In this document: positions 1 through 64,000 of the stretch, one piece after another
How positions within the stretch are numbered: position 1 is the first letter of the stretch
Layout: each line of letters begins with the position of its first letter
Source: Sutcliffiella sp. FSL R7-0096
GTDB lineage: Bacteria; Bacillota; Bacilli; Bacillales; Bacillaceae_I
Direction of reading: 5' to 3'
NCBI RefSeq assembly: GCF_038595065.1
Contig: NZ_CP152003.1
Coordinates: forward strand, 4,754,001-4,818,000
Length of the DNA stretch: 64,000 nt
Program-made: the position numbers and the translations under genes
The notes under the pieces: model-generated
Told to the model about the DNA's origin: nothing
What the model saw: only the letters and a program-made list of their open reading frames with translations
Database searches by the model: none

Positions 1-670
1 AACCTGGGCGACCTTTTATAAAATAACGATGTGTTAGCCCTTCTGTCAGGTTCGGCACGAAATCCTTTGCTCCAGCAGGCGTCGCAGCACCGAGGAAACG
101 GTGTCTCACATCTGCTTTTTTATCAAGGCTCTTACCTTGGAACAAGTTATCCACGAGCTCCCCTGTCAGCTTATTTGCTGCTTCAAAATTCATATTATGG
201 ATATAGTATCGTTCCCAATCGTCATGTATTTTCAGGGCTCTTGCGAATGTCTGGTAAGCTGTCTGGAAGGCTTCTTTCTTCTTGGTTGCGAAGTGTTGTA
301 TTTCCGCTTTCTGTTCCGCAAGTAACTTGGAATCCCAGGCCTCGCCTAAGTTGATGTATTCCTCCACTGCCCCGGGAGCTTTCGGTTCGATGACATGGGG
401 TGCCGTTCCATCTACAATTCCGATGCCAAGCGCCCGGATGACCACCCCGTCCACCGATGTGGTATCAGATGAACAGTGAAGCAGTTCAATGTCATACCCC
501 TTTTCATTCCACTCTTTCCCGATCTTTTTGATGAGTGACGATTTCCCTGTTCCTGGCCCACCTTTTAATATAAAAATGCGGTCCAATCCTTCTATGTTCG
601 ATTCGTAAAGGCTATAAAAGCCACGCGCTGTATTTCCACCAGCATAATAGTTTAAAATTTTCCCTGCCAA
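1..670 (-). CDS. Two-P-loop ATPase of the PRK06851 type (partial, 3' end outside window)
   Basis: The reading frame is open from a TTG start at 670 to the window edge, so only the N-terminal about 223 residues are present. Near the start a Walker A motif reads KGGPGTGKSSLIKKIG. At the window edge the protein runs into a second P-loop beginning IKGRPG. Two nucleotide-binding domains in one chain fit the PRK06851 family of bacillar ATP-binding proteins, whose function is not established. The start was chosen because the frame begins with AGKILNYYAGGNTARGF, as I recall for the family; no strong ribosome site is seen. Family assignment is from memory of the domain layout. Confidence 0.65.
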   Translation of the reverse strand, partial: MAGKILNYYAGGNTARGFYSLYESNIEGLDRIFILKGGPGTGKSSLIKKIGKEWNEKGYDIELLHCSSDTTSVDGVVIRALGIGIVDGTAPHVIEPKAPGAVEEYINLGEAWDSKLLAEQKAEIQHFATKKKEAFQTAYQTFARALKIHDDWERYYIHNMNFEAANKLTGELVDNLFQGKSLDKKADVRHRFLGAATPAGAKDFVPNLTEGLTHRYFIKGRPG

Positions 671-824
671 GATCTAACACCCTTTCAATGGTAGGTTATA
701 TAACAATTGCGATTCCATTTAGCCTATGCGGCAGGGTTTAAATGGGTGAAAGCCTAGCTGTCGTGATGGGCTGACCAGCTAGCTTTTAGGAGGAGTAAGT
801 GGGGCAGCTTCTTAATAAAGTGGA
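671..824. other. Intergenic stretch, no gene seen
   Basis: This is the part of the gap between topB and the ATPase gene that precedes the 20-bp repeat array. I see no convincing reading frame, RNA gene or strong promoter in it. An AGGAGG-like stretch near 789 on the plus strand is not followed by a usable frame. Confidence 0.4.
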
Positions 825-944
825 AGTTTTCCCGATAAACCTTGAGATTTCATGATATATTTCAATATTTCCTGATATATCGTGATTTTTCCTGATATCC
901 TGGAAATTTTCTTGATATATCCTAGTTTTTCTTGATATATCGAG
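825..944. repeat. 20-bp direct tandem repeat array, six units
   Basis: Six degenerate units of the form TTTTTCCTGATATATC plus four variable bases follow each other. The GATA core begins at 834, 854, 874, 894, 914 and 934, an exact 20-base period. The core GATATATC is self-complementary. Because 20 is not a multiple of three, the open frame across it is a by-product and not a gene. The array lies after the topB terminator and before the divergent-free upstream region of the ATPase gene. Confidence 0.8.
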
Positions 945-973
945 GGAGCGGTGCGAAAAATTAACTCTCTATC

Positions 974-1008
974 TAAAAAGAGCCGCACTCCCATACATAG
1001 AGTGCGAC
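974..1008 (-). terminator. Rho-independent terminator of topB
   Basis: On the minus strand a GCACTC/GAGTGC stem (985-990 with 1000-1005), extended by flanking pairs, is followed by a run of T (complement of 975-979). It lies just beyond the topB stop codon. Confidence 0.75.
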
Positions 1009-1016
1009 CCCAAACA

Positions 1017-3206
1017 TTATTTCAACTTCAATTTCGCCAATGCATCCGCCAGTGCGGTATTCACCGGCTCGTCATTATTCTGTTTCTTCATGTACTGATT
1101 CACATCACGTTTGGATGCTTTCTGGTTGGCGTTGTTCTTGCGTCGTTCCTGGAAGGTGCTTAGTTTCTCGCGGTGTCCGCAAACACAAGCGAACATCTGG
1201 CCTTCCCCTTCCCCACGCAGTTCCAGCTTCTTACGGCATTTCGGACAACGCGCATTTGTCACTTTGGATACGTTTTTACGGTGACCGCATTCTCTATCCT
1301 GACAAACGAGCATCTTTCCTTTTTTCCCGTTCACCTCAAGCATCGGCTTATCGCAGTCCGGACAGCGTTTGCCTGTCAGGTTGTCATGCTTGAACTTTTG
1401 GTCGGTATTTTTTATTTCATGAACGATCTGTTTGGCATAAGCCTTCATTTCATTGATGAATGCTGCTTTTTTCAGCTGTCCTTTTGCGATCATGCCAAGC
1501 TTCTGCTCCCATTCACCGGTCAAGGCTGGGGATTTTAAATCTTCCGGTGCAAGGTTCAACAGCTGTTTCCCTTTAGATGTGATGTGCAGCCCTTTGCCGC
1601 GTTTCTCCATCAGGAAACTGTTAAAAAGCTTCTCAATGATATCCGCTCTTGTGGCGACCGTTCCAATCCCACCAGTTTCACCAAGGGTTTTCACGAGCTT
1701 CTTGTCCGTTTGCTCCATGTATTTTGCCGGGTTCTCCATCGCAGAAAGCAGTGTACCCTCGTTAAATGGTTCCGGTGGCTTTGTTTTTCCGGAAGTAAGT
1801 TCGACCTTTCTAATTGGAAGAACGTCACCTTTATTCAAACTTGGCAACAGTTGATCTGAAAGTCCGTCACTTCCATCCTCCTGTTCCTCCATGGAGCTGA
1901 AAACTTCCTTCCAGCCTTGGGAGATGACCGTTTTTCCTTTTGCCACAAACTGTTCTGTTCCAACAGAAGCAGTGATATTTGTCTGTTCATATAGGAAAGG
2001 CGGTAACAAGACTGCCAAGAAACGTTTTACAATCAGATCGTAAATCTTGTATTCCTTGTCGGAAAGCTTGCTTAAGAGAACAGCTTCCTCTGTCGGAATG
2101 ATCGCATGGTGGTCTGTCACTTTTTCATTATTCACAAAAGACTTGTTCGCTTTGATCGGTTTCGTGAGCAACTTTGACGCAATCGGCTTATAGGAGTGCG
2201 CACGAATCGCCTCCACACGCTCTTTTAACGTATCCACCATATCAGTGGAAATGAATCTGGAATCCGTTCTTGGATACGTGACGATTTTATGTTGCTCGTA
2301 TAAACGTTGCAGGATAGATAACGTCTCTTTTGCGGAATAGCCGAAGATGCGGTTGGCATCACGCTGTAATTCGGTCAGATCATATAGGGCAGGTGCATAA
2401 CTTTTCTTCTCAGTTTTGCTTATATCGGTTACCTTTGCATCCTGATTCTTCACTTTGGTGTGCAAGCTTTCCATTGCAGGCTTGTTGAAGTTTCTCCGTT
2501 CTTTCGTTTTGGCGTCCTGCCAAACAAGCTGGAACCCCTTTTCTGTGGTTGCTTTCATTCCATAGTATTCTTTTGGTACAAAGCTTCTGATTTCTTCCTC
2601 CCGTTTGGCAATCATGGCGAGCGTAGGAGTCTGAACCCTTCCACAGGAAAGCTGGGCATTGTGCTTGGTGGTCAAGGCTCTTGTAGCATTCATCCCCACC
2701 ACCCAGTCGGCTTCGGCACGGGCAACGGCAGAGTAATAAAGGTTTTCGTATTCTTTTCCATCACGTAGTTTTGCAAAGCCTTCCTTTATTGCGCGGTCTG
2801 TGACAGAGGAAATCCAGAGTCGTTTTACTGGCTTTTGAATGCGGGCTTTTTCCAGAATCCATCTGGCAACAAGCTCCCCTTCACGGCCGGCATCTGTAGC
2901 GATGACGATCTCCTTTACATCCTTGCGGGTGAGCTGCGCTTTTACAGCGCTGTATTGCTTGCTTGTATTTTTGATGACGACAAGCTTTGTTTCGTTCGGA
3001 AGCATCGGCAGGTCTTCCAGCTTCCACGCTTTGAATTTGGCGTCATAGGCTTCCGGATCTGCCAGGGTGACGAGGTGACCAAGCGCCCACGTTACGATGT
3101 ACTTGTCCCCTTCAAAAAATCCATTTCCTTTTTTCGTGCATTTCAATACTCTTGCTATATCTCTACCTACAGAGGGTTTCTCTGCAAGAACGACAGTTTT
3201 TGGCAT
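1017..3206 (-). CDS. topB: DNA topoisomerase III
   Basis: This is a type IA topoisomerase that relaxes negative supercoils and decatenates DNA through a transient 5'-phosphotyrosine link. At 729 residues it has the usual length for Bacillus TopB. The Toprim domain opens with VVLAEKPSVGRDIA and carries TDAGREGELVARWI near residue 104. The catalytic tyrosine is Y311 in TYPRTDSRFIS. The C terminus has two zinc-ribbon-like segments, with CPDC...CQDRECGH and CPKC...CVCGH cysteine sets, typical of the DNA-binding tail. An AAAGGA box precedes the ATG. It stands alone between two terminator-bounded neighbours. Confidence 0.95.
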   Translation of the reverse strand: MPKTVVLAEKPSVGRDIARVLKCTKKGNGFFEGDKYIVTWALGHLVTLADPEAYDAKFKAWKLEDLPMLPNETKLVVIKNTSKQYSAVKAQLTRKDVKEIVIATDAGREGELVARWILEKARIQKPVKRLWISSVTDRAIKEGFAKLRDGKEYENLYYSAVARAEADWVVGMNATRALTTKHNAQLSCGRVQTPTLAMIAKREEEIRSFVPKEYYGMKATTEKGFQLVWQDAKTKERRNFNKPAMESLHTKVKNQDAKVTDISKTEKKSYAPALYDLTELQRDANRIFGYSAKETLSILQRLYEQHKIVTYPRTDSRFISTDMVDTLKERVEAIRAHSYKPIASKLLTKPIKANKSFVNNEKVTDHHAIIPTEEAVLLSKLSDKEYKIYDLIVKRFLAVLLPPFLYEQTNITASVGTEQFVAKGKTVISQGWKEVFSSMEEQEDGSDGLSDQLLPSLNKGDVLPIRKVELTSGKTKPPEPFNEGTLLSAMENPAKYMEQTDKKLVKTLGETGGIGTVATRADIIEKLFNSFLMEKRGKGLHITSKGKQLLNLAPEDLKSPALTGEWEQKLGMIAKGQLKKAAFINEMKAYAKQIVHEIKNTDQKFKHDNLTGKRCPDCDKPMLEVNGKKGKMLVCQDRECGHRKNVSKVTNARCPKCRKKLELRGEGEGQMFACVCGHREKLSTFQERRKNNANQKASKRDVNQYMKKQNNDEPVNTALADALAKLKLK

Positions 3207-3377
3207 AATAACAATCCTTTCAAGCTTCTTGTCTTCTAATCTTTACATATTGTGTGAGGGTAGTCAAAAAGAGAAGACCTTTGTTTGCCTTCCCAGGTTG
3301 TCTAAATATATTTGGTCACCATTTAGCTAAGTTGATTACCGTTTCAGGGACTTCGATCAACAAGGTGATCTAAAAAT

Positions 3378-4403
3378 CTAGTTCTTCTTCTCCGGAAGCT
3401 TCTGCAAGGCTTTTACGGCGTCTTCTATTGTGGCCACGGGAATCAAGGTGATGTCCAGCCCTTCTTCTTTTACGGTCCTTCTCGCAATGGTTTCGTTGTT
3501 TTCCCATCCGTCATCCTGTGGGACTATGAAGTAGTCAAAACCTGCGTTGGCTGCCCCGATCACCTTTTGTTTCACCCCGCCAATCGGTCCCACTTCCCCA
3601 TCGATTGTAATGGTTCCCGTACCAGCAACCTCGTTTCCTTTGAGCAGGGAATCCTCCATCATTTTATCTAGGAGGGTAAGGGTGATCATCAGACCGGCAC
3701 TTGGTCCGCCTAGGTTCTCAATATTTTGCCACTGAATATTTTCATCCTTGCTCGTTTCATAGACTTCTTCAAAAAACACGCCTAGCATTGTATTTCCGTA
3801 GTAATCCTTATGTGGGTAAGTGGATACCTCTACTTCCACCGTTTCCCCATCACGGAGCAAGGTTAACGTGGTGCTTTCATCGGCTTCCTTTTCCACGATC
3901 AGTTGATCAAGATGGTCATATGATTCTAGCTTTTCTCCGTCCAGTTCAACTAGTAGGTCTGTTACCTTCACCTGATCTTTATCAGCCCAATCCGGTAAGG
4001 TATAAACCGGATAAAATCCCAGTAGTTCCAGCTTCGGGTCCTCGTCAAGTACCCCTCTTGCTATGTATTCCGCCTTGATTTTCGATTGTTCCATCATTTG
4101 TTTATTTTGATAGTCCAAATCTTCTATTGATATATCGAGTTCTTCTGATACGGCAGGAACAATTTCTACTCCCTCTTCCAGTAGCAGCGTTATTATCATA
4201 AAGGGCCAAATGGTGTTTTCAAGGCTGGCCACATAGGTCATGCCCAAGTCCCCATCAAGCTCCGATCCGCCTTCGTATTGGACAAATTCATCTAAATTGA
4301 TTGGGTCCCCCGCCAAGAGGATATCATACCCAGTCGGGATAAACCCGCTTCCTAAAATCACTAGCAAAACTATTACAACGATCCACGGTGCCCTTCTCTT
4401 CAT
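3378..4403 (-). CDS. PDZ-domain, Lon-like (S16) serine protease, YlbL-type
   Basis: The protein of 341 residues has an N-terminal membrane anchor (about residues 7-25), a central PDZ-like region (about 125-195) and a C-terminal Lon-type proteolytic domain. The Ser-Lys dyad is visible: S235 in LGGPSAG and K278 in PIGGVKQK. This is the layout of Bacillus YlbL, a membrane-bound protease; this gene may be a paralogue because it is not beside the usual ylb neighbours. It probably acts at the outer face of the membrane. The start has a GGTGGGGG ribosome site. The target is not evident from the context. Confidence 0.82.
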   Translation of the reverse strand: MKRRAPWIVVIVLLVILGSGFIPTGYDILLAGDPINLDEFVQYEGGSELDGDLGMTYVASLENTIWPFMIITLLLEEGVEIVPAVSEELDISIEDLDYQNKQMMEQSKIKAEYIARGVLDEDPKLELLGFYPVYTLPDWADKDQVKVTDLLVELDGEKLESYDHLDQLIVEKEADESTTLTLLRDGETVEVEVSTYPHKDYYGNTMLGVFFEEVYETSKDENIQWQNIENLGGPSAGLMITLTLLDKMMEDSLLKGNEVAGTGTITIDGEVGPIGGVKQKVIGAANAGFDYFIVPQDDGWENNETIARRTVKEEGLDITLIPVATIEDAVKALQKLPEKKN

Positions 4404-4578
4404 CCGGTTCCCCCACCATCCCTTTTTATCTTCTCTTCATTTTATAGTAGATTGGTAGATTTTAGTATAGATAATCGCCAATAGAGGAAGAAACTTCTTT
4501 CATTTCCCACATAGCCATTCCTAGAAAATTTTAGTATGATGAAAAGTAGATATTTTTTTAGATAGGATGGATACAAAC

Positions 4579-6132
4579 ATGAGTTTATTGAGCATAGATG
4601 GGTTAAGCCATAGCTTTGGCGACCGTACGTTATTTAAAGATGTTTCCCTTCGCCTTTTGGCAGGCGAGCATGTTGGCCTTGTTGGGGCTAACGGAGTCGG
4701 TAAATCGACTTTAATGAATATCATCACAGGGGAGATTGTATACGACACAGGACGTGTGGAATGGACGCCAGGTGTCCATTATGGATACTTGGATCAGCAT
4801 ACGGTCCTGACGCCGGGAAGAACGATCAGAGACGTCCTGAGAGACGCATTTTTGCCTTTATATGAAAAAGAAAAAGAACTGAATGCCATCACCGACAAAA
4901 TGGGCACGGCCACTCCGGAAGAATTGGAAGAGCTGTTGGAACAAATGGGGGAAATTCAAGACCACCTGGATGCTGGTGGATTTTACAACTTGGATATCAA
5001 GGTGGAGGAAGCGGCACGCGGGCTTGGTTTGGACGCAATTGGCCTCGAACGTGACGTTGCTGCGCTAAGTGGTGGACAGCGTACAAAGGTCCTTTTGGCA
5101 AAGCTGTTGCTTGAGCAGCCGCAAGTGTTACTGCTGGATGAGCCGACGAACTACTTGGACGTCGAACATATCCGCTGGTTGAGCTCGTACTTGAAAGAAT
5201 ACCCGCATGCATTCCTATTGATCTCGCATGATACCGAATTCATGAATGGCGTGGTGGATGTCATTTTCCATCTGGAATTCTCCAAGCTGACTCGCTACAC
5301 AGCGTCTTACGAAAAGTTCTTGGAGCTTGCGGAAATTAACAAAAATCAGCATATTAACGCTTATGAGAAGCAAAAAGAATTCATCAAGAAACAAGAAGAC
5401 TTTATTGCAAAAAATAAAGCACGTTACTCCACGACAGGCCGTGCGAAAAGCCGTCAGAAGCAGTTGGATCGCATGGAACGGATTGACCGTCCAGAGACAT
5501 CGGCTAAGCCGACATTCGAGTTTAAAGAGTCCCGTGCAAGCAGCCGATATGTGGTGGAAGCGAAGGACCTTGAGATTGGATACGCTGACCCACTATTGCC
5601 GAAGCTTACGATGGAAATCGAGCGCGGGGATAAGATTGCGATTGTCGGGTGCAATGGTGTTGGTAAATCGACTTTGCTGAAGACGATCCTGGGCAAAATT
5701 GATCCTCTAGGCGGTTCTGTCATCCGTGGTGACTTCCTTTTCCCTTCTTACTTTGAGCAAGAGGTAAAAGCGAAGGATATCACGCCGATTGATGATGTGT
5801 GGAACGAGTTTCCATCTCTTGATCAACACCAGGTTCGCGCTATCTTGGCGCGTTGCGGGTTGAAGAACGAGCACATTTCCCGTCCCTTGAGCCAGCTGAG
5901 CGGTGGGGAACAAGCCAAGGTAAGATTATGTAAGCTGATGATGCATGAGAGCAACTGGCTGCTGTTTGACGAGCCTACGAATCACTTGGATGTGGTAGCG
6001 AAAGAGGAATTGAAGCGTGCTATCAAAGCCTATAAGGGCACCATCCTCCTTGTCTGTCACGAACCTAGCTTTTATGAAGACTGGGTGACGAAAGTGTGGA
6101 ACGTGGAAGAATGGGCGGAGCAGAAACAATAG
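4579..6132 (+). CDS. ABC-F family ATPase (YfmM-like)
   Basis: Two ATP-binding cassettes sit in one soluble chain with no membrane segments, which defines the ABC-F proteins that act on ribosomes. The first cassette has Walker A GANGVGKST and signature LSGGQ, and the second has GCNGVGKST and LSGGEQ. A charged linker of about 80 residues separates them. No drug-resistance assignment can be made from sequence alone. I chose the ATG at 4579 because AGGATGG lies eight bases upstream; the ATG at 4567 would have its ribosome site too close. Length and sequence recall B. subtilis YfmM, but that name is not certain. Confidence 0.85.
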   Translation: MSLLSIDGLSHSFGDRTLFKDVSLRLLAGEHVGLVGANGVGKSTLMNIITGEIVYDTGRVEWTPGVHYGYLDQHTVLTPGRTIRDVLRDAFLPLYEKEKELNAITDKMGTATPEELEELLEQMGEIQDHLDAGGFYNLDIKVEEAARGLGLDAIGLERDVAALSGGQRTKVLLAKLLLEQPQVLLLDEPTNYLDVEHIRWLSSYLKEYPHAFLLISHDTEFMNGVVDVIFHLEFSKLTRYTASYEKFLELAEINKNQHINAYEKQKEFIKKQEDFIAKNKARYSTTGRAKSRQKQLDRMERIDRPETSAKPTFEFKESRASSRYVVEAKDLEIGYADPLLPKLTMEIERGDKIAIVGCNGVGKSTLLKTILGKIDPLGGSVIRGDFLFPSYFEQEVKAKDITPIDDVWNEFPSLDQHQVRAILARCGLKNEHISRPLSQLSGGEQAKVRLCKLMMHESNWLLFDEPTNHLDVVAKEELKRAIKAYKGTILLVCHEPSFYEDWVTKVWNVEEWAEQKQ

Positions 6133-6140
6133 AGAGACAA

Positions 6141-6178
6141 CAAAGAGCAGCATGGGGCATTCCCTGCTGCTCTTTTAT
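6141..6178 (+). terminator. Terminator after the ABC-F gene
   Basis: A long hairpin with AAGAGCAGCA paired to TGCTGCTCTT is followed by TTTTATTTG. It lies between two convergent genes and may also act weakly for the minus-strand gene. Confidence 0.8.
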
Positions 6179-6194
6179 TTGTCTTTTAGTAGTT

Positions 6195-6887
6195 TTACAA
6201 CGGCTTCGGATCGTAACTCGAACCCGTCCAGTCCGTCAATTCACAAACTGCCTCCCAAAGCTTCGGGTAAAATTCGAACTTTGCTCCTCTTTCCAATGCC
6301 TGGGCAGGAATCCCTTTCAAACTCTTCGTATTCAAGCCGATCATCCTGCGCACAAGCTGGATGTGGTGCTTACGGAACGTCTGGAAGTTTTCATCAAACG
6401 CAATCAATTCTTGCATGAGCAAGAATAGCTCATAATTATCTTTCGCGGCCTTGTGCAGCATGAACGGTGTCATTTGCTTATCGTTCAGAAGCTGTTCAAA
6501 CGGCGCCCATAATGTTGGTCCAAGTCTTAGGATTTCATTGAAGCCTGGTGAATCCTGCCCGCTTCCTCGTCCGAGTGCGAGTCTGATGGTATGGTAATCT
6601 CTTGGACTGATCACTTTCACCATATCAAACACTGGCGGTAGATGCTTAAGGTGCATATTCACCCTTTGGAGTTGTTGTGTTGCCTCCAGCACTTCCCCGT
6701 GCTGCATATTGGCATCCGCTAAGTGAATGTACTGAATGATCAGCTTGAAATGGAGCTCAGCGATTTGATGTATCATTTGAAACGTGAGTTCGTCCTCACA
6801 AGAGAGTTCCCCAGCTCCCTTTTGTAAGCTTAATAGCTCTTCCGTACGAATATACTTTTCATAATCTGTCACTTTTTTCTCTTCCAT
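6195..6887 (-). CDS. Tryptophan 2,3-dioxygenase-like haem protein
   Basis: The 230-residue protein has the all-helical signature of the tryptophan 2,3-dioxygenase superfamily. HQIAELHFKLI near residue 40 matches the substrate-side helix, and KHHIQLVRRMIG near residue 185 matches the helix carrying the haem-binding histidine. It is shorter than true TDO (about 280 residues). The usual arginine/SGFQS loop reads GRGSGQDSPGF, and the glycine-rich GTGG motif after the haem helix is replaced by NTKSLKG. So it may use tryptophan or another indole; kynurenine-pathway neighbours are absent. A GGAGGAG box precedes the ATG. Confidence 0.65.
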   Translation of the reverse strand: MEEKKVTDYEKYIRTEELLSLQKGAGELSCEDELTFQMIHQIAELHFKLIIQYIHLADANMQHGEVLEATQQLQRVNMHLKHLPPVFDMVKVISPRDYHTIRLALGRGSGQDSPGFNEILRLGPTLWAPFEQLLNDKQMTPFMLHKAAKDNYELFLLMQELIAFDENFQTFRKHHIQLVRRMIGLNTKSLKGIPAQALERGAKFEFYPKLWEAVCELTDWTGSSYDPKPL

Positions 6888-7080
6888 TTCTTCTCCTCCA
6901 AATACCGGATAAATGGAATGTCGCTAGCAACTAATATCTTCTATCTTCCATTCACACGTTTATGTAAACCCTTACATTCATGTTACGCACTCGGACAAAT
7001 AACTGTCAAGCTACAAATGAGACCCCGTTCAACTTTGAGGCCACTGAAAGAGTAATGAACTTTAATATTTGGTTAACAGC

Positions 7081-7211
7081 GCTGTTGATTTCCGCAAACG
7101 GCTTCGCTTTCCACGGGGCGACCTTGAGCCTCCTCGGGCTACACCCTGCGGGGTCTCAAGATTGTCGCTATCCCCCCGTAGGAGTCTTCGCCTATTGCTC
7201 CAATCAACAGC
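7081..7211. repeat. 131-bp interspersed repeat with 10-bp inverted ends (copy 1)
   Basis: The element begins GCTGTTGATT and ends with the exact reverse complement AATCAACAGC. Its interior carries blocks GAGCCTCC and GGAGTCTTCGCC shared with the copies at 33398, 34867 and 39555. No coding frame is shared between copies. Elements of this look are common between genes in Bacillaceae; their role is unknown. Confidence 0.85.
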
Positions 7212-7256
7212 TAGAACTATATTAAAGATAGGTTTTCAGGTTTTACAGTGGCCTCA

Positions 7257-8153
7257 TCAATTTTCCAGCAAGCTTTTATGAATCCAGATTGCCGCCTGTA
7301 TGCCGTCCCCCATCGCAATTGCTGCTTGTTCGGAGTGAACGGTAATATCACCGGCCGCCCAAACATTCTCCACAGGGGTCTTTTTTGTACGAGGATCTAC
7401 AAGGATATGTTTATTGTCTTCCAACTCCATTCCCAGCTGCAAGGCAAGTTCTGTGTTTGGCTTGTTTCCTCCTAAAGCTAAAAAGGCATAAGAGAAATCG
7501 ATCCGTTCTCCGTTAGCAAGCGTTACTCCCTTGAAACAATCGCGTTCCGTATGTATTTCATTGATTTCTTCTGAAAGGATCGTGATGCTTCGTTCGACTA
7601 ACTTTTCCATTAAGTCCGCATCAATCTCCCCTTTTCCGTGATTAATAAAGGTAAGCGCATTTGTCCAGTATGTCAGGGTCAGCGCCATAGTGGCACCTGC
7701 ATTACCTGAACCAATCACAAGGGATTGCTTATCAAGAATTTCATATCCATCGCAGTCCGGACAGACGAATACACTTATACCAAGGCACGGTATAAGTCCT
7801 GGAAAGTGTGGGATATTGTCTTTGATACCTGTTGCGAGTAAAAGTCTTTTTCCCAGGAATTGCTGGGACGTGGTGGTGGTTGCGCAGAAAAGCCCTTCCG
7901 CCTTTCGAACGGCCTCCACGCGTTGGTCCTCAAATTGAACACCCAACTTCTCCGCTTGCATTTTACCTAGACTCCTAAGCTTCTCCCCACTCACCCCATC
8001 CGGCCATCCCAAGAGGTTGTGATAACAATGACAGATACTCGACCGCCCTTTTCCATCATCCAATACAAGCACGTTATGTTGATACCTTCCTAGTTGGATG
8101 GCTGCCTGCAGTCCGGCAATCCCTCCCCCGATAATGATACAGTCATACATCAC
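7257..8153 (-). CDS. Thioredoxin reductase-like FAD/NAD(P) oxidoreductase
   Basis: This class II flavoenzyme (298 residues) opens with the FAD-binding motif IIIGGGIAGLQAAIQLG. It carries a redox-active CPDC pair near residue 132 and a second dinucleotide motif VIGSGNAG. The closing FAD motif is VWAAGDITVHSEQAAIA. The layout matches thioredoxin reductase and its paralogues, but sequence around the active site (VCPDCDGYE) is that of a divergent branch, so the partner need not be thioredoxin. It stands alone. The GTG at 8153 and the ATG at 8150 are both possible; GGAGAG lies six or nine bases ahead. Confidence 0.8.
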   Translation of the reverse strand: MMYDCIIIGGGIAGLQAAIQLGRYQHNVLVLDDGKGRSSICHCYHNLLGWPDGVSGEKLRSLGKMQAEKLGVQFEDQRVEAVRKAEGLFCATTTTSQQFLGKRLLLATGIKDNIPHFPGLIPCLGISVFVCPDCDGYEILDKQSLVIGSGNAGATMALTLTYWTNALTFINHGKGEIDADLMEKLVERSITILSEEINEIHTERDCFKGVTLANGERIDFSYAFLALGGNKPNTELALQLGMELEDNKHILVDPRTKKTPVENVWAAGDITVHSEQAAIAMGDGIQAAIWIHKSLLEN

Positions 8154-8257
8154 AGTAAGCTCTCCATTCTTTCATCATATGCTTTATAGTATTTGAAGTT
8201 TTCGGTGTATTATCAAACAAGTTTGGTTTGCAAATTAAAAAAAAATTTAAAGAGCAT

Positions 8258-8282
8258 GTTTCACTTTCTGTCAGCCGGGTAT
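8258..8282 (+). promoter_or_regulatory. Sigma-B type promoter
   Basis: GTTTCA, 13 bases, then GGGTAT. This closely fits the general-stress sigma-B consensus (GTTTAA, 12-15, GGGTAT) and lies 32 bases before the yflT-like start codon. Confidence 0.75.
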
Positions 8283-8313
8283 CTTTATTACATAACCAAG
8301 GAGGCGATAAAAA

Positions 8314-8658
8314 ATGAAACCCACTTATAAAGAGTTTCAAAATGACGAACAAGTAGTAGGAGCAGTACAAGAGCTAAAAACTAGAGGTGTCCACGAGGAT
8401 GATATCTTTGTCATCACTCATGATGATGACCGTACAAAACGTGTAGCTGACAACGCTGATGCTAATACTGTTGGCGCCGGTCAAGTTGGTTTGGATACTT
8501 ACGTGAAAAATATTTTCCGCAGTAAAGGCGATGAGCTGCGCGCTCAGTTCCAAGAGCTAGGATTTACAGCTCCAGAAGCGGAAGTATTAGAAGAAAAACT
8601 GGATCACGGCAAAGTGATCTTAGTTGTAAAAGATACAACAGCTAGCACAACGTTTTAA
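8314..8658 (+). CDS. yflT: General stress protein 17M-like (YflT family)
   Basis: A small soluble protein of 114 residues with the heat-induced-stress-protein fold: a start of KEFQNDEQVVGAVQELKTRGVHEDDIFVIT and a later helix of LGFTAPEAEVLEEKLDHGKVILVV describe it, split here by a variable acidic region. B. subtilis YflT (GSP17M) is a sigma-B regulon member of unknown biochemical role. The sigma-B promoter directly upstream agrees with that. AAGGAGG lies ten bases before the ATG. It is monocistronic with its own terminator. Confidence 0.85.
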   Translation: MKPTYKEFQNDEQVVGAVQELKTRGVHEDDIFVITHDDDRTKRVADNADANTVGAGQVGLDTYVKNIFRSKGDELRAQFQELGFTAPEAEVLEEKLDHGKVILVVKDTTASTTF

Positions 8659-8702
8659 TCGATTACTTTAAACTAGTTGACTCCCCCCCTTAAATATATA
8701 GA

Positions 8703-8745
8703 GAAGCGGATGGCCCATGGTCGTCCGCTTCTTCGTTTTTTCTTT
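8703..8745 (+). terminator. Terminator of the yflT-like gene
   Basis: GAAGCGGA (8703-8710) pairs with TCCGCTTC (8724-8731), followed by a long T-rich tract. Confidence 0.85.
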
Positions 8746-8817
8746 TTTCCTTTTTCGTGTTACACTCTATATAAGCAATCTCTTAAAAAGGCGTACAACC
8801 AATTAGGAGGGAATTAG

Positions 8818-10215
8818 ATGACAAATGAAACGACCATGATAACCATTCAAAATGAGAAAAAGCAATTACACCTCAAACCTACAAATTTATACATGTATCA
8901 AGGGTTTCAAGTCATAGAAGCTTGTCATAAAGAACTCGCAGAATGTTATTATTTATTTTTCTATAAGACATCATACCTCACCGGAAAATCTACATCTAAA
9001 ATTAAGCGAAAATCCCGATTAAGCACCATTCTACAAAAAGGCATTCATTTCTCACCAGACCATCCACTATTTGCTTATCTACTCCATCATAATCGAATTC
9101 ACACGTTCCCTGCCCTGACTCCGCTTTGGGAAAAAATCCAAAAAAAATACTCGCCACTTGAAGCTTCCAATATCCTTACCATTTTCGATACTTATATGAA
9201 AAAAGATAAAATAACCAGGGTGATGAAAGAGCTCGCCTTGCAATATCGTAGAGAAGGCCAGTTACTGCATACCTACCAACTTCTGCATCTCCTGACAGAC
9301 ATTTATCCAGCCAACAAATGGGCCCAAGAAATGTCCAAAACCCTGCAATACCAGTCCTATCAATCACTCTATAAGGCCCATCCATCCTCCCTGCTCTCCA
9401 AGGATCCGCTATATGTGGAGAAGTGCTGCTACCACCATTTAGAACAAAAAGAGTCCATGGCCCTTCTGCTGCAACTACTGCAAAAAGAAGACCGGAAAAT
9501 GGAACAACTCTGCCTTTATACACACTTACTTATCACCAATTCGAACGATGATCACACCTACTATAAACAGATGATTGCAAGCTTACCGTCCGATTTCACA
9601 AATGATGAAAAAGTGAACCTTCTCCGTTATATCATGAGAAACCGCCCCACTCATCATGAATGGTTGTATCGTGATTTGCTCGGTTTATTGATATCATCCA
9701 ATCAGTATGAAGACCTGTTAATTCTTCTTACGAAAAACAAAGCTCTTATCACCGCAAAAGACCTGCCAGATCTGCAGGAAGCATTGCTGCATGTAAAATG
9801 GATAGAGCATTCCGATTGGCTGAGTGAACTCACCTTCCAATTTGATGATGACATAGCACCAAAACAAGTTCAGGCCTTGTTTCAAAGCTTTGTGCCGAAC
9901 CTACTTGAGTCAAAAGGGTTGGACTATACAGAGCAGTGGATCTCCCCTTATTGCTCAAGATATCCAGGCATACCCATTTTGATGAAAATAAAGAAAATGG
10001 CCTCCCTTAAGGACGACCCGGACCAAATGTACGCACTTGGGGAACTTTATTACGAATTTAAACAGCTAGCAGAGGCAGTGGAGTGCTTTAACTGGGAATT
10101 GGAGCTGGATCCGACCAATATCCGCTCCATCAAGTGGCTATCTAAGCTTTATCTCGAGATGGGGATGGTAGAGGAATCGAAGTCCTATCAGTATATGTTG
10201 AGGGATGGGTCTTAA
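8818..10215 (+). CDS. TPR-repeat protein of unknown function
   Basis: I do not recognise this 465-residue protein as a named family. It is soluble, with no signal peptide or membrane segment, and rich in His, Leu and Tyr. The C-terminal 70 residues form a clear tetratricopeptide pair: ALGELYYEFKQLAEAVECFN, then ELDPTNIRSIKWLSKLYLEMG. The region from about residue 130 also reads as degenerate helical repeats, such as AYRREGQLLHTYQLL-type helices, so the whole chain may be an alpha-solenoid. TPR arrays mediate protein-protein contacts. The start has an excellent TTAGGAGGG ribosome site. It is a single-gene unit. Confidence 0.6.
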   Translation: MTNETTMITIQNEKKQLHLKPTNLYMYQGFQVIEACHKELAECYYLFFYKTSYLTGKSTSKIKRKSRLSTILQKGIHFSPDHPLFAYLLHHNRIHTFPALTPLWEKIQKKYSPLEASNILTIFDTYMKKDKITRVMKELALQYRREGQLLHTYQLLHLLTDIYPANKWAQEMSKTLQYQSYQSLYKAHPSSLLSKDPLYVEKCCYHHLEQKESMALLLQLLQKEDRKMEQLCLYTHLLITNSNDDHTYYKQMIASLPSDFTNDEKVNLLRYIMRNRPTHHEWLYRDLLGLLISSNQYEDLLILLTKNKALITAKDLPDLQEALLHVKWIEHSDWLSELTFQFDDDIAPKQVQALFQSFVPNLLESKGLDYTEQWISPYCSRYPGIPILMKIKKMASLKDDPDQMYALGELYYEFKQLAEAVECFNWELELDPTNIRSIKWLSKLYLEMGMVEESKSYQYMLRDGS

Positions 10216-10235
10216 CAAGCCAGTGGATGTAACGC

Positions 10236-10270
10236 AAGGAGGTAGCAAAAACGCTACCTCCTTTCTTTTT
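10236..10270 (+). terminator. Terminator between convergent genes
   Basis: AAGGAGGTAGC pairs perfectly with GCTACCTCCTT across a short A-rich loop, followed by TCTTTTTC on the plus strand. It ends the TPR gene; the minus-strand neighbour stops at its edge. Confidence 0.85.
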
Positions 10271-11478
10271 CAGCCTATTCTCTTTATAAAAAGTACTTTC
10301 AAGTAGTTCCCTTCTTTAAACTCCTTAATTGTCGCGAAGTCGCTTGGCAAGGAAAACTCCTCTACAATTTTATATTTTACTTTGTTTTCTTTAAAAGCCT
10401 GGTCGATGAAACCTTTGAACTTATCCATGCCGAAAGTGGCTGCGTTGGTGGAAGCGACTATCAGGCCATTCTTTTCGGTGATGGCAATGGCATCAGATAC
10501 TAGGCTTGTGTAGTCCTTTTCCGCCCGGAATGTCACCTTTTTCGAGCGCGCAAAGCTTGGAGGGTCCATGATGACTACGTCAAATTTCAGGTTTTTCTTT
10601 TTCGCATATTTGAAGTAGTGGAACACTTCTTCCACTAGAATGGATTGCGTTTTTTCATCTATGTTGTTTACGTTGAATTGCTCGGTCGTTTTTGGAAGGC
10701 TACGTTTTGCCAGGTCTACGCTCGTTGTTTTAATCGCGCCACCCAATGCTGCATAGACAGAGAATGCCCCTGTATAGGAGAAGGTATTTAAGACCGTTTT
10801 CCCTTTGGCGTATTTATCCCGGATGGTTTTTCTTACTTCCCGTTGATCAAGGAATACCCCGACCATCGCGCCATCGTTTAAATGCACGGCAAAATTAACG
10901 CCGTTTTCTTTGATGATAAGGGGTGATGGTGCTCGTTCTCCCCTTACAAAATCATCGCCCTCCACATATTGACCGTCCGAATTGAATCGTTTCTTTTCGT
11001 AAATTCCTTTATACTCCATGACTCCTTCAATGGCTTCAAGAATGTCCTTACTGAAGGAATAGATCCCTTTGCTGTACCAGTTGATGACCAGGTACCCGTC
11101 AAAGTACTCGATGGTAAAACCACCGATTCCGTCGCCTTCTCCGTTAAAAAGGCGAAATGCAGTCGTGTCTCCTGAATTCATAAGTGCTGAACGTTTGCTT
11201 ACAGCTTTTTGGAGCGCACGTTTGAAGAAAGGCATGTCCATTTCTTCGTTCGAATCTTTACTGACAATCCATCCGTACCCTTTGTTTTGGTTACCATAGT
11301 ATCCTTTGCCGAGAAAGTTATTTTGCTCATCTACCAGTTTCACGAGTGTGCCCTCTTCTTTTAACTCATTCCAGTTAATGAGGGATTGCTTGGTGATAAG
11401 CGGATACCCACTTTTATATTGTTTGGCGAATATATTTTTCACTTTAAGTGTCAGTTGCTGTCGCATGCTTTCATCCAT
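10270..11478 (-). CDS. SAM-dependent rRNA cytosine methyltransferase (RlmI/YwbD-like)
   Basis: The 402-residue protein joins an N-terminal PUA RNA-binding domain (about residues 8-85) to a Rossmann methyltransferase. SAM-binding motif I is VLNTFSYTGAFSVYAALGGA, and motif IV is VVIMDPPSFARSKK. The DPPSF form is typical of the RlmI group, which makes 5-methylcytosine in 23S rRNA. B. subtilis YwbD has this layout; the exact rRNA target is inferred from family. The start is uncertain: the ATG at 11478 has no clear ribosome site, and an in-frame ATG lies at 11466. Confidence 0.82.
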   Translation of the reverse strand: MDESMRQQLTLKVKNIFAKQYKSGYPLITKQSLINWNELKEEGTLVKLVDEQNNFLGKGYYGNQNKGYGWIVSKDSNEEMDMPFFKRALQKAVSKRSALMNSGDTTAFRLFNGEGDGIGGFTIEYFDGYLVINWYSKGIYSFSKDILEAIEGVMEYKGIYEKKRFNSDGQYVEGDDFVRGERAPSPLIIKENGVNFAVHLNDGAMVGVFLDQREVRKTIRDKYAKGKTVLNTFSYTGAFSVYAALGGAIKTTSVDLAKRSLPKTTEQFNVNNIDEKTQSILVEEVFHYFKYAKKKNLKFDVVIMDPPSFARSKKVTFRAEKDYTSLVSDAIAITEKNGLIVASTNAATFGMDKFKGFIDQAFKENKVKYKIVEEFSLPSDFATIKEFKEGNYLKVLFIKRIG

Positions 11479-11628
11479 TCTTTTTGGGTTTTTATTGTGG
11501 TTGTATTATAACGTAAATGAGGAAAAAAGCCGAATGTTGGGTTAGAAATTTCCTTCGATGATGGTTAGGGAATTCCGCTTAGGGGGAGAAAGCTTTTTCG
11601 CAAACTTCGACGACTGTATCATTTTTGG

Positions 11629-11668
11629 AAAAAATAAAACGCTTGGATTTGAACAGTCCAAGCGTTTA
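11629..11668 (-). terminator. Terminator of the ClpP-fold protease gene
   Basis: On the minus strand AAACGCTTGGA pairs with TCCAAGCGTTT and is followed by a TTTTATTTTTT tract. It lies 32 bases after the stop. Confidence 0.85.
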
Positions 11669-11699
11669 AACACTTATCCGAAGAGGATGCCCTTTATCA

Positions 11700-12569
11700 T
11701 CATGATGACTTCTTAGCCTTCACAAACCGCTCTTTGTCATCGATCCAGCCTTCATAGTCCTTGGTATTTATGCAGACAGTTTTACCGTATTGAGTCGATT
11801 CGATCAGAGCCTTCACTTTTCCGCGCTTATTATCCGTGTTATTCAAATCGAGCTCTTTGGATATGTCATCAAAAATGGAAAGGATCAGCTTCTCTTCTGC
11901 CTTTGTGGGGTGGACAACGGGTAGGCCGATTCGTTCCACCTCATCCCGATAGAACCGGTAATTATGATGGGTATTGGATTCCAAGAAGTGCTGGATGATC
12001 TCTTCAGGCGGACGGTTGCTGTTACTGCCGATTAGAAGAGGCGCATAGGTCCTTATCTGGGAGACGGTTCTTTCGGCATGGCCGATCAGCAAGGGGTGGA
12101 CCTGGCTATCTATAAGCGCATGCAACGGCTGTGTTGGAAGGCCGGTCGTACTCATGCTCAAATGACCGCTCGCGCTGGACATAAAATAGTTCATATCCCG
12201 CCAGCTGATATTCATTCCATTATTAATCCGCTCATTGCGTACAGAAGGATCAAAAGGGCTTAAGCTTGCCTGCCTCGTCATAAGGAGCCTGCTCGCCCCA
12301 AGGCTCAGCAATGTCCCTGCACTATGGGCAACAGTAGGGATGATAATCTCAAACTCTTCAAAGTACTGCTTGATCATATTTACTATATTAAAAGACGTGG
12401 TTGTATCGCCACCGCCAGTTCTTAGGAAAAGGGATAACCGCTGAGGTTCTTCTATGGCCTCCAAGTGTCTCGCCAATGGTTCCAGAACATCTTCATACAT
12501 ACCGCTTACCATGACAATAATACTGGAATCCCTCAAGCTTTCCAACGATTTGATATATTGTGATCTCAT
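11700..12569 (-). CDS. SDH-type (ClpP-fold) serine protease-like protein
   Basis: The 289-residue protein resembles the serine dehydrogenase proteinase family, soluble relatives of SppA and ClpP with a Ser-Asp-His triad. The expected elements are visible: LRTGGGDTTTSFNIV for the oxyanion region, the nucleophile in VAHSAGTLLSLGAS, the LSPFDPSV segment after it, and histidines in THHNYRFYRDE. No signal peptide or membrane span is present, so it should be cytoplasmic. The C-terminal 60 residues are charged and family-variable. GGAGG lies eight bases before the ATG. Substrate is unknown. Confidence 0.75.
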   Translation of the reverse strand: MRSQYIKSLESLRDSSIIVMVSGMYEDVLEPLARHLEAIEEPQRLSLFLRTGGGDTTTSFNIVNMIKQYFEEFEIIIPTVAHSAGTLLSLGASRLLMTRQASLSPFDPSVRNERINNGMNISWRDMNYFMSSASGHLSMSTTGLPTQPLHALIDSQVHPLLIGHAERTVSQIRTYAPLLIGSNSNRPPEEIIQHFLESNTHHNYRFYRDEVERIGLPVVHPTKAEEKLILSIFDDISKELDLNNTDNKRGKVKALIESTQYGKTVCINTKDYEGWIDDKERFVKAKKSS

Positions 12570-12784
12570 TCATTTTTCCTCCACTTTATAGGCTTGTCCA
12601 AAGGCACGGGTTATTATCTGTATATGCAAAAAAATTAGAGTTTAGAACTTGCCCTTCCGTACTAATATCGTCCAAATATTAGAGATATAAAACAAGACAA
12701 TAAAATATGCCTCCACTTTAATAGAATCACAAAGAGGAGAAATAGATAGTAAGACCTATCTTGCTTTTATGGACTGTAAAATTG
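12570..12784. other. Divergent intergenic region, little seen
   Basis: This AT-rich gap separates the ClpP-fold protease from the M28 peptidase gene. Apart from the promoter listed next, there is a small hairpin AGATAG...CTATCT near 12742-12760. No gene or recognised riboswitch was seen. Confidence 0.4.
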
Positions 12785-12813
12785 TTGAAACTATAAATCT
12801 TCTAACTTATAAT
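12785..12813 (+). promoter_or_regulatory. Sigma-A promoter of the M28 peptidase gene
   Basis: TTGAAA, 17 bases, then TATAAT, 41 bases before the start codon. Near-perfect match to the vegetative consensus. Confidence 0.7.
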
Positions 12814-12854
12814 TATTCAAGTATATTAATAATTATTAATACGGAGGGCGTAAT

Positions 12855-13811
12855 ATGAAGAAGGTAATGTTAGTAACAACATTAATATGGATGGTGGCAG
12901 TATCAGCGGTTTCCGCGGCCAATGGAGCTTCTTTGGTACATAAGACAGGATCACTTTCCTACAAGCACACACAATACCTGTCTGAAACTATCGGAGCACG
13001 TGTAGCTGCTTCAGATGAAGAAGCCCAGGCAAGGGAGTATATAAAAGTTCAATTTGAAAAGATGGGATATGAAACGAATGTCCAGGAATTTTCTTATGTA
13101 CGCAGAGGAACCTCGTACGATTCTGCCAATGTGGTTGCATTTAAACCAGGTAAAAGCCAGAAAGTATTAGTGGTTGGAGCTCACTACGATTCTGTGGCAG
13201 CAGGGAAGGGTTCGGATGATAATGCTTCTGGCGTCGCGGTGATGCTTGAAGCGGCTGAAGTCCTGAAAAAAATACCAACGCCATACAGTATCGTGTTTGT
13301 GGCATTTGGAGCGGAGGAAGTAGGACTGCAAGGGTCGAACTATTTTGTCAGTCAAATGAGTGCGAAAGATATTCAAAATACTGTCGGAATGATTAATTTA
13401 GACAGCTTGGCAGTAGGGGATTATATGTATGTTCATGGTAGTCCTGGAGAGGAAGGTTTCCTGCGTGATCAAGCCCTTGCGATTGCTGAAAAGAAAAAAT
13501 TGGACCTTCGCATCAACGAAGGATTAAATCCTGATTACCCTGCTGGTACAACCGGTGATTGGAGTGACCATGCTCCTTTCGATAAAGCGGGAATCCCATT
13601 TGCTTATTTCGAATCAACAAATTGGGAGATCGGGGATATGGATGGATATGAGCAGACCGAAGAGTATGGCGGGATATGGCATACCAATAATGACACCTTA
13701 GAATTCATCCAACTGGCCTATCCTGGCAGATTGGAAGAGAGATTATCTACTTTTTCTACTGTCTTGATTGATTTGCTGAAATTCACCGATAAGACTAGTA
13801 CATCTAAATAA
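12855..13811 (+). CDS. Secreted M28 family zinc aminopeptidase
   Basis: The 318-residue protein starts with a Sec signal peptide (residues 1-21, cleavage near VSAANG). The M28 di-zinc site is clear: the histidine in VVGAHYDSVAAG, the bridging aspartate in GSDDNASGVAV, the two glutamates in FVAFGAEEVGLQGS, and the aspartate in MINLDSLAVGD. A late histidine in WSDHAPFDKAGIP follows. Such enzymes release N-terminal amino acids from peptides outside the cell. No lipobox or anchor is seen, so it is probably released. GGAGGG precedes the ATG, and a consensus promoter and terminator show it is a one-gene unit. Confidence 0.88.
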   Translation: MKKVMLVTTLIWMVAVSAVSAANGASLVHKTGSLSYKHTQYLSETIGARVAASDEEAQAREYIKVQFEKMGYETNVQEFSYVRRGTSYDSANVVAFKPGKSQKVLVVGAHYDSVAAGKGSDDNASGVAVMLEAAEVLKKIPTPYSIVFVAFGAEEVGLQGSNYFVSQMSAKDIQNTVGMINLDSLAVGDYMYVHGSPGEEGFLRDQALAIAEKKKLDLRINEGLNPDYPAGTTGDWSDHAPFDKAGIPFAYFESTNWEIGDMDGYEQTEEYGGIWHTNNDTLEFIQLAYPGRLEERLSTFSTVLIDLLKFTDKTSTSK

Positions 13812-13830
13812 TTGGTGGAAGTCCATAATT

Positions 13831-13872
13831 CTCTCCTTTAGGTTGATTGTTGCCTAGAGGGGAGCATTTTTT
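13831..13872 (+). terminator. Terminator of the M28 peptidase gene
   Basis: CTCTCCTTTAGG pairs over 12 positions (two G-U) with CCTAGAGGGGAG, followed by CATTTTTT. Confidence 0.8.
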
Positions 13873-13978
13873 ATGCAAAAGTTTATAAAAAACTGTTATA
13901 TAAAGTAGAACCCCTAGTAGAAAATATATAAGACCTATTTATTTTACCGTGATTTGTTAGGTAAACGTAATGAATCAG

Positions 13979-14434
13979 TCACTCTACAGACTTTCCGTCT
14001 AATGACCAATTACCTCCTACTACTCCAGCAGAAGGCTTAATCCCGTAAGGAGCCGAATAACCGCCTACAATCTGACCTTCTACAACATAAACGTAGGTAG
14101 AAACTTTCCCTTTCGATTTTACACCATCGCAACATTCCCAATTATCTAACGGATGATTATTGACGATGAATTTTTCCACTTCTACTATTTTATTGAAATA
14201 TGGCTCAGGGTCGTTTCCAGGTAAACTCCAATGGAGATGATACGGGATACTGTCCACTTTATACTTTGTAATTTTATAAGTTTCTAATTGCCCTTCGTAA
14301 GTAAGTACATTGTACCCCTGTTGTTCTAGGTATTCTTTTGCAACAGCAGCAGATTCTGATAACTCCTTTTCCTGACAACCAACAAGGACTAAAAATAGTG
14401 CAATAAGCATTAAATTTATTTTTATAGTATTCAA
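13979..14434 (-). CDS. Small lipoprotein of unknown function
   Basis: The 151-residue product has a lipoprotein signal (hydrophobic residues 6-18 and lipobox LVGC, Cys20), so it should be tethered to the outer face of the membrane. The mature part starts with KEYLEQQGYNVLTYEG, a pattern seen in small Bacillus lipoproteins whose role is unknown. Two adjacent cysteines (WECCDGVK) near residue 100 are unusual for a secreted Firmicute protein and might form disulfides or bind metal. No homologous function is claimed. No neighbours share its transcription unit. Confidence 0.7.
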   Translation of the reverse strand: MNTIKINLMLIALFLVLVGCQEKELSESAAVAKEYLEQQGYNVLTYEGQLETYKITKYKVDSIPYHLHWSLPGNDPEPYFNKIVEVEKFIVNNHPLDNWECCDGVKSKGKVSTYVYVVEGQIVGGYSAPYGIKPSAGVVGGNWSLDGKSVE

Positions 14435-14488
14435 TTTGTGCCCCCCATTAATAAAGATGGCTAAACAATCCTGCCCAAATCTTAATAG

Positions 14489-14536
14489 AGGAGCGATTTC
14501 ACTATTCTACAATCGCTCCTAGATTGCTGAATAGTG
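14489..14536. other. Inverted repeat with interlocking second stem
   Basis: AGGAGCGATT (14489-14498) pairs exactly with AATCGCTCCT (14511-14520). The loop holds CACTATTC (14500-14507), which is the exact complement of GAATAGTG (14529-14536) just outside the stem. The two pairings could form a pseudoknot. It lies in the 311-base gap between divergent genes; nothing else recognisable is there except a short GTTAGT-type repeat near 14550. Confidence 0.55.
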
Positions 14537-14745
14537 GTATTGAACTAACGCCCCCGTTAGTACAATATTTCACAAACTTTTTAAAGTCCCCTATTGCTAA
14601 ATATTTGAAAAGCCCTTTTAGTTATGATAACTCCCTTGTCAAACCAAGAAATTATTAATTTTCAATGCAATATTACATAATTGATAAAAAAATACCAGAT
14701 ACTTGTTATAGAATATAAAATTAAACTTAAAAAGGAATTGATTAT

Positions 14746-15753
14746 ATGGATAATACAAAGGCTGTAAAGTTAACTGCGGGTGAGCTAGCACACTGTTGGG
14801 AACAGTTAATGAATTATAGTATGTCAAATGTTGTTTTGGAGTATTTTACCTTAACATCAGAACTAGAAGAAGTTAAAACTCTTTGTAGTGAGGCGGGTTC
14901 TATTTCTAAATCTGCTGTACAATTTTTTGAATCTGTTCTACGAAGTGAAAACTATCCAATCCCTAAAGGCTTTAACATTAAAGATGATTTAAACCCAAAT
15001 GCCCCTAAGATGTATACGGATGTTTTTATACTATTTTATTTAAATAATATGTCTAAAATTGGAATGTCCTTAACAAGTATTGCGCTATCCGATTCAGTAA
15101 GGGAGGATATCCGCAATTTTTTCCACGAACAATTAAAAAACGTTTCAAGTTTATTTGAAGGTACAACAACTATTCTATTGGAAAAGGGAGTATTTGTAAG
15201 ACCTCCTTCAATTACTTCCACTCATGAAACAAACCCAATTGCAGATAAAGGATTTTTGGGGAACTTCTTTAATGATAATAGAGAATTAACGGCAAGAGAA
15301 GCAAATGAGCTACACAAAAATGTTTTTATGAATAATATTGGTAAAAACTTATTAATTGGATTTATACAATCTACATCTAATCAGCAATTAATGAGTTTAT
15401 TGCAACATGGAAAAGAATTATCTTTAAATATTATAGACAAATTAGGTGATATTTTAGTTCAAAATGATTTGCCTATTTCAATGACTTGGGATACGAATGT
15501 TTTGGATGGTAAAACATCTCCTTTTTCAGATAAATTAATATCTTATCTATTAGACCAACTTAATCGTGATGGAATCGCCAGTTATGGATATAGTGCAGCA
15601 GTAAGTATCCGAAAAGATTTAAAAACTACATATGCAAAGATAATTGCAGATGTATATCAATATGAAGAAAATATAAAAACCTTTATGATAAAAAATGAGT
15701 GGATGGAAAAACCTCCTGTTGCACTAAATAGGGATAAGCTTGCTCAAGACTAA
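14746..15753 (+). CDS. DUF3231 family protein
   Basis: The 335-residue protein belongs to the DUF3231 family of Bacillaceae, recognised by LTAGELAHCWEQLMNYSMSN at the start and a second, similar helical half opening LTAREANELHKNVF near residue 184. Each half looks like a four-helix, ferritin/coat-F-like bundle, so the protein is an internal duplication. Members are often linked with sporulation, but no activity is known. Base composition is clearly more AT-rich than the surrounding genes, which could indicate separate acquisition. No strong ribosome site is seen beyond AAAAAGGA. Confidence 0.75.
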   Translation: MDNTKAVKLTAGELAHCWEQLMNYSMSNVVLEYFTLTSELEEVKTLCSEAGSISKSAVQFFESVLRSENYPIPKGFNIKDDLNPNAPKMYTDVFILFYLNNMSKIGMSLTSIALSDSVREDIRNFFHEQLKNVSSLFEGTTTILLEKGVFVRPPSITSTHETNPIADKGFLGNFFNDNRELTAREANELHKNVFMNNIGKNLLIGFIQSTSNQQLMSLLQHGKELSLNIIDKLGDILVQNDLPISMTWDTNVLDGKTSPFSDKLISYLLDQLNRDGIASYGYSAAVSIRKDLKTTYAKIIADVYQYEENIKTFMIKNEWMEKPPVALNRDKLAQD

Positions 15754-15760
15754 AAAAATA

Positions 15761-15788
15761 AAGCTACCAAGTACGGTAGCTTTTTTGT
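15761..15788 (+). terminator. Terminator of the DUF3231 gene
   Basis: AAGCTACC (15761-15768) pairs with GGTAGCTT (15775-15782), followed by TTTTTGTTTTT. Confidence 0.85.
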
Positions 15789-15937
15789 TTTTCAAAGGAG
15801 TATTCCCAAATCTCCTTTAAGAAATGGTGAGTGTACCAGATATATAAAAGCCATTATTCCACTAACCTGCCCTTTAACTGAATATCCATTATTTTCAATA
15901 ATATCATAAAATTACTTACAAATAAGTTTCTGCGAAC

Positions 15938-15986
15938 AAAAAATAGCAGGTCTAATTCATATGCGAATTAGCCTGCTATTTTTTGT
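15938..15986. terminator. Long symmetrical hairpin, probable bidirectional terminator
   Basis: AAATAGCAGG pairs with CCTGCTATTT, and inside it CTAATTC pairs with GAATTAG. A-tract and T-tract flank the stem on both sides. It sits in the 453-base gap between convergent genes at 15753 and 16207. Confidence 0.7.
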
Positions 15987-16058
15987 GTTTTTTTATTGTC
16001 TCATCCAAAACGGAACCCGTTTTAGGAAGGTGTGATTGGAATTTTAGTAATGGCGTGT

Positions 16059-16123
16059 AGGGTCAGGCACCTGCATTACTTTGCTGTATTTCATCGTTTG
16101 GCTTCTTTTAGGTGACAGACCCT
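16059..16123. repeat. Imperfect inverted repeat of the GGGTCTGTCACCT type
   Basis: AGGGTCAGGCACCT (16059-16072) matches the reverse complement of AGGTGACAGACCCT (16110-16123) at 12 of 14 positions. Related short motifs occur at 53234 and 62401. Such sequences are common between bacillar genes. Confidence 0.55.
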
Positions 16124-16206
16124 TGCGCCACCTTTTGATAATTCATTAATTTTCGGTTGTTGTAACCAAGGTTGAGAGTTTATCTCTTTTGATCTTTGTT
16201 TTTATT

Positions 16207-18945
16207 TTAGTACGTTGGCAGCATTTCGTTTTCTTCGCATGCTTTGACCATGAATTCGTATTGAAGTAGGCGGACTTCGAATAGTTTCAGTGGGTCGTAG
16301 TAGCGTTCTGGGCTTGCTTTCATTTGTTCGAGCTTTTTGTTGGCGTTGTGGATGGCGAGCTCTGTGTCTTCGACTGTTTGGTTCAGTTCTGTGAACGGTG
16401 CTTCGTAGAACATGTTTATGTCCGCTTTCAGTGCCTTTTCAAACAGGTCAAATTCAAGGAAGAACTTATCCACGACGGATTGTGCAACATCGGTGAAACG
16501 CTCGTTTTCGATATATTTTTTGTATTGGGTGAAGAGCAGCTGGTTACTCTGCTGCAAGGAACCGAACAGGCGACCTGCCCCCTTTAAAAGGTACTGTGTG
16601 GTGCTTGGACGGTTCAGGATATTCTCCTTCTCCACTTCCACCCTGCTTAGGATGCGGTTGATATCACGGCGCCAGTCTTCCATGATCTTAAAGTCGCAAC
16701 TTAGATGCATTTTTTCTTCCTTGTAAAGGCCGTTGAACGTTGCACTCATTTCGTGCAGATATTCCTGGCTATCAATCAGTTCACGGTTGGATGTATCCAG
16801 CCATAATTGCAGTTCTTGTCGCAACCTAGGAAGCAGATCAGAATGCATATACGTCCTGATTGTCTCATTCATGCGCTCATTCAACTCATGATGCAACGTT
16901 TTAAAGTTGCTATCTTCTTTTACATAACTTGAGCACTCTCTGAGCAAACGAGGGATGGTTTTGGCGGCTTCGCGTTTCATCTCAATCGTCACTGCGCGGT
17001 AATTTTCTGTGATGCTATCGATCTTTTCGGATTCCGCATCGTGTAAGTGATTGATGAAACCACTCAATCTACTTAAAATATCCTCATTGAACTCTACGGT
17101 ACTTGTCAGGTTATTTTCCATTGCGATGCGGCTATCAAGCAATTCTGTCAATGTGGAACGGATCAACTGAAGCAACTTTGTCGTACGGCGTTCTTCCACT
17201 GCTTTGGCACGAAGCTTGAAATTGGCTTCCATAAAGCTTGCCAACCCTTGGTGCTGCTTGCTTGCCGAACGAAGAGAAGAATAAGGGAACACTCTAGCAT
17301 CTGGGAAAAATTCATTGATACGGTGCTTTGCCTCCTCCACAATTTGTGCTGCTTCCGCTTCATGGAAGGCTGTATCCATTTTATTAATGACAAAATGTAC
17401 AGGTACTTCTGGTGCACGCTCTTTAATTTTCACCAATACCTTCAGTTCGTCTTCGGTAAATGGCGTTTGTGCATCTAAAATGTATAGCAATCCGTCTGCT
17501 AACGGAATGTATTTCATGGTTTCATTGTTTTCTATTTGACCCACACTGAATTCCGGCGTGCTAATCAAGGAATATTCCTGATCCTCCAAGAATTGTGAAG
17601 GCCATTTCAAATCGATCAAGGAGCCTTGCTGATGCTCACTAATATCCCCTAGTGCGGAAGTGCCGGAAGTAGAAATCTCATTCATTTCCGCAATATCTCC
17701 ATCAGAAGAAACAAATACTGGAACCGTTTCATCTCCAAGGAGTTTTTCACCTATAAGGGAATTAATGAAGGACGTCTTCCCGTTTTGTACGGTACCTGTG
17801 ACAACCAGATGCTTTCTGTTCAGATTGCTAAGTTGAGAGAATAACCATTTTTTATGGTGTGCCACTTCCAGGTGGTTGTCTTTCGCCCAGTTAATCAATG
17901 TTTTGAACAGTTCGACCGTGTAGCTCAGCTGGATGCTGTCATGCTCGTAATGGAAAATTCTATTTTCTGCATCATCCAGGACATGGGCAGGCAATGCTGT
18001 CGGGAATACCTCATTCCAGGACATGACCGCCGCAGATGCAAATAAGGATTTAGATCTATTGGATACTTTAAGCCAGTTTCCTAGTAAATCCGGAACAATT
18101 CCCTGAAGCTCTTTGATCAAGTACTTTCCTTCGATGAGGGATAAGTAGGTTCGTTGGTGTAACTCTTCTACTTTCGTCCAAGACACCTCTGAATCCCTTT
18201 CTAACGTCATGAATAGGCTGTTTGCTGTCTTTACCCACTCCAAGTAGAGCTGGTGACCTTCATAGCTGTACCACAGGGCCGCGGTGATGCCCTCAAACTT
18301 CTGTTGGTTGATCTCCATCAACTGAAGTAGAACCCCCTGGAAGTAATCCGGAGCAAATTCTTTGGTATAACCAATTTCTATATAATTCTTCAGACAATCG
18401 TACCATGCTTCTGAGCCAGTTCTCAGTGCCTCGCTGACAGCAAGCTCCACTGCATGTTGGCTGTCATTCTGTTCTTCATAGAATGTCCGTGCCGTCTGCG
18501 TGACGTGCGGATAGTCCGGGTTGATGGCAATGGCTTTTTTAATATTTTTATAGGCATGATCTAGCTTGCCTCGTTGGATGTATAGTGTAAATAATTGAAG
18601 TGCCACTTCAATTTTTAATGTATTATTATCAGTTGTAATCTTGGAATAGATATCTTCCGCCTCAACCAGCATTCCCAGTTCATAATAGGCATCTGCGATA
18701 TTCTTTTTTGCCCAAGGCTCCAATTCATTGTGAACATTTTCCCATTTAAAAATGGCAGTCTCATAATCTTTGCTATGGAAATAGACTTCACCCTGTGCAT
18801 AACGAATAAACGAAAGATCATACACCTCGTTTGTCTGCTCTGCCAAGAATGCTTCCCCTAGCACTTGAACCGGATGTTTCGTCTCTGCATCCATCATGAA
18901 AGTTTCAAAATACGTTTTACTGATAAATTTGTTTTCTTGTGTCAT
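16207..18945 (-). CDS. TPR-containing dynamin-like large GTPase
   Basis: This 912-residue protein has an N-terminal TPR region (about residues 40-150, for example AKKNIADAYYELGMLVEAED and AYKNIKKAIAINPDY). A dynamin-like GTPase domain follows (about 380-590) and then a long helical stalk to the C terminus. G1 is GTVQNGKTS (near 384-392), and G4 is NKMD (near 521). The G3 position reads STPEF in place of DxPG, so the catalytic metal site is altered. Dynamin-like proteins remodel membranes or form antiphage GTPases. The ATG at 18945 is preferred because GGTGGAGGG lies just ahead; an upstream TTG overlaps that ribosome site. It lies next to a ParMR cassette. Confidence 0.75.
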   Translation of the reverse strand: MTQENKFISKTYFETFMMDAETKHPVQVLGEAFLAEQTNEVYDLSFIRYAQGEVYFHSKDYETAIFKWENVHNELEPWAKKNIADAYYELGMLVEAEDIYSKITTDNNTLKIEVALQLFTLYIQRGKLDHAYKNIKKAIAINPDYPHVTQTARTFYEEQNDSQHAVELAVSEALRTGSEAWYDCLKNYIEIGYTKEFAPDYFQGVLLQLMEINQQKFEGITAALWYSYEGHQLYLEWVKTANSLFMTLERDSEVSWTKVEELHQRTYLSLIEGKYLIKELQGIVPDLLGNWLKVSNRSKSLFASAAVMSWNEVFPTALPAHVLDDAENRIFHYEHDSIQLSYTVELFKTLINWAKDNHLEVAHHKKWLFSQLSNLNRKHLVVTGTVQNGKTSFINSLIGEKLLGDETVPVFVSSDGDIAEMNEISTSGTSALGDISEHQQGSLIDLKWPSQFLEDQEYSLISTPEFSVGQIENNETMKYIPLADGLLYILDAQTPFTEDELKVLVKIKERAPEVPVHFVINKMDTAFHEAEAAQIVEEAKHRINEFFPDARVFPYSSLRSASKQHQGLASFMEANFKLRAKAVEERRTTKLLQLIRSTLTELLDSRIAMENNLTSTVEFNEDILSRLSGFINHLHDAESEKIDSITENYRAVTIEMKREAAKTIPRLLRECSSYVKEDSNFKTLHHELNERMNETIRTYMHSDLLPRLRQELQLWLDTSNRELIDSQEYLHEMSATFNGLYKEEKMHLSCDFKIMEDWRRDINRILSRVEVEKENILNRPSTTQYLLKGAGRLFGSLQQSNQLLFTQYKKYIENERFTDVAQSVVDKFFLEFDLFEKALKADINMFYEAPFTELNQTVEDTELAIHNANKKLEQMKASPERYYDPLKLFEVRLLQYEFMVKACEENEMLPTY

Positions 18946-18982
18946 TTTACCCTCCACCAATCATTTCACATTATTTTCATAA

Positions 18983-19073
18983 GGCTCTTTTCTCAAAGAT
19001 TGTTGTTATTCACTAGTAAAAAGTCGGCAATTGGACTTTTTACAAGAAAAGTTGGCAATTGGACTTTTCACTG
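18983..19073 (+). repeat. 91-bp element with two tandem hairpins (copy 1)
   Basis: The element contains two tandem 22-base imperfect palindromes, AAAAGTCGGCAATTGGACTTTT and a one-base variant, separated by a short A/T-rich link, preceded by GGCTCTTTTCTCAAAGATTG. A 91-base copy in opposite orientation lies at 27060-27150 with about six differences. Copy 1 sits directly upstream of the dynamin-like gene. The rest of the 496-base gap (19074-19401) shows no gene. Confidence 0.85.
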
Positions 19074-19401
19074 CTTACACACTCTAGACATGCACGTAAC
19101 ATATTCAGTATTGCAGGGAAAAGAGCACGACGGTAATGAATATAACGGTCGGTTTAAAAATACGTTATAACAACAAAGTTTACGAAAATAGCCTTTCGTA
19201 ATTAAAATGATCTAGTATCTTCGTCTCTTGCGTCCATTATAGGTTTACTGATATATAGTTCGAATGTCTTTTTGATTTTTGGACCATTCTATTCTATACC
19301 CTTTTAACAGTTACTATAACTATCTTTTCAAATAATTTAATGTCCCCATCCTACCATATTTCCCGGGAATAAAAAAAGAGTTCAAATAATCAAAAATACA
19401 G

Positions 19402-19430
19402 ATAAAAAAGCCGCTAACTTCATAGCGGCC
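19402..19430 (-). terminator. Terminator of the parMR-like operon
   Basis: On the minus strand GCCGCTA pairs with TAGCGGC (19410-19416 with 19423-19429), followed by TTTTTTATC. It lies 12 bases after the ParR-like stop and separates that operon from the dynamin-like gene. Confidence 0.85.
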
Positions 19431-19441
19431 ATTCATGTGAA

Positions 19442-20014
19442 TCACTTATTCATGTGGGAGAGAAAATCGCCCAGCAGCTTGTCCACGTCTTCTACATCCA
19501 ATTCTTCCTCTTCTTCGGTGGATGCTTGCTCTTGGAGAGCTGCGTCCCAGTCAAAAGAGTCTAAATCGTCATCATTCAACACGTTAGCGTTTACCATATC
19601 CTCTGTCTCTTCTGAAGGGTTATAAGGCTTTTCCTCCTGAAGATACAATGCTTGGTCAATATCTGTGGAATTGCTGTTCATCGCCGCCAAAATACTGGTT
19701 GCCCGAACGGGGTCAGACAGTAATTGATACACGATGTTTCCTAGCAACGCTTCAGAATGCTGATGCTTTAACCAATCTCTTTGTGTTTTAGATAGAGATT
19801 TGGGAAGCGGAATGGAAATAGTCTCTTTTTCCCTTGAATGGGAGCTAGTAACTCCCTGAAGGACAAATTCCGCTATTTTACTAGAGAAATTCCTTCTTTC
19901 CGTCTCCTTAAGACGCTGTAAATGCTTGATTAGATGGTCAGGTGTATCAGAAGGGATCCGAAATGATATGGCTTGTCCCCTCTGGATTCCCTGACTTGAA
20001 TTGGTATTCTTCAT
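19442..20014 (-). CDS. ParR-like DNA-binding adaptor of an actin partition system
   Basis: The 190-residue protein follows the ParM-like gene by 13 bases, the standard position of ParR. Its N-terminal 60 residues (ISFRIPSDTPDHLIKHLQRLKE...NFSSKIAEFVLQG) resemble a ribbon-helix-helix domain that would bind the iteron array. The C-terminal 50 residues are very acidic (for example TEEEEELDVEDVDKLLGDFL). In ParR proteins the C-terminal tail is what contacts the actin filament, and the amphipathic end here fits that. Sequence identity to a named ParR is not claimed; the assignment rests on position, size and composition. Confidence 0.7.
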   Translation of the reverse strand: MKNTNSSQGIQRGQAISFRIPSDTPDHLIKHLQRLKETERRNFSSKIAEFVLQGVTSSHSREKETISIPLPKSLSKTQRDWLKHQHSEALLGNIVYQLLSDPVRATSILAAMNSNSTDIDQALYLQEEKPYNPSEETEDMVNANVLNDDDLDSFDWDAALQEQASTEEEEELDVEDVDKLLGDFLSHMNK

Positions 20015-20027
20015 CCGATCACCTTAT

Positions 20028-21209
20028 TTATGCTTTCACAGGTTTTTGATCTTTGGACTCTTTCTCTTTGCCTGTTTTCTTTACATAATCAGCAATCAAT
20101 TTGTAGTAGGCATTAGCCATCATCCAGATGCTTTCCTTTTCATCTTCAAAGAAATCGATGTTGTATCCGTCTAGATTGTTGTTTAGTGTTTTTAAGTATT
20201 CTTTTAATACAGTGGAACCACCGCCGACAAAATAGCAGATCTCTGTCTGGGAGTTTTTCTGCCAAACATTTCTCAAAAGGCGATATTGCTTTTTAGCAAG
20301 GTCCAAAAGAATACGGTCCGTAATATCATGTACGCTCGTTCTGCTACCGCGTACCATGATGTGGTTACGGTCATTCTTCTTCGTGATGATCTCGACAACA
20401 TCTCTTCTGCTATCAAGCTCGATGCCGTGCTTGGAACGGATTTCTTCACGGATTTGCTCCAGTGCTTCAGAAACCCCAAGATTGAAGCCTTGTGCTTTAT
20501 CGTCGTCCACATTACGGTTCTTAATGACAGCGATATCCGTGGATAGGCCACCAATATCTTGAATAAGGATACGCTTGTCGATCAGGTCCTTATTGATGAT
20601 GTTTCCGTTGTTATCCAGCACAAGATTTATGTAAGCTGCAAAGCCCTCTGGATAAACTTTGATTTCGTCAAATTTAATATTAACTTTAATGCCTTGGTAT
20701 TTTGGTGTAATCAGGAATTCTACCTGATGGACAGAACCTAGTAATTTGGAACGATAGCCAGCATCCTTGCCTTCTTTTACTTCTCTTAGCGGAAGACCCG
20801 TCCCTAACGTGTAATTTGCATCCACCACATTTTTGTTGCGGGGGAATGTTTTTTCATTTTTTGCACTTACTGCATCCAAAGCTAATGTAGCAAATAGCAT
20901 AACCAATGTTTGATCTTCTTCTGATTTGCTGCTACCTGGGTCTAGTTCTGTTGCATTATTGCTTTTCGTCGCTAAGTTCCCGATACGATAGATGGCGTTA
21001 TTGTCCATCAGGGCAGGGGAGTGAACACGAACATGGATACCATCTAAAGGATCCTTGCTGTCCAATTCTTCAATTCCAATCACTGGGCGATCTTCAATAT
21101 CTCTAGCGATAACATTCGGAATGTTTAATTCAGAATCCAATTTTCCAAAAATAGCTTTAATAGAATCATTACCTACGTCAACTGCTGCAATTCTTGAATA
21201 ACTCATCAT
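20028..21209 (-). CDS. ParM/Alp-type actin-like ATPase
   Basis: The 393-residue protein has the actin/Hsp70 nucleotide fold: phosphate-1 motif AAVDVGNDSIKAI (residues 8-20), phosphate-2 motif IQDIGGLSTDIAVI (216-229) and adenosine motif YFVGGGSTVLKEYL (326-339). It is longer than AlfA and close to Alp7A and bacillar plasmid ParM. Proteins of this kind polymerise with ATP and push or pull DNA bound through ParR. AAAGGAAG lies six bases before the ATG. The first gene of a two-gene operon, it directly follows the iteron array at 21347-21513. Confidence 0.85.
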   Translation of the reverse strand: MMSYSRIAAVDVGNDSIKAIFGKLDSELNIPNVIARDIEDRPVIGIEELDSKDPLDGIHVRVHSPALMDNNAIYRIGNLATKSNNATELDPGSSKSEEDQTLVMLFATLALDAVSAKNEKTFPRNKNVVDANYTLGTGLPLREVKEGKDAGYRSKLLGSVHQVEFLITPKYQGIKVNIKFDEIKVYPEGFAAYINLVLDNNGNIINKDLIDKRILIQDIGGLSTDIAVIKNRNVDDDKAQGFNLGVSEALEQIREEIRSKHGIELDSRRDVVEIITKKNDRNHIMVRGSRTSVHDITDRILLDLAKKQYRLLRNVWQKNSQTEICYFVGGGSTVLKEYLKTLNNNLDGYNIDFFEDEKESIWMMANAYYKLIADYVKKTGKEKESKDQKPVKA

Positions 21210-21346
21210 TCATCTTCCTTTCTTTACCTCATTACTTTATTTGTTTCCTATAGAAGAAAATAAATCTAGTAAGTATACGTTAAGCGTACAGAAAGTTTCT
21301 CTACTATTCAATCATTCTCAAGAAAAGTAATGAAAGTGTAAAAATT

Positions 21347-21513
21347 GTTTACAACTAAGTATACAGACGTTTACATGTATACGTATTTTGTTTACTTGTA
21401 TTCCTTCGCGTATACATCCCTTTATATCAACATGTACACGCATTCGTATACTTGTTTACTTATTTGTCTACAATTGTATACAACTTGTAAACTTGTCTAC
21501 ATAATTTGTATAC
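21347..21513. promoter_or_regulatory. Centromere-like (parC) array of GTATAC/GTTTAC motifs
   Basis: Fifteen hexamers of the form GT(A/T/C)TAC or one-base variants begin at 21347, 21359, 21369, 21377, 21390, 21398, 21410, 21434, 21446, 21454, 21466, 21476, 21487, 21495 and 21508. Another is at 21273. If one site is missing near 21422, the mean spacing is close to 10.7 bases, about one helical turn. The array lies directly upstream of the ParM-like gene, the position of parC in ParMRC loci, and would be the binding site for the ParR-like protein and probably its autoregulatory operator. Confidence 0.75.
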
Positions 21514-21530
21514 TTCTAATAACTTCCATT

Positions 21531-22497
21531 TTAAACGTGTATTTTAATAAGGTTAATCTTAAGTTTTTCTGTTTTACTTCTGGATACACATGGTAAAAAA
21601 CATGTTTGTAAATCTTTTTGTTTTGATGATAAGAAGGAATCGTGGTGCTCTGCCTCCCCTTCTAAAATGGGAAGCTGACAAGTTCCACAACGCCCGACTT
21701 TACATGAGTATGATACAGGGTATCCTGCTTCTATTAATGTATCCAAGGTAGATTTTTCGGCAGAAACAGACAGAAAACTACCATTTGCGAGTTCCAAAAT
21801 AAAAGGACGAGGTTTATATATGTCGGGTGGAAAAAAATACTCGTAATGAATGCTTGTAGATGGATAGCCATGGGCGGTCGCAGCATGAGAAAAAGAGGTA
21901 GTAAACCTTTCCGGACCACATAAATATAAATGGGTGCCAATATATTGTTCTACTAGCATGCTGGGATCCATTCGATTTCCTTCTTTAGAAAAGTAGAAAT
22001 GAGTCTGTTGTGGGTATTCCTTTAATAAATAGGAGTAGAACGCACAGTCGTTTTTTGTTTTTGTAGAATAGTGAAGTTCAAAGGATTTTCCTTGTTCTTT
22101 TAGTTCACGCATCATGGATAAAAAAGGAGTGATGCCAATTCCCGCTGCACAGAAAAGGTGGTGTCTAGCACGGGAACTAAGAGGAAAATAATTTTTTGGA
22201 AAACTAATTTGTAAAATATCTCCTATTTTAACTTTGGTATGTAAAAAGGCTGACCCTCCTGAGGATCTTTCTTGAAGTTTGACCGCAATTTGGTAATTAG
22301 ATATGCTCTCAAGGTTCCCAACAAGGGAATACCTTCTTTCAAGCTCCCCTTCCCTTCATGTATACGATTATATGAGAACCCGCACTAAAAGCCGGTAATG
22401 GTTCCTCATTTGTCTGCATGAAAGTAAAACGTTTAATCGTGTTGGTTACTTTTGTTATTGCTTTTATCCTCACCTCTAACCTGTTATCTGCTACCAT
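21531..22497 (-). pseudogene. Frameshifted DmmB-like oxygenase reductase (FAD/NAD + 2Fe-2S ferredoxin)
   Basis: The gene starts at the ATG at 22497 and reads as the N terminus of a phthalate/vanillate-type reductase. It meets a stop codon just after a run of four G (plus-strand CCCC at 22346-22349). Removing one G restores a continuous 321-residue chain through RRYSLVGN, the nucleotide motif AAGIGITPFLSMMRELK, LYLCGPERF, and the C-terminal ferredoxin. The 2Fe-2S ligands are CKVGRCGTC plus a late Cys. It would pass electrons from NAD(P)H to the DUF3445 haem protein encoded upstream. It may be a true pseudogene, a sequencing error, or a phase-variable run. Confidence 0.8.
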
Positions 22498-22518
22498 AAT
22501 AATCCCCCCTTTATCTCC

Positions 22519-22992
22519 TTATACTTCTGCAACATAACCTAAATAGGCATCTTTTAGAGGAGAATAATAATCGGACACTTCCAGCTTCAAGCTGCATGCT
22601 GTACAGTTTATATACTCACCTGTATTCACTGTGTTTTCTAATCTAAATATGAAGTGGCATTTGCAACAAAACATCCTCTTTTCTTCCTCTCCTACTCTAA
22701 GAAACTGCGCTTCTTGAGAAGAATACCCTAGCTTATTTGCTGTAAACAATACTTCCCTAAGCCTCTCCCTTTCTGCTGCAACATATAAATAAGTTCCCAT
22801 CTTCTGCTTACCAAGCAAATTGTCCACCTCAAGAGAACACCTTCGTTCCAGATGTATTTCTTCAAAAGACAACGCTCGATTCGTTAAGATTTTCTTTAAT
22901 GGATTCAATCTACTTAAGCCCACCTCATCCGCACAAAGAACATAGTGCTTTTTACCCAGGTGAAAGATCAGTTTGTTCTTTATATCGATCAA
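22519..22992 (-). CDS. DmmA-like subunit of dimethylamine monooxygenase
   Basis: This 157-residue protein lies between the DUF3445 gene and the reductase gene, the place of DmmA in dimethylamine monooxygenase clusters. The C-terminal half carries a zinc-ribbon-like pair, CCKCHF and CTACSL, about 20 residues apart. The N-terminal half (KKHYVLCADEVGLSRL, GTYLYVAAERERL) has no known catalytic motif. Its start is TTG, overlapping the upstream stop by TTGA, so translation is probably coupled. Gene order and cysteine pattern, not close sequence comparison, support the name. Confidence 0.65.
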   Translation of the reverse strand: MIDIKNKLIFHLGKKHYVLCADEVGLSRLNPLKKILTNRALSFEEIHLERRCSLEVDNLLGKQKMGTYLYVAAERERLREVLFTANKLGYSSQEAQFLRVGEEEKRMFCCKCHFIFRLENTVNTGEYINCTACSLKLEVSDYYSPLKDAYLGYVAEV

Positions 22993-23969
22993 AGATCCCT
23001 ATCCCCTTTCTGTTCGATATAGGCTAAAACCTTTTCCTTATATAATGAAATCCCTTTATAATCTGCTATATGTGGGGGAAGCTCTACTAAGATTTGATAT
23101 AGTTGATTTCGCCACTCAGGAATCTCTATCAGTTTCTCTAGAGATAAAAGGTGGGTATGAATGGTAAACAAAATCGCATTGGAGCGGGGCAGTCGAAATA
23201 ACTTTTGAACCTCCACCCGCAAATGCACGAACTCACCTGCATTTTCTTTCGTTACCTTCCTCCTTTCTTTGCCCCAAACATTAAAGGTTTCTATGGAAGT
23301 ATCCATTCTGTTTCCGGCCATAAGGGACCAGTTTTTCCTCCCCCATGGATTCCCTGCCTCCAAGTTTAATAAAAATTGAAGGATTCGTTCGTCCAATCCC
23401 TCTTCCTTAAACCCAGGAATGGGAAAATGTATGTTTTTAAAGCTCAGGCCGTGATTAAATGCCAGTGACCAATTTGCAGGAAAGCACAGTTGGCCGGCAT
23501 CCAGATATAAATCGCCGTCCCGCTGCATCATGAGGATAAGATCTTCTTGCACCTGTCTTCCAATGAAATCCAAGGGCTCATAAGGTAAAGTGGAGTCGTC
23601 GCCCATTATAAATTCATGCTTTTCACAAAGAATGTGATTAGTGAAGATGTGCTTCTCATCTTCCACTTTAAGGGAAAAGCTTTCTGGAAAATAGGTGGCC
23701 AGATTTGTCATCACAAGCTCCATCGCTTCCCACTGAGCCTTGTTTGTAGTCGGAAAGGATTGAAAACATCGAGTATGATACTCAGTTAATAAGGATCTTT
23801 TTAATTTTATTTCCTTTTGATAAGTCCCTGTAATATCAATGCTTCTGGGTGGAGTCAGTAGAGTCGAGTTATTGGAATAGCGGTAAGTATCTCCTTTAAA
23901 TGGATAGGGGAATCTCCTTAGTTCCTCGGTCAAGTTCAAATTAGCCACCTCTTTTTCTGAAAATTCCAT
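22989..23969 (-). CDS. DUF3445 haem-dependent oxidative N-demethylase, alpha subunit (DmmD-like)
   Basis: The 326-residue protein matches the DUF3445 family: RRFPYPFKGDTYRY at the N terminus, the core QVQEDLILMMQRDGDLYLDAG, then FPANWSL and HFPIPGF. In the third quarter come NWSLMAGNR and VHLRVEVQKLFRLPRSNAILFTIHTHLLSL, cited here in parts. The family includes haem enzymes that demethylate secondary amines such as dimethylamine with O2, using electrons from a partner reductase. It heads a three-gene operon (DmmD-, DmmA-, DmmB-like) in which the reductase is frameshifted. Confidence 0.8.
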   Translation of the reverse strand: MEFSEKEVANLNLTEELRRFPYPFKGDTYRYSNNSTLLTPPRSIDITGTYQKEIKLKRSLLTEYHTRCFQSFPTTNKAQWEAMELVMTNLATYFPESFSLKVEDEKHIFTNHILCEKHEFIMGDDSTLPYEPLDFIGRQVQEDLILMMQRDGDLYLDAGQLCFPANWSLAFNHGLSFKNIHFPIPGFKEEGLDERILQFLLNLEAGNPWGRKNWSLMAGNRMDTSIETFNVWGKERRKVTKENAGEFVHLRVEVQKLFRLPRSNAILFTIHTHLLSLEKLIEIPEWRNQLYQILVELPPHIADYKGISLYKEKVLAYIEQKGDRDL

Positions 23970-24011
23970 ACTTTCATTCTAAGGAAAAAGAACCGGTTCA
24001 TCAACACGAAA

Positions 24012-24045
24012 AGGGCCTGGCCAGTCATTTCAACTGTGGCCAGGC
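24012..24045 (-). terminator. Terminator of the alpha/beta hydrolase gene
   Basis: GCCTGGCCA (24015-24023) pairs exactly with TGGCCAGGC (24037-24045); on the minus strand it is followed by CCTTTTCG. It separates the hydrolase from the Dmm-like operon. Confidence 0.75.
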
Positions 24046-24050
24046 ACTTC

Positions 24051-24854
24051 TTAGAGTGATTTTATAAAATTGTAAACTTCCCTATTGAACCTTTCTGTTT
24101 CCTCTAGGAACGGACAATGGCAACTTTCCTCAAAAAGAACCAGCTCACTATTTGCGATGGATTCCTTCAAATGCTCCCCTGCTGCTACAGGTATGAGCTT
24201 TTCCTCTTTTCCAAAACAGAGCAAGGATGGTTTGGTTATGGAAGAAAAAGTGGAACGATAATCCACAATGGACTGATCAAAAAGAATGGCGCTTGCGACC
24301 CCTGTTGTAGGCTTCAACGTCTCCTCAAGCATCCAGTCCATTTCTATAGGTTCAACTTCCTCCTTGAACATGAGGGGAATAAATCCTTTCAGGAAGCCCT
24401 CCCTGTTTTCCTGAACCTCTCTCATAAAATGGATGAGAGTGGGCAGATCAAAGGCACCGATAGGAAAATCCGGCCATTTGAAGTCAGACGCGAGTTCATC
24501 TACAATGACCGTTCCTTTTACATTTGATTCCCCAAACTGCTGTAGATATTCCCATATGACAAATGCACCCATGGACCAGCCAACCAGCACGACATCCTTC
24601 AGTTCCAGCTTAGAAATGAACGCTTGTAGATCCTTCGCATACGTGGAAATGGTATGCCCTTCCGACACTTGTGCAGAGTCGCCATGCCCCCTTAAATCTA
24701 TGGTGATAGCACGGTGTTCCTTTTTGAAAAAAGGCAGCTGCTTTTGAAAAAACTTCCTGCTCATCCAAACCCCATGAATGAAGATGACCGGTGTTCCTTC
24801 ACCATGGTCGTCATAATAGAGTTCCACACCAGGTTTCACTTCCAGTTTTGGCAA
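24051..24854 (-). CDS. Alpha/beta hydrolase
   Basis: The product (267 residues from the chosen start) has the alpha/beta-hydrolase fold: oxyanion segment PVIFIHGVWMSRKFF, nucleophile elbow VLVGWSMGAFV with its serine, aspartate region LLCFGKEEKLIPV and final histidine in ESCHCPFLEE. It resembles non-haem peroxidase/esterase members, but the substrate cannot be read from sequence. The TTG at 24854 is chosen because GGGGGG lies six bases ahead; a TTG at 24884 would give ten more residues without a ribosome site. It is a single-gene unit. Confidence 0.8.
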   Translation of the reverse strand: MPKLEVKPGVELYYDDHGEGTPVIFIHGVWMSRKFFQKQLPFFKKEHRAITIDLRGHGDSAQVSEGHTISTYAKDLQAFISKLELKDVVLVGWSMGAFVIWEYLQQFGESNVKGTVIVDELASDFKWPDFPIGAFDLPTLIHFMREVQENREGFLKGFIPLMFKEEVEPIEMDWMLEETLKPTTGVASAILFDQSIVDYRSTFSSITKPSLLCFGKEEKLIPVAAGEHLKESIANSELVLFEESCHCPFLEETERFNREVYNFIKSL

Positions 24855-24919
24855 AGGTATCCCCCCTAATAAACTGTCATACAAAATGTATATTTACCTA
24901 TGGGGGGAATTATTTCTTT

Positions 24920-25117
24920 TTACTGCGCTTCCCAAAATAACTGGTCTAAGGTCTTCGATAAGGCTTTGCATATAGAAAGGCATAGACTGAGGCTTGGATT
25001 GTATTTCCCGAGTTCGATCAGTCCGATTGTCTGTCTGGAAACCCCTACAATCTTGGCCAGTTCTTCTTGAGACAAATCCTTTTCCACTCTTGCCATTTTC
25101 ATTTTTATGTTTTTCAT
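24920..25117 (-). CDS. Small XRE-type HTH transcriptional regulator
   Basis: The 65-residue protein is a bare Cro/C1 helix-turn-helix: [21 protein letters not shown] contains the paired helices. Regulators of this size usually pair with a membrane protein gene, as here: the upstream gene at 25123-25647 encodes one, and a GTG start at 25126 would overlap its stop codon. The ATG at 25117 fits family starts better, though neither has a clear ribosome site. It probably autoregulates this two-gene operon. Confidence 0.78.
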
Positions 25118-25122
25118 GTTGG

Positions 25123-25647
25123 TCACCGCTTTATTTCGTCTTCTTCTAGTTCTTTATCTGCCACCCTTTTGCTGCGGTTCATAGCAGCAAGGAAGGTACC
25201 ACCTGATAATAGCACCAAGACAGGTATATATATGATTAAGGAAACAAAGAACACCATAAAAAAGTAGGAATATGCTTGTGCAGTTGTGTCAGCATAATTA
25301 AAGGCACTGTTTAGCCCGAAAAATATTGCTATGAAGACACCAAAAGCCAGCCCCCAAAGAAGAGTCTTCCACTTCATCGGAACTTTACTTTTACGATCAT
25401 GCATCTCCACCTCATCTGAAAGCACGCCCAGACTTGAACCTCTTAATGTATAATAAACGCCCTGCAGAAACAGTATTGCTAGCTCTGTGTAAATTGGACT
25501 AACAGCAAAACCGTAATGGTAAAACTTGAATCCAATGGAAATAAGACAGATTCCCATTACGAGATAATAGATTTCTCTATAAATCTTGTTTTGAGCAGTC
25601 ACAATTCGCTCATCTTCCACCTTTGTTGCCCCACCGAAAATATTCAT
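25123..25647 (-). CDS. Four-helix membrane protein (DUF6773-like)
   Basis: The 174-residue protein has about four membrane spans: near residues 32-50, 55-75, 98-118 and 133-155. Hydrophilic segments include [16 protein letters not shown] between the middle pair. Its coupling with a small XRE regulator is a recurring Bacillaceae arrangement, and the DUF6773 name comes from that pattern; its function is unknown. The ATG at 25647 was chosen because AAAGGGGTG lies six bases ahead; a GTG at 25656 is also in frame. Confidence 0.65.
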
Positions 25648-25810
25648 TCCCAACACCCCTTTATAAAACTGGATTATATTTCATATTATACATTTTATAT
25701 TACATTGTGCAATATATGTATGACATTTAGTCGTATATATTTTTATTTTCAGGAAATAGACTCATTCGGTCTAAATGGATTCAGCGAGCTATGAGCTTAT
25801 AAAAAGCTTC

Positions 25811-25899
25811 CGGGCGATCATTATTAATTACGGGCGTTTTTTGGCATGCAATCGGGTGGAAATATAATTTTATGGGCGCTTCTAACTAGTATTCTGGCG
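25811..25899. repeat. Helically phased CGGGCGA motif array
   Basis: CGGGCG or one-base variants start at 25811, 25831, 25853, 25873 and 25894, giving spacings of 20 to 22 bases, two helical turns. The intervening bases are AT-rich and unrelated. The array lies in the 354-base gap before the membrane-protein gene and after the quinone oxidoreductase; no gene is seen in the gap. Confidence 0.55.
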
Positions 25900-25956
25900 A
25901 ACGACAAAATCAGCTGAAAACGATTATTTAGACCTTATGTTTATACTATCTTCCAA

Positions 25957-25983
25957 GGAAAAAAGCCGAGATTAGAATCCCGA
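25957..25983 (-). terminator. Terminator of the quinone oxidoreductase-like gene
   Basis: On the minus strand AGTCGGGAT pairs (two G-U) with ATCTCGGCT, followed by TTTTTTCC. Confidence 0.7.
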
Positions 25984-26001
25984 CTTCCTTTTCCAAGCGT
26001 T

Positions 26002-26979
26002 TCACATTTTCACAATAATTTTCCCTTTAACATGCCTTCCTTGCAGCTCTTTCAGGCCTTGCACGAGTTCTTCCCGAGGAAGTACTTTTGTCACGAGAGA
26101 ATTCAGTCTACCGTTTTTCACCATTCCCATTAACTCTTCTGCCATAAAAGCTAGGTTCTTAACTGCTCTCTCCTCTTCACTCGCGTGAGCTGCTCCTAGA
26201 GCCACTTCATGGATGGATGGGGATAGGGTGAATGGTTTGACACCAGAAAGGTCTGGAGCGCCTGCAATGTACGCCAGATGGCCTGAGAAGGCAAGGCGGT
26301 TTAAATCTTCTGTGGCGACATCGCGACCAACTGTATTTAAGATCATATCGGCTCCACGTCCGTTTGTTTCCTCCATGATGCGGTCCGTCACATTTTCTTC
26401 TTTATAATCGATGGCTACATCCGCTCCGAGTTTCTTCACCCAGTCATGATTGGAAGCAGAAGCTGTTGTAAATACTTTCAACCCTTGCATTTTCGCCAAT
26501 TGGATCGCAAACCCACCTACCCCACCTGCACCTGCATGAATGAGGATGTTCTTCTTATGGGTGGCATTCAATTTCTGAACCACTGCTTCGTAAGCAGTCA
26601 TGCCGGCACATAAAATGGCTGCGGCATTTTCATAAGATACACCATCTGGAATGTGTCCTGCAGCTCTTGCATCCACAACCGCAAGCTCGGCAAACGCACC
26701 TTTTTTTGCAAGGCTTGTATGAACTGCAACACGGTCGCCAACTTTATAATCCGTTACACCTTCTCCAACCGAAACCACCTCACCGGCAAGATCCACCCCG
26801 ACAATATGCGGATAGCTCCAAGCCGGATTGCCGTTCAAGGCCACTTTATAATCAACAGGATTCAAGGAAACTGTTTTTACTTTGATCAGCAGCTCGCCGT
26901 TGTCCTCTTTCGGATCAGCGATCTCTCCCCATTCCATGTGGTCCAGACTTCCTGCTTCTTTTAATAACCATGCATTCAT
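26002..26979 (-). CDS. MDR-family NADPH:quinone oxidoreductase-like protein
   Basis: The 325-residue protein is a medium-chain dehydrogenase/reductase. The GroES-like half opens with LLIKVKTVSLNPVDYKVA, and the nucleotide-binding half has ILIHAGAGGVGGFAIQLAKM. The cysteines and histidine that bind catalytic zinc in alcohol dehydrogenases are missing, which places it with zinc-free quinone reductases. It probably reduces quinones or reactive enones with NADPH. GAAGGGGG precedes the ATG. The VOC gene upstream is separated by a 91-bp repeat. Confidence 0.82.
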   Translation of the reverse strand: MNAWLLKEAGSLDHMEWGEIADPKEDNGELLIKVKTVSLNPVDYKVALNGNPAWSYPHIVGVDLAGEVVSVGEGVTDYKVGDRVAVHTSLAKKGAFAELAVVDARAAGHIPDGVSYENAAAILCAGMTAYEAVVQKLNATHKKNILIHAGAGGVGGFAIQLAKMQGLKVFTTASASNHDWVKKLGADVAIDYKEENVTDRIMEETNGRGADMILNTVGRDVATEDLNRLAFSGHLAYIAGAPDLSGVKPFTLSPSIHEVALGAAHASEEERAVKNLAFMAEELMGMVKNGRLNSLVTKVLPREELVQGLKELQGRHVKGKIIVKM

Positions 26980-27059
26980 AACGTTTCCCCCTTCTAAAGT
27001 TAATAAGCTCTTTTCCTTGTAGTACGAAATTTATTACTGCATTTTTTAAAGTTTCTAAT

Positions 27060-27150
27060 CAGTGAAAAGTCCAATTGCCGACTTTTCTTGTAAAAAGTCC
27101 AATTGCCGACTTTTGACTAGAAGATAGCAACAATCTTTGAGAAAAGAGCC
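27060..27150 (-). repeat. 91-bp element with two tandem hairpins (copy 2)
   Basis: This is the inverted partner of 18983-19073: identical in length and about 93 percent identical. The two palindromic units AAAAGTCCAATTGCCGACTTTT are exact copies of each other here. It fills the space between the VOC stop and the oxidoreductase promoter region. Confidence 0.85.
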
Positions 27151-27152
27151 AA

Positions 27153-27644
27153 TTAATAAGCTCCTTCAGAGTAAGTCAGCTCATAGGAGTGCGAGTAAAT
27201 CTCCACTAAATTGCCGAATGGATCTTCACAGTAGACCATGCGATATGGCTTTTCTCCTGGATAGTATTCACGGATTGGCATGCGCTGCTTGCCTCCATGC
27301 TCGACGATTTTCTCTACAAGGCCTTCTACATCGGGGTCCTGAACGCAGTAATGGAATATGCCAGTCTTCCAGTATTCGAAGTTGTTTTCCGGCTTTTCAT
27401 TTTGCGGGAACTCAAACAACTCAATTCCGATTTTGTCTCCAGTAGCGAGGTGGGCGATGCGGAATTTCCCCCACCCTTCTCCGAAAACATCCGTACACAT
27501 GACACCTATGGCAGAGTCATCTTCCACTACTTCAGCAGGTTCCATAATGACATACCAACCCATCACCTCTGTATAAAATTTCACTGCATGTTCCAGGTTG
27601 GGAACGGATAATCCTATATGCGAAAAAGTTCTTGGATATCTCAA
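27153..27644 (-). CDS. VOC-superfamily (glyoxalase/dioxygenase fold) protein
   Basis: The 163-residue protein has two beta-alpha-beta-beta-beta modules of the vicinal-oxygen-chelate fold. A metal-site histidine is in FSHIGLSVPNLEHAVKFY, another in GIFHYCVQD, and a glutamate in NLVEIYSH. It is annotated best as lactoylglutathione lyase-like, since the exact reaction of bacillar members is rarely known. The TTG start is preceded by GAGGAGG at seven bases. Confidence 0.78.
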   Translation of the reverse strand: MRYPRTFSHIGLSVPNLEHAVKFYTEVMGWYVIMEPAEVVEDDSAIGVMCTDVFGEGWGKFRIAHLATGDKIGIELFEFPQNEKPENNFEYWKTGIFHYCVQDPDVEGLVEKIVEHGGKQRMPIREYYPGEKPYRMVYCEDPFGNLVEIYSHSYELTYSEGAY

Positions 27645-27855
27645 TGGTCATCCTCCTCGGTTAATAAAATTTGCTAATAATGAAAGGGTAAAATAAAATG
27701 CTTAAATAAAAAAGTAGGTACTTTTAAGTAACTGACCTGACAAAGAAAGGACTGTTTCACGTGGAACCGACAGACTTCCCTGTAAACCGCGCTCTAAACG
27801 TAATCGGTGGCAAATGGTGACCTCAAGTATATTGTGCCCTTGAAAATGGTCCTAT

Positions 27856-27892
27856 AAAAAAACAGCCCAACCATTTACCTAATTGGACTGTT
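27856..27892 (-). terminator. Terminator of katE
   Basis: On the minus strand AACAGTCCAA pairs with TTGGGCTGTT and is followed by TTTTTTTATAG. Confidence 0.8.
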
Positions 27893-27910
27893 CTTCATCA
27901 TATGCTAAAA

Positions 27911-29950
27911 CTAAATCGCTTCCCTGTTCCAATGTCTATGTGCCGAAACAGCCTCCACAAAAGCCCTCACAAATTGATCTGCTTCACCGCTTACCACACC
28001 TGGAGCCTCGGAAATCTCCAGTTTCTCCAACCATCGCTTTCCTTCATGTGTAGCCCCGATCGGTTTGAAATGATCATAAGCTTCCTCCACGAAGTAGGTT
28101 GTTTCACGGTCGAATTTCTTATCAATGTCTTTTCCACCTACCACGTAAAGCGCATCGAAAAGAACAGAATCACACGTCAGGAACGTATGGTCTACCTCTA
28201 GCTCAACACCACCATTACCAGTCACCTTACCAAGCTTGCTACTGATAATCTCTGGCTGCATTCCCTCCGCCTTCAAGGATTCCAATACAGAGGCAACTTC
28301 CTTGCCATTGAAATCATTAGAGATGATAACGCCCACTTTTCTTGTGGCAGGCTTTTTCACCGTATTTTCCTGGCTGAGAGCAGGAGATGATTTAGTGACA
28401 GATGAGCCTGTCCCTGTTGGCGGAGTTGCCCCAATCTCTTCTGCCACTGCTTGTGCAAGCTCCATGCTGACATTGGCAAACATGTCGACCACCTGCTGTC
28501 TCACGTCTTCACTCTTTACTTTTCCAAGTTCAAAGCTGAACGCCTCTTTGATATGCTCTTTTTCCGGCTTGCTCATGCTATTCCAGAAAAGGGTCGCTTG
28601 TGTGAAATGGTCCTTGAAACTATCACTTCTCGCTCTCACTTTCCTACCTTCCACTTTCTCCTGATAGTGCACATAGCCGCCTTCCTCTTCACTTGCCGGT
28701 CTAGGGGTATTGGAAGCCAGGGAGTTTTTATGATAGCTTACCTGTCCCCTATTAATCGTTTGGCGACCGTAGCCATCTCGTTGATTATTATGAAACGGAC
28801 ATACCGGCCTGTTGATCGGCAACTCATGGAAGTTCGGGCCCCCTAAGCGGATAAGCTGTGTATCTGTATAGGAAAACAGACGTCCCTGCAACAATGGGTC
28901 ATTGGAGAAATCAATGCCGGGCACAACATGACCAGGGTGGAATGCCACCTGTTCCGTTTCGGCAAATACATTGTCCACATTGCGGTTCAAGGTCAATTTT
29001 CCGATGATTTTGACGGGAACATCTTCTTCCGGCCAAATTTTTGTCGGGTCTAGAATATCAAAGTCGAACATGAACTCGTCTTCTTCTGAAAGTAACTGGA
29101 CACCAAACTCGTACTCCGGATAATCCCCATTTTCAATGGATTCCCAAAGGTCACGACGGTGGAAATCCGGATCTTTCCCGTTGATTTTCTGTGCTTCGTC
29201 CCAAACAAGGGAATGGGTTCCAAGTACAGGCTTCCAGTGGAACTTCACAAAATGTGCTTTCCCTTCTGCGTTCACGAATCGGAATGTATGGACGCCAAAG
29301 CCCTCCATCATGCGCAGACTTCTAGGGATGGCGCGGTCCGACATCGCCCACATCACCATATGCGCCGATTCCTGGTTGTTGGCGACAAAGTCCCAGAACG
29401 TGTCATGGGCAGAAGCCGCTTGTGGCATTTCATTGTGTGGCTCAGGCTTAAGGGCATGAACCAGATCAGGGAATTTCATCGCATCCTGTATGAAAAATAC
29501 CGGAATATTGTTTCCTACGAGGTCATAGTTTCCTTCTTCTGTATAAAATTTTGTTGCAAAGCCACGTGCATCACGAACGGTCTCCGCAGATCCCTTTGAA
29601 CCTGCAACCGTCGAAAAACGAACAAATACAGGGGTCTTTACGGAAGGATCCTGAAGGAATTTCGCTTTCGTATACTTTTCCATTGATTCATATAATTCAA
29701 ATTCGCCATGTGCCGCAAATCCCCTTGCATGAACAATTCTTTCTGGGATACGCTCATGATCGAAGTGTGTCATCTTTTCTCTAAAGTGGAAGTCCTCCAT
29801 CAGGGTTGGTCCGCGTTCGCCGGCTTTTAAGGAAAACTCATCCTCTGAAACCTTGAGTCCCTGATTGGTGGTCATCGTCTTTCCTTCATCATCCACCCTG
29901 TACTGATCTAATTGGTCATGTTTGCTTTGCTCGTTCACTTTTTTACTCAC
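27911..29950 (-). CDS. katE: Large-subunit monofunctional catalase
   Basis: At 679 residues this is a clade 2 (large) haem catalase. The distal histidine lies in ERIVHARGFAAHG, the catalytic asparagine region in NYDLVGNNIPVFF, and the proximal haem-ligand tyrosine in GRLFSYTDTQLIRLG. A C-terminal flavodoxin/GATase-like domain (about residues 530-660, starting RKVGVIISNDFNGKE) is specific to the large class. It breaks down hydrogen peroxide. The GTG start has a TAAGGAGTGG ribosome site. A sigma-B promoter 55-80 bases upstream indicates general-stress control, as for B. subtilis katE. Confidence 0.95.
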   Translation of the reverse strand: MSKKVNEQSKHDQLDQYRVDDEGKTMTTNQGLKVSEDEFSLKAGERGPTLMEDFHFREKMTHFDHERIPERIVHARGFAAHGEFELYESMEKYTKAKFLQDPSVKTPVFVRFSTVAGSKGSAETVRDARGFATKFYTEEGNYDLVGNNIPVFFIQDAMKFPDLVHALKPEPHNEMPQAASAHDTFWDFVANNQESAHMVMWAMSDRAIPRSLRMMEGFGVHTFRFVNAEGKAHFVKFHWKPVLGTHSLVWDEAQKINGKDPDFHRRDLWESIENGDYPEYEFGVQLLSEEDEFMFDFDILDPTKIWPEEDVPVKIIGKLTLNRNVDNVFAETEQVAFHPGHVVPGIDFSNDPLLQGRLFSYTDTQLIRLGGPNFHELPINRPVCPFHNNQRDGYGRQTINRGQVSYHKNSLASNTPRPASEEEGGYVHYQEKVEGRKVRARSDSFKDHFTQATLFWNSMSKPEKEHIKEAFSFELGKVKSEDVRQQVVDMFANVSMELAQAVAEEIGATPPTGTGSSVTKSSPALSQENTVKKPATRKVGVIISNDFNGKEVASVLESLKAEGMQPEIISSKLGKVTGNGGVELEVDHTFLTCDSVLFDALYVVGGKDIDKKFDRETTYFVEEAYDHFKPIGATHEGKRWLEKLEISEAPGVVSGEADQFVRAFVEAVSAHRHWNREAI

Positions 29951-30004
29951 TTAGCCGCTCCACTCCTTAAATTAGAATATGTAAAAAGGACATACCTTTT
30001 TTCC

Positions 30005-30030
30005 GTACCCTTTGAAAGTAGAGAGCAAAC
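30005..30030 (-). promoter_or_regulatory. Sigma-B type promoter of katE
   Basis: Read on the minus strand: GTTTGC, 14 bases, GGGTAC. It is close to the sigma-B consensus and correctly placed for katE. Confidence 0.65.
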
Positions 30031-30214
30031 TAGATAAATGGAAAAGATAAGAAAAATTGGAGATAGAGGAAACTCCTTCTTTCCAGCATGCGGGTGGTAA
30101 GCACGTGCGCTTATGGAACCTCTTTGTTTGAATTGTGCTGAAGGGCAATTATATGGCTACTAATGGGTTTAACATGCTAACCTTGGCAAAATACTCCCGG
30201 TCCTGATACATCGA

Positions 30215-30566
30215 TGAAGACACCTCCCTCTCGATTTCCGCTACAAGGAGGTCTTCATAACCTCCATGAAGACTTCTCCCCCTCGATTTTCACGTCACGA
30301 AGGTCTTCATAACCTTCATGAAGACACCTCCCTCTCGATTTTCACGTCACGAAGGTCTTCATAACCTTCATGAAGACACCTCCCTCTCGATTTTCACGTC
30401 ACGAAGGTCTTCATAACCTTCATGAAGACACCTCCCTCTCGATTTTCACGTCACGAAGGTCTTCACAACCTTCATGAAGACACCTCCCCCTCGATTTTCA
30501 CGTCACGGAGGTCTTCATAACCTCCATGAAGACACCTCCCTCCAGATTTCCACTTCACTGAGGTTA
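30215..30566. repeat. 52-bp tandem repeat array with hairpin units (about 6.7 copies)
   Basis: Units starting TGAAGAC begin at 30215, 30267, 30319, 30371, 30423, 30475 and 30527: seven starts at exactly 52 bases. Each unit can fold by GTCTTCAT with ATGAAGAC, or by GAAGG with CCTTC across a nine-base loop. Where the left arm is GGAGG the right arm is CCTCC. The array lies between the murQ terminator and the katE promoter; the rest of the 665-base gap holds no gene. Confidence 0.9.
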
Positions 30567-30570
30567 ATCG

Positions 30571-30608
30571 AAAAAAAGGCACACATCCCAGTTGGAATGC
30601 ATGCCTTT
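30571..30608 (-). terminator. Terminator of the mur operon
   Basis: On the minus strand AAGGCATGCATTCCA pairs imperfectly with TGGGATGTGTGCCTT, followed by TTTTT. It lies just after murQ. Confidence 0.75.
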
Positions 30609-30615
30609 CACTTAA

Positions 30616-31533
30616 CTATTTTCTTTTTTCTAGAGCCTTAATCGCCTTTGGGAAGTGGTCATGATTCTCGCGAATGACATTCTGTGCTTCCTGTACATCC
30701 AATCCATATAAAATCAACAGAATCGCGACTCTTGTGTCCCCATTTGCCTTGAGGTTCATCTCTTTTGCTGTCGCTTCATCCGCTCCTGTGATGTCCTGGA
30801 TGATCGAGATCGACCGTTTTCTCAGCTTTTCATTTGTCGCTTGCACATTGACCATCAGATTGTTGTAGACTTTGCCCAACTTGATCATGGTCGCTGTTGT
30901 AATCATGTTCAGGACCATCTTCTGGGCGGTGCCGGCCTTTAGCCTGGTCGACCCTGTCACAACCTCTGGCCCTACGGGAAGATCGATCGGATACTCTGAT
31001 AAGGAGCACAACACAGAACCTTCGTTACAAGAAATTCCCACTGTTGGAATGCCAAGCTCATTGGCCTTTTTTATAGCGCCAAGGACGTAAGGTGTTCTCC
31101 CACTTGATGCAATCCCTACGAGCACATCCTGTTTCGTCAGGAGGGATGCCACCTCGTCCGCTCCTGCCTGTTCGTCATCTTCTGCGTTTTCAATGGGAAA
31201 GCGTATGGCTTGCTCCCCGCCTGCAATTATTCCATTGACCAATGTCCCCGGTACCCCAAATGTAGGAGGGCACTCAGACGCATCCAGCACGCCAAGACGA
31301 CCGCTTGTACCCGCCCCTATATAGTAAAGCCTGCCCCCTGATTCAAGCGCGCTTGTGATGGCATCTATGGCCTTTGCGATTTGAGGCAGGGCTTTTTCTA
31401 CAACATTTGCAACCGTTTTATCCTCTTGATTCATCACTTGGATAATTTTCATCGTGGAAAAGTCATGTAGATTTTCCGAGTGAAGATTTTTCATTTCTGT
31501 TAAATGTATAGGGTTGATATCAAAATCATTCAT
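30616..31533 (-). CDS. murQ: N-acetylmuramic acid 6-phosphate etherase
   Basis: MurQ cleaves the lactyl ether of MurNAc 6-phosphate to give GlcNAc 6-phosphate and D-lactate, the key step of cell-wall sugar recycling. The 305-residue protein carries the SIS fold: YYIGAGTSGRLGVLDASECPP, in part, and the substrate loop VGIASSGRTPYV. The etherase signature VVTGSTRLKAGTAQKM follows. GGAGG precedes the ATG. It is the last gene of an operon with murR, an amidase-like gene and an ABC transporter. No MurNAc kinase or MurP-type PTS lies in this operon. Confidence 0.95.
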   Translation of the reverse strand: MNDFDINPIHLTEMKNLHSENLHDFSTMKIIQVMNQEDKTVANVVEKALPQIAKAIDAITSALESGGRLYYIGAGTSGRLGVLDASECPPTFGVPGTLVNGIIAGGEQAIRFPIENAEDDEQAGADEVASLLTKQDVLVGIASSGRTPYVLGAIKKANELGIPTVGISCNEGSVLCSLSEYPIDLPVGPEVVTGSTRLKAGTAQKMVLNMITTATMIKLGKVYNNLMVNVQATNEKLRKRSISIIQDITGADEATAKEMNLKANGDTRVAILLILYGLDVQEAQNVIRENHDHFPKAIKALEKRK

Positions 31534-31565
31534 TACGTTCCTCCAATCCGGTTCAAGCAGACACT

Positions 31566-32390
31566 TTATTTCACGGCCCCGGCTGTCAGGCCATCCATAA
31601 ATTGTTTAGATGCGATAAAGAATAAGATGATCATAGGAAGGGAGGATAAGGTCAATCCGGCAAAAAGCGTCCCCCAGTCCGCGGAATATTCCCCAAATAG
31701 TGAAAGCATTCCCACAGGGATTGTCTTTTTCATTTCATCGGTAATAAATATTAATGGGAAGAAGAAATCATTCCATGATGAGATGAAGTTAATGATCATC
31801 ACCGTCCCCAGAGCCGGTCGTATCAAAGGGATCAATACGCTCCACAAGACCCTAAGGTCACTTGCACCATCCATTCTTGCTGCTTCCTCCAACTCCACAG
31901 GCATCGTCCGGAAGAAACCGGTCAATATGAGGATGGATAATGGAATCCCCCCTGCTGTGTACATAAAAATAAGAGACCATAGTGAATTCAACAGGCCAAG
32001 GTCTTTCATTAAAATAAATAATGGCACAATCCCAAGTTTGATTGGAATCATCATCCCCATCAGGAAGAAGAAAAACAAAATATTATTCCACCAAAACGTA
32101 TATCTAGCAATATAGAATGCCGCTAACGATGTTGTAACCAATATAAGGAGGACAGAAATAACACTTACAAACACACTGTTGAAGAAATAGGTACCAAACG
32201 GCACTTCCTCTAACAACTTCCTATACGTATCCAAGCTGAAGCTCTTTGGAAAAGCTAGAGGATTCATGAATATCTCTGCACTCGGTTTAAAGGAGGACAA
32301 CACCATTAACAAAATCGGATACAAGCTGATCGTGGCGAATGCAAAGGCAATGATATAGTATAGTGGTCTCGTCCATAATGTCTGTTTCAC
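31566..32390 (-). CDS. Carbohydrate ABC transporter permease (MalG-type)
   Basis: The 274-residue protein has six membrane spans and the cytoplasmic EAA loop LEEAARMDGASDLRVLWSVL followed by PLIRPALG, which docks the ATPase. It is the second permease of a CUT1-type sugar importer. Start is GTG with TAGGTG seven bases ahead. Its operon partners suggest MurNAc, or a MurNAc-containing disaccharide or muropeptide, as cargo. The operon contains no ATP-binding subunit; in bacilli such importers share an MsmX-type ATPase encoded elsewhere. Confidence 0.88.
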   Translation of the reverse strand: MKQTLWTRPLYYIIAFAFATISLYPILLMVLSSFKPSAEIFMNPLAFPKSFSLDTYRKLLEEVPFGTYFFNSVFVSVISVLLILVTTSLAAFYIARYTFWWNNILFFFFLMGMMIPIKLGIVPLFILMKDLGLLNSLWSLIFMYTAGGIPLSILILTGFFRTMPVELEEAARMDGASDLRVLWSVLIPLIRPALGTVMIINFISSWNDFFFPLIFITDEMKKTIPVGMLSLFGEYSADWGTLFAGLTLSSLPMIILFFIASKQFMDGLTAGAVK

Positions 32391-32400
32391 CTTTTTTCAC

Positions 32401-33354
32401 CTACATTTCCACTTGTTTTTTCTGCATGAATTTAAGCAATAGAGCGGTACATGTTGCAATAAATAAGAACAATACCACAGCTAGCGCGGAACCTAATCCG
32501 ACTGCAGTTGAACTGCCGGCTGCTGAACCACCGAATGCTAAACGGTAAAAGAATACTGCCAGCAAGTCTGTGGAGTAATACGGCTCTCCTTGTGATCCCT
32601 GCATAGCATAGACAAGTTCAAACGCCTCAAAGGACTGAATGAAGGTTAAAACCGTCATAATCATGATGGAGGGAACCATTAATGGGAGGATGATTTTTGT
32701 AATCACCTTCGTACCATTTGCTCCATCAAGCTTGGCCGCTTCCATCAATTCTTTTGGAATGGATTGCAGCCCTGCAAGGAAGATTAACATCGCAAATCCA
32801 ATGCCAAACCAACAGTTAACCAAAATGATGGTCATAAGTGCTGTTTTAGGGTCCCCAAGCCACGCCTTCTGTAAGGATTCCAAGCCGAATTCCCCTAAAA
32901 TGACATTCAGTGCACCGAAGTTCGGGTTCAAAATTAGCTTCCATAGGAAACCAACCACAATGACGGACAATAATCGTGGTAAAAAGTAGGCAATCTTAAA
33001 GAATTCCGCCCCTTTGATCTTTTTGTAGATAATAAATGCCAAGACAAATGCAATCCCATTTTGAACGACCATCTGTACGACAAAATACAAAACATTGTTC
33101 TTTGCGGCATTCCAGAACATACTGCTGAAAGGTTGCAACGTGAATAGATCAATGAAGTTCTTAAACCCTACAAATGCCCCTCTTGAAATTCCATTCCAGT
33201 CGTAAAAACTGTAAGATAAGGCAGCTACTAGTGGATAAACGATGAAAACGCTGAAGATTAGCAGGGCGGGAACAGGGAAAAGATGGATGGCCCATCTTTT
33301 CCAGTTTCTTGTTTTCTTTTGTTTGACTATGGGTGTACTGGTTTCGATTTGCAT
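32401..33354 (-). CDS. Carbohydrate ABC transporter permease (MalF-type)
   Basis: The 317-residue protein has an N-terminal cytoplasmic segment, six spans and the EAA loop KELMEAAKLDGANGTKVITK. It forms the membrane channel with the MalG-type permease ten bases downstream. The ATG at 33354 is preferred because AAGGTGG lies eight bases ahead; a GTG at 33366 is also in frame. A 130-bp repeat lies between it and the solute-binding protein gene upstream. Confidence 0.88.
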   Translation of the reverse strand: MQIETSTPIVKQKKTRNWKRWAIHLFPVPALLIFSVFIVYPLVAALSYSFYDWNGISRGAFVGFKNFIDLFTLQPFSSMFWNAAKNNVLYFVVQMVVQNGIAFVLAFIIYKKIKGAEFFKIAYFLPRLLSVIVVGFLWKLILNPNFGALNVILGEFGLESLQKAWLGDPKTALMTIILVNCWFGIGFAMLIFLAGLQSIPKELMEAAKLDGANGTKVITKIILPLMVPSIMIMTVLTFIQSFEAFELVYAMQGSQGEPYYSTDLLAVFFYRLAFGGSAAGSSTAVGLGSALAVVLFLFIATCTALLLKFMQKKQVEM

Positions 33355-33397
33355 ATTCTCCGCCACCTTACATTATTGTGCTTTTCTGCTTGAACAC

Positions 33398-33527
33398 CAC
33401 TATTGATTTCCGCAAATGGCTTCGCTTATCCAGAGGGCGACCTTGAGCCTCCTCACAACACTTCAGGGATCTCAACATTGCCGCTACCCTCCCGCTGGAA
33501 TCTCCGCCTTTTGCTCCAATCAACAGC
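33398..33527. repeat. Interspersed ~130-bp repeat (copy 2)
   Basis: Same family as 7081-7211, with a decayed left end (CACTATTGATT) and an intact right end AATCAACAGC. It is inserted between two genes of one operon (solute-binding protein and MalF-type permease). Confidence 0.8.
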
Positions 33528-33541
33528 TAAAAAACTATTAC

Positions 33542-34822
33542 TTATTGAAATGGCTCAAACCAAGCCTCTGTGTTTTCTTGCAACGTTTTTACGACTCCGT
33601 CTACATCTTGCTCACCGATATACATTCCTTGTAGTTCTGTTTCGATGGTCACTTTGGAGGATGGGTTACCACCAGCAAAGTAGACAAGCATCATGTATGG
33701 TGTAGAGTAGTCACTTACCGCCGCGCTAAGGTCGTTTACCAATTCGTTATCAGATTGGACGCCTGGGATGGCACTGATCATCTTGAAGTTCGTTGTGAAT
33801 AGTTCACCAAACTCTTCTGTAGTTAAGAATTCCAAGAATTTCTTCGCTTCTTCTTTATGCTTGGAGTTAGCATTGATACCGAATGATCCATCCACCCATG
33901 TTGTAAGGGTAGGCTCTTTGCCAACTGCTGAAGGCATTGGGAAGAAACCAAGCTCCAAATCAGGGTTCATTTCACGTAATACTTCAATTTCCCAGCTTCC
34001 TAGAGGGAACATTGCCGCCTGACCTGTGAAGAATAGTGTACGGATATCTTCCATGCCAAGACCTTCTGAGTTGTTAGGGAAGTATTCTTTCAATTCTTCC
34101 ATTACTTCAATGGATTTCACGAACTCAGGGCTTGTGAAATCAGTTTCCCCTTTAGAGATCTTCTCTACAAATTCATTTCCACCCCAGTGTGCTGGACCGA
34201 AAATACCGTGAGCCAGAGATAATAACCAGCCCTCTTTTGTTCCGAATGCTAGAGGTGTAACTCCTTCTTCTTTCAGCTTTTCATTGATTGCCATGAACTC
34301 ATCCCAAGTTTTCGGTTCTTCTAGACCATGCTCTTTGAAAATAGCTTTATTGTAAAAAACTTGTGTTGTACTTAAGTTCAAAGGAACACCATATTGCGTG
34401 CCGTCTTCGCCTCTTGAAGCCTGCAAGGTTTCATCCGGGAATGTATCCAATCCATTCAAGCCATCAATCGGCTCAATATAACCTGCTTTTGCCAATTCAA
34501 GTCCTGGCGCATATGGACGAAGGTGAATGATGTCCGGACCTTCTCCTGCTTGCAGGGAAGTGTTTAGAATCGTGTTATACTCTGTATTTTTGGACGGTTT
34601 GAATTCTACTTTAATTTCTGGGTGCTTTTCGTTGAATGCCTCAATTACTTTTTTATAGTTTGGTCCATCCTCTGTTCTCCAGCTTCCGATGGTCAATGTG
34701 ACACTTTCTTCGTCCTTGTTGTTGTCGTTGTTTGATCCTCCAGATTCGTTGGAGCATGCTGATGAAACAACTAGCATTAGTGCCATTAAGCCAACTAACC
34801 AAATTCTCCCTATACCCTTCAC
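33542..34822 (-). CDS. Sugar ABC transporter solute-binding lipoprotein
   Basis: The 426-residue protein has a lipoprotein signal (lipobox SSAC, Cys23) followed by a low-complexity Asn/Gly/Asp tether. The rest is a family 1 extracellular binding protein: VTLTIGSWRTEDGPNYKKVI, then PDIIHLRPYAPGLELAKAGY and FPLGSWEIEVLREM. It captures the sugar outside the membrane for the two permeases downstream. Operon context (murR, amidase-like, murQ) points to MurNAc or a cell-wall fragment. The start is GTG with GGGGG seven bases upstream. Confidence 0.88.
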   Translation of the reverse strand: MKGIGRIWLVGLMALMLVVSSACSNESGGSNNDNNKDEESVTLTIGSWRTEDGPNYKKVIEAFNEKHPEIKVEFKPSKNTEYNTILNTSLQAGEGPDIIHLRPYAPGLELAKAGYIEPIDGLNGLDTFPDETLQASRGEDGTQYGVPLNLSTTQVFYNKAIFKEHGLEEPKTWDEFMAINEKLKEEGVTPLAFGTKEGWLLSLAHGIFGPAHWGGNEFVEKISKGETDFTSPEFVKSIEVMEELKEYFPNNSEGLGMEDIRTLFFTGQAAMFPLGSWEIEVLREMNPDLELGFFPMPSAVGKEPTLTTWVDGSFGINANSKHKEEAKKFLEFLTTEEFGELFTTNFKMISAIPGVQSDNELVNDLSAAVSDYSTPYMMLVYFAGGNPSSKVTIETELQGMYIGEQDVDGVVKTLQENTEAWFEPFQ

Positions 34823-34866
34823 TGTGAATCCCCCTTGTTTTTAAAATATGGCTCTGTTCGTACACC

Positions 34867-34993
34867 GCTGTTGATTTCCGCGCTAGGCTTCGCTTTCCGC
34901 GGGGACCTGCTGGAGCCTCCTCTGCAAGCCTGCGGGGTCTCCACCAAGCTCTACCTCCCGTAGGAGTCTTCGCCTATCGCTCCAATCAACAGC
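34867..34993. repeat. Interspersed ~130-bp repeat (copy 3)
   Basis: Ends are GCTGTTGATT and AATCAACAGC. It lies between the amidase-like gene and the binding-protein gene, both inside the mur operon. Confidence 0.85.
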
Positions 34994-35042
34994 TAGAAAT
35001 ACCATGTATTATAAGAGCCAAAAATATTTATGAAATCTCCTC

Positions 35043-36053
35043 TTAGATGGAGGAGTATATCATCGTGTGTAATGTTTTTCTGATGGTTCTTATGTTGGTC
35101 GACCTTCCATAGTGGACCGCATTGGTCAGGAATGCCACAATCAGTTCTTCCTGCGGGTCGACCCAGACACTGGTCCCGGTGAAACCTGTATGGCCGAATG
35201 AACCTATGGACCAGTTTTGCCCACATGACAGCGGGTCCCCTTCCCCGTTCCACACTTCAAAACCAAGTCCCCGGTTCGATTGTTTATGCCTCGTTGCCAT
35301 TCGCATCAGTTCTGGTGGAATGACATCCTGCTCCTCCGGATACAGAAAGTGTGCAGCAAACCTAGCGACATCTTCTGCCGTAGAAAATAACCCCGCACTA
35401 CCACTCACCCCTCCCAGGTGGAAGGCTTTTTCATCATGAACTTCCCCTTGAACGAAACGAGCCCCGACCTTTTCAGTAGAAGCAGAGAGCGCTTTCAGAT
35501 TTACCGGAAGATTAAAGCCTGTATTATGTAATCCCCATGGTGAGAAAATTTGCTCGTTCGTAAATACATCGAGTGGCTGGCCTGCGATTTTCTCAATGAC
35601 TTTCCCTAATAAGATCATCCCCAGGTCACTATAAGCAACCTTCTTTCCTGGAGCTTGCTGAAGCTCCGTTTGATAGATGACAGCCATCACATCCCTTTGC
35701 CCGTCCCTTGCTACAAACGGAAGATCCGGTGGCAGGCCTGAGCGGTGTGACAGAAGATCCCCAACCGTCACTGCTGCATGATTGAATTCCGGCAGATAGT
35801 GTTGCACGGGATGTTCAAGGTGCAAGTCTTCTTTACTCAACAACAATAGACTTGCAGGCAAAGTTGCGATCACTTTGGTCAGGGAGGCAACATCAAATAA
35901 AGTATTTTCCGTTACGAGATATTGCTGCTCATCGGTCCCTATAAAGCTACCGACAGCTTTATGGCATAGAGGTTGTTTTTTTCTGCTCACATATAGGACT
36001 GCTCCAGGCAGCTCTTTGTTTTCTATCAAACTATCGATATATTTTTTATACAT
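35043..36053 (-). CDS. Beta-lactamase-fold serine hydrolase, AmiE/YbbE-like
   Basis: The 336-residue enzyme belongs to the S12 (class C beta-lactamase-like) group. The nucleophile motif is FDVASLTKVIATLPA (SxxK), the tyrosine motif is VAYSDLGMILLG, and a late HTG motif is GHTGFTGTSV. It has no signal peptide. In B. subtilis the mur locus includes AmiE (YbbE), an N-acetylmuramyl-L-alanine amidase of this same fold, and this gene occupies the equivalent place. It would free MurNAc from its peptide. It overlaps murR by eight bases. Confidence 0.78.
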   Translation of the reverse strand: MYKKYIDSLIENKELPGAVLYVSRKKQPLCHKAVGSFIGTDEQQYLVTENTLFDVASLTKVIATLPASLLLLSKEDLHLEHPVQHYLPEFNHAAVTVGDLLSHRSGLPPDLPFVARDGQRDVMAVIYQTELQQAPGKKVAYSDLGMILLGKVIEKIAGQPLDVFTNEQIFSPWGLHNTGFNLPVNLKALSASTEKVGARFVQGEVHDEKAFHLGGVSGSAGLFSTAEDVARFAAHFLYPEEQDVIPPELMRMATRHKQSNRGLGFEVWNGEGDPLSCGQNWSIGSFGHTGFTGTSVWVDPQEELIVAFLTNAVHYGRSTNIRTIRKTLHTMIYSSI

Positions 36054-36906
36054 GTTGCTTGGACGCCTCCACTGCCTTACGCGTTTTATCCAATGCTTTG
36101 ATATTTCGGTCCTGATCCAGCTTCATCACTCCGAAGAATAAAATATCAATGACATTCAGCTGGGCAATCCGTGAGCTTGTTGCGCCACTCCGGACATTTC
36201 GTTCTAAACTTGTGGTGTTCAGTTTTACATCTGCAAGTGCCGATGTCGGATTCTCACCCGATCTTGTGAGTGAAATAACAGATGCCCCATTTTCTTTTGC
36301 CACCTTCAGCGATTCGATGATATCCTTCGTCTGGCCGCTATAGGAAATGCCAAATGCGACATCCGCATCTGATAGGTTGGCAGCGATGGTCACCTGGGTG
36401 TCCTTGTCATAAGCCGCTTCACACCATTTGTTGATACGAGTGAGCTTCTGTTTGAAGTCCATGGCAATAAGGCCCGATGCCCCAATCCCATAAACAGCAA
36501 CCACTCTGGCCTTTGAAATCAGCTCTATGGCTCTTTCTAACTCTGCTTCATCCAACACATCCACCGTATTATGGATCGCTTGTATATTGTTGTGGGAAAC
36601 AGAATGAATCATCGAGGAAACCGAATCATCCCTCGGGATGTCCTCGTAGCCCTCCAGCTTCTTTTCTGCTTTCGCCTTTGCCAGGTCGTAGGCAATTTTT
36701 AATTTAAGCTCTTTGAATCCCCTGCACTGGAGCGAACGGGAAAGACGGATGATGGTCGCTTCACTGACCTGCGCATTCTCAGCTAGCTTCTGAATGGAGA
36801 TATTCACCACTTCCGCCGGTTTTTCTAGTATAAATTCAGCTACTTTCCGTTCCGACGGCTTGAAGGTATGTAAGCTTTCCTGGATAAAAATTAATTCTCT
36901 ATTCAT
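36046..36906 (-). CDS. murR: MurR/RpiR family transcriptional regulator
   Basis: The 286-residue protein has an N-terminal RpiR-type helix-turn-helix (residues 1-75, QKLAENAQVSEATIIRLSRS) and a C-terminal SIS sugar-phosphate domain (VVAVYGIGASGLIAMDFKQK, then GISYSGQTKDIIE). It is first in the operon, so it probably represses the operon until MurNAc 6-phosphate binds. GAGGAAGG precedes the ATG. An 18-base perfect palindrome lies 33 bases upstream as a candidate operator. Confidence 0.88.
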   Translation of the reverse strand: MNRELIFIQESLHTFKPSERKVAEFILEKPAEVVNISIQKLAENAQVSEATIIRLSRSLQCRGFKELKLKIAYDLAKAKAEKKLEGYEDIPRDDSVSSMIHSVSHNNIQAIHNTVDVLDEAELERAIELISKARVVAVYGIGASGLIAMDFKQKLTRINKWCEAAYDKDTQVTIAANLSDADVAFGISYSGQTKDIIESLKVAKENGASVISLTRSGENPTSALADVKLNTTSLERNVRSGATSSRIAQLNVIDILFFGVMKLDQDRNIKALDKTRKAVEASKQHV

Positions 36907-36939
36907 AAGGCCTTCCTCTTTTTCAGATATTTCTTACTC

Positions 36940-36957
36940 TTTATTTTATAAAATAAA
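36940..36957. promoter_or_regulatory. Candidate MurR operator palindrome
   Basis: TTTATTTTATAAAATAAA is a perfect 18-base palindrome just before the murR start. AT-rich palindromes are common, so this is only a position-based suggestion. Confidence 0.4.
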
Positions 36958-37030
36958 ATTTCATAAATCAATCATTATTTTGTAGTTTTGTTTCACGCAA
37001 CTCTTTTGGTAAAGAGAATATGCCCTAAAA

Positions 37031-37063
37031 TAGAAAAGGAACCGGAGTTTTTCCCGGTTCCTT
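37031..37063 (-). terminator. Terminator of the GltS-type gene
   Basis: On the minus strand AAGGAACCGG pairs with CCGGTTCCTT, then TTCTATTTTAG. A close copy of this hairpin ends the small regulator gene at 39213-39249. Confidence 0.8.
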
Positions 37064-37115
37064 AGATAACTTTTATATGGGCACCTTACCAGTCTCCTCG
37101 CTTCGTTGCGCAATC

Positions 37116-38534
37116 TCAACTTCCCTGACTTTCCTGCTTTTTTCCAAAGTGGAAGATTCCCAGCAACAACCATCCGACCATGACCACAGTGGCCAGAATG
37201 AGAGCTGGGATTGGTCCAAACGCGACAATAAAGGGAATGGATGCAGCTGTTGCTATCCCGCCCCCGACTATGAGATCAAGTAACAACTGTTTATAGCTGA
37301 ATCCTTCCTTTGCAGGACTCTCTTCCTCTGGGTCCGCTAAATTAATCAGTAATACACCAGCCGCACTCATTCCCATTGCTTGTCCGAGATCTCCAATTCC
37401 TCTTTCAAACCAGTAATTTGGCATGATACGAGGAGCGATAAAAATAAAAGCCAGAACATTCCAGCCGATTGCCGTCAAGGACATTAGTAAGAACGGCAAC
37501 CAATATTCCCCGATCACTGTAAGAGAAAGGGTAGCGATAGCCGAGGTGATGAGAAGGTCAAGGGCAAATCCTTGAATCCTGTTAACGATACCAACGTCCA
37601 AAATGCTACGCTTCACAAACTTGCTCATAAAGAGTTGAACAAGGATGGCTCCCACCATTGCGAGGGGGAATAATGGCAAATGGGTAAACAATTCGATTTG
37701 ATCCACCCATAGTGCTTCCTCGAGAAGAATTAACCCCTCTAATATAAGAAAACCTATCCCGATAGCAACACCTATGTAAGCAAAATGTACGGTGAACGTC
37801 TCAATAAATTCTGAGCGTGTCGTTTTATTGCCTACCGGCGCTTCCTCCTGATCCTCTTTTGCAATAATCCCGACCAACTGTTCATCAGAAATATCGTTGG
37901 GGCTTGAAAGTATTTCGGTCTTCCCTTTGCGTGCCCCCCAGTTAATAAGTGCCATCCCAAGCAGCACTCCCGTTAGTACACCGACTGTCGCTAAGCCCAC
38001 CGCCAGATCTTTGCCTTCCTCAAAGCCTACACTCGAAAAGGTCCCTGATAAACCAGCAGCAGTCCCGTGACCACCGACAAAACTTATCTCAAGCAGTGCA
38101 CCAGCAGCAGGGTTCAAATCGAATAGAGGAGTGAGGACCAAAATGGCCAACGTGATACCAACCACATATTGTCCCCATGAAATAAAGTGGGCAAAAGTAA
38201 TTTGGGGTCCGGAGATTTTCCAGATTTTCTTAATGTGAGGAAGGGTTTTTCCAAGAAAAAAGGAAGCAAAAACGACACTGATCAACAATCCGGGAAGCTC
38301 TCCCCATACCTTTTGCATATTTTCCGGAAAAAGTCCTCCAGTATCAAACAGTTCCACTCCAAGCTTGCCTAGTATTTCAGGACCTAAAAGGAGTCCGATA
38401 AGACCTGCTAGAATGGAACTCGGGACAAAGAACTTTTGCAAAAATGGGAGCGATACACGCAGCCACTTTCCGGCAATCAAAAGGGCTCCTAAAATTATAA
38501 AACTGAAACCGATTAATTCAGGAGACATGTTCAA
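37116..38534 (-). CDS. Sodium/glutamate symporter family protein (GltS-type)
   Basis: The 472-residue membrane protein has about 10-12 spans and the repeated inverted halves of the ESS (GltS) family. Typical segments are FFVPSSILAGLIGLLLGPE near the start and SFVGGHGTAAGLSGTF in the first half, and ADPEEESPAKEGF links late helices. A hydrophilic stretch around residues 215-245 separates the halves. It should import glutamate or a related acid with sodium. Start may be TTG at 38534 or ATG at 38528; GGTGGG precedes both. Confidence 0.82.
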   Translation of the reverse strand: MNMSPELIGFSFIILGALLIAGKWLRVSLPFLQKFFVPSSILAGLIGLLLGPEILGKLGVELFDTGGLFPENMQKVWGELPGLLISVVFASFFLGKTLPHIKKIWKISGPQITFAHFISWGQYVVGITLAILVLTPLFDLNPAAGALLEISFVGGHGTAAGLSGTFSSVGFEEGKDLAVGLATVGVLTGVLLGMALINWGARKGKTEILSSPNDISDEQLVGIIAKEDQEEAPVGNKTTRSEFIETFTVHFAYIGVAIGIGFLILEGLILLEEALWVDQIELFTHLPLFPLAMVGAILVQLFMSKFVKRSILDVGIVNRIQGFALDLLITSAIATLSLTVIGEYWLPFLLMSLTAIGWNVLAFIFIAPRIMPNYWFERGIGDLGQAMGMSAAGVLLINLADPEEESPAKEGFSYKQLLLDLIVGGGIATAASIPFIVAFGPIPALILATVVMVGWLLLGIFHFGKKQESQGS

Positions 38535-38612
38535 ACGGACATCCCACCTTATATACTCTATTCTTCATATAAAATCAGTACCCTATTAACCAGAAGGATA
38601 ATCATAGAAAAA

Positions 38613-39150
38613 GTCCGTCGTCATAGGGAGGGATGGAACCATCTTCTCCTCAAAAAGGGGAGAGTCAGTCGTCTTAGCAGGCCTATGGAACCACCATCTC
38701 CTCAAAAACGGGAAAGTCAGTCGCCATTGAGATCCTATGGAACCACCATCTCCTCATAAATGGGAAAGTCAGTCGGCATTGAGATCCTATGGAAACACCA
38801 TCTCCTCAAAAAAGGGAAAGTCAGTCGCCATAGCGGGCCTATGGAAACACCATCTCCTCAAAAATTGGAAAGTCAGTCGTCTTAGCGAACCTATGGAACC
38901 ACCATCTACTCATAAATGGGAAAGTCAGTCGTCTTAGCGAACCTATGGAACCACCATCTACTCATAAATGGGAAAGTCAGTCGGCATTGCGAACCTATGG
39001 AACCACCATCTCTTCATAAAAGGGAAAGTCAGTCGTCTTAGCGAACCTATGGAACCACCATCTCCTCAAAAAAGGGAAAGTCAGTCGTCTTAGCGAACCT
39101 ATGGAACCACCATCTCTTCAAAAATGGGAGAGTCAGTCGTCATTGCGGAG
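38613..39150. repeat. 52-bp tandem repeat array (about 11 copies)
   Basis: The core GTCAGTCG (first unit GTCCGTCG) starts at 38613, 38665, 38717, 38768, 38820, 38872, 38924, 38976, 39028, 39080 and 39132. The period is 52 bases throughout, with one 51-base step. Other unit blocks are CCTATGGAACCACCATCT and CTCA(A/T)AAATGGGAAA. It fills most of the 722-base gap between the GltS gene and a small regulator; sequence is unrelated to the array at 30215 despite the same period. Confidence 0.9.
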
Positions 39151-39212
39151 GGATAGAACCAACAAAATACCGCTTGTATCGTCCTTAATAAAGAAAGGAG
39201 ATGATTGCCACA

Positions 39213-39249
39213 TAAAAAAAAGGAACCGGAGTTTCCCGCGGTTCCTTTT
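39213..39249 (-). terminator. Terminator of the small XRE gene
   Basis: On the minus strand AAGGAACCGCGGG pairs with the CCGGTTCCTT arm around a GAAACTC loop, then TTTTTTTATG. Confidence 0.75.
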
Positions 39250-39256
39250 AAAACTA

Positions 39257-39457
39257 TTATATAGACATGTCTCCAACAGAGAATGAGCATCTTAATACTT
39301 CTGAGAGCTTATGTAGGGTGGAAACTTGCACGTCCATTGTACCTGACTCGATTGCTGCGATGGTGTCTACAGGCAAGCCTGATAGTGCGGCAAGATGGTC
39401 GATTTCTATCTCTTGTCTGGTTCTTGCATTCTTAAGTTGATTTCCAATATGGTTCAC
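39257..39457 (-). CDS. Small XRE-type HTH protein
   Basis: The 66-residue protein is almost entirely one Cro/C1-type DNA-binding domain: GNQLKNARTRQEIEIDHLAA, then LSGLPVDTIAAIESGTMDV, ending with a short helix. Compared with standard XRE proteins the first recognition helix is less typical. The start is GTG with TGGAGGGGG upstream. It has its own terminator and no coupled partner, so its target is unknown. Confidence 0.72.
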   Translation of the reverse strand: MNHIGNQLKNARTRQEIEIDHLAALSGLPVDTIAAIESGTMDVQVSTLHKLSEVLRCSFSVGDMSI

Positions 39458-39554
39458 CTAAATCCCCCTCCAGTAACTAATTGATGCAAACGCTTACAAT
39501 ATATTATATAAAAATATTTAGAATTTTTCAATATTTAAATATCTGTCATACACC

Positions 39555-39685
39555 GCTGATGATTTCCGCAAACGGCTTCGCTTTCCGCTTGGCGATTTTG
39601 AGCCTCCTCGGGCTACGCCCTGCAGGGATTCAAGATTGTCGCTATCCCCCCGCAGGAGTCTTCACCTATTGCTCCAATCAACAGC
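39555..39685. repeat. Interspersed ~130-bp repeat (copy 4)
   Basis: Ends are GCTGATGATT (one mismatch) and AATCAACAGC. It lies in the gap between the BMC operon end and the small XRE gene. Confidence 0.82.
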
Positions 39686-39703
39686 TATGTTACTTAACAA
39701 CTA

Positions 39704-39748
39704 TTAAAAACAACAGGATGCCGAGGAAGTTGTCCTTTTGGCATCCTG
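39704..39748 (-). terminator. Terminator of the BMC operon
   Basis: CAGGATGCC (39714-39722) pairs with GGCATCCTG (39740-39748), with a T-rich tail on the minus strand. Confidence 0.8.
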
Positions 39749-39761
39749 TATTGTTAACGTT

Positions 39762-40574
39762 TTAATATCCTGTCCCTTTGCCGCCTGTTACGATGGCGAT
39801 CCCGGAGCTTGCGCCGATTCTTGTTGCGCCTGCTTGAACCAGTTTTCTGGCTGTATCCAAATCACGTACACATGCTGACGCTTTGACGCCCATGTCAGGG
39901 CCGACTGCTTCACGCATGAGCTTGATGTCCTCTGCTGTGGCACAGCCTGGTCCGAAGCCTGTGGAAGTCTTCACGAAATCTGCTCCGGCCATTTTTGCCA
40001 GAATACAAGCTTTCTTCTTTTCTTCTGTTTCCAAAAGACCCGTTTCAATGATGACCTTCACTGGTGCCTGGCCTTTTGCAGCAAGCACGACCGCTTCGAT
40101 GTCTTTTTTGACGGTTTCAAAGTCGCCGGATTTAAGGGCACCGATGTTCATGACCATGTCAATCTCGGTTGCACCACTTGCAATCGCATCCCGAGTCTCG
40201 GAAACTTTTACAAAACTGTTGGTAGCACCAAGAGGGAAGCCGACTACTGTCGTAATCCCTACATTGGAACCCTGCAGCTCTTGAGCAGCTGTGGAAACCC
40301 AGTAAGGATTGACACATACTGTTGCGAAGTTGTATTCTTTCGCTTCTTCACATAGCTTGACGACCTGCTCTTTTGTGCTTTCTGGCTTTAATAGAGTATG
40401 GTCGATCATTCTTGCGATAGAAGGTCCTGTGATCAGGTTGGATGATGCATTCGCATAGCTGGTGCCGGTAGAAGCAGTTGAAGCTGCAGGTTTTCCTTCT
40501 GCCAGCTGTTGTTTATTTGTCAGTTGTTCCATGATTTGATTCGTAATTTGTTCCACCAATGCTTCCATTTGCAT
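39762..40574 (-). CDS. deoC: Deoxyribose-phosphate aldolase with N-terminal microcompartment peptide
   Basis: DeoC splits 2-deoxyribose 5-phosphate into acetaldehyde and glyceraldehyde 3-phosphate through a Schiff base. The Lys lies in [14 protein letters not shown], and the second active-site Lys in [11 protein letters not shown]. The protein is about 270 residues against about 220 for the housekeeping enzyme. The extra N-terminal 50 residues start with an amphipathic helix ([18 protein letters not shown]) and an Ala/Ser/Thr linker, as in shell-targeting peptides. The ATG at 40574 has GAGGTG six bases ahead; a GTG at 40583 has none. Last gene of the BMC operon. Confidence 0.93.
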
Positions 40575-40589
40575 TGTGTTCACCTCGCA

Positions 40590-40853
40590 TTAATGTAATC
40601 GGTCGACAATTCCGGCAATGACGGCATCAAAAGAGCCTTTGGGATCCTCTAATATATCTCTTGCCGCTCCACCTTCTTCGAGTATCAGTACATAGTCACC
40701 GGGACCTGCGTGAAAGCGGTCGAAAGCAATCATGGCATCGCCACATTCCTTGCCGCTCTCGTCCACCGGGATGACGACCATGAGCTTTTTGTTTTGATGA
40801 CTTGGTGTTTTAATCGTCGAAACGACATTTCCAACGACTTTTGCCAGTTTCAT
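40590..40853 (-). CDS. BMC pentameric vertex protein (EutN/CcmL)
   Basis: The 87-residue protein is of the EutN/CcmL type that caps the vertices of the shell: [17 protein letters not shown] at the start, LMVVIPVD in the core, [19 protein letters not shown] at the end. Its start overlaps the stop of the preceding shell gene by ATGA, and no separate ribosome site is seen, so the pair is translationally coupled. One of three pentamer genes in the operon, which suggests different vertex types or a regulated choice. Confidence 0.9.
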
Positions 40854-41125
40854 AGAGTGGTTGGAAGAATTTTTTCGATATCGGAATGTGGTCTTGGGAT
40901 CACATGTACAGATAGGAATTCGCCTACACGTTGCGCTGCATCCGCTCCCGCTTCTGTTGCTGCCTTTACAGCTCCTACATCACCACGTACCAATACAGTG
41001 ATTAATCCGCCGCCAACTTGAACTTTTCCAACTAAAGAAACATTTGCAGCCTTCATCATGGCATCTGCTGCTTCGATTGCACCTACTAAACCTTTTGTTT
41101 CGATCATGCCCAAAGCGTTGCTCAT
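40850..41125 (-). CDS. BMC hexameric shell protein (PduA/EutM type)
   Basis: The 91-residue protein is a single-domain [24 protein letters not shown], the pore-lining [20 protein letters not shown] and C-terminal [13 protein letters not shown]. Six copies form a hexagonal tile of the shell facet, with metabolites crossing the central pore. GGAGG precedes the ATG, which touches the stop of the upstream EutN gene. It is very similar to the second BMC-H protein at 42739. Confidence 0.93.
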
Positions 41126-41410
41126 TTATATTTCCTCCATTCGTTTTACGTTGTAATAGTCAATTATTCCTAGTATCCCAGCATCCGATGGGACAAGATC
41201 TTTGTTCAATGGCAGAGAGGATTCCCTGCTTTTAGCAAGATAAACAAGGTCCCCTTCTCCCGATTGACCGATTGTGTCAATAGCAACAAGTGGTTTGCCT
41301 TTATCCTGCAACTGATCATCTACTGGTTGGACGATTAACAGTTTCAACCCTTTGAGGTTTTCGTCTTTATGGGTACAGATCATATTTCCAATCACTTTTG
41401 CTACAAACAT
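41126..41410 (-). CDS. BMC pentameric vertex protein (EutN/CcmL), second copy
   Basis: The 94-residue protein has the EutN/CcmL core FVAKVIGNMICTHKDENLKG, LLIVQPVDDQ and LVAIDTIGQSGEGDLVYLA. The ATG at 41410 is chosen because the conserved core starts there; a longer frame to 41497 would overlap rpiB by 70 bases. It lies between rpiB and a hexamer gene, in the operon order of other metabolosomes. Confidence 0.88.
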   Translation of the reverse strand: MFVAKVIGNMICTHKDENLKGLKLLIVQPVDDQLQDKGKPLVAIDTIGQSGEGDLVYLAKSRESSLPLNKDLVPSDAGILGIIDYYNVKRMEEI

Positions 41411-41426
41411 GGGTCTAAACCTGCTT

Positions 41427-41882
41427 TCAGCGTTTAATAAAACGACTTTCGATTTCCATAACTTTTGTGACGCGACGATCGTGGCGGCCACCTGCAAATT
41501 CGGTTTCCAGCCATTTTTTCACCAATTGCTTGGCAAGGCCTTCCCCGATGAACTGACCACCGATGGATAAGACGTTGGCGTTATTGTGTTCACGACTATT
41601 GATCACAGAGGACAGGTCCCAGCAGACTGCTCCGCGGACACCCGGTATCTTGTTTAATACCATGCCGCTCCCGACGCCAACACCATCAATCATGATGCCA
41701 ACGTAATCCGGGTTTGTCGCGACACACTCGCCAACAAAGAATGCGATATCCGGATAATCCACCGATTCATTCGCTTTGCAGCCGAAATCGAGGTATTCAT
41801 ATCCAAGCTCCGTCAAATAGCCTTTTAAAGCTTCTTTAAGCTCGTATCCACCGTGGTCGCTACCGATTGCAACTTTTTTCAT
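41427..41882 (-). CDS. rpiB: Ribose-5-phosphate isomerase B
   Basis: The 151-residue enzyme interconverts ribose 5-phosphate and ribulose 5-phosphate. RpiB marks are KKVAIGSDHGGYELKEAL at the start, the catalytic cysteine in GVRGAVCWD, and the loop SREHNNANVLSIGGQ. Unlike the other enzymes of the operon it begins at the catalytic core without an amphipathic leader, so it may work outside the shell or enter it by another route. AAAGGAG precedes the ATG. In this setting it would handle ribose phosphates from ribonucleosides. Confidence 0.9.
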   Translation of the reverse strand: MKKVAIGSDHGGYELKEALKGYLTELGYEYLDFGCKANESVDYPDIAFFVGECVATNPDYVGIMIDGVGVGSGMVLNKIPGVRGAVCWDLSSVINSREHNNANVLSIGGQFIGEGLAKQLVKKWLETEFAGGRHDRRVTKVMEIESRFIKR

Positions 41883-41885
41883 TTT

Positions 41886-42725
41886 CTACGCTCCTTTGGC
41901 AAATACAGCGATTATTTTCTGAAAAGAATCTACCTGCAGGCTAGCACCACCGACAAGCACTCCATCAATGTCGGTCATCGCCGCGAACTCTTTCGCATTG
42001 TTCTCATTTACAGATCCGCCATATAAAATGCTGACCTTCTCTGCGTTCTCCTTATCAAGATGAGCGAGAACAGCACGGATGTATGCATGGATGCGCTGTG
42101 CTTCCTCCGCTGTCGAAGATTCCCCAGTTCCGATTGCCCATACCGGCTCATACGCGAAAACCACCTGGGAAACATCCATTCCGTCCATGGCACCGAGAAT
42201 CTGTTTGGTCAACACCTTTTCTGTCTGGTTCTGCTGCTTTTGTTCCAAGGTTTCCCCAATGCAGATGATAGGGGTCAGACCCTTTTTTAAGGCTTGTTTT
42301 GCTTTTAGGTTCACGGTTGCATCATCTTCTTGTGCGTATTGCCTTCTTTCGGAGTGTCCGATGATGCAATGAGTGCAACCAAGATCTTTTAACAGGCTTG
42401 CAGCCGTTTCCCCTGTGTAGGCGCCTTTTTCTTCTTGGTGAACATTTTGGGCACCTATTTGAATCTCTTTATTTTGTCCTTGGACGTAAAGCTTTGCGGG
42501 ATACAGGAGTGGGGCAGGTGGGCAAACCACCACTTCCACCCCGTTTCCTTCTTTAAGCTGTTGTAAAAAGTCCAGCGTTTCCTGGATGTTTTTGTTCATC
42601 TTCCAATTGGCGATGACGTATTGCTTCCTGCCGGTACTGGATGGCAAGCTGTTCAAAGAACCAGTGGATTGCTCTACCGCCTCTTGGACAAGTTGTTTGA
42701 TATAGGCTTTAATGGATTGATCCAT
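41886..42725 (-). CDS. tpiA: Triosephosphate isomerase with N-terminal microcompartment peptide
   Basis: The enzyme turns glyceraldehyde 3-phosphate into dihydroxyacetone phosphate. Active-site residues are present: NWKMNK, IIGHSERR and AYEPVWAIGTG. At 279 residues it is about 30 longer than standard TPI. The extra N terminus (MDQSIKAYIKQLVQEAVEQ plus a Ser-rich linker) is an amphipathic helix like those on the other enzymes of the operon. A second, glycolytic TPI should exist elsewhere in the genome. It would consume the triose made by DeoC within the shell. Confidence 0.93.
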   Translation of the reverse strand: MDQSIKAYIKQLVQEAVEQSTGSLNSLPSSTGRKQYVIANWKMNKNIQETLDFLQQLKEGNGVEVVVCPPAPLLYPAKLYVQGQNKEIQIGAQNVHQEEKGAYTGETAASLLKDLGCTHCIIGHSERRQYAQEDDATVNLKAKQALKKGLTPIICIGETLEQKQQNQTEKVLTKQILGAMDGMDVSQVVFAYEPVWAIGTGESSTAEEAQRIHAYIRAVLAHLDKENAEKVSILYGGSVNENNAKEFAAMTDIDGVLVGGASLQVDSFQKIIAVFAKGA

Positions 42726-42738
42726 CCTACTCTACCTA

Positions 42739-43128
42739 CTATTTCGCTGCCGGTAGAATTCCGTTTACTTCGGAGTTTGGACGTGGGATTACGTGTACAG
42801 ATACTAGGTTCCCGACTCGTCCTGCTGCATCCGCTCCAGCTTCTGTTGCCGCTTTTACAGCTCCTACATCACCGCGTACCATAACTGTCACAAGTCCGCC
42901 ACCAACGAGTTCTTTTCCTACAAGTGTTACGTTTGCTGCCTTTACCATTGCGTCTGCTGCTTCAATTGCCCCGATTAAACCTTTTGTTTCGATCATTCCT
43001 AATGCTTCTTGACTCATTTGAATTCCTCCTAATGGTTGTTTAATAGTTTTGGATTTTGATTGCTTTTTCGTTTTTTTAGGTGGTTCCACAGGCTGTCCCT
43101 CTTGAGGTAGTTCATTCAGTTCTGCCAT
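42739..43128 (-). CDS. BMC hexameric shell protein with N-terminal extension, possible dual start
   Basis: The C-terminal 92 residues are a standard BMC-H protein ([40 protein letters not shown]). The first 37 residues are Lys/Pro-rich (for example [14 protein letters not shown]). Both possible starts have good ribosome sites: GGAGGGGG before the ATG at 43128, and AGGAGG before the ATG at 43017. The outer start leaves 14 bases to the upstream gene, the normal operon spacing. Two forms of the shell protein may therefore be made from one gene. Confidence 0.85.
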
Positions 43129-43142
43129 TTTTCATCCCCCTC

Positions 43143-44576
43143 CTAAATGATTCTAAAGCTGTCTACCAGCACGCAACGTCTTTGGCGGGTGAAGGTTTTT
43201 GCTGAAGTAAGCCCTTCTCCCGTCGGACCTGCAATGGTGAGGGTGGTAAACCCTTCACTCTGGTAGCCAAGACCTGCAACAGATGGACCGTTTTTCACAA
43301 AGATGGTTGCTTGAATTTCTTTTGCCATCTTTGTCAGGTTGGTGACATTCTGAGAATGCATGATGGCAGTGTGTCTGTTTCCTTTTTCAGCTTTCACAGC
43401 AAGACTGATCGCTTTATCCACATCTGATACTCTGACAATTGGCAGGATTGGCATTAGCATTTCAGTGTGTACCAATGGGTGATCTTCCTTTGTTTCTGCA
43501 ATGATGAGCCTTACATTGGCGTCAGTCCTGATGCCTGCCGCTTCAAGCAGAACGGATGCGTTCTTTCCGATAAAATCGCGGTTCGGATAGTGCTTCTCCC
43601 CTTTTTTGACCAGCACTTTTTCAAGGAGCTTGTCCAACTGAAAGCCTTTCAGTTCGATGGCACCGTTTTTGGCCATCTCACTTTTTAAGGAGTTGGCTAC
43701 TTTTTCGACAACGAACACCTCTTTTTCCGCTGTGCAGAGGACATTGTTATCAAAGCTTGCGCCGGTTACGATGTCTTTTGCAGCTTTGGAAATAACTGCT
43801 GTTTCATCCACGACCACCGGTGGGTTCCCGGGACCTGCGGCAATCACTTTCTTCCCGGAGCTCATTGCCGCCTGAACAACGATGCCACCGCCTGTTACGA
43901 CTAACGCCTTTACTTTCGGATGCTTCATCACTTCGTTAGATGTCTCAATGTTGGGACTCGCAACAGAAGTAAGCGTGTTGGCAGGCCCTCCTGCAGCCAC
44001 AATCGCATCATTTAAAAGCTGCATGGTTTTGATGGAAACTTGCTTAGCACTTGGGTGTGGGTTGAAAACAACCGCGTTCCCTGCTGCTACTAGAGAGATA
44101 GAGTTGTTGATGATGGTTGCTGCCGGGTTCGTGGATGGGGTGATGGCACCGTAAACACCAACTGGTGAATACTCGACTAGGGTCAGGCCCCCGTCCCCGG
44201 AATAGGTAGTGGCAACAATGTCTTCCACTCCAGGTGTTTTATCAGCAGCCAAGAGGTTCTTCGCCACCTTGTCCTCCACTCGTCCAAGTTCCGTTTCTTT
44301 GACTGCGAGCTCTGCAAGGGCTTGGGCATGCTCCCTGCTTACTTCCCGCATCTTTTCTATCATGTTCTTGCGTGTTTCAAGTGGGATCGCCCTCAGCTTG
44401 TCCCATGCTTCTGTTGCAGCATCTGCAGCTTCATCGACAGTGCGAAACACACCTTTTCCGAGTGGGACCTCGCTGTTTCCCTGTTCAGGAGCAGGTGAGG
44501 GCTGTTTGTTTTCCCCCCCAAGCTGGGCAAGGACTTGAGCAACCATTTCTTTTATGTCGCTTTCCTTGATTTGCAC
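43143..44576 (-). CDS. CoA-acylating aldehyde dehydrogenase (EutE/PduP type)
   Basis: This 477-residue enzyme oxidises an aldehyde, probably acetaldehyde, with NAD and CoA to acyl-CoA. The catalytic cysteine lies in SFDNNVLCTAEKEVFVVE, and the NAD-binding region includes VTGGGIVVQAAM and AAGPGNPPVVVDE. The first 18 residues (MQIKESDIKEMVAQVLAQ) form the amphipathic targeting helix, followed by a Pro/Glu-rich linker. The GTG start follows AAAGGAGG. It is the core enzyme of a metabolosome and takes the toxic aldehyde produced by DeoC. Confidence 0.93.
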   Translation of the reverse strand: MQIKESDIKEMVAQVLAQLGGENKQPSPAPEQGNSEVPLGKGVFRTVDEAADAATEAWDKLRAIPLETRKNMIEKMREVSREHAQALAELAVKETELGRVEDKVAKNLLAADKTPGVEDIVATTYSGDGGLTLVEYSPVGVYGAITPSTNPAATIINNSISLVAAGNAVVFNPHPSAKQVSIKTMQLLNDAIVAAGGPANTLTSVASPNIETSNEVMKHPKVKALVVTGGGIVVQAAMSSGKKVIAAGPGNPPVVVDETAVISKAAKDIVTGASFDNNVLCTAEKEVFVVEKVANSLKSEMAKNGAIELKGFQLDKLLEKVLVKKGEKHYPNRDFIGKNASVLLEAAGIRTDANVRLIIAETKEDHPLVHTEMLMPILPIVRVSDVDKAISLAVKAEKGNRHTAIMHSQNVTNLTKMAKEIQATIFVKNGPSVAGLGYQSEGFTTLTIAGPTGEGLTSAKTFTRQRRCVLVDSFRII

Positions 44577-44578
44577 GT

Positions 44579-44878
44579 TTAATTACCTCCTTTTGTAAAG
44601 GTCAGGGATCCGTTCAGTTCTATCTGATCCACGATGCCTACAATGGCAGCGTCAACAGGTACCCCGTTCGTAATTTCTGTCTGTCTCGCAGAGCTTCCGC
44701 TTACGATCAAGACGACTTCCCCTACGCCAGACCCGACTGTGTCGATGGCAACAAGAGGTTTTCCATCTTCTTCGATTGTTTTTATATCAAGCGGTGTGAC
44801 GATCAGCAGCTTTTTGCCTTTGAGTTTTTCCGCTTTGGTGGTTGCGACGATGGAGCCTGTTACTTTTGCAATGATCAT
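44579..44878 (-). CDS. BMC pentameric vertex protein (EutN/CcmL), third copy
   Basis: The 99-residue protein has the EutN/CcmL pattern MIIAKVTGSIVATTKAEKLKG, trimmed here, LLIVTPLDIKTIEEDG and VGSGVGEVVLIVSGSSARQT. It stands just before the aldehyde dehydrogenase gene and follows the ~120-bp repeat at 44939-45058. AAAGGAGG lies ten bases before the ATG. Confidence 0.9.
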   Translation of the reverse strand: MIIAKVTGSIVATTKAEKLKGKKLLIVTPLDIKTIEEDGKPLVAIDTVGSGVGEVVLIVSGSSARQTEITNGVPVDAAIVGIVDQIELNGSLTFTKGGN

Positions 44879-44938
44879 GAGTGCGTTGCCTCCTTTCTAG
44901 GAGCCTATTAAAGCATATTAGTTTAACCGTTCCTTTTC

Positions 44939-45058
44939 GCTGCATGCATTCGCTTTCCGCGGGGCGACCTTGAGCCCTCCTCAGGCTACGCTCTGCGGGG
45001 TCTCAAGATTGTCGCTATCCCCCCGCAGGAGTCGAGTGCCTTCCGCTCCAATCCACTG
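44939..45058. repeat. Interspersed repeat, second subtype (copy 5)
   Basis: The interior matches the 7081 family (GGGGCGACCTTGAGCC, GGGGTCTCAAGATTGTCGCT, CCCCGCAGGAGTC), but the ends differ (GCATGCATTCGC and GAGTGCCTTCCGC). It is inserted between the flavoprotein and EutN genes of the BMC operon. Confidence 0.78.
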
Positions 45059-45070
45059 TTCTCTTCAGAC

Positions 45071-45808
45071 TTATGTTTCTTTTTGAATCTGGATCTTCAG
45101 CTCTCTTGCCATGTCTTTGGCAATGGGTGTGATTTTGCTATTCTTTGGAACCGATAAGGCTTTTACCTTACTCGTGGATGCACGCTCAATGTGCTTTGCA
45201 AGGACAAGTGGTTGCTTTTCCTGATATAGGTTGTGTTGTTCTATTGCAGTGCGTACAAGTTGATTCAACGGTACCCATTTCACTTGATCCTTTTGGGTGG
45301 TGCGCATGTAACTTTGCAGTTTTTCTTGAACAGAATAAGGTGCCAGAATTTGTTGATACACTCCAAGCTCCACTTCATTGTTGACGATGACGATCGGTTT
45401 TCCTAATAGCTGGAACTGGATGGCTGTCTGTGTGGTCCGGTCGTCATCCAGCATCATGGCAAGCTTTGATACTAATTGGAAGGAGGCTACCGGAAGAATC
45501 AGAAGGTCCGTCGATGTCCAGAGTGCCTGCAACTCCTGGTAACCTGCACTATCCAACGGCAGTACACCTTCTTCTCCTTCAAGTAGCTCCTTCCATTCCT
45601 TTGAAGCTACTATCCTCACCTGAAATGATGACTTTATTTCCGTAACCGCTTTCAAAATACTGTTTGGATCAGTAGATTGGTAGCTTAATAGGACGGTTAT
45701 GGATGGCTTATTTTTAACACTTTTGGTAATGGTGGTTTCGGCTTGTTCGGACATGTACGCTTCGACAGCCCTTTTGACAAGCTCTCTAACCGTTTCCTTT
45801 ACATCCAC
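45071..45808 (-). CDS. BMC-associated flavoprotein (UbiX/DFP-like fold)
   Basis: The about 245-residue protein has a flavoprotein-like Rossmann core: PSITVLLSYQSTDPNSILKA, then STDLLILPVASFQLVSKLA and QLLGKPIVIVNNEV. Proteins of this fold accompany several uncharacterised metabolosomes, where the reaction is unknown. The N terminus (VDVKETVRELVKRAVEAYM) is another amphipathic targeting helix, so it is probably encapsulated. I chose the GTG at 45808 by analogy with the other leaders; a GTG at 45814 is also near GGAGGGAGG. It overlaps pduL by about 23 bases. Confidence 0.72.
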   Translation of the reverse strand: MDVKETVRELVKRAVEAYMSEQAETTITKSVKNKPSITVLLSYQSTDPNSILKAVTEIKSSFQVRIVASKEWKELLEGEEGVLPLDSAGYQELQALWTSTDLLILPVASFQLVSKLAMMLDDDRTTQTAIQFQLLGKPIVIVNNEVELGVYQQILAPYSVQEKLQSYMRTTQKDQVKWVPLNQLVRTAIEQHNLYQEKQPLVLAKHIERASTSKVKALSVPKNSKITPIAKDMARELKIQIQKET

Positions 45809-46475
45809 AGCCACAACCTCCCTCCTTTTCTGGAGAACACTGTATTGCGGTAATTTTACCAAGCTGACCATTTTTAATGTTGGCTGCATTGGCCTCATCT
45901 AGATCGATGTGCATCTCCAACTTATATTTAGGTGAGACTCGGATCAGAACATTGGAGTAGGTAAGACCGCGTGGACCATCAACTTTTATATCCACCATGT
46001 CTCCGTCCTTCACCCCAAATCTCTCTCCATCATCCGGGTGCATATGGATATGACGGGAGGCGCAAATCAAGCACTCTTCCACTTTTATTTGTCCTCTTGG
46101 TCCCATGATCGTGATGGATTCCGAGCCTGCTAGATCTCCTGATTGGCGGATCGGCGGAGTCACCCCTAAGGTGTAACCATCAAACAAGGAGATTTCCACT
46201 TGGGTTTTCCCTCTTGCCGGTCCGAGAACCCGCACATTTGGAATTCTGCCTTTTGGACCTATCAGTGTTACCGTTTCTTTTGCAGCAAACTGGTTGGGTT
46301 GCGAGAGGTCCTTCAGCTTTTTCAGCTCGTAGCCCCTCCCGAAGAGGCGTTCCACATGTTCGGGAGACAGATGGATATGCCGGTTGGATACGGCAATCGG
46401 CACCTGTTTCATAGAAGTTTGCATGGTGTTCTGAACTACCTCTTGCACCAGCGCCTTAATGGTCGCTCGATCCAT
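45786..46475 (-). CDS. pduL: PduL-type phosphate propanoyl/acetyltransferase
   Basis: PduL converts acyl-CoA and phosphate to acyl phosphate and CoA, recycling CoA within the shell. The two metal-site motifs are present: VAVSNRHIHLSPEHVE and CASRHIHMHPDDGERFG, with a third site in HIDLDEANAA. The N-terminal helix MDRATIKALVQEVVQNTM is the encapsulation peptide. The C terminus is unusual: GGCGCGCKGNG, four cysteines or more in a glycine tail that standard PduL lacks. It overlaps the deoR stop by 20 bases. Confidence 0.92.
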   Translation of the reverse strand: MDRATIKALVQEVVQNTMQTSMKQVPIAVSNRHIHLSPEHVERLFGRGYELKKLKDLSQPNQFAAKETVTLIGPKGRIPNVRVLGPARGKTQVEISLFDGYTLGVTPPIRQSGDLAGSESITIMGPRGQIKVEECLICASRHIHMHPDDGERFGVKDGDMVDIKVDGPRGLTYSNVLIRVSPKYKLEMHIDLDEANAANIKNGQLGKITAIQCSPEKEGGCGCGCKGNG

Positions 46476-47427
46476 TGTTCCTCTCCCCCATTTCCAACAA
46501 AGCTTTTGCTGTATATTGATCGGTGATCAGGACATTGGCATAATTACCATTAAGTGCCCCTAAGATGCCTTCCACTTTCTTGTTACCACCTGCCACAAGG
46601 ATGCTGTATTCTTTTTCCGCCAAGTGGGAAAGTTCGATGCCAATGGTGCGGTCATTCAGAGATTGATTGCTGATATGTCCATTGATGTCGATGAAGCGCG
46701 AGCAGATATCCGCCACCGTTGCATTCTTCTTCAACGTTTCCACATCAGTGTCTAAAAAGTAACCCGCCCGCATAAGCGTCGACTGCTCCCCGGCCTCTCC
46801 TACAGTGTAGATGGCGATGTTGGCTTTTCGTCCGAGTTCCAGCACCTTGTTTATGTGTCTGTCTGCGACGATCGCCTGCTTTACGACAGGGTGATCCACC
46901 ACTGCCGGGACAGGTAGGAAGTGCGGTGTGGTATGGAACGCCGTTGCGAGACCATTGATAATATCAGAAGCGTGGGTGTTAAGTTCCGAGTAACTCACAC
47001 CGCCATTCAATTGCACAATTTCCACATCATGAACACTTTTAGGGTTAAGCTGCTGGGACAATTGATAAAGGGTTGTCCCCCAGGTAATACCGATCGTATC
47101 GCCATTTTTCACAATGCCATACAAGTATTCGGCCGCCGCCTCCCCGATTCTGCCTTTGATATGGTTATCTTCGTATGCCGGAACGGATGTGACAATGCAA
47201 TCTTTCAGTCCGAAGGTTTCTTGGAGCCTTGCTGCCAGTCCATTTATATCTTCTGTCGGATCACAAATTTTGATATGTACAACGCCATCCTGTTTTGCCT
47301 GGTCAAGCAGTCGTGATACGGTAGGACGAGATACGCCAAGCTTTTTGGCGATTTCCTGTTGGCTGTAATTGAATAAATAATACATTTTAGCCACTTCTAC
47401 TAAACGGGCTATTTTTTCATTCTGCAT
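46456..47427 (-). CDS. deoR: Deoxyribonucleoside regulator (SorC family)
   Basis: The 323-residue repressor closely resembles B. subtilis DeoR: helix-turn-helix YSQQEIAKKLGVSRPTVSRLL, then GDTIGITWGTTLYQLSQQL, the SorC effector site. The end is ERSILVAGG-type, here YSILVAGGNKKVEGILGALNG in part. B. subtilis DeoR responds to deoxyribose 5-phosphate. It is the first gene of the BMC operon, which fits a locus for deoxyribose breakdown. Promoter, operator-like palindrome and cre-like sites are upstream. Confidence 0.92.
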   Translation of the reverse strand: MQNEKIARLVEVAKMYYLFNYSQQEIAKKLGVSRPTVSRLLDQAKQDGVVHIKICDPTEDINGLAARLQETFGLKDCIVTSVPAYEDNHIKGRIGEAAAEYLYGIVKNGDTIGITWGTTLYQLSQQLNPKSVHDVEIVQLNGGVSYSELNTHASDIINGLATAFHTTPHFLPVPAVVDHPVVKQAIVADRHINKVLELGRKANIAIYTVGEAGEQSTLMRAGYFLDTDVETLKKNATVADICSRFIDINGHISNQSLNDRTIGIELSHLAEKEYSILVAGGNKKVEGILGALNGNYANVLITDQYTAKALLEMGERNNGSSDH

Positions 47428-47452
47428 GTTCGTTTCACCCGATTTTCAAATT

Positions 47453-47460
47453 ATGTTCAT
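47453..47460 (-). promoter_or_regulatory. DeoR half-operator (candidate)
   Basis: ATGTTCAT is the exact inverse of the ATGAACAT found in the palindrome at 47561-47573. It lies 26 bases before the deoR start, about 110 bases from that site, where a looping repressor could bind both. Confidence 0.4.
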
Positions 47461-47471
47461 GGAAAGAGTAC

Positions 47472-47482
47472 GAAAGCGCTTA
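47472..47482. promoter_or_regulatory. cre-like site 1
   Basis: GAAAGCGCTTA fits the CcpA box core (AAGCGCTT) within the deoR leader. Confidence 0.45.
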
Positions 47483-47526
47483 GAAACATGGTGATTTATG
47501 TAGAAAATTAGGTTCTTTCTTTGGTA

Positions 47527-47539
47527 GTAAGCGCTTTAA
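47527..47539. promoter_or_regulatory. cre-like site 2
   Basis: GTAAGCGCTTTAA resembles the CcpA consensus (TGTAAGCGCTTACA). It lies just downstream of the deoR promoter, the repressing position. Confidence 0.55.
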
Positions 47540-47563
47540 TAAACTTTTGTAAATCTACTAATG

Positions 47564-47573
47564 AACATATGTT
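47564..47573. promoter_or_regulatory. DeoR operator candidate
   Basis: AACATATGTT is a perfect palindrome extended on one side to ATGAACATATGTTAAC. It starts seven bases after the -10 box of the deoR promoter, overlapping the transcription start. Confidence 0.55.
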
Positions 47574-47579
47574 AACTTT

Positions 47580-47607
47580 ATTATAAACCTAGCAAAAATT
47601 CTGTCAA
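47580..47607 (-). promoter_or_regulatory. Sigma-A promoter of the deoR/BMC operon
   Basis: On the minus strand TTGACA (47607-47602), 16 bases, TATAAT (47585-47580): both hexamers are exact consensus. Confidence 0.85.
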
Positions 47608-47633
47608 TATATTTTATTCTTAATAGTCAGATA

Positions 47634-47647
47634 TGTAAGCGCTTGTT
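47634..47647. promoter_or_regulatory. cre-like site 3
   Basis: TGTAAGCGCTTGTT matches the CcpA box except near its end and lies upstream of the -35 of the deoR promoter. The remainder of 47648-47980 holds no gene that I can see. Confidence 0.5.
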
Positions 47648-47980
47648 TGGTATTATGTTTTTTTCGTATAAGGGTTGCTAAAGTAGAGGCGTTTTGGTCA
47701 TCTATTAGAGTAGAAATAGTTAAAATTAAAAGCTTTATAGTGAATTTTTGATCAGAAAGTGCTTCCCTGACGTTTGAAATCTCTCCAAATTTGCCATCAC
47801 CCGCAACCTACTGTCCGTATGGAGGGGAATATTGTCCGAATTTTTAAAACACAAACCAAACTCCCCCATTTACTGTCCAAGCTCACTTCAATACATGCCA
47901 ATCGACAAATGGCATCAAGGTTCGACATACACAAACACCTCTTTATCCCTGACTCCCTGCCAGCGCGCCATTCTTCACAC

Positions 47981-48013
47981 AAAAAAAACACGCCCTCCAA
48001 AATAGAGAGCGTG
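47981..48013 (-). terminator. Terminator of the nupOPQ operon
   Basis: On the minus strand CACGCTCTC pairs with GAGGGCGTG and is followed by eight T. It separates the transporter from deoR. Confidence 0.88.
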
Positions 48014-48027
48014 CCCATACTTCTAAC

Positions 48028-48978
48028 TTATCGTTTCCCAGAATCAAACGGTTCACCAACTGCTTTTGGTGCCTGAGAGGATTTCGAGAAAATGATCAAT
48101 GCGATCAATGTGACGACATACGGGAATACCTTCAAGAATACTGGCGGAATGACAGCCAATGAAGGGACTACCTGTGATACGTTCGCAACCGTAGTCGCAA
48201 AGCCGAAGAATAGCGTTGCCGCCAGGATTCCAAGTGGTTTCCACTGTCCGAAGATCAAGGATGCAAGTGCCAAGAAACCAAGGCCGGCAACCGTACCGTT
48301 GAATTCCCCGCCTGTTGTTACGATAAATACCGCTCCACCAAGTCCAGAGAAAGCACCGGAAATCATAACACCGATATAACGCATTTTGTATACGCTGATT
48401 CCGGCAGCTTCTGCAGCATGCGGATGCTCCCCGCAAGAACGCAAGCGCAAGCCGAATGGCGTTTTGTAAAGTAAGAACGCACTAAAAAGCAGAATGGCTA
48501 GAACCAACCAAGTAGTGGCATACGTTCTTGTGAAAAATAAACTTCCAATCACAGGGAGATCAGATAGAAACGGGATGTTAAATGGTTTCAATGTACTGAT
48601 TTGGATGTTTCCGCTTCCTGTGATATTACGTGCCAAGAAGACCGTGATGGCAGCAGCAATCATATTGATGGCTGTACCACTGATAATCTGATTGGCATGA
48701 AGATTGATACTTGCAAAGGCATGAAGGAGGGAGAACAATAATCCCATCAAGGTTGCCAAGGCAAGACCGATCCAGATCGCTTTTTGCTGACCGGGCATCA
48801 TCGCCTGCATCTTCAGGATGACAAGGGCACCTGTGAAAGCACCGATGACCATTAAACCTTCCAAACCGATGTTAACGACACCACTTCGTTCACTGAATAA
48901 AGCTCCCAGCGCTGTGATCAAAAGAGGGATAGTGAAGATAATTGCATACGGAGCTATTTGCTGAATCGTTGTCCACAT
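48028..48978 (-). CDS. nupQ: Nucleoside ABC transporter permease (NupQ-type)
   Basis: The 316-residue membrane protein belongs to the BPD_transp_2 permease group, with about eight to ten spans and the family motif LTALGALFSERSGVVNIGLEG at the start. A second motif is YKTPFGLRLRSCGEHPHAAEAAG. In B. subtilis NupNOPQ imports guanosine and other nucleosides. GAGGAGG precedes the ATG, four bases after nupP. Beside deoR and the BMC operon, it would supply (deoxy)nucleosides. Confidence 0.88.
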   Translation of the reverse strand: MWTTIQQIAPYAIIFTIPLLITALGALFSERSGVVNIGLEGLMVIGAFTGALVILKMQAMMPGQQKAIWIGLALATLMGLLFSLLHAFASINLHANQIISGTAINMIAAAITVFLARNITGSGNIQISTLKPFNIPFLSDLPVIGSLFFTRTYATTWLVLAILLFSAFLLYKTPFGLRLRSCGEHPHAAEAAGISVYKMRYIGVMISGAFSGLGGAVFIVTTGGEFNGTVAGLGFLALASLIFGQWKPLGILAATLFFGFATTVANVSQVVPSLAVIPPVFLKVFPYVVTLIALIIFSKSSQAPKAVGEPFDSGKR

Positions 48979-48981
48979 ACC

Positions 48982-50076
48982 TTATACCTCCTCCTTCTTT
49001 TCAGTCTCGGTCGTGTTACGAACGATCGCTGGTTGTTTTTTATTCTTCTTTTTATTGATGAAGTAACGGATCATTCTGTCTATCAGGATGCTTGTCGCAG
49101 CAAAATAGATAATGATTGCAATGATAGAATCCGCAATTTCAGGTGGAATGTCTGTCATGGCATTCATGAATCCACGGCCGGAATAAAGGAGACCGAAGAA
49201 GATTGCCGCCAATAAAACTCCGATTCCCGTGTTTGCTCCAAGAAGCGCTACAGCAATTCCATCGAATCCTTGCGTTGGCAAAATACCGATCTGAATGCTT
49301 GTCGCATTTCCAGCATAAAATGCCACCCCACCAAGACCTGCAAGTCCACCTGCAATGACCATGGATGTAACAATGCTTCTGTTTACCGCAATTCCTGCAT
49401 ATTCCGCTGAATCACGGTTAAAACCTACTGCTTTCAACTCATATCCAAGTGTAGTTTTATTAATGATAAAAGAGAAAATAATGACGGTGATGGCCGCAAT
49501 GAATAACCCTAAGTTAATGTAAGAGCCATCAAACATGTCCGTTAAAATCGGTGTGCGTAAAGATGCAGATTCCGGAAGCTTTTTAGATTCCGTTTCCAAG
49601 AACTCACCTTTAAAGTACGCAGGTACCGCATAATAAACCGTCCAGTATGCAATCCAGTTCATCATGATGGTGGAAACTACTTCGTGAACATTGAATTTAG
49701 CCTTTAAAAGGCCAGGAACGAATGCCCAAAGAGCTCCTCCGATAAATCCAGCCAACACCATGCAAACCAGCAATAGAGGTCTGGAAAGATCGAATGTCAA
49801 ACCTACTGCCACCGCACAAAAGCCTCCAAAAAGCATTTGTCCGGCCGCTCCGATATTAAACAAGCCGGTACGGAATGCAAAGGCTACGGATAAACCTGTA
49901 AAAATCAGTGGTGTAGCTGTTGCCAGCGTATTCCCTATTCTAGACAGGTTTTTCAAGCCGCCTTCGAATAAGTATTTATATCCTTCCACAGGATTGTTTC
50001 CTGTGACTGCCATCAATATCGCACCTGCAATCAGACCGAAAAGGACAGCAAGTAACGAGATTATGCCATTTCTCAT
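48982..50076 (-). CDS. nupP: Nucleoside ABC transporter permease (NupP-type)
   Basis: This 364-residue permease pairs with NupQ. Typical segments are ATATPLIFTGLSVAFAFRTG and NIGAAGQMLFGGFCA near residue 75, and GYELKAVGFNRDSAEYAGI. It has about ten spans and a positively charged, Lys-rich C-terminal tail. The GAGG box sits directly ahead of the ATG and its start overlaps the nupO stop by four bases (ATGA). Confidence 0.88.
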   Translation of the reverse strand: MRNGIISLLAVLFGLIAGAILMAVTGNNPVEGYKYLFEGGLKNLSRIGNTLATATPLIFTGLSVAFAFRTGLFNIGAAGQMLFGGFCAVAVGLTFDLSRPLLLVCMVLAGFIGGALWAFVPGLLKAKFNVHEVVSTIMMNWIAYWTVYYAVPAYFKGEFLETESKKLPESASLRTPILTDMFDGSYINLGLFIAAITVIIFSFIINKTTLGYELKAVGFNRDSAEYAGIAVNRSIVTSMVIAGGLAGLGGVAFYAGNATSIQIGILPTQGFDGIAVALLGANTGIGVLLAAIFFGLLYSGRGFMNAMTDIPPEIADSIIAIIIYFAATSILIDRMIRYFINKKKNKKQPAIVRNTTETEKKEEV

Positions 50077-51596
50077 TCCTCTTCCCCCTTCATCACGCCA
50101 GCCATCATTAGACCTAGTTCGTTTTCGTTTGTTTCTTTTGCATTCACGATTCCGACTAATTGGCCATTATTCACAACGGCAATGCGATTTGAAACATTTA
50201 TTACTTCATCCAATTCCAAGGATACAAGTAGAACAGCTTTTCCTTTATCCCTTTGTTCCACAAGTCTTTTATGAATGTACTCGATCGAACCAACATCCAA
50301 ACCGCGAGTTGGCTGAACAGCAATCAAGAGCGTTGGATCAAGCTCGATCTCCCGGCCAATAACCGCCTTTTGCTGATTTCCGCCTGATAGAGAACGGGCA
50401 ATCGATTTCCCACCTTCTCCAGAACGAACATCAAAGCTCTTGATAATGGAATCTGCATGCTTTTTAATGGCGGAAAAATTTAGAACGCCACGTTTGGAAT
50501 ATGGTTCTTTGTGATATAGCTCTAGCACCATATTTTCTTCAATCGTGTAATCAAGGACTAGTCCATGCTTATGGCGATCTTCTGGAATATGAGCGATTCC
50601 GCTGGCGATTCTTGAGCGAACAGGCATTTTTGTTATATCTTTTCCTTCAAAAAGAATCGATCCGGAGTCTGCTTGCTTCAAACCTGTAATGCTTTCCACA
50701 ATTTCAGACTGACCGTTTCCGTCCACTCCAGCAATTCCAAGGATTTCACCTTTTTTCAGTTCCAAGGACATGTTCTTCAAAGCGATTACATCCTTGCCCT
50801 TTTTCACAGACACATTATCCATTTTTAGGACGACTTCACCTGGTGTTGCTTCTTTTTTGCTGACTTTGAAGTTTACTTCGCGTCCTACCATCATTTCAGC
50901 CATTTGTTCTTTACTTGTTTCAGCTACATTAACAGTGCCAATTGTCTTTCCTCTTCTGATAACGGTACAACGATCTGCCATCGCTTTGATTTCTTTCAGC
51001 TTATGGGTGATGATGATAATCGATTTGCCTTCTGCAATCAGGTTTTTCAGGATCTTCCCAAGTTCTATGATCTCCTGAGGAGTAAGAACCGCAGTAGGTT
51101 CGTCCAAAATCAACACGTCTGCTTGACGATACAGCATCTTCAAAATTTCCACTCGCTGTTGCATCCCAACGGAAATGTCTTCAATTTTGGCATGCGGATC
51201 TACGTTCAGTCCATACTTTTTGGACAGTTCCTCAATCCTTTTGCTGGCAGTCTTTTTGTCGAGCACATACAAATTATGCAACTCAGAACCTAGCATAATA
51301 TTTTCTGTTACCGTAAAGTTACTGACCAGTTTGAAGTGTTGGTGAACCATTCCGATTCCAAGTTTAGTCGCGACGTTAGGATTGGCAATTTTCGTTTCCT
51401 TGCCATTAATTTTTATCGATCCTCTATCCGGTTGGTACATTCCGAATAATATCGCCATCAGCGTTGATTTTCCGGCACCATTTTCCCCAAGGAGGGCGTG
51501 AATTTCCCCCTGCTTCAGACGAAGTGTAATATCATCATTGGCAACTATTCCAGTAAACTCTTTCCGGATATTGAGCATCTCCACTACATAGTCCAT
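50073..51596 (-). CDS. nupO: Nucleoside ABC transporter ATP-binding protein (NupO-type)
   Basis: The 507-residue protein has two ATPase cassettes fused, as in RbsA and NupO: the first with GENGAGKSTLMAIL, the second with a Walker A variant GVDGNGQSEIVE that should bind but not hydrolyse ATP well. The second signature is RSLSGGNQQKAVIGRE. It energises import through NupPQ. GGGAG lies before the ATG. The repeat at 51670 and a terminator separate it from the binding-protein gene upstream. Confidence 0.9.
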   Translation of the reverse strand: MDYVVEMLNIRKEFTGIVANDDITLRLKQGEIHALLGENGAGKSTLMAILFGMYQPDRGSIKINGKETKIANPNVATKLGIGMVHQHFKLVSNFTVTENIMLGSELHNLYVLDKKTASKRIEELSKKYGLNVDPHAKIEDISVGMQQRVEILKMLYRQADVLILDEPTAVLTPQEIIELGKILKNLIAEGKSIIIITHKLKEIKAMADRCTVIRRGKTIGTVNVAETSKEQMAEMMVGREVNFKVSKKEATPGEVVLKMDNVSVKKGKDVIALKNMSLELKKGEILGIAGVDGNGQSEIVESITGLKQADSGSILFEGKDITKMPVRSRIASGIAHIPEDRHKHGLVLDYTIEENMVLELYHKEPYSKRGVLNFSAIKKHADSIIKSFDVRSGEGGKSIARSLSGGNQQKAVIGREIELDPTLLIAVQPTRGLDVGSIEYIHKRLVEQRDKGKAVLLVSLELDEVINVSNRIAVVNNGQLVGIVNAKETNENELGLMMAGVMKGEEE

Positions 51597-51669
51597 AGAG
51601 CGATTCTCCCTTTTTTGTTTTTGGCTGTTTTGGCGAAGGTAATTGTTTTTGCGTTTTCCCGTTTCTTTC

Positions 51670-51786
51670 CGCTACAGCCACTTGCTTTCCTCGGGGAGGG
51701 CCGAGAGCCTCCTCGGCTTCGCCTGCGGGGTCTCCCGTTTCCCTCTTTCTCCCGCAGGAGTCAAGTGGCTTTCGCTTCAATACACT
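51670..51786. repeat. Interspersed repeat, third subtype (copy 6)
   Basis: The ends carry GCCACTTG (51677-51684) and its exact inverse CAAGTGGC (51763-51770). The interior keeps the family blocks GAGAGCCTCCTCGGCTTCGCC, read in part, and CTCCCGCAGGAGTC. It lies between nupN and nupO. Confidence 0.78.
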
Positions 51787-51869
51787 AACAGGTGATGTCA
51801 GCATCAATCTTTACCAAAACAGTTTTTTTATCCCAAGAGGACAGACAACTAACCTCTTACATAGGCATT

Positions 51870-51892
51870 AAAAAAGGCGGGACCCCCCGCCT
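51870..51892 (-). terminator. Terminator between nupN and nupO
   Basis: On the minus strand AGGCGGG pairs with CCCGCCT followed by TTTTTAATG. If it is leaky, it gives more binding protein than membrane subunits. Confidence 0.8.
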
Positions 51893-51922
51893 CTTTCTGT
51901 ATTCATATGCCAGGCATTATTA

Positions 51923-53029
51923 TTATTTGATCAGATCGCCTTGCTCAGAAGAAACTTCCACTTCACCAGATTTAATCAGTTCAAAGATCTCATTCACTTT
52001 AGAAGTTGTTTCTTCACTTAGGTTTGGATTTTCTTCAGGAAGACCAACACCGTCGTTTTTCGCATCGAACGTAAGAGTTTCTCCACCTGGGAACTTTCCA
52101 TCGATTTCTGCTTTGATCATATCAGCTGCTGCTGTGTCGATTTTTTTCATTGCAGAAGTTAAGATAACTGAATCGCCATTGTCCATCTTTCCTTCTTCGT
52201 ATTGGTCAACGTCTACTCCGACCATCCATACATCGTCTCCGCCTTCAACACGAGTTTTCGCTTCGTTGATTGCCCCAACTCCAACTCCACCCGCTGCTGC
52301 GAAAATTACATTTACTCCACGGTCGAACATTGCTGCAGCAATTTGCTGACCTGCAGCAACTGCATCAAACGTACCTTGGTATACTACGTTTTCTTCTTTA
52401 ATGCTTACATTTGTATCTAGGTTTTCATTTGCATACGCGATACCTTGTTGGAAGCCCCAGTTGAACTTTTGAACTGGAGGAATTTCCATACCACCGATGA
52501 ATCCAGCTTCGCCCTCTTTTAATTCAAGAGCTGTTGCAACACCAGCCAAGAAACCAGCTTCGTGCTCAGCAAAGAAAATGGAAACTGTGTTTTCGCCTAC
52601 TACAGGATTGAAGTCCCCGTTGTGTGGAGCTCCATCGATTAGAACGAATTTAGCATCTTCAAATTGGCTTTGTGCTTGGAATACAGCTGTTTCAAATTTG
52701 AAACCTGGAGTTACGATAAATTTGAAGTCTGCATCATACAGGTTTGTAATCTCTTGCATGTAATTTGCTTCTGTTGTACCTGCAGGCTTTAAGTATTTTT
52801 CTTTAATGCCGAACTCTTCTTTCGCTTGAATGATTCCGTTCCAAGTACCTTCGTTAAAAGATTTGTCATCAATCGTACCAGCATCCGTTACCATTCCGAC
52901 TAACATGCCAGATCCGCTGTTAGTGCCTGATGCAGATTCAGAACCGCCTTTATTGTCTGTTCCGCAACCTACTAGAAAGATCATCGTTGTTAAAACAGTG
53001 ACGATCGTTGCAATTAAACCCTTTTTCAT
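51923..53029 (-). CDS. nupN: BmpA/Med-family nucleoside-binding lipoprotein (NupN-type)
   Basis: The 368-residue product has a lipoprotein signal (lipobox LVGC, Cys22) and a Gly/Ser-rich tether. The PBP1/BmpA domain follows: VGMVTDAGTIDDKSFNEGTW, a hallmark of the family, with ADFKFIVTPGFKFETAV and NVIFAAAGGVGVGAINEA. It binds nucleosides outside the membrane for NupOPQ. GGGGGAG precedes the ATG. An ATGAACATAT motif upstream suggests DeoR control. Confidence 0.9.
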   Translation of the reverse strand: MKKGLIATIVTVLTTMIFLVGCGTDNKGGSESASGTNSGSGMLVGMVTDAGTIDDKSFNEGTWNGIIQAKEEFGIKEKYLKPAGTTEANYMQEITNLYDADFKFIVTPGFKFETAVFQAQSQFEDAKFVLIDGAPHNGDFNPVVGENTVSIFFAEHEAGFLAGVATALELKEGEAGFIGGMEIPPVQKFNWGFQQGIAYANENLDTNVSIKEENVVYQGTFDAVAAGQQIAAAMFDRGVNVIFAAAGGVGVGAINEAKTRVEGGDDVWMVGVDVDQYEEGKMDNGDSVILTSAMKKIDTAAADMIKAEIDGKFPGGETLTFDAKNDGVGLPEENPNLSEETTSKVNEIFELIKSGEVEVSSEQGDLIK

Positions 53030-53086
53030 GCCTTAACTCCCCCAAAATTATAAATTTATAGTAAATTGAAAACCCTTACTATCATT

Positions 53087-53115
53087 ACTATATTCGTAAA
53101 CTTCTAATATTTCAA
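53087..53115 (-). promoter_or_regulatory. Sigma-A promoter of nupN
   Basis: On the minus strand TTGAAA (53115-53110), 17 bases, TATAGT (53092-53087), about 58 bases before the start codon. Confidence 0.65.
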
Positions 53116-53131
53116 TATATGTTTTTCAAAG

Positions 53132-53147
53132 ATGAACATATTTTCAT
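53132..53147. promoter_or_regulatory. DeoR operator candidate upstream of nupN
   Basis: ATGAACATATTTTCAT lies about 17 bases upstream of the -35 box. Its first ten bases equal those of the deoR operator candidate at 47561. As I recall, B. subtilis DeoR binds a TGAACA...TTTCA palindrome centred near -50. Confidence 0.5.
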
Positions 53148-53233
53148 GAATAAAATTACCTAGTTAAAATAATTGTCGAAAACTTGTAGATAAATACTGG
53201 GTTTCTAGTATTTACATTGGTAGAAATTACATA

Positions 53234-53258
53234 AAAGGGGTCTGACCCGCTCCCCTTT
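53234..53258. repeat. GGGGTCTGACCC-type hairpin
   Basis: AAAGGGG (53234-53240) pairs with CCCCTTT (53252-53258), around TCTGACCCGCT. The same block occurs in the terminator at 62401-62456. The rest of the gap 53148-53422 shows no gene. Confidence 0.55.
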
Positions 53259-53422
53259 AAAGCACTAAAGCAACACCTTAAAACCTCCACGCTCCGACTA
53301 GTTCCCGCACCATTTGTATGCGGTCCTTTGTTTATTGTATGATAAGGTACATATATAGAAATATTCCTCTCCTCTTCCTATATAAGAGGGGTTCATTTTT
53401 TCATATAAGGACGTGTATTAGT

Positions 53423-54130
53423 ATGAGGATAAATAAATTTATTAGTGACTCTGGTGTTGCCTCAAGGCGCGGAGCCGATAAACTGATTGAGGAAGGTAGA
53501 GTTAAAATCAACGGTAAGGTCGCAAAGATCGGTGGACAAGTTAACCCCGGTGACGAGGTATTGGTCAATGGACAACTCATTCGGATTGCCAGGGATAATG
53601 TCTACATCGCCTTGAACAAGCCAATAGGCATCACCTCCACGACCGAAAAGCATGTGAAGGGTAATATCATCGACCTTGTGAACCATCCTCTACGCCTTTC
53701 CCATATCGGACGCTTGGACAAAGAATCGGAAGGTCTGATCCTACTGACCAATGACGGAGATATCATCAATGAGATTTTGCGGCCAGAACACAAGCACGAG
53801 AAAGAATATATTGTGTCTGTCGATAAACCGATCACCCCGGACTTTGTGAAGCAGATGTCCGAAGGTGTCAAAATACTGGGAACCAAAACCCTCCCATGCG
53901 AAGTGGAGCAGCTGTCGAAGTTTGATTTTAAAATCATCCTGACGCAAGGGTTGAACCGTCAGATCCGTCGCATGTGCGCAGAGCTCGGCTATGAGGTGCT
54001 TCGCCTTCAGCGGACCCGGATCATGAATATCGAGCTTGGTAACTTGCCGATGGGTCAATGGCGCGACCTTAGTAAGAAAGAAAAACGGCAGCTGTTTGCA
54101 GAATTGAATTATGAACCAAAAGAATGGTAA
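53423..54130 (+). CDS. rluF: 23S rRNA pseudouridine synthase (RluF-like)
   Basis: The 235-residue protein has an S4 RNA-binding domain at the start (MRINKFISDSGVASRRGADK) and the RsuA-type catalytic domain, with the nucleophilic aspartate in GRLDKESEGLILLTNDGD. The C-terminal LTQGLNRQIRRMCAELGYEV and RIMNIELGNL favour RluF over RsuA or RluB. It makes a pseudouridine in 23S rRNA. The ATG at 53423 is chosen because the S4 domain starts there; the frame is open upstream to 53318. Confidence 0.85.
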   Translation: MRINKFISDSGVASRRGADKLIEEGRVKINGKVAKIGGQVNPGDEVLVNGQLIRIARDNVYIALNKPIGITSTTEKHVKGNIIDLVNHPLRLSHIGRLDKESEGLILLTNDGDIINEILRPEHKHEKEYIVSVDKPITPDFVKQMSEGVKILGTKTLPCEVEQLSKFDFKIILTQGLNRQIRRMCAELGYEVLRLQRTRIMNIELGNLPMGQWRDLSKKEKRQLFAELNYEPKEW

Positions 54131-54133
54131 ACA

Positions 54134-54180
54134 AAACGCCTGTCCCCATCCATTAATCCGTTGGGGGACGGGCGTTTTTT
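54134..54180 (+). terminator. Terminator of the rluF gene
   Basis: AACGCCTGTCCCC pairs with GGGGACGGGCGTT and is followed by TTTTTC. Confidence 0.88.
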
Positions 54181-54184
54181 CATA

Positions 54185-54212
54185 TTGTATTTTGAAACCA
54201 TTCCTGTATAAT
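54185..54212 (+). promoter_or_regulatory. Sigma-A promoter of the pot operon
   Basis: TTGTAT, 16 bases, TATAAT, about 160 bases before potA. The leader contains a decayed end of the interspersed repeat near 54300-54320 (CGCTCCAACCACCAGCTAG). Confidence 0.6.
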
Positions 54213-54371
54213 TGTTCCGAATCACGAATTAATATACTTGAAGATACATATGGGGTTCTGTTAATCACCTTTGTTGGTTCACGCGTCGGGTTATACCTTT
54301 CGCTCCAACCACCAGCTAGATGCCACATTACAGCAATTAATAAATAGAAGCATATATATAGGGAGGTTGCT

Positions 54372-55484
54372 ATGACTACCGCAATTATTCAGTTTAAAGA
54401 TGTTCGCAAGCAGTTCGATAACGATCCTGCTGTGCTTAATGATGTCAGCTTTGAAATTGAACGGGGAAAGTTCTATACCCTGCTTGGTCCTTCCGGTTGC
54501 GGAAAGACTACGATTCTTCGTCTAATTGCCGGATTTACGGAAGCGTCTGCTGGGGACATTTATTTTAACGGCAATAAGATGAACGATGTACCGGCCAACA
54601 AACGTCAGGTAAATACCGTCTTTCAGGACTACGCTCTTTTCCCTCACCTGAATGTGTTTGAAAATGTAGCATTCGGACTGAAGATTAAAAAGATGAAAAA
54701 GGCTGATATTGAAAAAAAGGTGACCGAAGCGCTAAACTTTGTAAATCTCGAAGGCTTCGAATCTCGTGAAATCCGGGAAATGTCCGGTGGTCAGCGCCAG
54801 CGTGTAGCGATTGCTCGTGCCATCGTAAATGAGCCAGAAGTAATCCTACTGGATGAACCACTATCCGCCCTAGACCTAAAACTCCGTACAGAAATGCAGT
54901 ACGAATTAAGGGAGCTTCAGCAACGCCTGGGCATTACCTTCGTTTTTGTCACCCATGACCAGGAAGAAGCACTTGCAATGTCAGATGAGATCTTCGTTTT
55001 GAATGAAGGGAGAATCATTCAAAGTGGGACGCCGACAGATATTTATGACGAGCCGATCAACCGCTTTGTCGCCGACTTTATTGGAGAATCCAATATTGTT
55101 AAAGGTCGGATGATCAAGGATTTCCTTGTGGAGTTTGCCGGCAAGAAGTTTGAATGTGTGGACAAGGGGCTGAAAAACGACGAAAAGGTGGACATTGTCA
55201 TCCGGCCTGAGGATTTGGCCATCACCACGCCAGCAGAAGGCAAGCTGCAGGTACGGGTGGACTCCCAACTGTTCAGGGGCGTTCATTATGAGATAAGCAG
55301 CTATGACCAAGAAGGCAACGAGTGGCTTGTTCACTCTACCAAGAAAGCTACAGTCGGGGATCAGATCGGCTTATTCTTTGATCCCGAGGCTATCCATGTT
55401 ATGCGCCTTGGGGAATCGGAAGAAGATTTTGATAGACGACTAGAAGGCTATTCCCTTGCAAGCGGAGAGAACCATGGGAAATAG
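54372..55484 (+). CDS. potA: Spermidine/putrescine ABC transporter ATPase
   Basis: The 370-residue ATPase has Walker [10 protein letters not shown], signature [15 protein letters not shown] and a C-terminal TOBE regulatory domain (about residues 280-350). The order ATPase, two permeases, binding protein is that of potABCD. It energises polyamine import. GGGAGG precedes the ATG. The downstream potB start lies inside its last codons. Confidence 0.92.
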
Positions 55485-56277
55485 ACTGACGAAAAACCTG
55501 TATTTCATCCCTTATGCGCTTTGGATTGCACTGTTTGTCATAGCGCCGATCATACTTGTTCTCTATTATTCTTTTTTTAATATAGAGGGCAATCTATCAC
55601 TAGAAAACTATCAAAAATTCTTCACGCCTGTTTATTTAAAAATGACGTTGAGTTCGTTTTGGTATGCGTTTCTGATCACGGCCATTACCCTGTTGGTTGC
55701 TTATCCGACAGCATTATTGTTAACACGGACGCGTCATAAGTACTTATGGCTTTTGTTGCTTATTGTTCCTTCCTGGATCAATTTGCTCCTGAAAGCTTAT
55801 GCCTTCCTAGGTATCTTCGGTACTTATGGGATGGCAAACAGCTTGTTAGAAGTAATCGGAATCGGTTCCACACAAATATTGTTCACAGACTTTAGTTTTG
55901 TGTTCGTTTCGGTCTATATTTTTATTCCGTTTATGATCTTACCAATTTTCAACGCATTGAATGAGTTGAATCCGACATTGATCGATGCGGCAAATGACCT
56001 TGGTGCCTCCCGTTTTACGACATTTTGGAGGGTTACCTTACCACTAACGATGGATGGGGTGAAGGTCGGATGTCAGATTGTCTTCATTCCGGCTCTCTCC
56101 CTGTTCATGCTTACAAGACTAATAGCCGGAAACCGGGTCATCACGCTTGGAACGGCAATTGAACAGCATTTCCTTGTCACCCAAGACTGGGGGATGGGTT
56201 CGACCATTGCAGTATTTTTGATCATCATCATGTTCCTTTTCATGAAAATGACAAGCAGCAGAAAGCGAGGAATTTAA
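55474..56277 (+). CDS. potB: Polyamine ABC transporter permease
   Basis: The 267-residue permease has six spans and the EAA loop [22 protein letters not shown], cited in part. It forms the membrane channel with PotC. The ATG at 55474 is preferred over a CTG-like upstream frame because GCGGAGAG lies ahead; it overlaps potA by 11 bases, indicating coupling. Confidence 0.9.
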
Positions 56278-56278
56278 C

Positions 56279-57085
56279 ATGGGTAATAGAAAAACATCTC
56301 CGTTATCGGCGTTATTTCTCGTCTTGATTTTCGCGATTCTTTATCTACCTATTTTCTTCCTCGTGTTTTACTCGTTTAACAGCGGGGGAACGATGTATGA
56401 CTTTGAAAGCTTCACATTGGAGTGGTATAGGGAGCTGTTCGCTGATACGCGACTGTTGATCATCGTACTGAACACACTACTCGTCGCCCTGATTTCAGCG
56501 TTGATTTCAACCATTATCGGCGTGATGGGCGCAATCGCTATCTATTCGTTTAAAAATAGAAGAACGAAGAGTACATTATTATCTTTGAATAATGTTTTAA
56601 TCGTAAGTCCTGATGTTATTATCGGTGCTTCCTTCCTAATTCTGTTCACCATGGCTGGGATCAAGCTTGGGATGTATTCGGTTCTTCTTTCCCATATTGC
56701 TTTTTGTGTACCGATTGTCGTATTAATGGTATTGCCAAAGCTCTTGGAAATGAGCCCAACCTTGATTGATGCGGCACATGATCTTGGAGCAAGCCGCTGG
56801 GATGTGATGAGAAAGGTCGTCCTGCCATATATCACACCTGGAATATTTGCTGGCTTCTTTATGGCACTGACCTATTCCCTTGACGATTTTGCCGTCACAT
56901 TCTTTGTAACAGGGAACGGATTCACAACGCTTTCAGTTGAAATCTATTCTCTTGCGCGTCGTGGAATTGCCTTGAACATCAATGCACTTTCCACCCTGCT
57001 GTTCCTGTTCACCATCGTGCTTGTGATTGTGTATTACTTCATGACCGTGCGCAATAAGCCAACTAGAATGGGGGTTAGACGATGA
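56279..57085 (+). CDS. potC: Polyamine ABC transporter permease
   Basis: The 268-residue permease has six spans and the EAA loop LIDAAHDLGASRWDVMRKV. It starts two bases after potB and overlaps potD by four bases. With PotB it makes the transport channel. Confidence 0.9.
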   Translation: MGNRKTSPLSALFLVLIFAILYLPIFFLVFYSFNSGGTMYDFESFTLEWYRELFADTRLLIIVLNTLLVALISALISTIIGVMGAIAIYSFKNRRTKSTLLSLNNVLIVSPDVIIGASFLILFTMAGIKLGMYSVLLSHIAFCVPIVVLMVLPKLLEMSPTLIDAAHDLGASRWDVMRKVVLPYITPGIFAGFFMALTYSLDDFAVTFFVTGNGFTTLSVEIYSLARRGIALNINALSTLLFLFTIVLVIVYYFMTVRNKPTRMGVRR

Positions 57086-58155
57086 AAAAGCTAGTCCAAT
57101 TCTTTCTTGCTGTTGTTGTGGCGTCAACTGTACTTTGGTACACGATCACCGAGTTGAACTCCTCTCAGGGGTACTCCGGCGGTAACACGCTGACCATCTA
57201 TAACTGGGGTGACTATATCAATATGGATGTAGTCAGGCAGTTTGAAGAGGAAACCGGTGTGAAAGTCATTTACGAGACTTTCGATTCTAACGAAGCAATG
57301 AAAACGAAAATAGAACAAGGCGGAACCACCTATGATATCGCGGTTCCCTCTGAATATATGATTGATAAAATGATACAGGAGGAATTGCTTATCCCTCTGG
57401 ATCATTCCAAGCTCCCAAACCTTGGGAACATCGATGAGCGGTTCATGGATCTTCCCTTTGATCGGGAAAATAAATACTCTGTGCCTTACTTCTGGGGGAC
57501 GGTTGGGATTGTCTACAACCCTTCCATGCTTGGAGGAAAAGAGATTACAAGCTGGAACGACCTTTGGGATGAGGATCTAAGAAATGAGATCCTCCTGATC
57601 GACGGTGCCCGCGAAGTAATGGGGATGGGCCTTAACAGTTTAGGCTACTCCTTGAACAATACAAATAAAGAGCACCTGCTTGAGGCAAAAAGAAAGCTCG
57701 ATACGCTCACACCCAACATCAAAGCCATTGTTGGGGACGAGAGCAGGATGCTGATCGAGAACGAGGAAGCTGCGATCGGACTTGTCTGGTCCGGGGTTGC
57801 TGCGGAATTGATGTGGGAGAACGAGGACCTTGAATATGTCGTACCGATCGAAGGGTCTAACCTTTGGTTTGATAATATGGTCATCCCGAAAACGGCTAAG
57901 AATGTGGAAGCTGCCCACCAGTTCATCAATTTTATCCTTGATGCGGAGGTTGCAGCGGAAAACACCGATTATGTGAGCTATTCTACACCAAACAAAGCGG
58001 CATTGCCGTTGCTTGATGAGGAACTGACAGGTGACGAGCGCTTCTATCCGCCACCAGAGCTGACAGAAAAGCTTGAGGTATATGAGAATCTTGGTAAAAG
58101 AAATTTAGCTTATTATAATGAGCTGTTTTTAGAATTTAAGATGCATAGTAAATAG
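57082..58155 (+). CDS. potD: Polyamine-binding protein
   Basis: The 357-residue protein begins with a hydrophobic segment (residues 4-22) and then the PotD core LTIYNWGDYINMDVVRQFEE, with polyamine-site marks NWGDY and YDIAVPSEYMI. No lipobox cysteine is present after the hydrophobic segment (LWYTITELNSS), so it may be held by an uncleaved N-terminal helix instead of lipid. It delivers spermidine or putrescine to PotBC. Confidence 0.9.
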   Translation: MKKLVQFFLAVVVASTVLWYTITELNSSQGYSGGNTLTIYNWGDYINMDVVRQFEEETGVKVIYETFDSNEAMKTKIEQGGTTYDIAVPSEYMIDKMIQEELLIPLDHSKLPNLGNIDERFMDLPFDRENKYSVPYFWGTVGIVYNPSMLGGKEITSWNDLWDEDLRNEILLIDGAREVMGMGLNSLGYSLNNTNKEHLLEAKRKLDTLTPNIKAIVGDESRMLIENEEAAIGLVWSGVAAELMWENEDLEYVVPIEGSNLWFDNMVIPKTAKNVEAAHQFINFILDAEVAAENTDYVSYSTPNKAALPLLDEELTGDERFYPPPELTEKLEVYENLGKRNLAYYNELFLEFKMHSK

Positions 58156-58162
58156 TATAGTA

Positions 58163-58191
58163 GGAAAGGGACCATGCCCTTTCCTCTTTTT
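58163..58191 (+). terminator. Terminator of the pot operon
   Basis: GGAAAGGG (58163-58170) pairs with CCCTTTCC (58177-58184), then TCTTTTT. The next 200 bases up to the Fur-controlled promoter show no gene. Confidence 0.88.
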
Positions 58192-58393
58192 ATGCTTCTT
58201 CCAACCTGCATAGCTGTTGGAATCTCGAGTTGAAGGGTAAACCATCCCATACAACCTTGCTAATAGCTTCCCTCTGCTTCACTTCCGGCTCCTCGAGCAA
58301 CAACCAAAAATTTTCCGTGGGTAGCTTTCCTAATCCGTGCTTTTCGAATAAGTGAAACAGTCTCCATTATTGATATTATTTCTCAATTAGTCA

Positions 58394-58422
58394 TTGACAA
58401 CCCCTATTAATAGTCTTATAGT
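58394..58422 (+). promoter_or_regulatory. Sigma-A promoter of the siderophore transporter
   Basis: TTGACA, 17 bases, TATAGT. The Fur box follows within 20 bases. Confidence 0.75.
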
Positions 58423-58439
58423 AATAATTGTTACGACAT

Positions 58440-58454
58440 TGATAATCATTATCA
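58440..58454. promoter_or_regulatory. Fur box
   Basis: TGATAATCATTATCA matches the 7-1-7 Bacillus Fur consensus (TGATAATNATTATCA) at every position. It overlaps the likely transcription start, so iron should repress this operon. Confidence 0.92.
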
Positions 58455-58490
58455 CTAGTGTAAACTTACTATAAATTGGGGGTTACATAA

Positions 58491-59336
58491 ATGGTTCGCC
58501 TACATACAAAGGATTTGAACATTGGCTATGGTGAACGCTTGATAATAAAGAATTTATCGATCGAAATACCGGATAAGCAGATTACGACCATCATTGGATC
58601 CAATGGCTGCGGAAAATCCACCCTTTTAAAGGCTATCACCAGAATTATCGCCCACCAATCTGGCGCTATCCTACTGGATGGACAAGAGATTGCCAGAGAA
58701 AATACTAAATCACTTGCAAAAAAGATGGCCATTCTCCCCCAAACCCCTGAAAGTGTAAGCGGATTAACAGTTGGGGAGCTTGTCTCCTATGGCCGTTTTC
58801 CCTATCAAAAAGGATTTGGACGTTTGACCAAAAAGGATTATGAGGTCATGGACTGGGCACTTGAGGTAACGGGAACAACCGAATTTAAATACCGTCCGGT
58901 TGACGCGCTATCCGGCGGGCAACGCCAACGCGTCTGGATTGCCATGGCTCTTGCCCAGGAAACAGAAATCATTTTCCTTGATGAACCTACCACCTATCTG
59001 GACATGGCCCACCAATTGGAAGTCCTGGAACTTTTACAAAAGCTAAATAGAGAACAGGAACGCACCATTATCATGGTCCTCCATGATTTGAACCAGGCTG
59101 CCAGATTTGCCGATTACTTAATCGCCTTAAAGGATGGGAACATCATCAAGTCGGGGAATTGCGAAGAAGTAATTACACCGGATGTATTAAGACAAGTCTT
59201 TCAAATCGACGCCGAAATCGACCGAGATCCTAGAACAAATAAACCTATGTGCTTAACCTACAACTTACTTAAAGGAGACAACCACGATGAAAAAATTAAT
59301 GATTCCCTTCGTATTCCTGCTATTGCTGGCCGTTAG
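58491..59336 (+). CDS. Siderophore ABC transporter ATPase (FecE/FhuC type)
   Basis: The 281-residue ATPase has Walker A GSNGCGKSTLLKAI, signature [16 protein letters not shown] and the family start LNIGYGERLIIKNLSIEIP. It energises uptake of an iron-siderophore complex. Uncommonly, the ATPase gene comes first, and its end overlaps the binding-protein gene by 50 bases in another frame, which suggests strong translational coupling. Confidence 0.88.
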   Translation: MVRLHTKDLNIGYGERLIIKNLSIEIPDKQITTIIGSNGCGKSTLLKAITRIIAHQSGAILLDGQEIARENTKSLAKKMAILPQTPESVSGLTVGELVSYGRFPYQKGFGRLTKKDYEVMDWALEVTGTTEFKYRPVDALSGGQRQRVWIAMALAQETEIIFLDEPTTYLDMAHQLEVLELLQKLNREQERTIIMVLHDLNQAARFADYLIALKDGNIIKSGNCEEVITPDVLRQVFQIDAEIDRDPRTNKPMCLTYNLLKGDNHDEKINDSLRIPAIAGR

Positions 59337-60228
59337 TGCCTGCGGGAACACAAATAATAATGCAAGCAATAACAATGATGATACTTCAAAGGAAGGAAAT
59401 GCTTCCTCCTCTGAGACTATTACCTATCAAGCCGAAACAGGACCAATTGAAGTACCAGCAAATCCTCAAAGAGTCGTTGTCATAAATTCTTTCGTTGCTG
59501 GAAATGTCATGGCCCTTGGAACGAATATTGTTGGGACTGACTCTTGGGCAATGGCAAATCCACGCTACAAAGAGTATTTGAAAGATGCAGTGGAAGTAAC
59601 GGATCAAGATCTAGAGAAGATTATTGAATTAGACCCAGACCTTATTATTGCTGCCTCCAATGCAAACAATCTTGATAAGCTTGCGGATATTGCTCCTACT
59701 GTCGCGTACACATATGGAAATGTGGATTATCTTACACAGCATGTTGAAATTGGAAAACTACTAAACAAAGAAGAAGAAGCTCAAAAATGGGTGGATGACT
59801 TCAAGACCCGCGCTCAAGAAGCCGGAGAAGAGATTCGCGCTAAAATCGGCGAGGATGCGACTGTCTCCGTTATCGAAAACTTTGATAAAGAGCTATACGT
59901 TTTCGGCGACAACTGGGGACGTGGCACTGAAATAATTTATCAAGAAATGAAGCTGAAGATGCCTGAGAGAGTAAAAGAAGAAGCCTTAGAAGCTGGGTAT
60001 CATATGCTTTCCTTTGAAGTGTTACCTGAGTTTGCTGGGGATTATGTGGTCTTTAGTAAAAATTCCGAGGGAGATACATCCTTCCAGGAAACGGATACGT
60101 ATAAGAATATCCCGGCTGTGAAGAATGGACAGGTTTTTGAGGCGGATGCGAAAGAATTCTATTTTAACGATCCGATTTCCCTTGATTTCCAATTGGAGTT
60201 CTTTAAGGATAGCTTTTTAGGAAACTAA
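59287..60228 (+). CDS. Iron-siderophore binding lipoprotein
   Basis: The 313-residue protein has a lipoprotein signal (lipobox VSAC, Cys19), an Asn/Ser-rich tether and a class III (FecB/FhuD-type) binding domain: VEVPANPQRVVVIN-like start, LEKIIELDPDLIIAASN and FDKELYVFGDNWGRGTEI. It captures a ferric siderophore outside the membrane. Which siderophore cannot be told; it recalls YfmC/YhfQ-type proteins. Confidence 0.85.
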   Translation: MKKLMIPFVFLLLLAVSACGNTNNNASNNNDDTSKEGNASSSETITYQAETGPIEVPANPQRVVVINSFVAGNVMALGTNIVGTDSWAMANPRYKEYLKDAVEVTDQDLEKIIELDPDLIIAASNANNLDKLADIAPTVAYTYGNVDYLTQHVEIGKLLNKEEEAQKWVDDFKTRAQEAGEEIRAKIGEDATVSVIENFDKELYVFGDNWGRGTEIIYQEMKLKMPERVKEEALEAGYHMLSFEVLPEFAGDYVVFSKNSEGDTSFQETDTYKNIPAVKNGQVFEADAKEFYFNDPISLDFQLEFFKDSFLGN

Positions 60229-60238
60229 GACTTTTTTG

Positions 60239-60269
60239 GAGGGATGCTTCTTTTATTAGAAGGTCCCTC
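60239..60269 (+). terminator. Weak intra-operon hairpin
   Basis: GAGGGA pairs with TCCCTC, and CTTCT with AGAAG inside. The tail TTATTC is only partly T-rich, so it probably attenuates or protects the binding-protein mRNA and does not stop transcription fully. Confidence 0.5.
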
Positions 60270-60377
60270 TTATTCTATTGATATCACTGTTACACTATCG
60301 TTTTTGCTTGAGCTCGTTGATCTCTGTTCAAGGCACTGCGGTCAACAAGGTTATAGCTCCATTCTGATATAGAAAAG

Positions 60378-61400
60378 ATGAGGAATATGAAGATTGCGCT
60401 AGAAAGAAGCATTCCCTTTACAATTAAATTTATTGTGGCGCTCATCGTCTTTGTGGCGGTGTTTTTTGCTGCTATGGTTTTCGGGGCTGCTGACACTACC
60501 ATTCGGGATGTGTGGTTGGCCTTAACTTCTCCCAATTCAAGTGGAGATAAAATACTGATCCTCCGTGAAATAAGGCTGCCACGTGAAGTAGCTGCGATAT
60601 TTGTGGGTGCCGGCTTGTCGGTTGCAGGTGCCATTATGCAGGGAATGACCAGAAACCCTCTTGCAGATCCAGGACTGCTTGGTTTGACGGCTGGGGCGAA
60701 CGCTGCCCTTGCTATTACCCTGGCATTCTTTCCTTCTATTAACTACTACGGAATCACCATTGCTTGTTTTATTGGGGCCGCAGTAGGGGCGATCATGGTA
60801 TTTGGGTTAGGTGCGATGAAAAAGGGCGGATTTTCTCCTCTTCGCATCGTTCTGGCTGGTGCAGCAGTCTCCGCCTTTCTTTTTGCCATCGCTGAAGGAG
60901 TAGCATTGACCTTTAAACTATCACGAAATGTCTCTATGTGGACAGCCGGTGGGATTATCGGGACCACATGGGGGCAACTACAACTAATCATCCCTTTGAT
61001 TACGGTTGGTTTGCTTGTGGCGCTTTACCTTTCCAGACAGCTTACCATCCTCAGTCTCAGCGAGGAAGTTGCTGTTGGGTTGGGGCAAAAGATTGCGGTG
61101 GTCAAAGGGATATTGTTTGTCGTAATTATTTTATTGACGGGTGCTTCTGTAGCACTTGTCGGGAATATGGCCTTTATCGGGCTGATGGTCCCACATATCG
61201 TGCGCGCAATCGTGGGAACGGATTACCGCTTTATCTTGCCGATGTCCGCGATAGTTGGAGCCATCTTCATGCTTTTCGCAGATACATTGGGCCGCACCAT
61301 CAACGCACCTTTTGAAACGCCAGTAGCTGCTATCGTTGCAATGGTCGGGCTCCCCTTCTTCCTTGTCATTGTCCGTAAAGGAGGGAAAGCATTCTCATGA
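60378..61400 (+). CDS. Siderophore ABC transporter permease (FecCD type)
   Basis: The 340-residue protein has about ten spans and FecCD marks: REIRLPREVAAIFVGAGLSVAG, cited in part, MQGMTRNPLADPGLLGL and GNMAFIGLMVPHIVRAIVG. It makes one half of the channel. The start is not certain: a second ATG lies at 60387. It overlaps the next permease by four bases. Confidence 0.88.
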   Translation: MRNMKIALERSIPFTIKFIVALIVFVAVFFAAMVFGAADTTIRDVWLALTSPNSSGDKILILREIRLPREVAAIFVGAGLSVAGAIMQGMTRNPLADPGLLGLTAGANAALAITLAFFPSINYYGITIACFIGAAVGAIMVFGLGAMKKGGFSPLRIVLAGAAVSAFLFAIAEGVALTFKLSRNVSMWTAGGIIGTTWGQLQLIIPLITVGLLVALYLSRQLTILSLSEEVAVGLGQKIAVVKGILFVVIILLTGASVALVGNMAFIGLMVPHIVRAIVGTDYRFILPMSAIVGAIFMLFADTLGRTINAPFETPVAAIVAMVGLPFFLVIVRKGGKAFS

Positions 61401-62401
61401 TCCATCCATCTATTATAAAAAAACAACGTATAATGGTTTTTCTTTTAACTTTACTAATTTTGATCACCGTAGTTGTCGGTATTGGCGTGGGACCTGCCTC
61501 CTTGGCATTTGATCGGTTGATACCAACGATTTTGGGGCAAGGGACTTTTAAAGAAGAGTTTGTTTTGTTTTCCATCAGGCTTCCACGTATTGTGATCACG
61601 ATTCTTGCAGGCATGGCGCTCGCATTATCAGGTGCCATTCTACAGGGGATTACCCGAAATGACTTGGCGGACCCAGGGATCATCGGGATTAATGCAGGAG
61701 CAGGGGTAGCTATATCCATTTTCTTCTTATACGTTCCGATTAATGTGGGCTCATTTGTCTATATGTTACCAGCTGTTGCCTTTTTAGGTGCGCTGATTAC
61801 GGCAATATTGATTTATTTGTTCTCTTATCAGAGGGTTGGCGGTCTTCAGCCTGTCCGGCTCGTATTGGTGGGAGTCGGTTTTTCGATGGCACTTTCGGGT
61901 ATGATGATCATCTTGATTTCTTCTGCTGAGCGTGTAAAAGTGGATTTCATCGCCAAATGGTTGGCAGGTAACATTTGGGGATCGGATTGGCCATTTATAC
62001 TGGCTTTATTGCCTTGGCTGCTTGTGTTGGTTCCTTTTACCTTATATAGGGCTAATCGTTTGAACTTGCTTGGCATGAGTGAACCTGTGGCCATCGGGGT
62101 TGGGGTATCGCTTGAAAAAGAGCGCGTGGTATTGTTGTTGACGGCAGTGGCGTTGGCAGCTTCGGCGGTCTCGGTGACAGGTGGAATTGCCTTCGTCGGG
62201 TTGATGGCACCCCATATGGCCAAATCCTTGGTCGGGCCTCGAAATCAACTGTTTCTCCCCGTAGCGATCCTCATTGGTGGCTGGCTGTTATTGTTTGCCG
62301 ACACAATCGGACGCAACCTGATCGATAGTGGAATTCCAGCAGGCATCATGGTCGCATTGATTGGAGCGCCTTATTTTATGTATTTGTTGTTGAAGAAATA
62401 A
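61397..62401 (+). CDS. Siderophore ABC transporter permease (FecCD type)
   Basis: The 334-residue protein is the second permease, about ten spans, with IRLPRIVITILAGMALALSG, then LQGITRNDLADPGIIGI and GGIAFVGLMAPHMAKSLVG. ATGA overlap with the previous gene indicates coupling. The operon thus holds ATPase, binding protein and both permeases. Confidence 0.88.
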   Translation: MIHPSIIKKQRIMVFLLTLLILITVVVGIGVGPASLAFDRLIPTILGQGTFKEEFVLFSIRLPRIVITILAGMALALSGAILQGITRNDLADPGIIGINAGAGVAISIFFLYVPINVGSFVYMLPAVAFLGALITAILIYLFSYQRVGGLQPVRLVLVGVGFSMALSGMMIILISSAERVKVDFIAKWLAGNIWGSDWPFILALLPWLLVLVPFTLYRANRLNLLGMSEPVAIGVGVSLEKERVVLLLTAVALAASAVSVTGGIAFVGLMAPHMAKSLVGPRNQLFLPVAILIGGWLLLFADTIGRNLIDSGIPAGIMVALIGAPYFMYLLLKK

Positions 62402-62456
62402 AAAAGGGGTCTGACCTTCACCGCTTTAAAGAGGTGAGGGTCAGACCCCTTTTATC
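62401..62456. terminator. Bidirectional terminator with GGGGTCTGACC arms
   Basis: AAAAGGGGTCTGACC pairs with GGTCAGACCCCTTTT, with CTTCACC/GGTGAG extending it inward. A and T tracts at the two ends allow it to stop both convergent operons. Confidence 0.85.
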
Positions 62457-62459
62457 CCT

Positions 62460-63137
62460 TTAACTCATTACCAAGTCACAGGCCCTATTCACTAGTTGAC
62501 CTTCGTCAATATAGAGGATGCGGTCAGCAATGGCTTTGGCGTCTGCAAAGTCATGGGTGACGAAGATGGAGGTGATGCCTGTTTTCTTCAGGATCTCTTT
62601 TAACTCGTCACGGATTTTCTCTTGCAGATGGGCGTCTAGGTTACTGAACGGCTCGTCAAGGAGCAGTAGCGACGGTGCGGGCGCTAAGGCTCTGGCAAGG
62701 GCCACACGCTGCTGTTGCCCCCCGCTTAGCTCGTATGGATAACGATGTCCGTATTCAGCTAAATTGATTAAGCTGAGCATTTCTTCTAGCCGCTCCTGCT
62801 TTTCTTTTCTGTTCTTCTTTCGTAATCCATACTTGATGTTCTGGGCTACCGTCATATGTGGAAACAAAGCATAATCTTGGAATACCACTCCTATTCCGCG
62901 CTTTTCCGGTACAATGAATGTTTTGGGATCAAACATCACTTCCCCGTTTACTTTCATGCTTCCAGACGTAGGGTTTTCGAGTCCTGCAATGATACGTAAC
63001 AGAGTACTCTTTCCGCTTCCGCTTTTTCCTAGGATGGAAACGATCTCCCCGCGCTCAATATCGACCTGGATATGGTCGAGCGTATTCTTTTTCGTATTTT
63101 TATACTGGAACTGCAAGTCTCTGATCTGGATAAACAT
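62460..63137 (-). CDS. Iron(III)-type ABC transporter ATPase (FbpC-like)
   Basis: The 225-residue ATPase has Walker A GKSGSGKST, signature ELSGGQQQRVALARAL and the Q-loop [12 protein letters not shown]. It lacks the extended C-terminal regulatory domain (usually about 100 residues) of FbpC and PotA. Its partner is the FbpB-type permease directly upstream, so ferric ion, or thiamine-like cargo, is likely. Stop and next start are adjacent. Confidence 0.8.
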   Translation of the reverse strand: MFIQIRDLQFQYKNTKKNTLDHIQVDIERGEIVSILGKSGSGKSTLLRIIAGLENPTSGSMKVNGEVMFDPKTFIVPEKRGIGVVFQDYALFPHMTVAQNIKYGLRKKNRKEKQERLEEMLSLINLAEYGHRYPYELSGGQQQRVALARALAPAPSLLLLDEPFSNLDAHLQEKIRDELKEILKKTGITSIFVTHDFADAKAIADRILYIDEGQLVNRACDLVMS

Positions 63138-64000
63138 TTAGTTTGCCTCCTTATCAAGTACTCGGTGAAAAATAAAGATACACAAAGCACTTATGAAGAT
63201 GATCATCAGGGAAGCGATGGAAGCCTCCTGTACTCGTTCATCATTTGCATATTTGAAAGCCTGTGTGGCGAGTGTGGAAAAATTGAACGGCTGTAGGAAC
63301 AAAGTTAACGGTAATTCTTTTAGAATATCCACAAATACTAAGATAAATCCACTAGCGATCGCACCGCGCAATAGCGGAAGGTCTACAAGGAAAAACGTCC
63401 TCAGAGTCGATGCTCCAAGCATCCTCGAGGTTTCCGAGTATCTGTTCCCTATCTTTTCAAAGCCTGCCTCAATATTGTTAAATCCAATGGCAAGGAATCG
63501 TATCACATAAGCGAATATCAACATCCCCAGGGTCGTCCGTAACACAAACTCCGGTTTCAGGTTGAATTGCGCCAGGAAGGTCACAATGTACTGATCCAAT
63601 GACATGAATATCGTAATGACTGCAATAGCTATGGCAGCACCAGGAATGGAATAGCCAAGTGTCGTCACCCTTGAAATGAACTTGGTCAAAAGGCCTGATT
63701 GCAGCCTTGTATAGTTGGATATGATCAGTGCCACAAAGATGATGATAAGTGATGCAATCGTTGCTACGAAAACAGAGTTCTTAGCAAGGGTAATAAATTG
63801 TGCATTAAATACCTTCTCATACGTCATGAACGCCCAGCGCAACAACTGAAGTAACGGAATGATGAATGCGATGGTAAAAATCCCGAAACAATAAGCAAAA
63901 ACCCCCCAGGCTTTAGCTCCCGTAAGTTTTTTCGGCTGGATCGGACGAACTTTGGAAGAGGGATCAAAGAATTTTTTCCTACCCCTTAGAATCCTTTCAA
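63138..64000 (-). CDS. FbpB-type ABC transporter permease (partial, 5' end outside window)
   Basis: The frame is open to the window edge, giving the C-terminal about 286 residues. It carries the second EAA loop of a double permease (YSETSRMLGASTLRTFFLVDLP, cited in part) with about six spans. Just inside the edge is RGRKKFFDPSSKVRP, the central cytoplasmic linker usual in FbpB. The first half and the binding protein lie outside. Confidence 0.8.
   Translation of the reverse strand, partial: ERILRGRKKFFDPSSKVRPIQPKKLTGAKAWGVFAYCFGIFTIAFIIPLLQLLRWAFMTYEKVFNAQFITLAKNSVFVATIASLIIIFVALIISNYTRLQSGLLTKFISRVTTLGYSIPGAAIAIAVITIFMSLDQYIVTFLAQFNLKPEFVLRTTLGMLIFAYVIRFLAIGFNNIEAGFEKIGNRYSETSRMLGASTLRTFFLVDLPLLRGAIASGFILVFVDILKELPLTLFLQPFNFSTLATQAFKYANDERVQEASIASLMIIFISALCIFIFHRVLDKEAN

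Follow-up and report, generated by a model that had tools for sequence, protein, structure and literature searches.

An SPU-type microcompartment locus of Sutcliffiella with a probable non-isomerase RpiB-like protein and a predicted DeoR link to a putative nucleoside importer

Comparison with described SPU loci

Sugar-phosphate-utilization (SPU) loci were named as a microcompartment type in 2014, when a pathway for the sugar of DNA was proposed for them (PMC4207490), and by 2021 more than 280 of them in 26 phyla placed the type among the most widespread microcompartments (PMC8217296). According to the extracts of these two papers, both the locus type and the DNA-sugar pathway had already been proposed in print. 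The SPU chemistry has been deduced from the names of the genes. Should one of the two SPU-defining enzymes prove to be without its textbook activity, the pathway model would need revision.

The locus studied here lies in a window of 64,000 nucleotides from Sutcliffiella sp. FSL R7-0096 (NZ_CP152003.1, positions 4,754,001 to 4,818,000), where it occupies positions 39762 to 53029 of the minus strand, with the compartment block at 39762 to 47427 and an importer upstream. Family profile matches agree with the gene set of the original prediction, all on this strand: DeoC, triosephosphate isomerase (TPI), an RpiB-like protein, aldehyde dehydrogenase (ALDH), PduL, a flavoprotein-like protein, two BMC-H and three EutN/CcmL (BMC-P) shell proteins, DeoR, and a four-gene ABC importer. 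As in the SPU loci of Axen 2014 and Sutter 2021, a DeoC-type PF01791 aldolase and a PF02502 protein occur together, accompanied by hexamer (BMC-H) and pentamer (BMC-P) shell proteins, an aldehyde dehydrogenase, and a PduL phosphotransacylase (PTAC). However, the window form differs in having no BMC-T ORF and a Bacillus-type DeoR as its first gene. TPI was previously noted in one Atribacteria locus in the available extracts of the SPU literature. The window form may be among the seven SPU subtypes of Sutter 2021.

We consider it probable, at roughly 70%, that the block at 39762 to 47427 is a form of SPU microcompartment without a BMC-T gene that breaks down deoxyribose 5-phosphate, with DeoR regulating the operon and the importer and the RpiB-like protein in a non-isomerase role. 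With a compact shell and several carriers among named culture-collection strains (Sutcliffiella, Neobacillus, Paenibacillus), this form is a practical system to test an SPU compartment.

The gene set recurs in related genomes beyond what chance would give. Among 40 loci (L030 to L068 and L074) from Bacillaceae, Paenibacillaceae, or unclassified Bacillota, 39 to 40 hold DeoR, PduL, ALDH, RpiB, DeoC, both BMC-H, and all three BMC-P proteins at more than 35% identity, and TPI is present at this identity in 37. A BMC-T (two-domain BMC) ORF is absent from all 40, in contrast to 14 of the 18 other BMC-linked loci, which have one. No alcohol dehydrogenase or PduS-type gene for NADH recycling was seen in the window locus, and Rfam and tRNA scans of the window gave no matches.

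Shell and enzyme genes

Unless stated otherwise, the features below are on the minus strand. The class I deoxyribose-phosphate aldolase encoded by deoC (39762 to 40583; TIGR00126, 272 bits, cut-off 117) begins with an encapsulation-like helix and a linker (roughly residues 1 to 53), an extension that the second DeoC of the same genome does not have; residues 55 to 272 match PDB entry 6d33 (E 1.5e-83). The Schiff-base Lys motif is retained in 54 of 55 aligned rows, the remaining row being a fragment of a DeoC that is divided between two ORFs. Encapsulation-like N-terminal helices, all called by eye, are also carried by TPI (41886 to 42725; PF00121, 305 bits), the acylating ALDH (43143 to 44576; NF011927, 667 bits, cut-off 403), and the PduL-type phosphotransacylase (45786 to 46475; PF06130, 261 bits). 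The catalytic Lys, His, and Glu motifs of TPI are kept in 44/44 rows. These four helices and the intact catalytic motifs of DeoC and TPI support the predicted microcompartment around DeoC.

The shell genes encode BMC-P 1 (40590 to 40853; PF03319, 84 bits), BMC-P 2 (41126 to 41410; PF03319, 81 bits, from residue 30 of a long ORF), BMC-P 3 (44579 to 44878; PF03319, 102 bits), BMC-H 1 (40850 to 41125; PF00936, 99 bits), and BMC-H 2 (42739 to 43128; PF00936, 103 bits at residues 42 to 117), the last with a charged N-terminal extension of about 40 residues. BMC-P 2 probably starts at a Met near 41410 and not at 41497 as in the listed ORF.

The gene predicted to encode a flavoprotein is present in the block (45071 to 45898), but its family assignment is weak, with scores of 23.4 bits for PF02441 (cut-off 22.7) and 44 for TIGR02536 (cut-off 152.6). 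Its AF2 model (pLDDT 88.9) finds UbiX/PPCDC/EpiD flavoproteins as the nearest folds (E about 1e-5, TMq 0.5 or less), and a PDB profile search gave no match. This reading frame overlaps pduL, with a probable start near 45808. A region resembling this protein precedes DeoC in four distant genomes.

DeoR, its predicted operators, and the importer

The first gene of the compartment operon encodes a DeoR repressor (46456 to 47427; NF053881 equivalog, 441 bits, cut-off 420) with a sugar-binding PF04198 domain. A DeoR of more than 70% identity occurs in 13/13 near relatives with the compartment versus 0/5 genus or family members without it. Six compartment-less genomes of other families carry a DeoR at 48 to 58% identity, so the regulator is not confined to the compartment.

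The highest-scoring predicted DeoR operator in the window lies at the compartment promoter (47540 to 47572; score 26.6) and consists of two half-sites about 22 bp apart. The next best distinct place, scoring 16.2, lies upstream of nupN on the plus strand (53114 to 53146), compared to 9.9 for the best unrelated place. The score of the nupN site was reached in 3 of 3000 simulated 288-bp stretches and in 8 of 300 simulated 64-kb sequences. The matrix was trained on 39 related loci with the window left out, and its seed consensus was set by eye from promoters including the window's own. Thirty nupN loci were collected and 19 scored for the operator, sites kept within a genus not being mutually independent. 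In genome G012, which has neither DeoR nor compartment, the site keeps its full score, whereas G013 and G016 have both but have lost it. DeoR would, by these predicted sites, repress both the compartment operon and the neighboring importer; the motif upstream of nupN appears to give new support for the compartment-importer link, in line with the predicted tie between importer and regulator.

The importer genes encode a nupQ-like permease (48028 to 48978; PF02653, 143 bits), a nupP-like permease (48982 to 50076; PF02653, 152 bits), a nupO-like double ATPase (50073 to 51596; PF00005, 183 bits in two stretches), and a nupN-like lipoprotein of the PnrA/Bmp family (51923 to 53029; PF02608, 225 bits). 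This combination of a PF02608 binding protein, a two-domain ATPase, and two PF02653 permeases is the NupNOPQ/PnrA domain make-up and suggests a nucleoside importer; among the matches listed, no NCBIfam nucleoside-importer equivalog was reached. An importer of this kind is absent from the examined stretch in 27 of the 40 related loci.

The description of the locus as a self-contained module is not supported: the importer is a resident operon, retained in relatives without the compartment, and the phosphopentomutase/purine/pyrimidine phosphorylase cluster lies 1.9 Mb away, with a second phosphopentomutase 0.28 Mb from the locus. No operator site scoring above 3.2 was found in the 10-kb stretch of the phosphopentomutase-phosphorylase cluster. 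The window genome shares a DeoR-type repressor and nucleoside genes with the B. subtilis nucleoside regulons deoR-dra-nupC-pdp and drm-pupG-pdp, but here DeoR heads a microcompartment operon and the phosphopentomutase-phosphorylase cluster is separate.

Residues of the RpiB-like protein

The RpiB-like protein (41427 to 41882; PF02502, 167 bits) has the domain and fold expected of RpiB but lacks the isomerase base, a point missed in the original prediction. Its AF2 model (pLDDT 93.9) matches the C. thermocellum RpiB 3he8 best (TM 0.93), and it is 48% and 41% identical to 3he8 and the E. coli RpiB 2vvr, respectively. In alignments, the residues for ring opening and phosphate binding (His99, Arg133, His134, and Arg137) are retained, whereas catalytic Cys66 is replaced by Asp, Thr68 by Val, and residue 72 is Ser. 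The protein scores 134.4 against the curated rpiB equivalog TIGR01120, narrowly below the 138.65 cut-off, and passes the subfamily models NF004051 and TIGR00689. A normal Cys66 (C66) RpiB with its own His99 is encoded elsewhere in the window genome (TIGR01120, 185 bits).

In RpiB, Thr71 moves the O2/O1 proton and His102 opens the sugar ring, and the C69S (Leishmania) and C69A (T. cruzi) enzymes are inactive, as given in extracts of PMC4783025. With Asp standing in for the C2-proton base Cys66 and Val for Thr68, the shuttle of the O1/O2 proton, the window protein probably does not function as a ribose-5-phosphate isomerase, and this loss appears to be a new finding.

The pattern extends to 97 distinct core sequences counted on positions 8 to 103, of which 66 have Asp66 (D66) and 31 Cys66. 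(An earlier count of 99, with 68 D66, held some proteins twice in differently trimmed form; rows that contained stops or fell below 100 aa were dropped.) Thr/Ser68 is kept in 31/31 C66 versus 5/66 D66 proteins, residue 68 being usually Val or Ala in the latter, and both enediolate-specific positions are changed together in 61/66. His99 is present in all 66.

Distribution of the Asp66 form

Among 80 loci, an Asp66 RpiB is found in all 58 that are BMC-linked. Three D66 loci (L070, L078, and L102) occur among the 22 others; they have no shell gene, but their genomes (G076, G075, and G072, respectively) contain PF00936 genes. The remaining 19 of these 22 loci are C66. Genome G062 (L073) has no PF00936 genes, yet a BMC-P adjoins DeoC. 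The clear D66 protein outside SPU is the LacA of G021. Held-out Chloroflexota loci gave 28 readable cases: 18 D66 (17 beside DeoC) and 10 C66, none beside DeoC or shell genes; position 66 could not be read in L229, and the D66 locus L220 is a 2-kb stretch on which no neighbor gene was seen. In a tree of 69 rows (rows below 130 aa dropped, thinned above 93% identity), D66 forms one clade on one side of a branch with support of 98/84, arising by a single change in 99% of bootstraps; the LacA-L185 join is flagged as doubtful.

Proposed pathway and alternative readings

In the proposed pathway, deoxynucleosides would be imported and then split by phosphorylases and phosphopentomutase, whose genes lie elsewhere in the genome. 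On entering the shell, deoxyribose 5-phosphate would be cleaved by DeoC, giving acetaldehyde and glyceraldehyde 3-phosphate. ALDH and PduL would convert acetaldehyde to acetyl phosphate with CoA recycled inside the shell, and TPI would drain glyceraldehyde 3-phosphate to dihydroxyacetone phosphate (DHAP), pulling DeoC forward. Lacking a C2 hydroxyl, deoxyribose 5-phosphate is not open to isomerization, so the D66 protein most likely binds it in a non-isomerase role, perhaps ring opening for DeoC through the conserved His99 and His134. Since no encapsulation helix is visible on this protein, we only infer its location inside the shell. A bolder proposal, which we regard as tentative and rather doubtful, is that the PF02502 protein by which SPU compartments are defined is an RpiB turned to a new use, namely opening the furanose ring of deoxyribose 5-phosphate so that DeoC receives the open-chain aldehyde in the shell. 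If true, this would be a sugar-phosphate ring-opening enzyme that retains the first RpiB half-reaction but has lost the second, and the pairing of an "isomerase" with an aldolase that acts on a non-isomerizable substrate would be explained.

Alternatively, the D66 protein could be an active isomerase with Asp66 as the base; its substrate would be ribonucleoside-derived ribose 5-phosphate or a different aldose phosphate, and the compartment would then serve both nucleoside sugars. Asp is a plausible base (compare Glu75 of M. tuberculosis RpiB), the protein shares its fold and phosphate-binding residues with RpiB, Thr68 persists in the five exceptions above, three D66 proteins (L081, L102, and L108) pass TIGR01120, and the published reading of SPU loci, as extracted from PMC8217296, has an RpiB-type enzyme isomerizing ribose 5-phosphate. 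We nevertheless judge this unlikely, given the joint change of both enediolate-specific positions and the separate C66 RpiB of the window genome. A second RpiB match was found in 11 of 14 distant genomes, and the eight read are all C66, two being tandem partners of the D66 gene. Moreover, the Asp66, Ser72, Met74 signature is shared with LacA (4lfk_A), the Cys-less half of the galactose-6-phosphate isomerase LacAB, and the published active site is not the one on the Asp66 side of LacA.

This resemblance raises the improbable option that the D66 protein forms a heteromer with a second RpiB, as in LacAB, so that its His99 side is paired with the Cys66 side of the partner. LacA and LacB are each inactive alone (PMC3755991, in extract), and in the Elusimicrobia loci L100 and L108 two RpiB genes stand in tandem, one D66/His99 and one C66/Asp99, complementary like LacA and LacB. 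However, the D66 protein is alone in the examined stretch of 56/58 BMC-linked loci, and the C66 RpiB of the window genome, retaining its own His99, needs no partner. Unlike LacA, the window protein keeps His10, scores 105.6 against the LacA equivalog NF006380 (cut-off 164), and has no second PF02502 protein as LacB partner among the ORFs of the locus. The missing base would also fit a purely structural protein or scaffold within the enzyme core, but we find a role without catalysis equally hard to favor, as a scaffold would have no need for the His99, Asp9, His10, Arg133, and Arg137 kept in 65 to 66 of the 66 D66 proteins.

The DeoC reaction is reversible, which counts toward a compartment working mainly by condensation. 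It would store acetaldehyde and triose phosphate in the form of deoxyribose 5-phosphate. Aldehyde condensation and storage has been proposed for Atribacteria (PMC6281690, citing Nobu 2016, in extract), but a mainly condensing direction is very improbable here, as breakdown is better suited by the predicted DeoR operator in common with the importer, by PduL, which can make acetyl phosphate, and by the phosphopentomutase DeoB, which lies next to the D66 gene in L079, where it directly follows that gene, and in L096 and L097, which belong to the same DeoB cluster.

Loci without DeoC

Nine of the 58 BMC-linked loci show no DeoC; no more than about 1.5 kb separates the D66 gene from a contig end in L072, L074, and L104. 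A class II aldolase in place of DeoC was considered and rejected, as 4/4 checked genomes have DeoC elsewhere: three of the nine (L076, L079, and L098, with L094, L096, and L097 left out) and that of L078, whose locus has no shell gene. The DeoC of these four genomes is an open frame of 459 to 516 aa with a long N-terminal region, and in three of the four it lies beside a BMC-P gene.

Locus type and conservation

The DeoR-headed operon (39762 to 47427, minus strand) and the neighboring nupN-type ABC importer together span positions 39762 to 53029. ORF listing and family searches bore out the original prediction's gene list in identity, order, strand, and span. The locus is a member of the known sugar-phosphate utilization (SPU) type of bacterial microcompartment (BMC), defined in PMC8217296 by DeoC and a PF02502 (RpiB-like) protein within one BMC locus. 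The predicted pathway for DNA-derived carbon is not new, since deoxyribose 5-phosphate and DNA were tied to the SPU type already in 2014 (PMC4207490). That paper also describes an Atribacteria locus with TIM and, in Marinimicrobia, a fusion of aldolase and isomerase. The locus is a useful compact SPU example within cultured strains. The point deserving attention is its RpiB-like protein (41427 to 41882, minus strand), whose published role looks wrong. The titles and abstract openings of the microcompartment papers retrieved, in a coverage mostly outside subscription papers, mention neither a residue change in RpiB nor a DeoR-Nup link.

A GTDB genome scan gave 80 loci, the best 80 of 248 relatives, 58 of them BMC-linked. 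Forty (L030 to L068 and L074) come from Bacillaceae, Paenibacillaceae, and unclassified Bacillota. The gene set recurs there, with DeoR, PduL, aldehyde dehydrogenase (ALDH), RpiB, DeoC, two BMC-H, and three BMC-P proteins in 39 to 40 loci and TPI in 37. Exactly two BMC-domain ORFs occur in 39 of the 40, the incomplete locus L074 having one, and a two-domain (BMC-T) ORF was found in none; 14 of the 18 remaining BMC-linked loci contain one. By eye, DeoC, TPI, ALDH, and PduL carry short, helical, encapsulation-peptide-like N-terminal extensions. The flavoprotein probably starts with one as well, and none was seen on the RpiB-like protein. Two SPU loci (L069 and L072) lie on metagenome-assembled contigs labeled archaeal (Thermoplasmatota and Undinarchaeales), reflecting either a binning error or transfer. 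In the DeoC loop past the second Lys (residues 233 to 241), the window protein has AC; the genome's other DeoC, Paenibacillus SPU loci, and other phyla have GG.

Asp replaces the catalytic Cys in SPU RpiB-like proteins

Around position 66, the site of the catalytic Cys of RpiB, the window protein reads IDGVGVGSGM when aligned with ICGTGLGISI of C. thermocellum RpiB and ICGTGVGISI of E. coli RpiB. All 58 BMC-linked loci encode a protein with Asp at this position (D66), accompanied in two (L100 and L108) by a paralog with Cys (C66). In the other 22 loci, where the stretch covered shows no shell gene, C66 occurs 19 times and D66 three times; the genomes of these last three contain PF00936 genes. 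The 97 distinct core sequences comprise 66 D66 and 31 C66 proteins, with no other residue. All 31 C66 proteins have Thr or Ser at position 68; there, 43 of the D66 proteins have Val and 16 have Ala, with Thr in five, Ile in one, and Tyr in one. The D66 proteins retain Asp9 (66 of 66), His10 (65), His99 (66), Arg133 (65), His134 (63), and Arg137 (65). In the tree they form one side of a branch (98/84), and 99% of bootstrap trees imply a single change. The 66 include LacA of genome G021 (L123, 2707 to 3111, minus strand; NF006380, 186 bits versus a cutoff of 164), which sits on a long branch and is doubtfully placed.

The link between residue and context was examined on held-out loci in 251 genomes from the phylum of L073, an Anaerolineaceae metagenome-assembled genome and hence Chloroflexota; 145 had a match, and 29 new best loci were read. 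Because they were selected as best matching an alignment of D66 proteins that includes L073, these loci test the residue-context link and not prevalence. D66 was found in 18 of the 29. DeoC lies within the 1.5-kb flanks of 17 of these, seven of which also have a shell gene; the remaining one lies on a stretch of 2 kb in which no other gene was seen. Ten loci are C66, and neither DeoC nor a shell gene was seen in any of them. At the last locus, position 66 is unreadable and DeoC adjoins.

In characterized RpiBs, according to PMC4783025, Cys takes the C2 proton (Leishmania C69S and T. cruzi C69A are dead), Thr shuttles a proton between O2 and O1, and ring opening is performed by the residue equivalent to His99. 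In LacAB galactose-6-phosphate isomerase, LacA and LacB form a single active site where they meet, to which LacB gives Cys and Thr and LacA gives His and Arg (PMC3755991). The LacA crystal structure (PDB 4lfk_A) has Asp66, Tyr68, and Ser72 and, like LacA of G021, shares the Asp66/Ser72 signature with SPU RpiB-like proteins; in LacAB, this signature thus lies on the side that is not part of the published site. In the Elusimicrobia SPU loci L100 and L108 (about 3833 to 4806 and 9983 to 11369), tandem RpiBs have Asp66 with His99 in one copy and Cys66 with Asp99 in the other, complementary in the manner of LacA and LacB.

Loss of the enediolate residues (66 and 68), with the ring-opening and phosphate-binding residues kept, would fit adaptation to deoxyribose 5-phosphate. 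Because this sugar has no C2 hydroxyl, its aldose-ketose isomerization is chemically excluded. A base other than Cys is possible, given that M. tuberculosis RpiB uses Glu75; at what we take to be the matching position, the window protein has Ser.

DeoC is encoded in 49 of the 58 BMC-linked loci. In L079, phosphopentomutase directly follows the D66 gene (530 bits versus a cutoff of 256); L096 and L097 have this gene cluster after RpiB as well. In four distant SPU genomes (L201 to L204), DeoC sits elsewhere and carries an extended N-terminal region similar to the compartment flavoprotein (BLAST in L202, 27% identity, E value of 1e-5; by eye in the others), tying a flavoprotein-like domain to DeoC. 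This DeoC adjoins a BMC-P gene in three of the four. The nearest folds to the AF2 model of the flavoprotein are the FMN-binding UbiX, PPCDC, and EpiD, a weak match.

DeoR operators and the nucleoside importer

A DeoR operator matrix of two half-sites about 22 bp apart was trained on 39 deoR promoters, with the window left out. The predicted operator at the window's own compartment promoter (47540 to 47572) scores 26.6. The next distinct place in the window is a predicted operator before nupN (53114 to 53146; 16.2), and the best unrelated place scores 9.9. A score of 16.2 was reached in three of 3000 simulated 288-bp stretches and in eight of 300 simulated 64-kb sequences. In Paenibacillus locus L064, the sole one of eight such loci with the nupN start inside the stretch covered, the predicted site before nupN scores 25.0. 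The nupN site scores at least 15.5 in 11 of 12 compartment-bearing genomes of the genus (exception G013, 5.6) and 4.5 in G016, a compartment bearer of another genus; six compartment-less genomes gave 16.2, 11.7, 9.2, 8.4, -0.3, and -0.5. DeoR of >70% identity is encoded by 13 of 13 compartment-bearing near relatives versus none of five without a compartment (G007, G011, G012, G015, and G017, with G011 only 80% complete). Six compartment-less genomes from other families encode a DeoR of 48 to 58% identity.

The importer had been predicted to belong to a self-contained module, which is not supported, as compartment-less relatives keep it. It lies between rluB and a beta-lactamase-family gene in G007 and G012 and adjoins rluB in G015; the 19 kb covered in these three genomes gave no match to DeoR or to the genes of the compartment. 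The nupN tree places G007 and G012 among compartment bearers (support of 0.94 and 0.79), which suggests compartment losses. The importer thus lies outside the cassette: it is a resident operon, which DeoR appears to have joined. The two apparent losses of the DeoR-compartment cassette (L174 in G012 and L175 in G007) look independent; one of these genomes keeps an intact nupN operator, and in the other it has decayed. Of the 40 loci, 13 have such an importer alongside; two Alkalicoccus loci have a second DeoC and another gene in its place, identified in L067, the one scanned, as a concentrative nucleoside transporter.

Genomic background

The surrounding genome is a single 4.9-Mb contig, and the window RpiB-like protein is 100% identical to a Sutcliffiella horikoshii DSM 8719 protein. 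The genome also encodes a normal C66 RpiB and a second DeoC, which has no N-terminal extension. Near 2.85 Mb, a phosphopentomutase (TIGR01696, 675 bits) is clustered with a purine-nucleoside phosphorylase (TIGR01700, 402 bits) and a relative of pyrimidine-nucleoside phosphorylase, scanned on a 229-residue piece. Closer to the SPU locus, at a distance of 0.28 Mb, is a second phosphopentomutase (NF009049, 494 bits; 4.514 Mb). A second BMC cluster, near 3.95 to 3.96 Mb (L120, genome positions 3950000 to 3968000), has ORFs that by eye resemble an ethanolamine (eut) locus; among them, again by eye, one is akin to lactate/malate dehydrogenase and another to the compartment flavoprotein.
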